Assembly (NCBI GenBank): GCA_943356415.1
Contig: CALREW010000002.1
Location: forward strand, 88,868 to 128,324
Length of the DNA: 39,457 nt
Origin: Candidatus Nomurabacteria bacterium
Lineage (GTDB): Bacteria; Patescibacteriota; Minisyncoccia; Phycocordibacterales; SBAW01
Direction: 5' to 3'
Part shown: positions 1-39,457 of the stretch, in pieces
Position numbering within the stretch: the stretch's first letter is position 1
Layout of the letters: every line of letters begins with the position of its first letter
Position numbers and translations under genes: made by a program
Notes under the pieces: model-generated
Database searches by the model: none
The model's input: the letters and a program-made list of their open reading frames with translations, nothing else
What the model was told of the DNA's origin: nothing

Positions 1-952
1 ACCCCCGGGTTATTTTGGGGGCGCGGCCCCGTAATCCCCCTCCGCCTCTTATCCCCCCCAAACCCCCCCCCCCCCCCCGATTTGCCGCCTTCGCTCGGGC
101 GACGAAACGCTTTACCGTGCTCGCGCGCAAAAGCCGATGATGCGGAAATACCCGGAACCCCAAGAAATTCACCCCGCTCCCCACGGGCTCAATCTGCGCT
201 TTTCTTGGATGCACCGTAAGACAAAGTCGCGTCGCGAGAAAATCCGTTATCCGCAGTTTCAGCTCATGCAAATACGGCTTGTCATCGTGCAGTAGAACAA
301 AATCGTCCATATACCGCGCGTACCGGCGCACATGCAAACCGTGCTTCACGTATTGGTCGAGCTCGTCGAGGTAGACATTGGCGAACAGTTGCGAAGTGAG
401 GTTGCCGATGGGAATTCCTTTACCCCGTGTCTCCTCGCTGCTTTCAATGACGATACGGCACAGCGCGAGCATGCGCTCGTCGCGGATTCTCCGAGAAAGG
501 AACGAGAGGAGTATGCCATGGTCGATGGAGGCGAAGTATCTGGAAATGTCCATCATAAGCGCATAGCGCGATACGCGCGCAAATCGCTCGAAGCGCGCGA
601 TACCGGCGTGCGTCCCCTTGCGTCGCCGACAAGCATAGCTGTCAAATATGAAACGCCGCTCGAAAATAGGTTCGAGAGCGGCGACCATCGCCTGATGCAC
701 GATGCGGTCCCGGAACGGCGCGGCCTGTATCTCGCGGCGTTTGGAATCCGACACGATGAATTTCCGGTATGGCCCGTGCGTATATGTGCCGCCGAGAAGG
801 AGTTCTCGCAATTCCAGCAGGTTCTTTTCCAGATTCCACCCGAAGCGTGCCACCTCTTCGCGCCCGCCCTTGCCGCGGCGAGCGCGCCGGTATGCGCCGA
901 TCAAGTTTTTGAGCGAAAACGCCTTTTCAAATGTGTCCGTGTGTACATTCAT
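1..952 (-). CDS. DGR-type reverse transcriptase, partial (runs off left edge)
   Basis: Reading frame translated by hand from ATG at 952-950 (minus): MNVHTDTFEKAFSLKNLIGAYRRARRGKGG..., with IPIGNLTSQLFANVYLDELDQYVKHGL and YARYMDDFVLLHDD (YxDD catalytic motif) and GVNFLGFRVFPHHRLL. Open to base 1, so absent from the ORF track. Confidence 0.95.
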   Translation of the reverse strand, partial: MNVHTDTFEKAFSLKNLIGAYRRARRGKGGREEVARFGWNLEKNLLELRELLLGGTYTHGPYRKFIVSDSKRREIQAAPFRDRIVHQAMVAALEPIFERRFIFDSYACRRRKGTHAGIARFERFARVSRYALMMDISRYFASIDHGILLSFLSRRIRDERMLALCRIVIESSEETRGKGIPIGNLTSQLFANVYLDELDQYVKHGLHVRRYARYMDDFVLLHDDKPYLHELKLRITDFLATRLCLTVHPRKAQIEPVGSGVNFLGFRVFPHHRLLRASTVKRFVARAKAANRGGGGGLGGIRGGGGLRGRAPKITRG

Positions 953-1142
953 GTAGTGATGCGGGGCCCACTCGCTCCGCCGCGAGCAATCTCCTTGCGG
1001 AGATTGGCAAGAAGCGGAGGTAGAGGCCCGATATTTTCCCGCTCGGCATTTCCGCCCGCGAGAAGGAGCGCGTCCGTGTGCTTCTGCGGCTCTGACGAAA
1101 CTCCGTGGAGTTTTTGTTCCGGCCGCGATATGTGCGAAGCGT

Positions 1143-1260
1143 ACCGGGAGCAGCGGAAGCCGATGTTCGTGTTCGAATTCGACGGGGCATTGTTGAGATT
1201 CAGCGTGAACGCGCCATCAGTCGCGCCATTGCTCCAATTGCCGCCGCGGATGAAGCCCGC
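1143..1260 (-). repeat. DGR template repeat (TR)
   Basis: 118 nt aligns without gaps to 1747-1864; 17 of 20 substitutions fall on TR adenines (minus strand). Lies between the RT and avd. Confidence 0.95.
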
Positions 1261-1310
1261 CGCCGTTTGTATGAGACGCACCCCTTCCCTCATTCGGATT
1301 GTTCGCATAC

Positions 1311-1649
1311 CTACCGGGTGTTCGACCGCATCCACCCGCCTAATAATTTCCCTACCTCGTTCACCCGCTCGGCGGCGAAGCCGTACTGCCGCACGGAGAG
1401 AAATTCGAGGTCTTTGGAAAGGCGCAAGAGTATGCGTAGCGTATCCAAGTCCACGCTCGCGCTCTTGAGGAGCGGCAACTTGTCGCGCTCGGCGTTCGCG
1501 CGGATGATGCCGCGCAGGATATCGAGCGCCGTGTTTTCTATCTGCTGACCGAGCACAAAGCGCTGCGCTTTGGGAAATTTGCGCACCGCCGGATATAGCC
1601 AGAGGATGAGCTGGTACGTCTTTTCGAAGATGGTAAGTTGTTCGAGCAT
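1311..1649 (-). CDS. avd: DGR accessory variability determinant-like four-helix-bundle protein
   Basis: 112 aa alpha-helical protein (MLEQLTIFEKTYQLILWLYPAVRKFPKAQRFVLGQQIENTALDILRGI...) in the avd position between VR and TR. Confidence 0.85.
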   Translation of the reverse strand: MLEQLTIFEKTYQLILWLYPAVRKFPKAQRFVLGQQIENTALDILRGIIRANAERDKLPLLKSASVDLDTLRILLRLSKDLEFLSVRQYGFAAERVNEVGKLLGGWMRSNTR

Positions 1650-1744
1650 AGAGCGGTTTTTCTTTTCTTTTTTTCATACTGCTTGCTTTTTCAAATTTTT
1701 TCGAAACCAGATTTTCAGAATACAGATACCAGATTGCTACAGCA

Positions 1745-4700
1745 TCACCGGGAGCAGCGGAAGCCGGCGCCCGCGTCCGAACCCGACGGGGCACTGCTGA
1801 GATTCAGCGCGAACGCGCCAACCGGCGCGCCAGGGCCCCAATCGCCGCCGCGGCCGAAGCCCGCGATAGTAGCAAAGCCGCCCCGGTACCATTGGTCGTT
1901 CGTCGTGCGCGTATTGCCGCAGATGCCGTCGCCAGAGGTGGAGCACGCTTGCCACCCGGCGGTCGCGCTATTGACTATTGGATAATCGTTGACCACGACC
2001 TGGTCAACCCACTCCCAGACGTTGCCGCCGAAGTCCCAGATGTACCCGCCGTTGGAGAGCTTGTACGTGCGGCGCTGCGAGCTCCATGTGCTCGTATCGC
2101 ACGTCTGTCCCGTACCATTGCACGGGTCGGTGTCGACGGCAGTCGCGAGCGCAGAGGCAGGAGCGTTGTCGGAGTGGCCGTCGGACATTTGGTTGGTACC
2201 CGCAACGCCGCCGTTCCAGTTCCACCCGACATTCTCCGCGTTGTGCGCGATGGCTTGCCACTCTTTCTCGGTAATAAGGTGCTTGCCCGCGCGAATGCAT
2301 TCCGCCCGCGCGCTGGTCTGCGTGATGGAAACCCACGGAGAGCCGCCCTGCACCGACACTTCGTTGTCCGCGGAGGATTGCGCTTCGTACTTGTCGACGC
2401 AGAATCCTTGCTGTCCGTCCGCGGGAGAGGCGGGCACCGGAATCATGCCCGTGGGACAGGTGGCGGGGCCGAACCCGTCCGCGTAGATGGTGCCCGCAAC
2501 GACCGCGTTGCCGTTCCCGGTGAAAGAAGACGGATAGCCCTGCACGGGAGTCGTGGGACATGCCCCGCCGTCGCAGAGGTAGAGGTTGGCATCAAGCGCG
2601 CGGAGGTTCTTGCCGGTTGCAGAAAGTTGGAGATCGCCCGAGGCGTCTACATAAAACTCCGCGTAGCGCGTCGCGTCGTATGAGATGCGCTGTTGAGCGT
2701 TCGCGGCAGTGTTAAAGACGGTGAATGTGCGGCCGGGCGTCGTCGTGCCGATGAAGACCGAGCCGGTCGTGTAGTAGATATTGCTCCCCGAGGTCGTCCA
2801 CTGGCTCGATGAGCCGCCGACGCACGTGCCGTTCACCGCAAAACATCCTGCGCTAAGATTGAAGCCGTTCGCGGCGGTCGAAGTGGCCGCCGTTCCCGTG
2901 AGGTTGAGGTAGGTGGAGGCGAGCGCCCCGCTAAATGTGGAGGTGGAGTTGGTGCCCGCGACGTTGAGAAAACCTTGGATAGTAGAGGTGCCGGTCGTGT
3001 TGCCTTGGATGGTAGAGGTCGCCGTGCCGCCGACGTACAGCGTGTTGAATACTGACGCGAGGGTCGAGGAGGAGTTGGCGAAGGTCTGGAGGCCGGTCCA
3101 TGCATTTGCGTTGGCGAGATTGAGCGTGAGCGTTCTGTTGGCGGAGAGGTCACCGCCGCCGGAGAGTCCGGTGCCTGCGGTGATGGTCGTTACCGGAGCG
3201 ACGTAATCGGTACCGGCGGATGCGGCGGTGAATGCGCTCGTGCCGTTGCCTTTGACGAGACCGGTGAGTGACGTTGCTCCCGTGCCGCCGTTCCCCACGG
3301 GAAGAATGCCAGTCACATCGCTTGCGAGATTGATGAGCGCCGTGGTGACTGCACCCGCGACGGCCTTGAGAAAGCCCGTAACATTCGAGAATGTGAACGA
3401 GTTGGACGCGACGAGCGCGGATGTGGATGCGGTGCCGGTGACGGCGAGATTGGTGGAAGTCGCATTCGTCGTCGTGCCGTTTGTCGCGGTGAAATTGCCG
3501 AGTGTCGTTGCGCCTGTAACACTTGCCGTTCCTGCGACGGAGAGATTGCCTGCGGAATCGAATGTTGAAGTGGCAGTGCCGCCGAAATATGCTTTTGTGA
3601 ACACGGACAATTGCGTGCTCGACGCGCCCGCGGAGAAAAGTTGAAGCGCCGTCCATGTGTTCGCAACGGAAAGTGATGCGCCACCGCCGCCTGTCACGCA
3701 TGTACCATTCACTGCAAAACATCCTGCGCTAAGATTGAAGCCGTTCGCGGCGGTCGAAGTGGCCGCCGTTCCCGTGAGGTTGAGGTAGGTGGCTTGCACC
3801 CCGGCGGCGAATGTCGATGTCGCAGTTGTGCTCGTTGCGGCGAGATACGGAATCGTGAGCGCGCCGGAGAGCGTGCCGCCGGTGAGCGCGAGATAATTAC
3901 TTGCGGTTATTCCGTCGGGAATATCCGCGTCGGTAAGCCCCGACACTCCACTGACTGTGATACTCGATAGCTTTGTGCCGAAAAGATTATCGATTTTATT
4001 TGAGAGAGCTATCGCGTTGAACACACCGCCGCTCGCGTAGCTCGTCGCAGGGGCGGGATACGTCGTGCCGTAAATCGTCTTGCTGAATGTGTTTGAGAGC
4101 GCGTTGAGTTGGTTCGCAAGCTCCGCTTGCGTTACATATCCGCTACTCAGCGGGAGAGCGGTTTGCACCGTGCGCTCAATCACCGGCTGGGTGATGTAGT
4201 TGTTGACGACGGTTGCTTGCCCTGAGCTTGCCTGCGGTGAGCTTGTCGAACCCGTCGAAGTCGTCACGCTACTCGTCGCGCTTACAATCTGCGGGGATTG
4301 CGCTGGCTCAGCAAATGCGAGTGCCGCAGGCGCCGACTGCGCGGAATCCGCGTTTCTGGAGAATAGAACGGTATTACCCGGAATAGCGTTTGCTATCGAA
4401 AGCAGTGATGCCGCGAGCGTGTCGGCTACCCGCGACCACAGCGAGTGAAAATATTCCGAAGCCGAACTCGCGCCTTGCTCGGACGCTCCCGCACCGGCGG
4501 AAAAAGCGGCCGCGGCAGTTTGCTGTGTCTGACGGGCGACGTGTGATGGCGCTGTTTGGGTACCATCCAAAGTACCGCGTACAAGCGCCTGCGCGCCCTG
4601 CACAGAGGTCTGCGTGAACGCTTGAATGCCGTTCGGAACATCAAAATGCGCCGCGAGCGCTACGGACGCCGAGAGAAAAACGAGGCCGGTTGCGAGAGAG

Positions 4701-4855
4701 AGAGAGAGAGAGAGTACTCCGCGCTTCGCGCGGAGACGGGCAAACTGGTGCGCTTTTTGCAGGCGTGATGTCACGAAAAACTCCCGGTCGAGTTGGGTGT
4801 CCGACATGCCCCCACACCAATCTTCGTTTTGAAATTCTTGTTGATCTTCGTTCAT
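1745..4855 (-). CDS. DGR target: long repetitive surface protein with N-terminal membrane segment and C-terminal FGE-sulfatase/C-type-lectin-like domain ending in the VR
   Basis: ORF 1745..5233; probable start at MNEDQQEFQNEDW (4855). TM segment SLSLSLATGLVFLSASVALAA, Ser/Thr/Gly-rich stalk with LPVGNGGTGATSLTGLVKGNGTSAF-type repeats, C-terminal WEWVDQ...GGDWGPGAPVGAFALNLSSAPSGSDAGAGFRCSR. Confidence 0.9.
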   Translation of the reverse strand: MNEDQQEFQNEDWCGGMSDTQLDREFFVTSRLQKAHQFARLRAKRGVLSLSLSLATGLVFLSASVALAAHFDVPNGIQAFTQTSVQGAQALVRGTLDGTQTAPSHVARQTQQTAAAAFSAGAGASEQGASSASEYFHSLWSRVADTLAASLLSIANAIPGNTVLFSRNADSAQSAPAALAFAEPAQSPQIVSATSSVTTSTGSTSSPQASSGQATVVNNYITQPVIERTVQTALPLSSGYVTQAELANQLNALSNTFSKTIYGTTYPAPATSYASGGVFNAIALSNKIDNLFGTKLSSITVSGVSGLTDADIPDGITASNYLALTGGTLSGALTIPYLAATSTTATSTFAAGVQATYLNLTGTAATSTAANGFNLSAGCFAVNGTCVTGGGGASLSVANTWTALQLFSAGASSTQLSVFTKAYFGGTATSTFDSAGNLSVAGTASVTGATTLGNFTATNGTTTNATSTNLAVTGTASTSALVASNSFTFSNVTGFLKAVAGAVTTALINLASDVTGILPVGNGGTGATSLTGLVKGNGTSAFTAASAGTDYVAPVTTITAGTGLSGGGDLSANRTLTLNLANANAWTGLQTFANSSSTLASVFNTLYVGGTATSTIQGNTTGTSTIQGFLNVAGTNSTSTFSGALASTYLNLTGTAATSTAANGFNLSAGCFAVNGTCVGGSSSQWTTSGSNIYYTTGSVFIGTTTPGRTFTVFNTAANAQQRISYDATRYAEFYVDASGDLQLSATGKNLRALDANLYLCDGGACPTTPVQGYPSSFTGNGNAVVAGTIYADGFGPATCPTGMIPVPASPADGQQGFCVDKYEAQSSADNEVSVQGGSPWVSITQTSARAECIRAGKHLITEKEWQAIAHNAENVGWNWNGGVAGTNQMSDGHSDNAPASALATAVDTDPCNGTGQTCDTSTWSSQRRTYKLSNGGYIWDFGGNVWEWVDQVVVNDYPIVNSATAGWQACSTSGDGICGNTRTTNDQWYRGGFATIAGFGRGGDWGPGAPVGAFALNLSSAPSGSDAGAGFRCSR
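1747..1864 (-). repeat. DGR variable repeat (VR) at the 3' end of the target gene
   Basis: Ungapped alignment to TR 1143-1260; ends at the target stop codon. Confidence 0.95.
2838..2916 (-). repeat. Intragenic repeat copy 1 in DGR target stalk (79 nt)
   Basis: gcaaaacatcctgcgctaagattgaagccgttcgcggcggtcgaagtggccgccgttcccgtgaggttgaggtaggtgg matches 3714-3792 exactly; encodes LNLTGTAATSTAANGFNLSAGCF. Confidence 0.95.
3714..3792 (-). repeat. Intragenic repeat copy 2 in DGR target stalk (79 nt)
   Basis: Exact match to 2838-2916. Confidence 0.95.
4694..4714. repeat. Dinucleotide microsatellite (GA)10G in the 5' coding region of the DGR target
   Basis: Direct read: tgc-gagagagagagagagagagag-tactcc. 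Confidence 0.98.
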
Positions 4856-4899
4856 AGCAAAAAAATACCGATGTCCCACGATTGGTGTGGGGGCATGTC
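4803..4899. promoter_or_regulatory. 20-bp perfect inverted repeat bracketing the target start codon
   Basis: gacatgcccccacaccaatc (4803-4822) and gattggtgtgggggcatgtc (4880-4899), 57 nt loop containing the start codon at 4853-4855 (minus). Confidence 0.85.
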
Positions 4900-5266
4900 C
4901 ATATTGTCGCACAAAACCGTGGGGGGGTAGCGGCGAGTGTAAATCGGTGTGAATAGCGCGCCCCGCCGCCCATTCAATTTTCAAAAACCCCCGCGAAATG
5001 GATGAGGATGGAGGAGCGTGCGGCGGGACGGGGGTGAGAAAGCGCGGGGCGCTTTCGCAAGGCCGCAGGGCGACGGCCCGAGCCGGGACCGCGCAAAATC
5101 GCAACAGCGATTTATGCGTGGTGGGTCGCGGAATTCGCCAGCAGGCGAATATCCGTGACGAGGACGCGCGTACTCGCGCGTCCGAGTGAATCACCGCAGG
5201 GTCGAATCGTACAATCCGATACAAAGCCACCACGCGCGCGGAGCGCGCGAGTCAGTCGGAGTGCTG

Positions 5267-7085
5267 GCTAAAATAGGTTCTAGCGTGTTTTAATAGAGAC
5301 TCAAGAATCAAACTCAACGGTTTTTCAGAGGCCGAAATGCGCGCGGCGCAAAGCGCCGCGTAGGGGGGAATGGAATTTCCGCGTGCTTCGCGCGCGAGTA
5401 GGAGGTTCAGAAAATACCAAATCCGAAAACTCTTTGGAGGGGAAATGCAAATGCAGAAATCCATAAATACATAGTGGAGTGCTTACCCCGCCCACCCAGC
5501 GCGCACGAGATTGTCCATCCCTCGCCGTTTTTGGGGAACATTGTAAACGGCGGGGATGGCTCCCCAAAATGCAATGCGGTATGATATTTGAGATATGCGA
5601 TATTTTCTTTACGCAAGAAAATCTACCGATGTTGAGGACAAACAAGTTTTATCTATTGAGGCGCAACTTGCCGAACTTCGCGCGCTCGCGAAGCGCGACG
5701 GGCTAGAAATCGCCGAGGAGTTTGTCGAAAAGAAATCCGCGAAGATTCCTGGTCGCGCAATATTCAACGATATGATGTCGCGCATTGAGCGCGGCGAGGC
5801 GCAAGGAATAATTTGTTGGAAAATTGACCGCCTCGCCCGCAACCCCGTGGACGGTGGACAAGTACAGTGGCTTTTGCAACAGGGTGTCATTCGCCATATC
5901 CAAACACACGACCGCTCGCACTATCCGAACGACAATGTGCTGATGATGTCCGTTGAACTGGGAATGGCGAATGAGTATGTGCGCCAGCTGAGCGCGAATA
6001 CCGCGCGAGGGTTGCGGCAAAAAGCGCGGCAAGGAATATATCCAGGGCTTGCGCCATTCGGATATTTGAACGACTCGCGCACCAAAACTATCCGCGTCCA
6101 CAAAAAGAATGCCGCGCTTTTGCGCGAGATGTTTGAACGCTATGCGAGCGGAAGCGCGACGCTGGATGGTTTGGCGGATTTTCTTGAAAGCGCGGGCGTG
6201 ATGTCCAAGGGAAATCGTCGCGTTCACATCTCGCGCATTTCGTTCATTTTGCAAAATCCATTTTATTATGGCCATTTCCGCTACGCGGGCGAGTTGTACG
6301 ACGGCAATCATTCGCCGCTCATTTCAAAATCTTTGTACGACAAAGCAAACGTGGTTTTGCGTGGTCGTGGCCGGACGCTCGCTGTCAAAACCGAACCCGC
6401 GCCGCTGTGCGGCCTCCTGCGGTGCGGTTTTTGCGGCATGGCTATCACGGCCGAAGTGAAAGAGAAGCACCAAAAGAACGGCAATGTCCACCATTACACT
6501 TACTATCGCTGTACGCGCAAAAACAAAGCCGTGAAATGCAAAGAAGCGCCGATGCGAAGCGAATTATTGAATTCGCAACTCTCGGCGCTTCTTGGCGAGT
6601 ACGCCATGCCGCAAGAATGGGTATCGCTCTTGTCGGCGATGCTCGATAGAGAAGCAGCTAGCGCTTCCAAAACGGCGGCGGAGGCCGTTCAAGGACTGCG
6701 GGACAAAGTTTTTGACATTTCTAACAAATTGGAACGTCTTACAGACTTATACGTTGCCGAGGACTTGGAGCGCGAGGAGTATCTTTCGCGCCGTCGTGCG
6801 CTCATGAGCGAGCGCCGGACGATTGAGGAGCAAATCGTCCGTCTTGAACGCGCCCCCGCCGCGTGGGTTGAACCTGTCAGAAACTGGATACAAGACGCTT
6901 CGCGTCTTGGTGAAATGGCAAAATCGGAAGACATCCCCTCCAAAAAATCCCCCCTCCAAAAAGTTTTCGGATTGAACCTCAGAATCCACGCGCGCGAAGC
7001 GCGCGGAAACCCCATTCCCCCCTACGCGGCGCTTTGCGCCGCGCGCATTTCGGCCTCTGAAAAACCGTTGAGTTTGATTCTTGAG
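5267..7085. mobile_element. Serine-recombinase element A, inserted at the 3' end of tRNA-Thr(CGT)
   Basis: Recombinase gene flanked by a 74-nt perfect inverted repeat (5300-5373 / 7012-7085) plus degenerate continuation; right arm ends at the tRNA 3' terminus. Confidence 0.75.
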
Positions 7086-7145
7086 CCAGAGGCCGGAATC
7101 GAACCGGCGACCTCTCCCTTACGAAGGGAATGCTCTACCAACTGA
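5595..7145 (+). CDS. Large serine recombinase (resolvase domain, recombinase domain, zinc ribbon)
   Basis: MRYFLYARKSTDVEDKQVLSIEAQ...GIICWKIDRLARNP...VELGMANEYVRQLSANTARGLRQKAR...CGLLRCGFCGMAI; stop codon falls inside the antisense tRNA-Thr gene. Confidence 0.95.
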   Translation: MRYFLYARKSTDVEDKQVLSIEAQLAELRALAKRDGLEIAEEFVEKKSAKIPGRAIFNDMMSRIERGEAQGIICWKIDRLARNPVDGGQVQWLLQQGVIRHIQTHDRSHYPNDNVLMMSVELGMANEYVRQLSANTARGLRQKARQGIYPGLAPFGYLNDSRTKTIRVHKKNAALLREMFERYASGSATLDGLADFLESAGVMSKGNRRVHISRISFILQNPFYYGHFRYAGELYDGNHSPLISKSLYDKANVVLRGRGRTLAVKTEPAPLCGLLRCGFCGMAITAEVKEKHQKNGNVHHYTYYRCTRKNKAVKCKEAPMRSELLNSQLSALLGEYAMPQEWVSLLSAMLDREAASASKTAAEAVQGLRDKVFDISNKLERLTDLYVAEDLEREEYLSRRRALMSERRTIEEQIVRLERAPAAWVEPVRNWIQDASRLGEMAKSEDIPSKKSPLQKVFGLNLRIHAREARGNPIPPYAALCAARISASEKPLSLILEPEAGIEPATSPLRRECSTN

Positions 7146-7156
7146 GCTACTCTGGC
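7085..7156 (-). tRNA. tRNA-Thr (anticodon CGT)
   Basis: Minus: GCCAGAGTAGCTCAGTTGGTAGAGCATTCCCTTCGTAAGGGAGAGGTCGCCGGTTCGATTCCGGCCTCTGGC; full cloverleaf, loop TTCGTAA. Confidence 0.95.
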
Positions 7157-7244
7157 AATTTTCAAACACTGAGTCCCGACGTTTCAGTCGGGATCCCGAC
7201 CTTGCGTCGGGACTACTCTGGCGAACAATCGCTATCCTACGAAA

Positions 7245-7850
7245 TTAACCCCTCTTTTTCAATCGCCACAGCTCAAGAATCAGGACTGCTGCGAAAGCGC
7301 CAACCGTGTTTGAAACGAGATCGAGAGAAAGATTGTAGTAACCGCCCACCCATGTATTAGGTAGAAGAATCACTGCAGTAAATTCAATAAGTTCGTTTAC
7401 AACGGAAAGGCCCATCGACGCGAGTGCTGGAAGCATAATACGCCCAAACGTGCGCATGGTAGGCGCCATACGCGCAACTATCCCGTGTATCGCAGCCGCC
7501 GCAACACCAAAGCCGAACGCGTGTACCACTTGGTCGTACTTTAGGTACGTAAAATCACCATCAACATGAAACGGGTACAGTATCTGCGCATACAGCACGT
7601 GCCCATCGATACGCAATCCCCCACCGAGCATATGGAGTAACCCCCAGAGGGACAGTAGCCAGAGCATTCGGTCGCTCAACTGAGAGGTCCTCAAGGTTCC
7701 TACAATAACTCCAATGAAAACGAGCATCGTCGCTATATAGCCAATGAACTCGTAATTTCCATTGGATAAAAACCATACGCTAAACCCTACCAAGTAAAGG
7801 GTGGTAAAAACGGCAACGTACATCCGACCTCGGGTTAAAAGTGGTGTCAT
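7245..7850 (-). CDS. DUF2238/YjdF-like membrane protein
   Basis: 201 aa, multiple TM segments, motifs YDQVVHAFGFG and NELIEF. Confidence 0.75.
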   Translation of the reverse strand: MTPLLTRGRMYVAVFTTLYLVGFSVWFLSNGNYEFIGYIATMLVFIGVIVGTLRTSQLSDRMLWLLSLWGLLHMLGGGLRIDGHVLYAQILYPFHVDGDFTYLKYDQVVHAFGFGVAAAAIHGIVARMAPTMRTFGRIMLPALASMGLSVVNELIEFTAVILLPNTWVGGYYNLSLDLVSNTVGAFAAVLILELWRLKKRG

Positions 7851-7862
7851 ACTTTTTTTCTT

Positions 7863-8238
7863 GAGTCCCTCTTAAACGAGGCTAGAACCTATTTTAGCAA
7901 AAATGTCTCAGCAAATCTAATCTCACGCGCCGAGCGATTCGTAGTTTGAAATGTAATCGTACGCTACACGACGAACTCCGTCACGCCGTAGCGTCCACTC
8001 CACCAGACTGTCGGGTACGACAGTCTGCTTCCGTTCCCGCTCCGTCGCTCCGCCCTCGCCACCACAGAGTGTATTGTTTGGTGGTGTTGGCGAGGGCGGG
8101 TTTCTCCAAAGGAGAAACTGACGGAGTTCTAGTACCAATTCGGTGGACTCGGTTTTGCGAAACTATTTTCTGGGAAAAGGATTCGCAAAAACCGAGACTG
8201 ATGTTTTTGAAATTCGGTGGGAATTGGGTGGGGTTCCA
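7863..8238 (+). repeat. Long inverted repeat, left copy
   Basis: Aligned by eye to the reverse complement of 16253-16629; few substitutions outside one hairpin block. Confidence 0.93.
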
Positions 8239-8779
8239 AAATACAAATACAACAAATTTTATATTGTCTCGGTTATTTCTCTGCTAGTGTTTGTCCAAGT
8301 CTAAAGGAGATGCACCCTCGGCATCCGCCTCGGGTATTTCCGCTAGGGCTACGAGCGCCTAGATTACTTGGTGTCCTGCATATCCTCGCATTCCGCGCTT
8401 GCGAGCGCGTGCTCGGGCAGGACTCTTTTTGGGGAGAGGAAAGAATCCTCTCCCCAGCTCCGCCTCGGTTCGTGCTCCGCTTCGCTACGCATTCCGCAGA
8501 GCGGAACAGGGCTCACCCCACCCGGCTACGCCAACCCCTCTCCTTGTTTTCATTATTGCGTTCAGTGTGTCGCTTTCGCTACTAGGCTATGAGACTTCGT
8601 TTAACGTCGGCGCTCGTCCTTTAGCCCTGGACGCCCTAGCGGAAATACCCGAGGCTCAAATGCAAATGCGCTTGACCCACCCTCCCGTTCGCGCGCAAAC
8701 CCGCTCGCAGAGGAGGAGAGGGGTGCGAGCGGGGCTCCCTAGAGTTCAGAATTATACAAAAAGTGATATACTGAAATAT

Positions 8780-9667
8780 ATGTGGCAAAAACTTTCTAAC
8801 ATATTTAAATCTTCCTATGCTGCAATTTCAATCATTACCATGATCGTTGTTTGGTCTGCCATTTCCTATTTTGCAATATCATATAGTTCAAAATTCTTTT
8901 CCAACATAACAAGTGAGAGTCTATCTGATGTCTCTGATACTAATGCGTCATCTGATGCCGAAGATTGCAATGTTCAAGGTATAAATATACATGGAGATAT
9001 TGTTACATATAATTCTCACGACGCTTTTAATGATCAAGGTCAATTAAAATATGACCAAACTTCTGCTGATGAAGTTACTTGGTACATAAAAGAAGCAGGA
9101 GAAAAAGAAAATATCAAAGCGATTGCAATAGAAATTGATTCAAGTGGTGGTTCTGGCGAAGCGGGCGAAGAAATTATGCAAGCTCTAAAACAATCCGGAA
9201 AACCAACAGTGGCATTTATCCGCAATAGAGGACTATCAGCAGGATATTTATTAGCCACAGGTGCTCAAACTATTTTTGCCTCAAAGTTTTCTGATGTTGG
9301 AAGTATAGGTGTTACTCAATCTTATTTACAGAATACAGATAAAAACAAAAAAGACGGATACACCTACATAGATTTAAGTTCTGGTAAATACAAAGATACA
9401 GGAAGCCCAGATCGAGCCATTACTGAAGATGAAAAGCAAATGATTATGAGAGATATAAAAATCGGTTTAGATTATTTTATACAAATAGTCGCAAAAAATC
9501 GTAATTTAGATATTGAGAAAGTCAAAAAATTAGCCGATGGTTCTACTGTCATGGGAGAAACTGCTCTAAAAGATGGTTTGATAGACAAAATCGGATTACT
9601 TCCTGATGTGGAAAATTTCCTTACTGAAAAGATGGGTACCGAAGCAAAAATTTGTTGGCAGAATTAA
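8780..9667 (+). CDS. SppA-like (S49 family) membrane-anchored peptidase
   Basis: Start MWQKLSNIFKSS at 8780; N-terminal TM; IKAIAIEIDSSGGSGEAGEEI...PTVAFIRNRGLSAGYLLATGAQTIFASKFSDVGSIGV matches the S49 fold pattern. Confidence 0.88.
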   Translation: MWQKLSNIFKSSYAAISIITMIVVWSAISYFAISYSSKFFSNITSESLSDVSDTNASSDAEDCNVQGINIHGDIVTYNSHDAFNDQGQLKYDQTSADEVTWYIKEAGEKENIKAIAIEIDSSGGSGEAGEEIMQALKQSGKPTVAFIRNRGLSAGYLLATGAQTIFASKFSDVGSIGVTQSYLQNTDKNKKDGYTYIDLSSGKYKDTGSPDRAITEDEKQMIMRDIKIGLDYFIQIVAKNRNLDIEKVKKLADGSTVMGETALKDGLIDKIGLLPDVENFLTEKMGTEAKICWQN

Positions 9668-9684
9668 GATGCAAGTGTATTTAT

Positions 9685-12600
9685 CTACTTAGAAAATTTA
9701 CCACCAGAAATATCAAAGAATCTCTCAAAGAAACTCGCGAGCTTGTTCAATACACTTTCTCGTTTTTGGGTTCTTTCACCAGTTGGAGAAAAACGAGATA
9801 CAGGAGGTAATACTTTTGAAATTGCTGTGCCAGTTGTGGCAATACCACCATCCCTAAAAGCATTCTTTATAAACACATAAGTAGCGTCACGATCAAGACT
9901 TTCGGTAGTGATAATCTTTTCTAATTCTTCAATTTTCTTTTCCTCAACAAATTTCTGCCAATCTTCATCCACTACCGCGTGAACATCGAGAGAGGTAATA
10001 AATTGGTTGATAAGGTCTTTTTTATTTCGTAGCTCGACACTGGAATCAATCGCCTTGTTGATATCGAGCAAGAGTTCACGATTTTTTATATGATCTTCGT
10101 GATATTTTTTAATCAAGCCCAAAACATAGTCAATATTTATCTCTATTTGCTTAATAAGCTCCATTTCAAATACCACATCATCGTTGATGTTTTCCTTTTC
10201 TTCTTCTACCCCCTTGCGAAATTCGTTGTACAAATCAATGTACATACTGTGATAATCCTGCACATCTCGTTCGGTCAAAATCTCATTCCCAGCAAACTCA
10301 TCGAAGGTTACAAGTATATTTCGGACACGCAGAACCGCTCCGTATAACCTGATAAAATCTTTTTGATTCTGCTCTCCCATAATTCTTTCACCCACAGGGA
10401 ACTTTTCTAACAATTCCTTTACCAAACTTTCATACCCTCGCACTTCCTTATCGCCGTCTTTGTAGCCATGATAATAATCATCGTATGCCTTCAAAAGCAC
10501 TATTCCACTCGCTTCTTTATCGCCAAAGAGCGCGATAGATTCATTTGTTGCTTTTTCTAGGTTACGAAAGCAGATAATGTTTCCAAAAGTCTTCACACTA
10601 TTCAAAATACGATTCGTTCTTGAATATGCTTGGAGTAGTCCGTGTAAGCGTAAATTCTTATCAACCCAAAGCGTGTTGAGCGTCGTGGCATCAAATCCGG
10701 TTAGAAACATATTCACCACGATTAAAATATCAATCTCACGATTCTTTACACGCTCACTGACATCCTTGTAGTAATTCTGAAACTTATCAGACGAAGTATC
10801 ATACGAAGTCCCAAACATCGCGTTGTAATCCTTGATAGCACTATCCAAAAAGTCTCGTGAACTTACATCAAGCCCGCTTGTGTCCTCTGAATTTTCGTCA
10901 ATCATTCCGTCTGCATCCTCGTCATTTACTCCAAAACTATAAATCGTTGCCACCTTGAATCGTTTGTCGCTTGGCTCACCTTCAAGTTGTTTTTTAAATT
11001 CAGCATAATACTTTTTAGCCACATCAATAGATGAAACTGCAAAAATAGAATTGAAACCAGCCATTCTGCGGTCTTTGATTTTATAGAAACTATTACGCTT
11101 TGTTTTCTGGTCAAAATGTTCACGAATATATCGCACAATATTTTCCAAACGCTCTGGCGCAGAAAGCACCGCCTCTCGGTCAATATCGCTAACTTTTTTA
11201 TCCTCAATATTTTCTGCCTCACGAACAGTAGAAACATAATCAACCTTAAACGGCAGAACATTTTTATCAGCAATGGCGTCTACGATAGTGTAGGTGTGCA
11301 ATTTTTCACCAAATGCCTGCTCGGTTGTTTTCAAATCTGGGCGACCGCCAGAAGAAGCATTGATTGCAAAAATAGGTGTGCCAGTAAATCCAAAAATATG
11401 GTAATTTTTAAAAGCTTTGGTAATCGCCGCGTGCATATCACCAAATTGCGAACGATGACATTCGTCAAAAATCAAAATAATATGTCCATCAAAAATAGTG
11501 TGCCCAGAGTTGCGACCAATAAACCTGTCTAATTTTTGAATAGTGGTAATGATGATACGAGTACTCGGATTCTCAAGTTGTTTTTTAAGCACTGCGGTCG
11601 AGGTATTACTATTCGCTGCGCCTTTTTCAAACTTGTCGTACTCCTTCATCGTCTGATAGTCCAAATCCTTGCGATCAACCACAAATAAAACTTTATCTAC
11701 ATACGGCAATTTACTGACGAGCTGTGCCGTTTTGAAACTGGTCAAAGTCTTCCCCGACCCTGTGGTGTGCCAGATATATCCACCCGCCTCTGATGTGCCG
11801 AGCTTTTTGTAGTTGGTACTGACTTCTGTTCTACTTAAAATACGCTCCGTTGCCACAATCTGATATGGTCGCATCACGAGGAGTAAATGCTCAGTAGTGA
11901 ATACACAATACTTAGTCAAAATATTTAAAAGAGCATGTTTAGCAAAAAAAGTTTTTGCAAAATCCATCAAATCAGTAATAGGGCGATTGGTCGCATCTGC
12001 CCACCAGCTCGTGAATTCAAAACTGTTGCTCGTTCGTTTGCCTTTCTTTACTCCACCCTCATTTGATTCCTTAATATGCTGGGCACGAGTAGTATTGCTG
12101 TAGTATTTGGTATGCGTACCGTTTGAAATAACAAACAACTGCACATACTCAAAAAGCCCACTTGATGCCCAAAAGCTTTCTCGTTGATAGCGATTGATTT
12201 GATTAAACGCTTCTTGAATAGCCACACCACGACGCTTGAGCTCAATATGCACGAGTGGTAAGCCATTTACCAAAACCGTCACATCATAGCGATTGGAACG
12301 CTTACCGTCTTCGGTTGCATACTGATTTATCACCTGCAAACTATTGTCGTGAATGTTGTCTTTCTTTATAAGATAAACATTTTTTATAGAACCGTCATCA
12401 CGAGTTAGATTCTTAACATGATCTTCTTGAATAGTTGCTGTCTTTTCCTCAATGCTCTGATTTGGATTGGCAATTTCGTTTGCAAAAAACTTTTCCCATT
12501 CAGTATCGGTAAACTCGAAGCCATTTAGTTTTTCCAGTTGCTTACGCAAATTCTGTGTCAAATCTGCTTCGGAAGTAATGGACACATATTCATACGCCTG

Positions 12601-12744
12601 CGTACCGAGTTGCTCTATAAAGGCACGCTCAAGCTCCGCCTCGCTCTGATAGTGAGCAACACGCTTGCCGTCGGGGATGTATTCCGCAACAACAGTGCTT
12701 TGCGGACTTTCCGCAACTAAATTGTATTTGTTGTTAGTGGACAT
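9685..12744 (-). CDS. hsdR: Type I restriction endonuclease subunit R
   Basis: VHIELKRRGVAIQEAFNQINRYQR (nuclease), GYIWHTTGSGKTLTSFK (Walker A), LIFDECHRSQFG (DECH), FGFTGTPIF. Confidence 0.97.
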   Translation of the reverse strand: MSTNNKYNLVAESPQSTVVAEYIPDGKRVAHYQSEAELERAFIEQLGTQAYEYVSITSEADLTQNLRKQLEKLNGFEFTDTEWEKFFANEIANPNQSIEEKTATIQEDHVKNLTRDDGSIKNVYLIKKDNIHDNSLQVINQYATEDGKRSNRYDVTVLVNGLPLVHIELKRRGVAIQEAFNQINRYQRESFWASSGLFEYVQLFVISNGTHTKYYSNTTRAQHIKESNEGGVKKGKRTSNSFEFTSWWADATNRPITDLMDFAKTFFAKHALLNILTKYCVFTTEHLLLVMRPYQIVATERILSRTEVSTNYKKLGTSEAGGYIWHTTGSGKTLTSFKTAQLVSKLPYVDKVLFVVDRKDLDYQTMKEYDKFEKGAANSNTSTAVLKKQLENPSTRIIITTIQKLDRFIGRNSGHTIFDGHIILIFDECHRSQFGDMHAAITKAFKNYHIFGFTGTPIFAINASSGGRPDLKTTEQAFGEKLHTYTIVDAIADKNVLPFKVDYVSTVREAENIEDKKVSDIDREAVLSAPERLENIVRYIREHFDQKTKRNSFYKIKDRRMAGFNSIFAVSSIDVAKKYYAEFKKQLEGEPSDKRFKVATIYSFGVNDEDADGMIDENSEDTSGLDVSSRDFLDSAIKDYNAMFGTSYDTSSDKFQNYYKDVSERVKNREIDILIVVNMFLTGFDATTLNTLWVDKNLRLHGLLQAYSRTNRILNSVKTFGNIICFRNLEKATNESIALFGDKEASGIVLLKAYDDYYHGYKDGDKEVRGYESLVKELLEKFPVGERIMGEQNQKDFIRLYGAVLRVRNILVTFDEFAGNEILTERDVQDYHSMYIDLYNEFRKGVEEEKENINDDVVFEMELIKQIEINIDYVLGLIKKYHEDHIKNRELLLDINKAIDSSVELRNKKDLINQFITSLDVHAVVDEDWQKFVEEKKIEELEKIITTESLDRDATYVFIKNAFRDGGIATTGTAISKVLPPVSRFSPTGERTQKRESVLNKLASFFERFFDISGGKFSK

Positions 12745-13909
12745 ATTCGTTGAAAGTTAAAACCTTGCCCCGATAGTATTCGTATTGAGACCGACGGGCT
12801 TTGAGTTCGGCAGGTAAACCGATTGAAATGTCGTTCGTAAGCACCTCGAATCTATCTAAAATTGAAATTACTCGTTCTTGTTCTTCGAGAGAAGCTATTG
12901 GGATTTTTATCTTTTTGAAATTATCATTGTAAAGTCTTTGGATTGTTCCGCCTTCTGTCTGCCATTTAACAGTCGCATAAAAATGATATAAAAATCTGTT
13001 TAATACTTTGCCCTCATCATGTTCAAGCCAAATAATATTGGAATCTTGAAAATATGCGGGTTCGCCGTTGTAGACAACTCGTCGCCCGATAGTACCAGAA
13101 GCAGATAAAAGTACGTCGCCTTTCTTTGGAAAAGAAAACTTATTGCGATACTCGTTAAAAACCTTTTCAGATATAAACGCATCTGGTTTCTTGCCAAAAG
13201 TCCCAATTTTGTAAAATGGGATTTCTCCAGTCGCAGTTGTTTCATTTTTGAATATTCTTTTACACATAGATACTTTTCCAATTTCACTAATCGGAATCCA
13301 CCGTACCCCCCCCTCTGGGAAGGTTAGGAGTTGTGTTCGATAATGTTCATACTGTTTCTTTCTCGCTTCTAGCTCCGCTTCTAGCTCCGCTTCTAGCTCC
13401 GCTTCTAGCTCCGTAAAACTATTAAGAATTTTGACAATTTCCTCCTGCACCGCAAGTGGCGGGAGAGGGATTTTGAAATCTTGCAGGGTCGATAACACGA
13501 TATAAGTCATCGCCGCACTATTTGTTTTTGTTGCAAGATATTTTTTTAGATTGTCGTTAAGTGCAAAATATAAAAATCGCACATCAATATCTTTACTGAA
13601 GTTTGTTAATACATAGGTTCGCTGATATGCCTCAAACTTACCGATGTAATGCTTTACTTCGCCAACATTCGCATTCCCCGCAATTAGTAATGCTTCTGTG
13701 TCCCAGCGATATTTATCAATTCTGCTAATTTCTTTTGCAGTAGTGAAAAACATATACTCGCCACCATCAACCGCAGCGTTTGCATTGAGTTTACCTGTCT
13801 CAATTTTACAAACCTTACCCAACTCCTTAAACTCCACCCCATTCGGGCAAAGCTTTGCGATTAACTGTTCAATTTTGCTTTGGTTCTTTGTCATATTATT
13901 TTCCTTCAA
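12734..13909 (-). CDS. hsdS: Type I restriction specificity subunit S
   Basis: Two TRD-like halves with conserved regions (PLPPLAVQEEIVKILNSF; ...EEQERVISILDRF) and a central ELEA tandem repeat. Confidence 0.95.
   Translation of the reverse strand: MKENNMTKNQSKIEQLIAKLCPNGVEFKELGKVCKIETGKLNANAAVDGGEYMFFTTAKEISRIDKYRWDTEALLIAGNANVGEVKHYIGKFEAYQRTYVLTNFSKDIDVRFLYFALNDNLKKYLATKTNSAAMTYIVLSTLQDFKIPLPPLAVQEEIVKILNSFTELEAELEAELEAELEARKKQYEHYRTQLLTFPEGGVRWIPISEIGKVSMCKRIFKNETTATGEIPFYKIGTFGKKPDAFISEKVFNEYRNKFSFPKKGDVLLSASGTIGRRVVYNGEPAYFQDSNIIWLEHDEGKVLNRFLYHFYATVKWQTEGGTIQRLYNDNFKKIKIPIASLEEQERVISILDRFEVLTNDISIGLPAELKARRSQYEYYRGKVLTFNEYVH
13365..13412. repeat. Four perfect 12-nt tandem repeats (gcttctagctcc) in the hsdS central spacer
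   Basis: Direct read; encodes ELEAELEAELEAELEA. Confidence 0.97.
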
Positions 13910-15479
13910 TATCCGCCACGATTTTATCTATCGCAGTGCGAAGTTCATTTTGTCGCGCGACAATACGAGCAATCTCGGTATTGAGCTCGGTAATATCGAC
14001 GACCTCACGAGTATCTTTTGCTATAACATAGCTTGAAACAGTAATATTATAGTCGTTCTCGGCAATATCTTTGTTGTTTACAATTTTTGCAAAATGCTCT
14101 ATATCTTTGCGAGAAATAAAAGCATCGAGAATTTTCTTGCGATTCACTTCACTCAATTTATTTTTATTACCACCGCGCACAAATTCGGCGGAAGCATCAA
14201 TGAATAGAGTCTTGTTATCTTTCTTGCTCTTTTTGAGAATTACAATACAGGTAGCGATTGTTGTACCAAAGAACAAATCAGGTGGGAGTTGAATTACTGC
14301 ATCAACATAATTGTTTTCTATAAGATATTTACGGATTTTCTGCTCGGCTCCGCCTCGATAGAGAACACCCGGGAATTCAACAATCGCCGCCGTGCCACTG
14401 GTAGAAAGCCATGAGAGCATATGGAGGGTAAATGCGAGGTCAGCCTTGCTCTTTGGAGCAAGCACTCCGGCAGGAGAAAAACGAGGATCATTGATAAGAA
14501 GAGGGTTAGCATCGCCCTCCCAATTGATTGAATACGGTGGATTGGAAACAATGGCATCAAATGGCTCATCGTCCCAATGTTTCGGGTCGGTTAGGGTGTC
14601 ACCGTGGGCAATATCAAAATTGTTGTAGTTGATATCATGGAGGAACATATTGATACGACAGAGGTTGTAGGTCGTGATGTTTATTTCTTGACCAAAGAAT
14701 CCTTGCCGAACATTTTCCTTGCCGAGCACTTTGGCAAATTTAAGAAGAAGCGAACCAGAGCCACAGGCAGGGTCATACACTTTATTCACTTCCTTTTTAC
14801 CGACGGTAGTTATTTCTGCAAGAAGTTCACTGACTTCCTGTGGCGTAAAAAATTCACCTCCAGATTTACCAGCGTTAGAAGCATACATGGTCATCAAAAA
14901 TTCGTATGCATCACCGAAAGCGTCTATGGTGTTATCGCCATAGTCACCAAGACGGAGGTCGCCAATAGCTTCGAGAAGTTTTACAAGCTTTTTATTTCTG
15001 TTCTCTACATTAGAGCCGAGCTTGTTTGAGTTCACATCCAAGTCGTCAAACAATCCCTTCAGGTCGTCTTCACTGCTTGCTCCTTTTGCTGAATTTTCAA
15101 TATTAGTAAAAACATTCGCTAGTGTTTCGTTTAGATTTGCATCATTACGTGCGTTTTTACGAACATTTACAAAAAGTGCGCTTGGTAATATATAAAATCC
15201 TTTTTCTTTTACGGTATCAGCTCGCCCAAATTCTGCTTCTTTGTTTGATAGGGTCGCATAGTCAAAATCTTTCTTCCCAGAACGACGCTCGTCGGCATTG
15301 ATATAGTTTGTAAGGTTTTCACTGATGAATCTATAAAACAAAATTCCAAGAACATACTGCTTAAAATCCCAACCATCAACACTCCCACGCAAGTCTGTAG
15401 CGATTTGCCAAATAGCACGATGAAGTTCTGTGCGCTCTTGCTCCTTGCTGTTATTTTGATTTGCTTTGTCTTTGCTCAT
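13896..15479 (-). CDS. hsdM: Type I restriction methyltransferase subunit M
   Basis: KVYDPACGSGSLLLKF and DAIVSNPPYSINW methyltransferase motifs. Confidence 0.97.
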   Translation of the reverse strand: MSKDKANQNNSKEQERTELHRAIWQIATDLRGSVDGWDFKQYVLGILFYRFISENLTNYINADERRSGKKDFDYATLSNKEAEFGRADTVKEKGFYILPSALFVNVRKNARNDANLNETLANVFTNIENSAKGASSEDDLKGLFDDLDVNSNKLGSNVENRNKKLVKLLEAIGDLRLGDYGDNTIDAFGDAYEFLMTMYASNAGKSGGEFFTPQEVSELLAEITTVGKKEVNKVYDPACGSGSLLLKFAKVLGKENVRQGFFGQEINITTYNLCRINMFLHDINYNNFDIAHGDTLTDPKHWDDEPFDAIVSNPPYSINWEGDANPLLINDPRFSPAGVLAPKSKADLAFTLHMLSWLSTSGTAAIVEFPGVLYRGGAEQKIRKYLIENNYVDAVIQLPPDLFFGTTIATCIVILKKSKKDNKTLFIDASAEFVRGGNKNKLSEVNRKKILDAFISRKDIEHFAKIVNNKDIAENDYNITVSSYVIAKDTREVVDITELNTEIARIVARQNELRTAIDKIVADIEGK

Positions 15480-15483
15480 AAAA

Positions 15484-16149
15484 TTATTTTCCTCTTTCTA
15501 TATCAGCTTGTTGTTGCATCCATGCATCCCCAGCCGCCTCAATTTCTTTATCTGTTGGTTCTCCCTCGTCCATTCTTCTGCGTCTATCATCTAAAATCTC
15601 GTCTTCAAACTCAAAATATAGGGTTCCTTGTGGGCGTCTCGAATACCCCAATAATTCCATAGCGAAACTAGACAAGCTATTTACTTTACCGTTAATTTTA
15701 ATTTTGTCATTTTCTACTACTTCAGCAATAACATTGGAATCTCGTGTAAAAGTAAGTTTTGATCCGACAGGAATTCTGTACTGTGCAAAATGGAATCGTG
15801 AGCGTCTTTCTTTAACCTCATCAACTTCTTTTTCCTGTTCGGGAGTTAATCCACTATCAATTTTTGTTTCTCCAATTTCTACTCGTTTCAATGCAAGCGC
15901 AGCATATTCTGGATTCATCTTAAAAAATTCTCGGCTATCCCGTGCTCGACGATCAGCAAAAATTGAATGGAGCCATTTTTCCTCTTTTTCAGCATTTTCT
16001 ACAGTCGCAGCGTAGTAAACCTCAAACGGAAGCGGTACGCCCGTTCGGTCTAACTGTTTGAGTCTTTCTTTAACATCACCGTGAGTAAAGCCGATTTTTA
16101 CATATTCCGGCATCGATTCATTTTTTAAAATGTAGACAATTTGATTCAT
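15484..16149 (-). CDS. GIY-YIG / T5orf172-domain-like protein associated with the R-M operon
   Basis: MNQIVYILKNESMPEYVKIGFTHGDVKERLKQLDRTGVPLPFEVYYAATVENAEKEEKWLHSIFADRR. Confidence 0.8.
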   Translation of the reverse strand: MNQIVYILKNESMPEYVKIGFTHGDVKERLKQLDRTGVPLPFEVYYAATVENAEKEEKWLHSIFADRRARDSREFFKMNPEYAALALKRVEIGETKIDSGLTPEQEKEVDEVKERRSRFHFAQYRIPVGSKLTFTRDSNVIAEVVENDKIKINGKVNSLSSFAMELLGYSRRPQGTLYFEFEDEILDDRRRRMDEGEPTDKEIEAAGDAWMQQQADIERGK

Positions 16150-16252
16150 AAAATTACACCACTTTTTGTGATTTTTTCATTTTAGCATTTTTTAGCCATA
16201 TTTTCCAGTCCAAAAAATTTGCGCGCATTCCCTCCCAGACCCTTCCTGCGCG

Positions 16253-16629
16253 TGGAACCCCCCACCCAATTCCCACCGAATTTCAAAAACATCAGTCTCG
16301 GTTTTTGCGAATCCTTTTCCCAGAAAACAGTTTCGCAAAACCGAGTCCACCGAATTGGCACTAGAACTCCGTCAGTTTCTCCTTTGGAGAAACCCGCCCT
16401 CGCCACTACACCAAACAATACATTGTGTGGTGGTGAGGGCGGAGCGACGGAGCGGTAACGGAAGCTAACACCAGTATTCTGGTGTTCGGTGGAGTGGACG
16501 CTACGGCGTGACGGAGTTCGTCGTGTAGCGTACGATTACATTTCAAACTACGAATCGCTCGGCGCGTGAGATTAGATTTGCTGAGACATTTTTGCTAAAA
16601 TAGGTTCTAGCCTCGTTTAAGAGGGACTC
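16253..16629 (-). repeat. Long inverted repeat, right copy
   Basis: Reverse complement near-identical to 7863-8238. Confidence 0.93.
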
Positions 16630-16874
16630 CAGAATTAAACCGAGCGATTTTTTGGCGGGATTTTGGCGGGCAGAGCGGAGCTCTGCCCAAGGATTTAAGC
16701 CATTTCCGACCGCTTCGCGGTTTTTTAGGGGAGGTTCAAAAATTCAAAAGCCCAAGATTTTTGGAGGGAAGATTTTTTGTGGGGAGGTCGTGCAAAATAT
16801 ATAACACTTGCCCCACCCACCCGTGCGCGTGTTAAATTTTGCCGATTTGAAAATCGGCAAACTCCCTTTAATAT

Positions 16875-17108
16875 CTATTTCATCAATTCACCAACTGAAA
16901 CTCCGATTGCTTTTGCTATTTTAGCAATCGTCGCAAGTGTTGGATTGGTTTTTCCATTTTCAATACTACTTACAAAACTTTTAGGCATATCCAATGTTTT
17001 TACTATATCTCCTTGGGATATGCCCTTTTTAGTTCTAATCCGTTTTAAGTTTTGACCGAGTCTTTTTGATTCACCATTCATTGATAACAGTATAACTTGC
17101 TCTTGCAC
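16875..17108 (-). CDS. Cro/CI-type HTH regulator, divergent from the recombinase
   Basis: LGQNLKRIRTKKGISQGDIVKTLDMPKSFVSSIENGKTNPTLATIAKIAKAIGVSVGELMK. Confidence 0.92.
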   Translation of the reverse strand: MQEQVILLSMNGESKRLGQNLKRIRTKKGISQGDIVKTLDMPKSFVSSIENGKTNPTLATIAKIAKAIGVSVGELMK

Positions 17109-17127
17109 TTTACACTATGGGTTATGG

Positions 17128-17133
17128 TATAAT
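17128..17133 (+). promoter_or_regulatory. Consensus -10 box (TATAAT) 6 nt upstream of the recombinase ATG
   Basis: ggTATAATagaactATG; ATG at 17140. Confidence 0.6.
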
Positions 17134-17139
17134 AGAACT

Positions 17140-18693
17140 ATGCAAAAATACTTTTTATACGCTCGCAAAAGCACCGATGTGGAGGACAAACAAATCCTTT
17201 CTATTGAAGGGCAACTTGCTGAATTGCGAGACCTCGCCAAACGAGAAAGTATCTACATTGCCGATGAGTTTATTGAAAAACGATCAGCAAAAATTCCCGG
17301 TCGTCCAGTTTTTAACAATATGCTTTCTCGTATTCAAAATGGCGAAGCGCAAGGAATTGTTTGCTGGAAAATTGACCGCTTGTCTCGCAACCCCGTTGAT
17401 AGTGGAAAAATCCAATGGATGCTCCAACAAAACATAATCCAACATATTCAAACTCACGGACAAAGTCATTATCCAAATGACAACGTGTTAATGATGTCCG
17501 TGGAATTAGGAATGGCGAACGAATATGTTCGCCAACTAAGTGAAAATACCGCACGAGGTTTGCGACAAAAAGCGCGCAACGGAGACTTTCCCGGCAAAGC
17601 TCCGCTTGGATATATAAATAATTCCAATATCAAGAAAATTGCTGTCCATAAGAAAAATTCAAAGATTGTAAAACAAATGTTTGAACTTTACGCGACAGGA
17701 AATGTGCGACTGGAAGACCTCGCAAAAATTTTAGAAAAATCAGACATACTTTCCAAAAATAATCGTAGAGTCCATGTTTCGCGAGTATCACATATTATCA
17801 ATAATCCAATTTATTACGGACACTTTCGCCACGCTGGAGAAATATATGAAGGCAAACATGAGCCGATTATTTCCAAAGAAATTTTCGATAAAGCAAATAA
17901 TGTTTTGCGAGGCAGGGGTCGCACGCCCGACAAGAAAACAGACCCACGACCATTTTGCGGACTTATGTCCTGTGGTTCGTGCGGTATGGGGATTACAGGA
18001 GAGATAAAAATCAAACGACAAAAGAATGGCACAAAACATTTGTACACTTATTATCATTGTTCCAAAAAATCCAAAGTGCAAAAATGTTTTGAGCCGTGCA
18101 TACGAGGCGAGGAATTGGATCGCCAACTTTCGGCAAAAATGAGCGAATATAGTATGCCGAAAGAATGGGCGACAAAATTATTTGAAATGTTAGATGTTGA
18201 GGAACAGAGAAATAAACACACCGCGTCGGTGGTAGTTTTAGATTTGCGAGAAGAAGAACAAAACATTTCAAAAAACCTCGCCAGACTTACAGATGTGTAT
18301 GTAGCGCAGGATATTGAGCGTGAGGACTATTTAAAAAGGCGTCGCTCGCTTATGTCCGACAAAAAGTCTGTCGAGGAAAAAATGGGGCATCTTTTAAGAA
18401 CCCCATCCGCGTGGATCGAACCGACACGCGAATGGATAAAAGACGCTTTAACACTGGATGAAATCGCGAAAACGAACGACCTCCCCTCCAAAAAAATCTC
18501 CCTCCAAAAAATCTTCGGCTCGAACCTCACCCTAAAAAACCGCGAAGCGGTCGGAAATGGCTTAAATCCTTGGGCAGAGCTCCGCTCTGCCCGCCAAAAT
18601 CCCGCCAAAAAATCGCTCGGTTTAATTCTGGAGCCGTTGCCCGGAATCGAACCGGGGACCTACTCCTTACCATGGAGTTGCTCTACCAGCTGA
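17140..18693 (+). CDS. Large serine recombinase (paralogue of 5595..7145)
   Basis: MQKYFLYARKSTDVEDKQILSIEGQLAELRDLAKRES...; same architecture; stop codon inside the antisense tRNA-Thr gene. Confidence 0.95.
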   Translation: MQKYFLYARKSTDVEDKQILSIEGQLAELRDLAKRESIYIADEFIEKRSAKIPGRPVFNNMLSRIQNGEAQGIVCWKIDRLSRNPVDSGKIQWMLQQNIIQHIQTHGQSHYPNDNVLMMSVELGMANEYVRQLSENTARGLRQKARNGDFPGKAPLGYINNSNIKKIAVHKKNSKIVKQMFELYATGNVRLEDLAKILEKSDILSKNNRRVHVSRVSHIINNPIYYGHFRHAGEIYEGKHEPIISKEIFDKANNVLRGRGRTPDKKTDPRPFCGLMSCGSCGMGITGEIKIKRQKNGTKHLYTYYHCSKKSKVQKCFEPCIRGEELDRQLSAKMSEYSMPKEWATKLFEMLDVEEQRNKHTASVVVLDLREEEQNISKNLARLTDVYVAQDIEREDYLKRRRSLMSDKKSVEEKMGHLLRTPSAWIEPTREWIKDALTLDEIAKTNDLPSKKISLQKIFGSNLTLKNREAVGNGLNPWAELRSARQNPAKKSLGLILEPLPGIEPGTYSLPWSCSTS

Positions 18694-18704
18694 GCTACAA
18701 CGGC
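18633..18704 (-). tRNA. tRNA-Thr (anticodon GGT)
   Basis: Minus: GCCGTTGTAGCTCAGCTGGTAGAGCAACTCCATGGTAAGGAGTAGGTCCCCGGTTCGATTCCGGGCAACGGC. Confidence 0.95.
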
Positions 18705-18708
18705 GAGT

Positions 18709-18916
18709 GAGGAACAAGAGATATGCTCGCATGATCTCTTTGTTTCCGAGCGAGCCGTTCAATGACGGAGTCATTGCCAACGGCTTTTCTGCCTAAACGA
18801 ACCGTTCAATTTTTGTCTCTGGACAAAAATTACCAACGGCGAACCCTTTTGACCGTTCAATGACCTAGTTATTGCCAACGGCGATAACTGCTAGTTTATA
18901 GCAGTTATCGCCGTTG
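18709..18916. repeat. Array of five hairpin units; four carry GCCGTT/AACGG ends resembling the tRNA-Thr(GGT) acceptor stem
   Basis: Units at about 18709-18750, 18754-18784, 18802-18840, 18853-18882 and 18876-18916 (18-bp perfect stem, 5-nt loop). Confidence 0.8.
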
Positions 18917-18934
18917 TAGTAAACGTCCTTTCTT

Positions 18935-19432
18935 TTATAAATCCGTCCTCTTTTTCACTTCAAAAATAAACTCGTAGTTACTGACAGGCGCCGTGTTGGT
19001 GGTGCGCTTAAGTGGCAATACCTCGACAAGCGTTATGGTGCGAGTCTCGGTCGTAATAGTTTTTCCAAGCTCGAACACTTGCACTCCTACTCCAGAAGGA
19101 GTTGCGAGCGTTGTGCGAACTTTGACAGTGCCGGCCCATACACACTGCACCTCCATTGGGCAGCGACTATCTTCAGTAACCTCAAGCGGGAGTATGGTGA
19201 TGCCGAGACCCTCTGCGCTCATATTAATGTGTGCACGGAGCGTAATCTGGTCCGCCTCTGCTGCCGGAGTGGTAGTGATTGCAGACGTCGAAGGCACACC
19301 AGGGACTACGGTAAGAGGAACCTCCTTTGACGGTGCAAAAAGGTAAATCGTTCCAAGCAGAAGTGCGATGGCAACAATAGCGACAATGGCAATATTTCCT
19401 CTCATACAACGCAATAACGATCGACGAAACAA
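18935..19432 (-). CDS. Hypothetical membrane-anchored/exported protein
   Basis: N-terminal TM (MRGNIAIVAIVAIALLLGTIYLF); no family recognised. Confidence 0.7.
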   Translation of the reverse strand: MFRRSLLRCMRGNIAIVAIVAIALLLGTIYLFAPSKEVPLTVVPGVPSTSAITTTPAAEADQITLRAHINMSAEGLGITILPLEVTEDSRCPMEVQCVWAGTVKVRTTLATPSGVGVQVFELGKTITTETRTITLVEVLPLKRTTNTAPVSNYEFIFEVKKRTDL

Positions 19433-19443
19433 TACGTTACGAC

Positions 19444-19803
19444 CTACCGGGCCACCACCTCAACGTTGTGCCCGTCCGGATCGATCACAAACGCCGCGTA
19501 ATAGGTTGGTGAATAGTTTTCACGGATGCCAGGCGCACCATTGTCTTTTCCTCCGGCAGCAATCGCCGCTTTATAAAATGCGTCCACACTAGAGCGGTCG
19601 GACGCTTCGAACGCAAAATGAATGTGTCCAGGAACTGGTCCAAACGTCCCTATCCAAAGAAGGTTTCTTCCCTCTTTGCCAAACGCAGCCCAATTTTCCC
19701 CTTCAGAAATCAGGGTTATTCCAACAGGAGCAAGTGCCGCTTCGTAAAACTTCTTACTTACTGCTAGATCTTTGACCGCAAATCCAACATGCGCGTAACT
19801 CAT
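19444..19803 (-). CDS. VOC family (glyoxalase-like) protein
   Basis: MSYAHVGFAVKDLAVSKKFYEAALAPVGI...YYAAFVIDPDGHNVEVVAR. Confidence 0.9.
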   Translation of the reverse strand: MSYAHVGFAVKDLAVSKKFYEAALAPVGITLISEGENWAAFGKEGRNLLWIGTFGPVPGHIHFAFEASDRSSVDAFYKAAIAAGGKDNGAPGIRENYSPTYYAAFVIDPDGHNVEVVAR

Positions 19804-19838
19804 ATAGGGAGTATAGCAAAACCAGTTCGGCTATAGTT

Positions 19839-20807
19839 ATGAGAATAAACATGAGGTCTCTCACTTTGCCCCCACTCTTTGTATTTGCTGTCATCGTGAT
19901 TACGATATTCATCTATTTTCACCAAGGAGGTTCAGTCAAAAAAAATAACGATCCAGCCACTCAGTGGTCTGAGTACATCGACAGCCATGGTGGCAAAGAA
20001 GCGTATGAAAAATTTAAAGACGACTACAAGGACAGGCCGAGTGAATCGCACAATGTCTCTCATCTATTTGGCAAATTGCTGTACGAAAAACTTGGTTCTG
20101 CTGGATTTGCAATTTGTGACGACTCTTTTGGGTCCGGTTGTCAGCACGGGTATCTCACACGTGCGATAGAAGATCGTGGTGTTGCGATTCTTACAACACT
20201 TGGGGAAGTATGCGAAAGATCCTCTACACAGGAACCTTGTTTCCACGGCATAGGTCACGGCATCTCGGCGCACTTTGGTGAAAAAAGCATAGCTGATTCT
20301 CTCGCCGTATGTAGTCAGATTTACGGACCCATCAAAGAACATGCGCAGGCATGCATACGAGGTGTATTTATGGACTACTACGCACCTCTTATCGTGTCAG
20401 GAGAGAGCTTCATAACCAATAGTAGAGCGATGGACTCAGCAAATCCCTACGACATATGCGCTGGAACTAAACTTCCTTCTTTATATAAATCTTCGTGTTA
20501 CTACGCGCTTCCCCATTGGTGGTTCGGACAGAAAGAAATGACTCCACAAAAAGTGGGGGGACTCTGCAAGCAAGCCCCGGATGCATACTCTGAAGATTGC
20601 TACAAAGGCATTGGTGTTGATTTGCCAGCACAACTGAAGTACGACCAGAAATCCATCATTGAGACATGCGAGGCGATGGGAAGCGGAGCGGCGTTGGCGT
20701 GCTTAAAATCGAGCGCTGCGACTCTTGTGTCCTTACAGCTTGATGCGTGCTTGCTCCAAAAAGAGGCCCATCTCCCATGTAAAGACGAAACGCAAAAGGC
20801 CCCCTAG
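19839..20807 (+). CDS. Hypothetical exported cysteine-rich protein
   Basis: 322 aa, N-terminal hydrophobic segment, many Cys residues; no family recognised. Confidence 0.7.
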   Translation: MRINMRSLTLPPLFVFAVIVITIFIYFHQGGSVKKNNDPATQWSEYIDSHGGKEAYEKFKDDYKDRPSESHNVSHLFGKLLYEKLGSAGFAICDDSFGSGCQHGYLTRAIEDRGVAILTTLGEVCERSSTQEPCFHGIGHGISAHFGEKSIADSLAVCSQIYGPIKEHAQACIRGVFMDYYAPLIVSGESFITNSRAMDSANPYDICAGTKLPSLYKSSCYYALPHWWFGQKEMTPQKVGGLCKQAPDAYSEDCYKGIGVDLPAQLKYDQKSIIETCEAMGSGAALACLKSSAATLVSLQLDACLLQKEAHLPCKDETQKAP

Positions 20808-20817
20808 GGCCTTTTGC
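20792..20817. terminator. Bidirectional terminator-like hairpin overlapping the stop of 19839..20807
   Basis: gcaaaaggccc-ccta-gggccttttgc, 11-bp stem. Confidence 0.75.
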
Positions 20818-20998
20818 ACATGCGCGGTCGACGGGCTTGGCTTTCGATCAAATCTGCTCGTCAGCAGATTTGTCTGCAGCCCCGGCTCGCGGTTTTGCAT
20901 AAGCAAAACATTGCTGCGCCGTTCAAGTCCCGCCGCTCGTACCGAGCTTCGGTTATACGAATAAGAACCGACTTTGTTCGGTTCTTATTCGATAATGC

Positions 20999-21071
20999 GC
21001 GGTCGACGGGACTTGAACCCGCAACCTCTCGCGTGACAGGCGAGTGCTCTAACCAGTTGAGCTACGACCGC
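20999..21071 (-). tRNA. tRNA-Asp (anticodon GTC)
   Basis: Minus: GCGGTCGTAGCTCAACTGGTTAGAGCACTCGCCTGTCACGCGAGAGGTTGCGGGTTCAAGTCCCGTCGACCGC. Confidence 0.95.
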
Positions 21072-21263
21072 ATCTGACGAACAATGGCTATTCTAGACCG
21101 CCCTTTGCGGAACTGAAATAGCAGGTGTCGGCGGGAGGGATCGGTCACCGGTTTCGCTCCGCGAACCGTCGACCCCACCTCATGGCCGCTCCGCGGCATA
21201 CTCCGGTTTTCGATCCCTCACACATGTGACGCAGGTCACACGCTCCGCCGAAGAGAACCGGGT

Positions 21264-21336
21264 GTCGGCGGGAGGGATCGAACCTCCGACCTCAGCTTTA
21301 TGAATGCTGTGCTCTAACCAACTGAGCTACGCCGAC
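21264..21336 (-). tRNA. tRNA with CAT anticodon (elongator Met or Ile2)
   Basis: Minus: GTCGGCGTAGCTCAGTTGGTTAGAGCACAGCATTCATAAAGCTGAGGTCGGAGGTTCGATCCCTCCCGCCGAC. Confidence 0.92.
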
Positions 21337-21418
21337 GCAGAGAGAAAATAACACGTATGGAGCCGCTCTACAATAAGGACTTGAAGGAGCGTTAAAAGTG
21401 TCATACACTGTTCGCCAT

Positions 21419-21490
21419 AGCGGGGTAGAGCAGCAGTAGCTCGTCAGGCTCATAACCTGAAGGTCGTGGGTGCAATTCCCACCCCCGCAA
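21419..21490 (+). tRNA. Initiator tRNA-fMet (anticodon CAT)
   Basis: AGCGGGGTAGAGCAGCAGTAGCTCGTCAGGCTCATAACCTGAAGGTCGTGGGTGCAATTCCCACCCCCGCAA; unpaired 1:72 position as expected for an initiator. Confidence 0.9.
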
Positions 21491-21499
21491 CATGCGTTA

Positions 21500-21527
21500 G
21501 CAAAAGACCCCGTATGGGGTCTTTTGC
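21500..21527. terminator. Terminator-like hairpin between tRNA-fMet and the convergent ORF
   Basis: gcaaaagacccc-gtat-ggggtcttttgc. Confidence 0.8.
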
Positions 21528-21531
21528 ATTT

Positions 21532-22116
21532 CTAGATATATCCAAACTCCTCAAATACTTGTCGGAAGAGATCGATTGTGCGCCGCGCTTCCCGTTCAGA
21601 CAGTTCGAAAGATGAGCCACCGTGCGCAACTTCATTGCGCACACGATGTGCATCCCACGCAAGATCAAGCGTTGTAAATGATCCGCGATCTACTACTTTC
21701 AACTTCTCGCCTATTGTTTCTCCTGGGATTGAGAAGTGATCGAGCAATTCACTCAATATAATGTCCGCTTCCATGATGGCCTGCCGCCAATCGCTCGGGG
21801 ACGCTGAAGTCATGAGGGAAAGAACGTGCTCCCATCTCGGATTCTTTGCACCTCCCCCAACCGCACTGTGGTGTCCCAGTACTTTTTCAATCTCTTCATG
21901 CCGCTTGCCGTGCGCCTTATGGTGTATCTGCTCGATGCGGATGTGCGTATAAATGATGCCGATCAAAAAAAGGAGCGCCGCAACAACACCTACTTTTTCA
22001 ATGACGTCGGTAAGGGCGACGAGCATCGAAGGAATATTTTCAGGTGCAATTCCGTGTATCGCTCGATAAAAAGCGACAAAAATATACTCAAGGTTGAGAA
22101 AGGAAATATCCTGCAT
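21532..22116 (-). CDS. Hypothetical membrane protein
   Basis: 194 aa, one clear TM segment, no family recognised. Confidence 0.65.
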   Translation of the reverse strand: MQDISFLNLEYIFVAFYRAIHGIAPENIPSMLVALTDVIEKVGVVAALLFLIGIIYTHIRIEQIHHKAHGKRHEEIEKVLGHHSAVGGGAKNPRWEHVLSLMTSASPSDWRQAIMEADIILSELLDHFSIPGETIGEKLKVVDRGSFTTLDLAWDAHRVRNEVAHGGSSFELSEREARRTIDLFRQVFEEFGYI

Positions 22117-22172
22117 GCTTCTCGCCTATTCTACCCCGGAAGCCAACAGCGCGGCGCGGCGCTGTGCAAAGA

Positions 22173-23588
22173 TTATGCTTCACCCAAAAATCGACTTCCG
22201 AGATCAAGGAGTGCGTCGTCAGCGCCGTGCGGCATGATGAATTGGATGCCGAGCGGAAGATTTTTCCCCTCACGTGCAACCGTACCAGAAGGAACCGACA
22301 ATGAAGGCATGCCGAGAAGGTTCGGCGTAACTGTAAATACGTCCATAAGATACATCGACAGCGGATCGGCTTTCTCACCTATCTTAGGCGCAGGTCCCGG
22401 TGTCGTGGGTGTAAGGACTGCGTCAATATCTTCAAATGCGCGGTTGAAATCAGAGACGAGTTGCTTGCGCGCAGCAACTGCACGGCCATAGTACGCATCG
22501 TAATACCCTGCTGAAAGTACGTACGTCCCGAGCAGGATGCGGCGGCGAACTTCCGGCCCAAACCCCGCACCGCGACTTTCTGCATAATCACCGACGAGAT
22601 TCGCGCCTTGTGTTGAAAGGCCATACCGAACGCCATCAAAACGAGAGAGGTTTGTCGAACTCTCGGCAAACATCACGATGTAATAAATAGAGAGCGCTTT
22701 TTTAAGAAGTGGCAAATCAACTTCAACAACCTCGTAGCCGAGGCTCGCGAGTTTTGCTTTTGATTCCTCAAATGCATCGAGTACATCACTCTCAAGGCCA
22801 CCCATAATGCTCATGGGTACCCCAATGCGTTTTTTGACTGTTCGCTTTGAGATACGCTCATCGCCACTATTTGAGGTGCTGTCTTTCGGATCGTTACCAC
22901 GTACTGCATCAAACAATAGTTTTGCGTCCCCTACCGACTTTGTTATCGGCCCCCACTGATCAAGCGATGAGCCCATCGCAATAAGACCGTAGCGAGAAAC
23001 TGCACCGTAGGTTGGCTTAAAACCGACTACGCCGCAAAATGCTGCCGGCTCACGCACTGAGCCTCCAGTGTCAGTACCAAGCGCGCCAAGAGCCATGTGC
23101 GCTGCGACCGCAGCTGCAGAGCCGCCAGAGGAGCCTCCAGGCACCCGTGAGAGGTCGTGCGGGTTGTGTGTAGGACCATATGCAGAATTTTCTGTTGAGC
23201 CACCCATAGCAAACTCATCCATGTTTGCACGCCCAAGAAATACGGCGCCTTTAGCCTTAAGGCGCTCCGTCACTGTCGCGTCATACGTGGCAACATAGTT
23301 CTCTAGCATTTTTGACGCTGCCGAAGCTCGACGGCCCTTAATCAAAATATTGTCCTTAACTGCAAGAGGAATGCCGAGAAGCGCTTCGGCTTCTCCCGCT
23401 GCCCGCCTTGCGTCAGCCTCTTTTGCTTGCGTCTCAGTGTCAGCAAAAACCTCAAGGTACGCACGCACGTCGCCATCATGCGCTTCTATCGCCTCTCGAC
23501 AGGCTTTGGTGACATCGACAGACGACACTTCTCCTTTTGACAAAAGAGCCGCCGCCTCGGTGATGGTTAGTTCGTTGAGCGGTTTCAT
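22173..23588 (-). CDS. gatA: Aspartyl/glutamyl-tRNA amidotransferase subunit A
   Basis: Amidase signature: GGSSGGSAAAVAAHMALGALGTDTGGSVREPAAFCGVVGFKPTYG. Confidence 0.97.
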   Translation of the reverse strand: MKPLNELTITEAAALLSKGEVSSVDVTKACREAIEAHDGDVRAYLEVFADTETQAKEADARRAAGEAEALLGIPLAVKDNILIKGRRASAASKMLENYVATYDATVTERLKAKGAVFLGRANMDEFAMGGSTENSAYGPTHNPHDLSRVPGGSSGGSAAAVAAHMALGALGTDTGGSVREPAAFCGVVGFKPTYGAVSRYGLIAMGSSLDQWGPITKSVGDAKLLFDAVRGNDPKDSTSNSGDERISKRTVKKRIGVPMSIMGGLESDVLDAFEESKAKLASLGYEVVEVDLPLLKKALSIYYIVMFAESSTNLSRFDGVRYGLSTQGANLVGDYAESRGAGFGPEVRRRILLGTYVLSAGYYDAYYGRAVAARKQLVSDFNRAFEDIDAVLTPTTPGPAPKIGEKADPLSMYLMDVFTVTPNLLGMPSLSVPSGTVAREGKNLPLGIQFIMPHGADDALLDLGSRFLGEA

Positions 23589-23875
23589 TCGCGATTGATG
23601 ACCTTACGAACTTTGATGTATCCGCGTTCAACGTTTGGTGCACCAGCAAGTATTGCTTCGGTGTGTGCACCACTTTCATGCGGCTCACCGTCTTTGCGCA
23701 TCACATTAGTAAGGGTGGTGTGTGCATCGCCCTGTCCAGCCGCAGAAACTTCGCCGACGTCAAAGACGTAGCCTAATATTGACTCAGCGTCGATGGCTAG
23801 AGCATCCGCCTCCTTTTCAGTAATGCGTATCCGGGCAAGCTCGGCGAGCTTTTGTATATCCTGCCGGGTAATCAT
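23585..23875 (-). CDS. gatC: Aspartyl/glutamyl-tRNA amidotransferase subunit C
   Basis: MITRQDIQKLAELARIRITEKEADAL..., directly upstream of gatA. Confidence 0.93.
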   Translation of the reverse strand: MITRQDIQKLAELARIRITEKEADALAIDAESILGYVFDVGEVSAAGQGDAHTTLTNVMRKDGEPHESGAHTEAILAGAPNVERGYIKVRKVINRE

Positions 23876-23884
23876 GCTCCAATA

Positions 23885-25894
<2,010 letters not shown>

Positions 25895-25930
25895 CTACTA
25901 AAGATGCCGCCTGTCGCCCATCTATAGGCA

Positions 25931-26416
25931 TTAAAATACAACCATGAACGCACGCTCTACGCGTCTGGAATCTTCCTCATCGCAAACATTGTATCCTCGC
26001 GAGTTAACAATCGTTCGAATCTGCTGCGTGTCTGGATTAATCATGTGCATGCCAATTTCTATTTCAGCACATCCATCACCGTAGACAACTCGTACCGTGG
26101 AAGTAGCTTCGTAACCACGCCCTCCAATCGTGAGTCCATCTACGTCAGCAGGAAGCGTCTGTCCGTTGCAGTAGAAGGTAATAGGTGTGCTTGTTGAGAA
26201 CGTTACTCTGCCCTGCGCAGGAAGACTCCAGTACAAGGCACACTCGGCGCCTGAGTCTGCCGCATAAACCGCCAACTGCGCTTCGCGCGCAATCGAAGAG
26301 AGTCTCAATTCACGGACCGTGATGTCGAAGATGGCAAGACCGATCGCAAGCAAAATACTACCGATCAAAACAGCAAAAAGGATGGTGAATCCACGTTGGG
26401 TACTCTGAGATCTCAT
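25931..26416 (-). CDS. Type IV pilus minor pilin/PilX-like protein
   Basis: N-terminal QRGFTILFAVLIGSILLAIGLAIF. Confidence 0.7.
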   Translation of the reverse strand: MRSQSTQRGFTILFAVLIGSILLAIGLAIFDITVRELRLSSIAREAQLAVYAADSGAECALYWSLPAQGRVTFSTSTPITFYCNGQTLPADVDGLTIGGRGYEATSTVRVVYGDGCAEIEIGMHMINPDTQQIRTIVNSRGYNVCDEEDSRRVERAFMVVF

Positions 26417-26937
26417 TGCCAGTTGGTAATTATCTCAGTAAGAGTCACGCGGCGTGTAAAAACGCTACTTTGCCAACTAACGGTGGAAGTTACCTCAGCT
26501 TCAAAACCACTCTCAAGCGGCCTAATGCGTACCGTTCGTGTATAGACCGTAACCTCATCGAGTGGGTCATAGCCATAGAATCCGGTTGTTTCGTCATACC
26601 TCAGTGGCGCACACCCGTCAGTGCAGACCGTTGGGGCTGTGTCGGTGACCACATCAATCGTACAGTCTTGATCGATACAATTAGAAAGCCCCGCAAGCCA
26701 CGATGCATTTCCTTGCAGATGGTTTGTATCACGCTTTTGTCGCACGTACTCAATACCCTCTTGCGCGAGGAACGAGGCAGTAAGTTGATCACGAGCTACG
26801 AGAGCTGAGGTGAGACCTTTTGAAGCAAGGGTAAGTGGTCCAGCGATGGCAGTAACTAAAATGGTTATCGCAACAAATGTTTCGATAAGGGTAAAGCCTC
26901 GATTCGTGCTGCGATTCTGTTTTTTCATATCACTCAT
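26413..26937 (-). CDS. Prepilin-type protein (minor pilin, PilV-like)
   Basis: NRGFTLIETFVAITILV prepilin motif. Confidence 0.85.
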   Translation of the reverse strand: MSDMKKQNRSTNRGFTLIETFVAITILVTAIAGPLTLASKGLTSALVARDQLTASFLAQEGIEYVRQKRDTNHLQGNASWLAGLSNCIDQDCTIDVVTDTAPTVCTDGCAPLRYDETTGFYGYDPLDEVTVYTRTVRIRPLESGFEAEVTSTVSWQSSVFTRRVTLTEIITNWQ

Positions 26938-27499
26938 CCAAGAGGCGCGATGTAATCATAGTCTGTAAACGCATTTCGCTACGAGTACGCTCCGTCGTTC
27001 CCGCGTAGCCACGCATCGTCATAACAACTTTTGGCTGTTGCATCGGAAAGTCATTCGGTAATGATCCCACGACATAAAATTTTAGTTCCTCAATCGTCAC
27101 TTCAGGAGCCGTAATAGCGAGAAACGTTGCACCGCCATCTACTGAACGTTGTATCTCGGTGCCGAAAAGTCGGTATACCACTTGGTCATTTGCATTTGAA
27201 GTATTACCGCCATACGGTTCAAAGGCTATCTGAGTGCCGCCGGAGGAGCAATCAAGGGGTGTTGTTAGCGCCCCAGTTCCACAATGGTAGTTACTGCCGG
27301 AGCGAAGCTGTCGGCTCATATTTTCAAGTGCAAAGGCAACGTTGTTGGTTGAAGACTTTAAAGATTGCGCTTTGCGGTTTGCATCAAGCATTGAAAAGAG
27401 ACTACCGACTGCGATAAGCATCACGATGCTGAATATTGACACCGACACCATAAGTTCGATGAGCGTAAACCCGGATGTAGCTGAGGTCGTTCTTTTCAT
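26930..27499 (-). CDS. Prepilin-type protein (minor pilin, PilW-like)
   Basis: SGFTLIELMVSVSIFSIVMLIAV prepilin motif. Confidence 0.85.
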   Translation of the reverse strand: MKRTTSATSGFTLIELMVSVSIFSIVMLIAVGSLFSMLDANRKAQSLKSSTNNVAFALENMSRQLRSGSNYHCGTGALTTPLDCSSGGTQIAFEPYGGNTSNANDQVVYRLFGTEIQRSVDGGATFLAITAPEVTIEELKFYVVGSLPNDFPMQQPKVVMTMRGYAGTTERTRSEMRLQTMITSRLLDE

Positions 27500-27500
27500 C

Positions 27501-28106
27501 TTACTCTTGTTGTACCGATATTTGCCCCGTCGTTGTCACGCGTACGTAGCGCGTAACTCCTTGTGCAGAGAGAACCGTGATCGTTCCATTTGTGTAAACA
27601 TCGTTGGCGATATCAGTGATGAATCGTGCGTCCGGATTTGGACGCATAAAGAGTATGGTGAGTCGGTCAATATCGCCTGAGCCGCTACACTTCTCTACAG
27701 TACCTGTATTGGCACAAATATTTGATATGACATAGCCACCACTTAGGCTAAAGACCTCAACACTTTCACCTGGATCGTAGGTGCCGTCGCTGTCCTGGTC
27801 AGCAAACAGAACGTACTGCGTTGGATTCGCAGAAGTAAAATACACACCATAGCGTATTGAGATAAGTCCACCAGTACTTCTACCTGAGAGTCCGTACACC
27901 TGCGCTTGGCGGATAGAGAGCGCGACGCTATATGAGAGATTGCGCACCAAAACCGTGCCGTTGAATTGGTTGTGCCGCGCGAGAATAAGCGTTGTAATAA
28001 CAAGCATCACCCCCATCACAACAAGAAGTTCAAGTAGCGTAAAACCACCTTCTCGGTGGAACTCATTGTGTCTCTTCTTATAGTGCGAGGAAAGCAAGGA
28101 TGTCAT
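27501..28106 (-). CDS. Prepilin-type protein (GspH/FimT-like)
   Basis: GGFTLLELLVVMGVMLVITTLIL prepilin motif. Confidence 0.85.
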   Translation of the reverse strand: MTSLLSSHYKKRHNEFHREGGFTLLELLVVMGVMLVITTLILARHNQFNGTVLVRNLSYSVALSIRQAQVYGLSGRSTGGLISIRYGVYFTSANPTQYVLFADQDSDGTYDPGESVEVFSLSGGYVISNICANTGTVEKCSGSGDIDRLTILFMRPNPDARFITDIANDVYTNGTITVLSAQGVTRYVRVTTTGQISVQQE

Positions 28107-28920
28107 AGAGGCCTATGTGGCCGAAGTACGCCACTGCAGTGGCAAGAACAATAAAAGGACCGAACGGTACCTCGCTTTCCATTGTAACGCCGTGACTGCG
28201 CTTGCTGAAAGAGCTTACGAGAAGCAAGCCGAGGCCAAAGAGCGCTCCAATCCAAAATGAGAGCATGAAGGCCGCAGCCCCAGAAACAAGCCCGAGGAAG
28301 GCTCCGCACGCAAAAAAAAGTTTTGCGTCCCCGAGACCAATAAGACGCCCGCGCGAGATAACCCACAAAAGAGCGATGGGCACCGAAAGAACGAGCGCTC
28401 CAAGGACGCTGTCGGAGATGTCTATAGTGGTATATCCAAAGAAACTTGCCCCGAGTGCGATCAGTGCCGCAGCATATACGAACGCATCAGGAATAATGGT
28501 GTGCCGAAGGTCGTATACAGAAATAAAGAGAAGGATAGTAAAAAAACTGAGCACCACAATAAAAGAAGCGGTGTCACCCTGCGTTTCCATGAAAGAAAAT
28601 GCCGTGAGAACACCAGCTACCATTTCCACGATTGGGTACTGCGGAGATATGCCTGCTTTGCAGGATGCGCATTTACCTTTAAGGCCAAGATACGAAAGAA
28701 GCGGCACCAGATGAATAGCTTTCAAAGTCGTCCCACAAGAGAGGCACGCCGAACGACCCCACATGGAACGTCCTGTGTTGTAACGAAACGCGAGCGCATT
28801 AAGAAAGCTCCCGATAATGGTGCCGAAAACAAAAAGAATAATGACGTCGAGAGGCTCTATCACGCCTTTTAGTATACCTCCACACCAAGAGGCGCTGATG
28901 GGAGGTGTCCCTTTAAACAA
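28078..28920 (-). CDS. pilD: Prepilin peptidase (A24 family)
   Basis: GTIIGSFLNALAFR, CLSCGTTL...C.SC, SVYDLRHTIIPD, GLGDAKLFFACGAFLG. Confidence 0.95.
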   Translation of the reverse strand: MFKGTPPISASWCGGILKGVIEPLDVIILFVFGTIIGSFLNALAFRYNTGRSMWGRSACLSCGTTLKAIHLVPLLSYLGLKGKCASCKAGISPQYPIVEMVAGVLTAFSFMETQGDTASFIVVLSFFTILLFISVYDLRHTIIPDAFVYAAALIALGASFFGYTTIDISDSVLGALVLSVPIALLWVISRGRLIGLGDAKLFFACGAFLGLVSGAAAFMLSFWIGALFGLGLLLVSSFSKRSHGVTMESEVPFGPFIVLATAVAYFGHIGLYDILAFLAL

Positions 28921-28951
28921 ACAAACGCCCCATTGGGGCGTTTGTTTGTTT
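28915..28951. terminator. Terminator-like hairpin between the pilin gene and pilD
   Basis: aaacaaacaaacgcccc-att-ggggcgtttgtttgttt. Confidence 0.8.
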
Positions 28952-28965
28952 TGCTAGAAGAGAAC

Positions 28966-29427
28966 TTATGGACGGACGCAGTAGTACCCCGTGCTTGAGT
29001 CAGCGCAGGTCACACCGGTAACCACCGAACTGAGGTCAGTGTCGATGTCGTTGTTGAGGGCAGGATTTGCCGTGTCCTCAAGATCAGCCTGGATAACATA
29101 GCTCGGGCACTTAACCGAGGAGCTTGGCGTACATGCTGCAGATGCAGATGTAAGAGAACCATACTTATATGCGGATTGATCCTGCGGATCGGTGGGAACC
29201 GTCGAGATATACGTCGGAGCCAAAGACGAGAGCGCGGCCGGGTAGGTCGAGCTTGCGTCGTAGTAGAGCTCGAGTGCGTTCTGGATTTGCTTGACGTCAG
29301 CAACGCGACGAGAATCGCGAGACTTCTGGCGAGCGCTGTTAAGAGATGCGAGAACCACCGACGAGAGGATGCCGATGATGGCGATAACGACCAGGAGCTC
29401 GATGAGGGTAAAACCTCGCTTGCTCAT
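28966..29427 (-). CDS. pilA: Type IV major pilin-like protein
   Basis: MSKRGFTLIELLVVIAIIGILSSVVLASLNSARQKSRDSRRVADVKQIQNALELYY. Confidence 0.93.
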   Translation of the reverse strand: MSKRGFTLIELLVVIAIIGILSSVVLASLNSARQKSRDSRRVADVKQIQNALELYYDASSTYPAALSSLAPTYISTVPTDPQDQSAYKYGSLTSASAACTPSSSVKCPSYVIQADLEDTANPALNNDIDTDLSSVVTGVTCADSSTGYYCVRP

Positions 29428-29581
29428 ATTGATAGTTCTTCTAACGTTACTAATTCGACGACAACCGAAGAACGTACGTCACGTACGTTTCCGCCTAAGT
29501 ATAGCCAACTGAGGATACCGAGCTCCCCCTTGTGTGGATAACCCGCGCAACGTAGTAGCCACCAAAAAGCGGATGTCGATC

Positions 29582-30793
29582 TTATACCGACCCTGAGACG
29601 TTGTAGATAGGAATAAGCACTGCGGCAAGCAAGACACCGACGCCTAAGCCGAGTGCAACAATCATCACTGGCTCGATGAGGTTAACCAAGGTGTCGACGG
29701 CATTGGTGACTTCGCGACGGTAAAAGCGTGCAAGTTTTTCAAGAATACTCCCAACCTCGCCTGTTTCTTCTCCGACTTTCATCATCTGCACCATGATTGA
29801 AGGCATTTCTGGATATTTTGCGAACGACTCCGATATTGGGTTACCACTCTTCACACTTTCTATGGTTTCTTCCAAAATATCGCGGTACACACGCGAGCCA
29901 ACGACTGCAGCCGTTATCTCAAGCGCGCGGATGGTGTTAATGCCCGAGGAGAGCATAGCGTTAAGGTTGTCTGCAATGCGAGAAAGGTACAGTTTTTCGT
30001 AGAGAAGGCCCACAAAAGGAATGGAAAGCTTCAATTTGTCGAACGAACGAGCGCCCGCATCGGTGCGTATGTAGCGAGAGACGATAAGACCACCAACAAT
30101 AAGCAGGATAAGGAGGAAAATGCCGTAGTCGGTAAGGGCGTTTGAGAGTGCTATAACCACGCGGGTATAAAACGGTATTGGTTGTCCTGAATCAATCAAA
30201 ATTGCGCTCACTTTTGGAATAACAAGTGTGAGCATCAGCGCCATGACTGAGAAAAACGTCACGATAACAAACGCTGGGTAAATAAGGGCGTTACGCGCCT
30301 TTGACATAAGCTCGTAGTTTCGGTCGAGATAATCCGCCAAGAAAAGGAACGTTGCGTCGAGCTTACCGGATTCTTCACCCGCGCGGACCATATTTACGTA
30401 AAACTCAGAAAATATCTTCGGGTGCTTACTGAGCGCTTTGCTTATTTGGTTTCCCGCCTGCAAATCGTCGGAAACTTCGGTGAGAACACGTGCGAGGTAC
30501 GGTTTTTCTACCTGTTCAGCGAGAAGTCTGAAAACTCGCAACGCTGAAACCTGCGCCTCAAAAAGAGTCGCAATCTGACGCGACACAATAACCATGTCGC
30601 GGTTGCTCACCGTTTCAAAAAGAGAGATGGCGCCAATCGCAGCGAGGCCTTTTTTTGCTCCCTGCGCATCAATACCCACAATCGTGAGTCCCCGACGCTG
30701 CAGAGAGCTAATAGCAATATCTTGCGAAACCGCATCGACGGTTCCTTCAATGGTCTTGCCAGCTTGGTCTATTGCTTGGTAGGTGAAAAGCAT
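29582..30793 (-). CDS. pilC: Type IV pilus inner-membrane platform protein
   Basis: GspF/PilC family pattern, e.g. EEVGSILEKLARFYRREVTNAVDTLVNLIEPVMIVALGLGVG-type C-terminus. Confidence 0.95.
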   Translation of the reverse strand: MLFTYQAIDQAGKTIEGTVDAVSQDIAISSLQRRGLTIVGIDAQGAKKGLAAIGAISLFETVSNRDMVIVSRQIATLFEAQVSALRVFRLLAEQVEKPYLARVLTEVSDDLQAGNQISKALSKHPKIFSEFYVNMVRAGEESGKLDATFLFLADYLDRNYELMSKARNALIYPAFVIVTFFSVMALMLTLVIPKVSAILIDSGQPIPFYTRVVIALSNALTDYGIFLLILLIVGGLIVSRYIRTDAGARSFDKLKLSIPFVGLLYEKLYLSRIADNLNAMLSSGINTIRALEITAAVVGSRVYRDILEETIESVKSGNPISESFAKYPEMPSIMVQMMKVGEETGEVGSILEKLARFYRREVTNAVDTLVNLIEPVMIVALGLGVGVLLAAVLIPIYNVSGSV

Positions 30794-30796
30794 TGG

Positions 30797-31858
30797 TTAT
30801 ACCAACCGGTCGAGCGTCTGCGGGTTCCACGAGCGTGAGTAGGCCGTTTCGATCGTTATCTCACCCGCGCGAACCAGCTCGGCAAGCGATCGGTTCATAT
30901 CTATCATACCCTCCTCCCCCGAAGTCTCTATAACCGTATTTATTTCGTGGGTGCGGCGCTCACGGATCAAGTTCTGAACTGCGTTGTTGTTGATGAGAAG
31001 TTCACATGCGGGAATAAGACCTCCGGAAACTCGCGGCACCAGTCGCTGGGAGAATATGCCGATGAGTGAGCCTGCGAGTTGCACGCGTATCTGGTCTTGC
31101 CCTGCTGCAGGGAACGAGTCGATGATACGGTCGATTGTTTGTGCCGCATTGTTCGTGTGTAGCGTCGAGAACACGAGGTGCCCCGTCTCAGCTGCAGTAA
31201 CTGCCGTGGCGATGGTCTCCGGCGTACGCATCTCCCCTATCATAAGAACGTCGATATCTTCACGGAACACTGAAGCGAGCGCTGTTGGAAAATCGAGGGT
31301 ATCGGTGCGCACTTCGCGCTGATTAATGATTGATTTTTTGTCTTCAAAGAGATATTCAATGGGGTCTTCGATGGTAACGATATGCTCGGTTCGCGTGGTA
31401 TTAATACGCTCAATCATTGCAGCGAGCGTAGTCGTCTTTCCCTGACCCACCGGCCCCACCACCAAAAAGAATCCCTGGGTTTTGTCAGTGAAATTATTGA
31501 TGATTGACGGGATTTTTAATTCCTCAAGCGTTTTAATTTGTCGAGGAATAAGGCGCAATGCTGAACACATGTTTCCACGCTCGAAGTATGCGTGTCCACG
31601 AAAACGAGCTTGGTCTGCAAATGCAAATGAAAAATCGACTTCCCGCTTCTCAAGGAGACGCTTTTTAACCTCTGCCGTAAGCATCTCGCTTACGAGACCC
31701 TCCACATCCTGTGGCGAGAGTTTTTCTTCAGAAAGAAGTGGCACAAGGTTGCCTGAGACACGAATAACAGGATTATTTCCCGAGACCAAATGCAAGTCCG
31801 AGCCACCTTGTGAGATAACTGCGCCGATAAGTGTGTCGAGACGTTTTTTGTAATCCAT
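30797..31858 (-). CDS. pilT: Type IV pilus retraction ATPase
   Basis: GPVGQGKTTTLAAMIERIN, VTIEDPIEYLF, GEMRTPETIATAVTAAETGHLVFSTLHTNNA. Confidence 0.96.
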   Translation of the reverse strand: MDYKKRLDTLIGAVISQGGSDLHLVSGNNPVIRVSGNLVPLLSEEKLSPQDVEGLVSEMLTAEVKKRLLEKREVDFSFAFADQARFRGHAYFERGNMCSALRLIPRQIKTLEELKIPSIINNFTDKTQGFFLVVGPVGQGKTTTLAAMIERINTTRTEHIVTIEDPIEYLFEDKKSIINQREVRTDTLDFPTALASVFREDIDVLMIGEMRTPETIATAVTAAETGHLVFSTLHTNNAAQTIDRIIDSFPAAGQDQIRVQLAGSLIGIFSQRLVPRVSGGLIPACELLINNNAVQNLIRERRTHEINTVIETSGEEGMIDMNRSLAELVRAGEITIETAYSRSWNPQTLDRLV

Positions 31859-31871
31859 ACGACTGTACTAA

Positions 31872-32288
31872 TTAAACCGCTGCTAGCTCCATAACGCGCG
31901 CAACCACTTCGGAAGGGATCGTATTCGCCTTAACGATATATCCATGTGCACCAAGCGCTTTTGCTTTATCGACGTCGGTTTCTTGTCCTTCGTTACTGAG
32001 GGCTATTTTGATCGCGTTCGGAGCCAATTTCTCTTCGGCGAGCGCTCCCAGAAGGTCATATCCGTTTTGACCGGGCATCACCATGTCAAAAAGTATGATG
32101 CTCGGCACGAGACCCCCTCGAATGCGCTCAAGCGCCTCGGCGACAGAGCTCATTGGCTCGACCGTAAAACCTTGTTCGCGAAACTTCAGTGCGTACATAT
32201 CACGAAGGAATTGATCGTCATCGACTAGTACTACGATTTGTTCATGCGCCTGGGCTTTCTTGTCCATCTTGTTCTGGTATCGGCTCAA
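31872..32288 (-). CDS. Single-domain response regulator (receiver)
   Basis: VVLVDDDQFLRDMYALKFREQGF...ILFDMVMPGQNGYDLL; more likely start at 32267 (MDKKAQ). Confidence 0.92.
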   Translation of the reverse strand: MSRYQNKMDKKAQAHEQIVVLVDDDQFLRDMYALKFREQGFTVEPMSSVAEALERIRGGLVPSIILFDMVMPGQNGYDLLGALAEEKLAPNAIKIALSNEGQETDVDKAKALGAHGYIVKANTIPSEVVARVMELAAV

Positions 32289-34107
32289 TAACCGCTTCTG
32301 TGTCTCCCTCGATCATCTCAAAGGTTCCTCCAAGGGTATTTACCTCCTCAAATGGAACCGTGCCTTCTGTAGATCTGATGATAGCATGCTCCTTCATGGT
32401 CAACATGCCGTCTTTACGCGCAATCTTATAGAGCTGATCTTCCGGCTCATGCGCTAATATTGCTTTTTCAAGTTCGGGAGTCATTTCCATCATTTCAAAG
32501 ACGGCAGCTCGACCGCGCGTTCCATTTGGACACTCGGGCGTTGGGTGTAATCGCGTTATTTCTGAGAAAGATGGAAGACTTTTGCGGAATTCTGCCGGAA
32601 AATCTGCGAATTGTTCTGTAACCATTTCCTTAAGTGCACCTTCAACGGGTACACGTTTTCCTCCTCCAGGACACACGGTGCGCACCAAGCGCTGCGCGAT
32701 GCCTAAGATAAGCGTCGGCGGGATGAGGAATGGGTCAACGCCCATATCAAGCAGGCGCGGAACGATACCTGCTGCATTGTTGGTGTGAATGGTTGAAAGT
32801 ACGAGGTGGCCAGTAAGGGCGGCTTGCACGGCGAGCTGTGCGGTCTCTTTGTCACGAATTTCACCGACCATGATGATGTCCGGGTCTTGACGCAAGGTGG
32901 TACGCAACCCAGTTGCAAAGGTATATCCAATTTCCGGCCTCACCTGCGACTGCGCAACACCGGAAATGTTGTATTCGACCGGGTCTTCAAGAGAAAGTAC
33001 GTTCTTGTGCTCTCTATCTACCTCGTTGAGCATCGTATAGAGCGTCGTCGATTTACCAGAGCCAGTAGGCCCCGAGATAAGAATCATGCCGTACGGCTTT
33101 TTGATGGCGTCTTTAACTAGTTTAAGGTCGCGCGCGGAAAGACCGAGGCTCTCGAGTTTCCACTCTTTAACCTCGAGTCCGAGGATTCTCATCACCACTT
33201 TCTCTCCGTAGTAGGTTGGAAACGTAGAGACGCGGAAGTCTACTTTTTGTCCGTCAACGTGCGCTGAAAAGCGGCCGTCTTGCGGTTTGCGCTTCTCATC
33301 GAGACGCATGTTGGAGAGAACCTTGATGCGGGCAACGACTGACTGGTGCACTTTTGCTGGAAGCGTGAGCGATGTGGTGAGCGAACCGTCCACACGAAAT
33401 CGCACGCGGGAAAAGCCGACCATCGGCTCAATGTGAATGTCTGAAGCCATGCCCTCAATGGCGTAGCGGAGGATAGTTGCCACAATTTTCGTTACTGGGG
33501 CATCTTCCGTGATAGTCGGCGTTCCTCCACTTGAAGACTGCTGTGGCGTTACCTCATCGCTCTGCGGTATTGCTTCGACCAGCTGCTCGTCATCGAGATC
33601 TTTGCCTTTTCCTTTTTTGGCATCGTCATCAAGCTCTGTTTCAAGTTCGTTGAGGGCGCGTCCTACCTCACCGGTAATACCGCGGTATTGCTTTATGACC
33701 GTCGCAAAATCAGTCTCGCTTATGAGAAAAACTTTGTACGGCAAACCTACTTTCGATGATATGAAATTAAGCGCATCACGCGCCTCAATGTTGTCGGGGT
33801 CAACGAGCCCAATCTCAAGCACCTTATCGACAACGCCGAGCGGGATAAGTTTGTAGTACGAGGCCGACTCTTCAGGAACGTAGCGTAAAATATCAAACGC
33901 TATCTTGCTGCCGCCGATCTCACGAACCGGGATGCTGTAAAAATCACCCTTTACCTTGAGAATTTCAGATGCGCTCACGCCACTTTTCATCAGCGCTGCT
34001 TCCTCAGAAATGCCACTGGTGCGCATCTCTCCTTGAAGGGCATCAATCTGCGTGGGAGAAATGAGGCCCTTGTCAGATAAAAGTGCGAGGAGATTCATAC
34101 AAAACAT
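32242..34107 (-). CDS. pilB: Type IV pilus extension ATPase
   Basis: GPTGSGKSTTLYTMLNEVD, LSLEDPVEYNISGVAQSQVRPEIGYTFATGLRTTLRQDPDIIMVGEIRDKETA. Confidence 0.96.
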   Translation of the reverse strand: MFCMNLLALLSDKGLISPTQIDALQGEMRTSGISEEAALMKSGVSASEILKVKGDFYSIPVREIGGSKIAFDILRYVPEESASYYKLIPLGVVDKVLEIGLVDPDNIEARDALNFISSKVGLPYKVFLISETDFATVIKQYRGITGEVGRALNELETELDDDAKKGKGKDLDDEQLVEAIPQSDEVTPQQSSSGGTPTITEDAPVTKIVATILRYAIEGMASDIHIEPMVGFSRVRFRVDGSLTTSLTLPAKVHQSVVARIKVLSNMRLDEKRKPQDGRFSAHVDGQKVDFRVSTFPTYYGEKVVMRILGLEVKEWKLESLGLSARDLKLVKDAIKKPYGMILISGPTGSGKSTTLYTMLNEVDREHKNVLSLEDPVEYNISGVAQSQVRPEIGYTFATGLRTTLRQDPDIIMVGEIRDKETAQLAVQAALTGHLVLSTIHTNNAAGIVPRLLDMGVDPFLIPPTLILGIAQRLVRTVCPGGGKRVPVEGALKEMVTEQFADFPAEFRKSLPSFSEITRLHPTPECPNGTRGRAAVFEMMEMTPELEKAILAHEPEDQLYKIARKDGMLTMKEHAIIRSTEGTVPFEEVNTLGGTFEMIEGDTEAVIEPIPEQDGQESPGA

Positions 34108-34108
34108 T

Positions 34109-34131
34109 CTACCGCGCTTTTTGCGCGGTAG
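34109..34131. terminator. Hairpin upstream of pilB
   Basis: ctaccgcgc-ttttt-gcgcggtag. Confidence 0.55.
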
Positions 34132-34148
34132 TGCTCACAGTGCACAAA

Positions 34149-34490
34149 CTATCGGCGGGCAGGAGCGGGTGTGCGCGTACCTTGAGGAGAGAGTCGTTCG
34201 AATGGGTTTTGACGACCTACCGGCTGAAGCGGTATATCGACGCGAAAATCCACGAGCGAGGTGAATGCAGCGTCAGAGAAAATCGAATTATCCAGGGTAA
34301 TGCTGCGCAAATCACTCAACGTAAGGAGGAGTTCCCGACTCACTTTTGAGGTCGGCGTCGATGTAGAGGAGGTCGACGAGAGCGGCTGTGTTGAACTTCC
34401 GCTGTTATAAGCGAAGTAACCACCCACACCAAGCACTACAATGATGACTATCGCAGCAAGACCTTTGTTTTCTTTTACGTAATCAAGCAT
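34149..34490 (-). CDS. Small membrane-anchored protein in the pilus operon
   Basis: MLDYVKENKGLAAIVIIVVLGVGGYFAYNSG..., between pilB and pilO-like. Confidence 0.75.
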   Translation of the reverse strand: MLDYVKENKGLAAIVIIVVLGVGGYFAYNSGSSTQPLSSTSSTSTPTSKVSRELLLTLSDLRSITLDNSIFSDAAFTSLVDFRVDIPLQPVGRQNPFERLSPQGTRTPAPARR

Positions 34491-34494
34491 ATGG

Positions 34495-35046
34495 TTATCG
34501 GAGCCAGTAGGTCTTAACAGCGACTGCAAATTGCATAAGGTCTCCTTCTCCGACGCTAAAGCTGATTGAGTTGACGTCAACAACGCGCACCGAGCGCTCT
34601 AAATCAGAAAGGAAGCGCTGGAAGTCTTCGTAGCGCGCTGGCAGTGAGAACGAGAGCTCGACAGAGCCAACCTTGTCGCCCGATTCCCCCACCGCAGCGG
34701 AACTGCGCTCCTCGCGACCACTTTTAGGCGCGTTTACGGCGACATTTCTGATCCGGAGGCCATAGCGAGCGGCGATGGTATCAATATCAATAATGAGGCG
34801 AATATTGTCGACATTATCTGGCAACAAGCGTTCCAGTTTGCGGAGATCGTCGGGTGAGAACGTATTGCGCTTTGCAATAAGTTTATTACGCGTCTCTTGA
34901 AGTTCGCGAGATTTCGTCAACGCTTGATCGTATTCGGCTTCCTGAGTCCGAAGGGCTTTAACATCCTGATATTTTGGATCGGTGTACACGAAAAATATCG
35001 CGCCTGCCGCAATGGTCAAAATAAGGGGGATGATGAGTCTAAACAT
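34495..35046 (-). CDS. pilO: PilO-like pilus assembly protein
   Basis: N-terminal TM plus coiled coil, operon position. Confidence 0.75.
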   Translation of the reverse strand: MFRLIIPLILTIAAGAIFFVYTDPKYQDVKALRTQEAEYDQALTKSRELQETRNKLIAKRNTFSPDDLRKLERLLPDNVDNIRLIIDIDTIAARYGLRIRNVAVNAPKSGREERSSAAVGESGDKVGSVELSFSLPARYEDFQRFLSDLERSVRVVDVNSISFSVGEGDLMQFAVAVKTYWLR

Positions 35047-35049
35047 AGG

Positions 35050-35706
35050 TTATTGGGGGCGAGTGGGAGATGTAGATGCGGTTGGGTGCGTATCTGGTAC
35101 GGCAGAAGATGGGGAAAGTCCTCCCGCCAATACCGAACGGTAGGAAAGGAAACCTGAATCGACGTTCGCGCTCACGCTAAAGGAAACCCGTCCTGAATCT
35201 TGAACTGCAAAGCCGGAGAAGATGGCATTTTTAAGCGCGCGAGCTTTCCCTATCTCATCAGATTGGAGGGCAATATCGCTATACGTATTGGTTGTTCCAG
35301 AAAGACTGACCGTACTCTCTCCATCTGGCGTTCGAGAATATTCCATCTTATCAAGCGATACCGTTGATAGTGTGTGTTCGCTTAAAAGGTTGAATATCAC
35401 TGAAGGGGCGACATGGGTATCCAACACCTGCTTGGAATACTTCAAACGATCTTCGAGTCGCATCAAGTCCTGGATGGTGGCTGGCTCGAACGCTGCTCGA
35501 GCACGGGAAAGCTGATCACTCTTGCTTGAGATACTCTGCGTCAAGTATTGGCTATAGGCAAAAGAACCACCCGCAAGAGCCGCTGAAGCCAGAAAAAGCA
35601 GCAGTGCAACAAAAAAGAGCACGCCAACGCCACCACCACGCCGCGACGACGGTGTCGCCGCAATGGCTTTTTTAGGAATGAACGAGGTTCTCACCTGGGT
35701 ATCCAT
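35050..35706 (-). CDS. pilN: PilN-like pilus assembly protein
   Basis: Single TM, operon position between pilM and pilO. Confidence 0.7.
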   Translation of the reverse strand: MDTQVRTSFIPKKAIAATPSSRRGGGVGVLFFVALLLFLASAALAGGSFAYSQYLTQSISSKSDQLSRARAAFEPATIQDLMRLEDRLKYSKQVLDTHVAPSVIFNLLSEHTLSTVSLDKMEYSRTPDGESTVSLSGTTNTYSDIALQSDEIGKARALKNAIFSGFAVQDSGRVSFSVSANVDSGFLSYRSVLAGGLSPSSAVPDTHPTASTSPTRPQ

Positions 35707-35791
35707 TGAGATGTGCTTTCAGTATACAACGTCAACTATCAAGCGTCAGAAGTTTGACCGAGAGGAAGTGGATAGCTTGCGGAATCTTTGT

Positions 35792-36913
35792 TTACGAGAG
35801 TTCCTGCAAACGCCTTAGTGCCAAACCAACGGCAACAGAAAATTCTGGTCCCGCCTCTTGGAGTACGTCACCCAAGAATGCCGGGGCTTCAGTCTTGCCG
35901 AATGGGTCAGCGAGGGATACCTGCGCATCGAGTTTGCCTGACGCGTACTCTTTAAAGCCTTTGAGCGTGGCTCCCCCGCCAACGCAATGAATGACCTCAA
36001 TACTGGCATTCATGCGCGCTTCGTATGCAAGAATGACTCGGCTTATCTCGCTCATGATGAACTGCAGCGTGAGTTCGGTTGACTTGATGAGCTCAGGTTG
36101 TGTTTTGTCGGTAAGACCCTTAATCCGTTTGAGTTCTTCTGCTTTGTTGACCGGGACACCGAGCGCTTGGGAAATGGCGAGTGTTATGTCTTGGCTTCCA
36201 CGATTAATAATGTGCGACTCGCGGACAATGCCGCGCTCGACAATGTAGAGCTTTGTGGTGCCTGCACCAAAATCAAGAACGCCGACTGGTGCAATGCCGT
36301 GATCGAGCGATGCCCGCACCGAACTAAATACTTCTATTTCAAAAAAACTTGCATTAAGTGCTGCGCCCTCAACGATAGAGCGGTACTTCGAAATAGTGTC
36401 GTTATGTATTGCCACAAGAAGCACGCTCATTTTTTTACCGGATGCATCAGCGACGTTTGCGGCATGAGACTGTGATTCATCGGGCACCACAAACCAATCC
36501 AGCATGACTTCGCCGATGGGTACGGGGATGTACTTACGCGCCTCAATAGGAATCATCTGCGCGAGTTGCTTGTCGTTCACTTCTGGCACGCGAATAACTG
36601 ACACCAAGCTGGCCGAGTATGGAATGGAGAGCGATGCGTCAGTTGCATTGACATTGGCTTCCCGTAATACGTCCTTGAGCGCCTCGAGCGTCTTATCAAC
36701 CGGGAGGTTCGTTGCGCGTCCAACTTCAGTACCTCCATAGGGGCCCAGCGCGATGGCTCCGTACGTCTCGAGTATGGCCTTCCCCTTTTCGCGCCTTAGT
36801 TGCACCACCTTTATTGCAGAGGAGCCGATATCAATACCAACGACACTCGCAGTCTTGTCACTCGCGAAGTTTGAAAAAAGAGACGAAATCGAACTGAGCG
36901 AAAAAGCCGCCAT
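35792..36913 (-). CDS. pilM: Type IV pilus assembly ATPase
   Basis: VVGIDIGSSAIKVVQLRREKGKAILETYG; VLDFGAGTTKLYIVERG. Confidence 0.95.
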   Translation of the reverse strand: MAAFSLSSISSLFSNFASDKTASVVGIDIGSSAIKVVQLRREKGKAILETYGAIALGPYGGTEVGRATNLPVDKTLEALKDVLREANVNATDASLSIPYSASLVSVIRVPEVNDKQLAQMIPIEARKYIPVPIGEVMLDWFVVPDESQSHAANVADASGKKMSVLLVAIHNDTISKYRSIVEGAALNASFFEIEVFSSVRASLDHGIAPVGVLDFGAGTTKLYIVERGIVRESHIINRGSQDITLAISQALGVPVNKAEELKRIKGLTDKTQPELIKSTELTLQFIMSEISRVILAYEARMNASIEVIHCVGGGATLKGFKEYASGKLDAQVSLADPFGKTEAPAFLGDVLQEAGPEFSVAVGLALRRLQELS

Positions 36914-36931
36914 TGCTATGATTGTAGCATT

Positions 36932-37570
36932 ATGGGGGCAATTTTAAGCATATTTGAAACAATCTTCGACGCACTCTTCCCTCCTCGTAAAAGCGAACTC
37001 CTTTTACGGCATACGCCGGATATTTCCTTCGATCGCCTCGTGCGCCTCATTGTCCGGGAAGATGTTGAGGCACTTCTTCCATACGGAGACCCGCGGACGA
37101 TGGCTCTTATTTGGGAACTTAAGTATTACGGCTCAATGAAAGCGGCTCTCATCGGCGGCCGCGCACTTGCCTCTCATATAGAAGGACTGCTCGCCGAGGA
37201 AATGCTCGAGCGTCCAGTTCTTGTGGCTGTTCCCCTACATGCAACCCGTTTAAAAGAGCGCGGGTACAACCAGGCCGAGCGCCTGGCGCACGCATGCGCA
37301 GTTCGTCTAGGCCGTGCGGTTTCCTATGCACCAGAGGCACTTCTTCGCGTGCGTAAAACGGAGCGTCAGACAGATTTACCCAGACGAAAGCGGCTCGCCA
37401 ATGTACGCGGAGCCTTCGAAGTTGCGCGCCGGAGCGCAGTCGTTGGACGAACATGCATTCTTATAGATGACGTTCTTACAACCGGCTCAACGCTCTCTGA
37501 AGCGGCAGACGTTTTGCGCAAAGCGGGTGCACGACAAGTATTCCCTATTGCACTTGCCTATGCAGAATGA
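36932..37570 (+). CDS. comF: ComF family phosphoribosyltransferase-like protein
   Basis: RPVLVAVPLHATRLKERGYNQAERLA; CILIDDVLTTGSTLSEAADVLRKAGA. Confidence 0.93.
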   Translation: MGAILSIFETIFDALFPPRKSELLLRHTPDISFDRLVRLIVREDVEALLPYGDPRTMALIWELKYYGSMKAALIGGRALASHIEGLLAEEMLERPVLVAVPLHATRLKERGYNQAERLAHACAVRLGRAVSYAPEALLRVRKTERQTDLPRRKRLANVRGAFEVARRSAVVGRTCILIDDVLTTGSTLSEAADVLRKAGARQVFPIALAYAE

Positions 37571-37585
37571 CGACTAACAAAAGAC

Positions 37586-39436
37586 TCAGAGCGCTTCTCC
37601 AGAAGCGAGTTTGTTCCACTGCTGTTGCATATCGAGGAGTGCTTTTTCTTCAGGAGTAACCGTTTTTCCGGCTTCAAGCGTTTTCGCGAGCGCAAAAAGA
37701 TGTTCGTGCATCGTCATAAAGAGCGCTTGCATGGTATGCATGAAACCGGGACCATGATCCATGTCTTTATTGTGTGCTATCTCATGCGTGAGTGTGCCGA
37801 GCGCTTCGGCAAAAGAAGCATCCATATGGGATATGTGCAATCCGATGGCTTTTTTATTGATATTGATACCCTTCGTGCCGCTTCCGTCATAGAGGAACAA
37901 GTCGTTTGGCAGTGCAGCCCCAGTCGTTACATACGCGTAATGGCGCAACAATCCAAGCTGTGCAAGTTGGCGTTCGGTCGGACTGGCAATAAGCTCAAAA
38001 TTCTCCACCGAATGTTCTTCCGGCATAAGTCGGTTTACCACTTTTTCAAGCCTATCCTTAAGTACACTGAGCGTTTTCTCTTTCGGCGAGAGTTTCCCGT
38101 CGCTTACCACCGATTCTATGTCCGCTTCATTGTGTTCCGCCACAATCTCCATAAGGCTGCGCCCGTTGAGATACTGGGCGTTATTTCCGAGAGTTCCGTA
38201 AAAATCAGCGGACTCTCTCCACGCAAGATACTGTTCTATCGCCGTTTCACCTGTTGGGGCTTTGACCGCTTTTTCTGGAACCAAACCCTCGAGAGATTCC
38301 ACCATGGTGACAAGTCCCGGGATATTTTTCTCCATGGCGTTCAAACGATCTTTTTCTTCCCCTGAGAGGGTTCGTTCAACAACGCGCGCTTCTTTTTTGT
38401 CTTCTACCTGAGGACCAGACGGCTGCGAGATAGCGATGCTCTTGAGGCTCTGTTTGACACGTTCCCACTTAGCAAGTGCTTCGAGGTCAGCGGGTGTGCG
38501 AGCCTCAGGGCGTTTGTTAAATGCTGCTTGATACAACATGCGATCCTCCGGTGTCCATTCGCCTTTTTCAATTGCCTTCTCCTGCGGCACGCTTTCTGTG
38601 TCAGGTAATGGTCGACCTACGGCCATCTCAACACCAGCCGCACCTGGAGCCTCGCGTAGCGGCACATTCCCTCCAGACGCTGCAGGAGGAACGTGGTAGA
38701 GACCGAGAAGCGTATCCCGATCTTTTTCAGATAACTCAATCTCAACAAATGTCGCGTTCACTCCTGGCGACTTAGTGTTGCGCGCAATAAGGTTCGTTGT
38801 GTTTGAAATACGGTCGTGTTGTGTTGCGTATGTCGTTACAAAACCACCTTGTACGCTGTAGATATTGTTGAACCATTTTTCAGTAAGTCCGTGTCGTGCC
38901 ATACCACGAATCGCAAAGAGTACATTCTGTTCAGGGCTCGAGGGTCGAGGAAGACGGTGTGAAAGAAGCTCCGCTGGGATGTCCGTATTTAATCTCAGAC
39001 GCAGCATGTTCGGATTGGTCTGCGACTGTTCGATGCCGGAAATATGTTTACCGAGATCGTTCAACACTGCTTTTAGAAAAGCTTCCGATTCTTTTTGCGC
39101 ATAGGGAGCACCTTCAACTTCAATGCCATGTTGTTGCGCCATCTGCTCAACCACATGCCTAGAAAGATCCGGACGCACATTACTCGCGGCCTCAACAGCA
39201 CCAAGTTTGCTGGTCGCCGTTTCCATACCAATATCGGCAAAAAAAGACGGACAAACCACGTAGCCTTGTTTCCGTAGTTCCTCCAGCTGTGTCTGGCTTA
39301 TATTCCCATCAGACGCGACATGCTTCCCAAATTGAGCCGGAGGAAAATGAGTTGTCCATTCAGACGGCTTATAGTCCTTCCACTTAAGGGCAGACGTCAT
39401 CCTGCTGAGCACTTGCATATACCCATCCTCTCGCAA
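37586..39436 (-). CDS. Hypothetical protein with HExxH metallopeptidase-like motif
   Basis: TLTHEIAHNKDMDHGPGF near the C-terminus; ORF begins at TTG 39436, ATG at 39418 is a better start. Confidence 0.65.
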   Translation of the reverse strand: MREDGYMQVLSRMTSALKWKDYKPSEWTTHFPPAQFGKHVASDGNISQTQLEELRKQGYVVCPSFFADIGMETATSKLGAVEAASNVRPDLSRHVVEQMAQQHGIEVEGAPYAQKESEAFLKAVLNDLGKHISGIEQSQTNPNMLRLRLNTDIPAELLSHRLPRPSSPEQNVLFAIRGMARHGLTEKWFNNIYSVQGGFVTTYATQHDRISNTTNLIARNTKSPGVNATFVEIELSEKDRDTLLGLYHVPPAASGGNVPLREAPGAAGVEMAVGRPLPDTESVPQEKAIEKGEWTPEDRMLYQAAFNKRPEARTPADLEALAKWERVKQSLKSIAISQPSGPQVEDKKEARVVERTLSGEEKDRLNAMEKNIPGLVTMVESLEGLVPEKAVKAPTGETAIEQYLAWRESADFYGTLGNNAQYLNGRSLMEIVAEHNEADIESVVSDGKLSPKEKTLSVLKDRLEKVVNRLMPEEHSVENFELIASPTERQLAQLGLLRHYAYVTTGAALPNDLFLYDGSGTKGININKKAIGLHISHMDASFAEALGTLTHEIAHNKDMDHGPGFMHTMQALFMTMHEHLFALAKTLEAGKTVTPEEKALLDMQQQWNKLASGEAL

Positions 39437-39457
39437 TCCTCCACGCCCCGCCCATAC

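Follow-up and report, generated by a model that had tools for sequence, protein, structure and literature searches.

A DGR that is very probably cargo of a serine-recombinase island integrated at a tRNA-Thr gene in a Patescibacteria genome

The diversity-generating retroelement (DGR) at the left end of a 39,457-nucleotide stretch of a Candidatus Nomurabacteria genome (the window; contig C2 of genome G000) is very probably the cargo of a 10.1-kb island that was integrated at the 3' end of a tRNA gene by a large serine recombinase, a reading of sequence features and comparisons to which we give a probability of about 0.88. The island (G000:C2:85835-95952) lies between tRNA-Thr(CGT) and prfB, and the recombinase encoded to the right of the DGR forms one unit with it, a context overlooked in the first-pass annotation. 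A second island of the same layout lies further right, and the features of both are collected in Table 1.

Table 1. Features of the DGR island and of the neighbouring island 2, in window coordinates
Feature	Position	Strand	Remarks
DGR reverse transcriptase (RT)	1..952	-	cut at the window edge by a scaffold gap; C-terminus left of the gap, contig C2
Template repeat (TR)	1143..1260	-	gapless alignment to VR
Avd accessory protein	1311..1649	-	NF033474, phrog_3206
Variable repeat (VR)	1747..1864	-	last base coincides with base 1 of the target stop codon
DGR target	1745..4855	-	hydrophobic segment at the N-terminus, stalk rich in repeats, C-terminal domain with VR and weak FGE-sulfatase similarity
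20-bp perfect inverted repeat, 4803-4822/4880-4899	4803..4899	-	encloses the target start codon
344-bp perfect inverted repeat B, right copy	4959..5302	+	left copy G000:C2:85835-86178, beyond the window
Half-site M, outer end of B	5267..5302	+	extended -10-like GCTAAAAT, T-arm-like motif GGTTCTAGC, core CTC
Left arm A of recombinase	5300..5442	+	joins M to give an internal M-core-A (attP-like) site
Large serine recombinase	5595..7145	+	Resolvase, Recombinase, Zn ribbon; 3' end antisense to tRNA
Right arm A	6951..7085	-	inverted copy of 5300-5442, abuts tRNA 3' end
tRNA-Thr(CGT), insertion target of DGR island	7083..7156	-	
Left B repeat, island 2	7863..8164	-	
Island 2 cargo: HsdR, HsdS, HsdM (type I R-M) and T5orf172 protein	9685..16149	-	
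Right B repeat, island 2	16327..16630	+	M half-site 16594-16630
Large serine recombinase, island 2	17143..18690	+	arms A 16627-16791 and 18476-18633
tRNA-Thr(GGT), insertion target of island 2	18629..18704	-	

The system in the window is a DGR with the gene order target-avd-TR-RT, which is that of BPP-1, and it is a further member of a class already known in Patescibacteria. The annotated cassette is real, and its RT, Avd and target can each be recognised. On the minus-strand frame from 952 to 1, the RT carries the DGR-type motif IGNLTSQ (of the [LIV]GxxxSQ type) and YMDD, matches Pfam RVT_1 at 58 bits and phrog_1423 at 372 bits, and has its best solved relative in 8ub7 (185.8 bits, 1.2e-53), the RT of the BPP-1 DGR, the next being a group II intron RT (84.2 bits, 1.1e-22). 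Avd scores 117.4 bits against NF033474, for which the cut-off is 80, and also matches phrog_3206. At its C-terminus, where DGR targets hold the VR in a C-type-lectin-like ligand-binding domain, the target matches phrog_9572 and shows FGE-sulfatase similarity that is weak and below the cut-off, together with weak matches to sulfatase-modifying factors; its predicted structure is a poor model (pLDDT 33). The start of the target is more likely the ATG at 4855 than 5233, because positions 4959-5302 form one arm of an inverted repeat. A stable RNA hairpin (z -4.8) is predicted from the 20-bp inverted repeat around this start codon and possibly has a regulatory role. No second VR was found anywhere in the genome.

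A scaffold gap of 10 N in contig C2, directly left of window base 1, interrupts the RT. Extending the contig to the left, as had been proposed, recovered the missing C-terminus: it is supplied by the frame left of the gap (LSEDSLRSWLSWASAANSRGLL..., running to a stop codon), and the translation beyond the gap (LSEDSLRSWLSWASAANSRGLLASLARRLGDPRIAAQPSK, followed by a stop) can be aligned with other DGR RTs at their C-termini. Apart from a few unread codons, the RT is therefore probably complete. The poly-C at window 1-80 encodes a Gly run that relatives do not have, and the first 80 or so positions of the window probably represent contig-end noise; its reading as a phase-variable homopolymer was dropped, given that it adjoins the scaffold gap and that its residues are missing from relatives.

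The annotated coordinates of RT, TR and VR and the hand counts of their differences proved correct. TR and VR align over 118 nt without gaps and differ at 20 positions, comprising 17 of the 23 TR adenines (13 A>G, 3 A>C, and 1 A>T) and three other positions, every one at T; the probability of finding at least 17 of 20 differences at adenines by chance is 6.9e-13. In 16 TR/VR pairs of the same family, 257 of 266 changes are at adenines as against 17 of 20 here, and for this reason the VR of the window may be older, or have been fixed for longer, than those of its relatives. With a non-adenine share of 3/20, compared with 9/266 in the family (Fisher P 0.043), the description of the system as "active or recently active" is not established.

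In a tree of 64 rows, the window RT is far from the outgroup RTs and nested among those that have TR/VR, where it groups with the DGRs of Patescibacteria, pairing with L033 of UBA6201 (100/99) beside the DGRs of its own family (99/94); it lies inside the DGR clade, and its annotation as a DGR RT stands. L033, the nearest relative, still has the target, but its TR is gone, together with most of avd and RT residues 1-76. Where a TR adenine occupies the first or second position of a codon, the orthologous targets of the two genomes differ at 13 of 15 codons, as against 5 of the 24 others (P 7.6e-5); the genus of the window genome consists of this one genome. At the decayed L033 locus (4183-7697), the first 20 Avd codons adjoin RT residue 77, and the downstream secreted protein and the target are kept.

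The limits of the island are set by two pairs of inverted repeats. Read along the minus strand, the order is tRNA-Thr(CGT), core CTC, arm A, antisense recombinase, arm A', core, repeat B', cargo, repeat B, core CTC, and prfB, with a cargo of target, avd, TR, RT, a secreted protein, a membrane protein, and an HTH protein. Repeat B is present in exactly two copies in the genome, 100% identical and bracketing the DGR block. Its right copy stops where arm A of the recombinase starts, the other arm A stops at the 3' end of tRNA-Thr(CGT), the left copy of B ends three bases ahead of the prfB start codon, and the core CTC is common to all three junctions. In 13 other genomes of the family, tRNA-Thr(CGT) stands directly before the prfB start, which is the empty site. 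Because the junctions of repeats and arms share the core and the site is empty in these 13 relatives, the 10.1 kb with the DGR are read as an insertion at the tRNA 3' end. The recombinase has three domains over cut-off (PF00239, PF07508, and PF13408), matches phrog_95, and shows DNA-invertase similarity. In the outer half-site M, GTTC lies 23 nt from the core, resembling a tRNA T-arm. Repeat B folds better than its shuffles (z -4.5 to -5.0) and matched no known RNA in an Rfam search.

A few details of this locus deserve mention. The end of the recombinase ORF at window 7083-7145 is the tRNA in antisense (EAGIEPATSPLRREC...), that is, it is supplied by the insertion target. The HTH gene beside the left 344-bp repeat (L002 6831-7400 and L197 6928-7263) is conserved together with the repeat in G001, there without the DGR, suggesting modular exchange of cargo. 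An IS-like transposon with arms A as its terminal repeats was also considered and rejected, given that the DGR-flanking B repeats share their terminal core with the arms and that the empty site extends over the whole block.

The layout is not confined to this locus. The recombinase is matched at nine places in the genome, with copies at different tRNAs; the arms A are inverted repeats of 75-180 bp with 71-100% identity, and the cargo is bounded by B repeats of 242-344 bp in the five islands of the genome that could be followed. Island 2 (window 7863-18704) carries a complete type I restriction-modification system, and its T5orf172 protein corresponds to PADLOC PDC-S57, while the cargo of further islands includes an EcoRI-type methylase with a GmrSD-HNH protein, OLD-like ATPases, a D-Ala-D-Ala ligase, and others. 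Among contigs C1, C2, C3, C6, and C7, several ends lie within or beside recombinase copies, and the matches at the ends of C1 and C6 appear to be two halves of one copy. Because several contig ends fall at such places, the repeats of the recombinase islands explain much of the fragmentation of this assembly.

Across the family, the 3' end of a tRNA faces the recombinase end in 21 of 30 loci, the misses being mostly contig ends or shorter, divergent recombinases. A sample of 21 loci from the order gave a facing tRNA in 15, arms A in 13, and cargo-flanking B repeats in 7, and some divergent recombinases are without tRNA or arms. Of 21 half-sites preceding the core, 20 have GTTC 20-24 nt away from it (chance 4.4% each), and on the tRNA side the T-arm GTTC is mostly 17-19 nt from the core, so that the recombinase site seems to imitate the tRNA. 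The orientation of the recombinase is always toward the tRNA. Recombinase matches at E <= 1e-60 are present in 61 of the order's 158 genomes. Many contigs break off 100-450 bp upstream of the recombinase, as expected if the island repeats disrupt assemblies. One locus, L267 (G025:C26:1-4500), shows tRNA sequence at each arm, a tRNA-Met at one and a truncated tRNA end at the other, an arrangement that looks as if a second attP had been used.

A second island with a DGR as cargo was found in another family (L319, G047:C7:117500-134000), at tRNA-Thr(GGT). This DGR has Avd, an RT 41% identical to that of the window, and an Lcl_C target, in a gene order unlike that of the window DGR, and all 19 of its 19 TR/VR changes are at adenines. 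At its other end, the island is followed by tRNA-Thr(CGT)-prfB-ftsE and pyrG, and thus occupies the same chromosomal locus as the island of the window. DGR cargo was seen in these two islands; most recombinase loci are without a DGR and most DGRs of the order lie elsewhere, and because they are so rare as cargo, DGRs are not a preferred one. Among other DGR loci in viral and genome collections, only five distant matches to the recombinase were found alongside, none of them close. Since it falls about 5 kb beyond the B repeats of a recombinase island, the DGR of G071 (L329, G071:C16:97000-114500; TR/VR changes 14/14 at adenines) was not counted as cargo.

Several other readings of the window have to be weighed. 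A resident chromosomal DGR might simply stand beside an unrelated recombinase insertion, the repeats being ordinary intergenic ones. Other DGR loci of the family do lack such a recombinase in the flanks examined, and neither a tRNA nor comparable repeats occur close to the L033 relative. However, the interval missing from 13 relatives takes in the entire DGR block, the outer repeat ends exactly at the shared core, and the layout is found again with a second DGR and with different cargo, which together make a resident DGR very improbable. A DGR borne by a prophage is less credible still: many relatives of the RT occur in viral contigs and the integrase matches phrog_95, but no virion genes were recognised among the island proteins (two small ones have no Pfam match), the RT groups with DGRs of Patescibacteria, and no relative of the recombinase was found in IMG/VR.

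More can be said for a segment that inverts, in which the recombinase or homologous recombination would flip the DGR block between the 344-bp repeats and switch the target on and off, as a form of phase variation. The block is surrounded by perfect inverted repeats with M-type half-sites at both ends, the recombinase resembles DNA invertases, and assemblies are broken at the repeats, as would result from mixed orientations. Repeat length alone accounts for such breaks, however; the target and about 100 bp upstream of it lie wholly within the block, so a flip need not remove its promoter, and the tRNA-abutting arms and the empty sites require integration. We therefore consider this reading unlikely as an account of the locus, although inversion and integration could coexist. 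Of a different kind is the proposal that the DGR is frozen, a remnant in which homing has ceased, which is compatible with its being island cargo. Its non-adenine changes (3/20) exceed the family rate, its nearest relative has a deleted TR, avd, and RT N-terminus, and its own RT is interrupted by the gap and the Gly run; yet Avd, TR, and VR are intact, as is every readable RT motif, and the interruption falls together with a scaffold gap and a homopolymer, as is typical of assembly noise. We regard a frozen state as possible and lean against it.

For the preferred reading, integration at the tRNA, a mechanism can be proposed by analogy with serine integrases. The recombinase would have joined an attP, made up of half-site M, core, and arm A, to an attB formed by the T-arm and acceptor end of the tRNA and the prfB side, which would leave attL (tRNA-core-A) and attR (M-core-prfB); both junctions match the observed layout. 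M would act as a mimic of the T-arm, with GTTC at 20-24 nt from the core compared with mostly 17-19 nt in the tRNA, and its outward-facing, promoter-like extended -10 may restore transcription of the host gene severed from the tRNA promoter. A second, inverted copy of M-core-A sits between the recombinase and the cargo, and hence an excised circle would hold two inverted attP sites. In many islands, the two members of either repeat pair are nearly identical, which suggests that they are frequently homogenised. Equal use of the two inverted attP copies would be expected to give either orientation of the recombinase, against which stands the constant tRNA-facing one. Within the DGR, RT and Avd would copy the TR RNA with adenine errors, and the copy would replace VR, so that a surface fibre would vary in an exposed domain. 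Such modules would be moved between cells of the order by the island, through excision and transfer that are both inferred. No excised circle or free form was found in IMG/VR, nor any relative of the recombinase in its viral contigs, and plasmids and phages among the matches listed are below 30% identity; no directionality factor or transfer gene was identified.

Mobile islands with DGRs have a precedent on a Legionella genomic island. Like BPP-1-type DGRs, the DGR of the window has an RT, Avd, adenine-specific TR/VR divergence, a VR at the C-terminus of the target, and the same gene order; unlike them, it is cargo of a tRNA-integrated serine-recombinase island, and it has more non-adenine changes than its relatives. 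SCC elements use the recombinases CcrA/CcrB, insert as a cassette at the rlmH 3' end, and have terminal repeats and variable cargo that includes restriction-modification. The islands share with them a large serine recombinase, end repeats, a variable cargo including restriction-modification, and a conserved gene whose 3' end is the insertion site. However, the best NCBIfam similarity of the recombinase, to CcrB, reaches 96 bits against a cut-off of 900, the insertion is at the tRNA-Thr and not the rlmH 3' end, and SCC is not known to have the T-arm mimic, the arms around the recombinase, or the inverted internal attP-like site. With tRNA islands and ICEs that use tyrosine integrases, the islands have in common the insertion at a tRNA 3' end, variable cargo, and an integrase beside the tRNA; they differ in their serine recombinase, a core of about 3-5 nt, the lack of a long displaced tRNA fragment, and paired inverted repeats. 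Yeast 2-micron-type plasmids are circles with inverted recombination sites and a tyrosine recombinase. An excised island would resemble them in being a circle with two inverted recombination sites that separate two unique regions, and it departs from them in its serine recombinase, its chromosomal integration at a tRNA, and the fact that no free form was seen.

DGRs of Patescibacteria (CPR), in clade 2, have been treated as cellular-encoded, and DGRs have been suggested to have begun on mobile elements (Roux et al. 2021, PMC8144416). The DGR of the window resembles those of clade 2 in its Patescibacteria host, its non-viral context, and a target without clear conserved function, and differs in lying on a delimited island of mobile type.

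The loci may represent an order-wide class of Patescibacteria islands that has gone undescribed, in which a large serine recombinase targets tRNAs, a T-arm-mimicking attP is kept in two inverted, homogenised copies, each excised circle has two attP sites, and DGRs, restriction systems, and other modules are carried between genomes. Whether so broad a class is real we consider an even bet; no description of one was found in the literature searched, the coverage of which is partial. Such a class, with a defined target, att-like sites, and cargo ends, would help to locate accessory genes in small genomes broken by repeats, and its recombinase could possibly be used for DNA insertion at tRNA genes in uncultured bacteria. 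DGRs regarded as cellular abound in Patescibacteria, and the present locus bears on how they moved between lineages. Given that delimited islands of one kind, at one tRNA-Thr/prfB locus, carry different DGRs in two families, such a vehicle becomes testable, and if the island class is true, it would be a concrete means for the spread of supposedly cellular DGRs.

Follow-up and report, generated by a model that had tools for sequence, protein, structure and literature searches.

Why should the leader of a tRNA gene contain hairpins whose arms repeat the acceptor strand of that same tRNA? The question arises in a 39,457-nucleotide stretch of the Candidatus Nomurabacteria contig CALREW010000002.1 (the window), where an array of hairpins precedes the gene for tRNA-Thr(GGT). 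A preliminary description had taken the hairpins for mimics of the tRNA-Thr acceptor stem, possibly decoys, processing signals or tRNA-targeting palindromic elements. The array exists: three GG-bulged hairpins (U1, U2 and U3) have arms that repeat the acceptor-strand sequence of tRNA-Thr(GGT) and share the frame GCCGTTGGYAAT...ATTGAACGG, in which CCGTT, the GG bulge, an inner stem and AACGG follow one another; the inner stems are unlike. These were said all to pair, but the inner stem of U1 contains a single A-C mismatch. The distal hairpin (H0, 18876-18893/18899-18916) is a perfect 18-bp hairpin, as described, and overlaps the start of U1 (H0 as a whole, 18876-18916); the inverted copy reported for the first 10 nt of the tRNA is present, but its length is 12 nt (18908-18919, two leader bases and nt 1-10), and from the letters around it we infer an extent of 21 nt (18899-18919).

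An additional hairpin (hairpin B) between U3 and the tRNA, absent from the preliminary description, is the hallmark of a family of elements with the consensus R''-N-TCRYTC-hairpin B-TCRYTT-R'-TAR, in which R'' and R' are 7-nt reverse complements; its loop in the window corresponds to the conserved ACAAGC-type loop of the relatives. U3 and the adjoining 49-nt core make up one complete element, with a GCCGTTG copy, R'' (AACGGC), TCGCTC, hairpin B, TCACTC, R' (tRNA nt 1-7) and TAG. U1 and U2 are without hairpin B and have shrunken remains in its place, and the TA(G) behind the upstream copy now reads GC or GT in U1-U3. In the predicted fold, AACGGC..GCCGTTG gives an R''-spacer-stem-spacer-R' layout with a 6x6 internal loop; the pre-tRNA with its leader folds much more stably than 100 dinucleotide shuffles (z = -5.85).

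Table 1. Features of the tRNA-Thr(GGT) gene and its leader (window coordinates).
Feature	Position	Strand	Basis or remark
tRNA-Thr(GGT), putative target gene of the element	18629-18704	minus	ARAGORN and Rfam
tRNA-Thr(GGT) nt 1-7, GCCGTTG, as R'	18698-18704	minus	
tRNA-Thr(GGT) nt 8-10, TAG, as TAR motif	18695-18697	minus	
Element core, TCGCTC-hairpin B-TCACTC, 49 nt	18705-18753	minus	3' end abuts tRNA nt 1 exactly
Hairpin B, GGAAACAAAGAGATCATGCGAGCATATCTCTTGTTCC, with bulged A residues	18711-18747	minus	fold
U3, GCCGTTGGCAATGACTCCGTCATTGAACGGC, hairpin A	18754-18784	minus	sequence, fold
U3, upstream copy of tRNA nt 1-7, then GG bulge and inner stem	18778-18784	minus	
U3, arm R'', AACGGC	18754-18759	minus	
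U2, GCCGTTGGTAATTTTTGTCCAGAGACAAAAATTGAACGGT, same build as U3	18801-18840	minus	sequence, repeats
U1, GCCGTTGGCAATAACTAGGTCATTGAACGGT, single A-C mismatch in inner stem	18852-18882	minus	sequence, repeats
H0, perfect 18-bp hairpin, 5-nt loop	18876-18893 / 18899-18916	minus	inverted repeat
CTACAACGGCGATAACTGCTA, inverted copy of leader and tRNA nt 1-10 (TAGCAGTTATC-GCCGTTGTAG)	18899-18919	minus	12-nt inverted repeat
Candidate tRNA promoter, TTTACT-17-TATAAA, within H0	18895-18923	minus	by eye and by analogy

The TTTACT-17-TATAAA sequence in H0 is possibly the promoter of tRNA-Thr(GGT); this assignment is modelled on the order promoter, copy, insert, tRNA at other loci, and a scan with the consensus promoter found no match, TTTACT-17-TATAAA included. 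If the promoter lies within H0, U1 would sit where the start of the tRNA originally was.

The array is missing at nearly all of about 35 orthologous tRNA-Thr(GGT) loci in the family and the order, the exceptions being genomes G009 (with GCCGTTGTAAGC-AAA-GCTTGCAACGAC upstream of the tRNA), G083 and G378, the last two found later; with so many orthologous loci lacking it, a conserved regulator of tRNA-Thr was dropped as an explanation. At the same locus, tRNA nt 1-12 are repeated in tandem in G049 and G055. The exact U-hairpin pattern gave scattered, chance-like matches in the genome and viral collections, none of them convincing, and a simple hairpin B pattern matched only the window and the tRNA-Trp locus of G050; covariance models were needed. 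When tRNAs were compared with their own upstream sequences, the first 14 nt were repeated (at least 10 nt) at 12 of 138 tRNAs in five genomes, where swapped tRNAs predict about 0.3; part of these repeats belongs to a separate twin-hairpin family (TH, see below). A lenient acceptor-mimic score (39 matches vs 18 expected) was replaced by a stricter stem test, which gave 5 matches vs 0.3 expected. Acceptor-matched hairpins recur at other tRNAs and in other genomes, each fitting its own tRNA; the idea of tRNA-targeting palindromic elements is supported, and a search for similar arrays at other tRNAs of the lineage did find them in relatives.

Five tRNAs of G050 (Met, Asp, two Arg and Ala) are preceded by a hairpin that fits the acceptor strand of the respective tRNA and then by a long hairpin B, and the tRNA-Trp of the same genome has a short form that is clearly related to the core in the window. 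Model R1 was built from the linker and hairpin B of five G050 paralogues, leaving out hairpin A and the tRNA; compensatory changes occur in 18 of the 38 pairs of hairpin B in these paralogues. In 397 genomes of the order, R1 identified cores directly 5' of tRNA-Ile (G137, G405, G005), tRNA-Thr (G378), tRNA-Gly (G074) and tRNA-Ala (G403, G162), that is, in other families, and these have a hairpin matched to their own tRNA (a weaker match in G005). Model R2 was built from seven short, tRNA-adjacent forms, the window core among them, and its E-values are rough; this core, as a training sequence, scores 49.6 bits and is the sole match in the window. With R2, the family is found in 81 of the 397 genomes, with at most 12 copies per genome. 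Because R2 was trained on tRNA-adjacent copies, the tRNA enrichment among its best matches is biased.

The R2 matches obey a simple arm rule: R'' (7 nt, separated from the left end of the core by a single base) and R' (7 nt immediately after the core; e.g., GCCGTTG, GGGCCCG or GTGATTA) are reverse complements of each other, and TAA or TAG comes directly after R'. Among the top 30 matches, about half of which are away from tRNAs, R'' is complementary in at least six of seven positions in 27 and TAR is present in 28. We then considered an independent set, the 43 unique further R2 matches that were used in no model: R'' is complementary to R' (at least 6/7) in 36 of the 43, compared with 1.9% in a swap control, TAR is present in 38, and R' starts with G in 39. 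Thirty-four of the 43 are not directly at tRNAs, and 29 of these keep the arm rule. Neither model includes R'' or R', and the rule is therefore not a product of model building. One might suspect palindromes that arose by chance, or ordinary terminators, in the vicinity of a tRNA, as the isolated matches to the U-hairpin pattern elsewhere do look like chance; however, this explanation is contradicted by the swap controls and by the TAR enrichment described below, and we regard it as extremely improbable.

At tRNA sites, R' is formed by the tRNA's own nt 1-7 and TAR by U8-A9-G10. In the independent set, nine of the 43 matches are directly 5' of a tRNA, a fairer estimate of the tRNA share than the best R2 matches give and one that is far above chance. 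Approximately 28-35 nt before the core, tRNA sites carry nt 1-7 a second time, often together with TA, and this sequence forms hairpin A with R''; such an upstream copy (at least 8/9) occurs at eight of nine tRNA sites but at four of 34 others in the independent set (Fisher p 2.8e-5), and at 11 of 16 tRNA sites vs two of 14 others among the top 30. The triplet itself matters, as judged from its enrichment: TAR is present at nt 8-10 in 24 of 25 element-bearing tRNAs vs 59% of 193 tRNAs (p 3.5e-5). By their own sequence tRNAs provide the target, with G1 in most and U8-A9-G10 in more than half.

These observations also bear on a functional role for the leader RNA, in which hairpin A mimics the acceptor stem and steers folding, processing or quality control of the pre-tRNA. 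The arms fit their own tRNA at many tRNAs, some upstream copies that differ from the tRNA can still pair with G-U (Asp, Arg and Ala in G050), and the hairpins lie between promoter and tRNA, all of which speaks for such a role. However, the same core and arm rule are found at many non-tRNA sites, presence at a given orthologous tRNA is lineage-specific, and no tRNA-specific feature is left beyond R' and TAR; we therefore judge a functional leader to be improbable. The 'decoys' and 'processing signals' of the preliminary description are not supported as the cause of the tRNA resemblance: 7-nt arms with this self-complementarity are also present at sites without a tRNA, which makes a decoy or pre-tRNA role unnecessary, and the features are the marks of a dispersed element.

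The dispersal is clearest in G218, where eleven copies have the core and the arms TAATCAC/GTGATTA in common, nearly all unchanged, and differ in their outer flanks; the left end of these copies lies beyond R'', and a TA duplication, possible from the sequence, may accompany insertion. Two tandem rounds at a single tRNA are found in G406 (Asp) and G180 (Ile).

We think it likely that the array in the window arose in three nested rounds, in each of which the same small palindromic element inserted at the 5' end of tRNA-Thr(GGT). This interpretation builds on the dispersal of the family, the arm rule, TAR, the placement at tRNAs, the upstream copy at tRNA sites and the tandem copies, each established at the level of sequence. 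The element would enter just before U8-A9-G10, leaving the old nt 1-7 upstream while nt 1-7 are re-formed downstream, so that the tRNA would survive; later rounds would re-enter the same site, making U1 the oldest, U2 the next and U3 with hairpin B the youngest. U1 and U2 would then be older rounds from which hairpin B has been lost. H0 retains GCCGTTGTAG in its inverted copy, which suggests that U1 once continued with the TAG of the tRNA. Located between promoter and tRNA, the hairpins should leave with the 5' leader upon cleavage by RNase P. Several points count against the insertion reading: the only aligned empty site belongs to the TH family, no recombinase or transposase was identified for the element family, hairpin B is missing from U1 and U2, and the TA(G) behind the upstream copy is altered in U1-U3.

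Restoration of nt 1-7 might occur in either of two ways. The displaced 7 nt might be copied through two hairpins, from the upstream copy to R'' and from R'' to R', by palindrome correction; alternatively, selection might retain only those insertions in which R' equals nt 1-7. The mismatch patterns among the copies do not settle the direction of copying. The upstream copy may persist at tRNAs by occupying R'', because a free R'' could pair with the 5' strand of the tRNA. The most elaborate proposal is that a mobile hairpin element splits tRNA genes at the universally conserved U8-A9-G10 and repairs its host gene by copying the displaced acceptor strand through both hairpins in turn, first into R'' and then into R'; every tRNA with TAR at nt 8-10 would then be a safe harbour, and the element would adopt the sequence of each tRNA; we offer this tentatively and consider it doubtful in its entirety. 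If restoration is templated, a parasite would have a new way to spare the gene of its host. The R''-core-R'-TAR rule is simple and testable, and it describes an unnamed dispersed element in a bacterial order with very small genomes; it accounts for tRNA-looking hairpins in tRNA leaders without decoys, and it suggests that insertion takes place at the 5' end of tRNA genes, the classical case being the 3' end.

Several known systems resemble the element. REP and BIME sequences with their RAYT transposases form the GTAG and CGTC palindromic superfamilies (PMC3733652, PMC8266576), and some REP families sit within palindromic targets (PMC3733652). Like these, the element is a short, dispersed, bulged palindrome that occurs as singles, dimers and clusters; unlike these, it has no GTAG or CGTC tag, its arms are site-specific yet self-complementary, and it has fixed TCRYTC linkers, is flanked by TAR and abuts tRNA nt 1 exactly. 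Mobilisation of a REP element by the genome's own Y1 (REP-associated) transposase is an unlikely origin. G000 does encode one Y1 transposase (42.3 bits to REP_Tyr_transpos, under the cut-off of 80), the stems of E. coli REPs typically have bulges (PMC8266576), and in this genome the REP-like TH family follows NTAG where tRNA nt 1-10 are copied; however, no GTAG is found at the foot of U1-U3 or hairpin B, TH and the array element are unlike in sequence and build, and no TH pair is found beside the Y1 transposase gene.

The REP-like TH family is present in the order at many tRNAs, and at other sites as well. Like the array element, TH is found at tRNA genes (at nt 10/11, with nt 1-10 repeated downstream), but it consists of twin hairpins (..CCGAC..GTCGG.. 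and TCCCGAC..GTCGGGA) with no arm complementary to the tRNA. The sister species G002 has the empty site for a 65-nt TH insert in the tRNA-Ile of G016. In the window, the TH hairpin pair is absent at 18600-18960 and present at 7174-7212; upstream of tRNA-Thr(CGT) (7157-7222), a copy of nt 1-10 (GCCAGAGTAG), two TCCCGAC..GTCGGGA hairpins, CTCAGTG and the intact tRNA follow one another. At the tRNA-Val(CAC) genes of G026 and G020 (loci L122 and L267), the upstream copy of nt 1-10 varies in step with the tRNA (GCACTCTTAG vs GCACCCTTAG), which suggests conversion or constraint.

The attC sites of integrons have complementary R boxes, unpaired spacers, a bulged stem and a variable apical part, with R' reading GTTRRRY. 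A folded recombination site of this type, in which an R box and an unpaired spacer accompany a lower stem and a variable loop, used by an integron-like system, would fit the layout R''-spacer-stem with extrahelical bases-spacer-R' of the fold and the frequent G at the start of R' (39/43); however, R' is not GTTRRRY at most sites, genome searches directed at the element itself brought up no integrase or cassette array, and the G218 copies are dispersed, so this origin seems less probable still than a REP. Some integrative elements attach at tRNA genes, which they restore; as with the array element, the tRNA gene is split, its end is restored by the insert and a direct repeat is left, but the array element is at the 5' end rather than the 3' end and its insert is approximately 80-160 nt without genes. 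Compared with a MITE, which has terminal inverted repeats and a target duplication, R'' and R' are inverted, but the left end of the G218 copies is not at R''. The Rickettsia palindromic elements, as far as they are described in a mention in PMC3733652, are likewise small palindromes within genes that they do not destroy, although mainly protein genes; this comparison is by description only. In Rfam 15, only the tRNA reaches its gathering score and the element matches no RNA family, and a search of open-access papers found no description of the element family; with no GTAG tag, no GTTRRRY box, no Rfam match and no description in these papers, we class it as new among small palindromic elements.

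The window and its relatives have other unusual features. Both tRNA-Thr genes have a paralogous large serine recombinase (CcrB/XisF-like) at the 3' end, with flanking inverted repeats of 97-104 bp (window 5265-7085 and 7853-18633); the array was considered as part of this recombinase element, and this was dropped as the latter lies beyond the 3' end of the tRNA. In most relatives the two tRNA-Thr genes are neighbours, whereas in the window 11.5 kb separate them; this interval, which includes a type I restriction-modification system as well, resembles an integrated element. An inverted repeat of approximately 380 bp (91-99%) with foldable segments (7853-8233 and 16260-16639) probably represents the attachment arms of this integrated element. 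An HsdS-like ORF contains tandem 12-bp units (13364-13411; ELEAELEAELEA linker), and perfect inverted repeats of 20 and 18 bp occur at 4803-4899 and 28915-28951, respectively.

Elsewhere, decayed 5' fragments of tRNA-Gly with a hairpin (GGTT-CTCRCYTGGGYAARCCC..) in place of the D-loop are found upstream of the tRNA-Gly genes of G000 and G026 (L043, L046, L104), and tRNAs of G049, G055 and G349 have a similar change in the D-arm (AGCTGTTTTGGTAG). Perfect long inverted repeats on the antisense strand consist of tRNA-Ser and tRNA-Leu 3' ends (L299, L301). Finally, tRNA-Thr-like matches in 5' and 3' halves approximately 190 nt apart (G026, C6:5692-5739 and 5929-5964; G053, C1:62775-63046) are possible tRNA introns or split genes.
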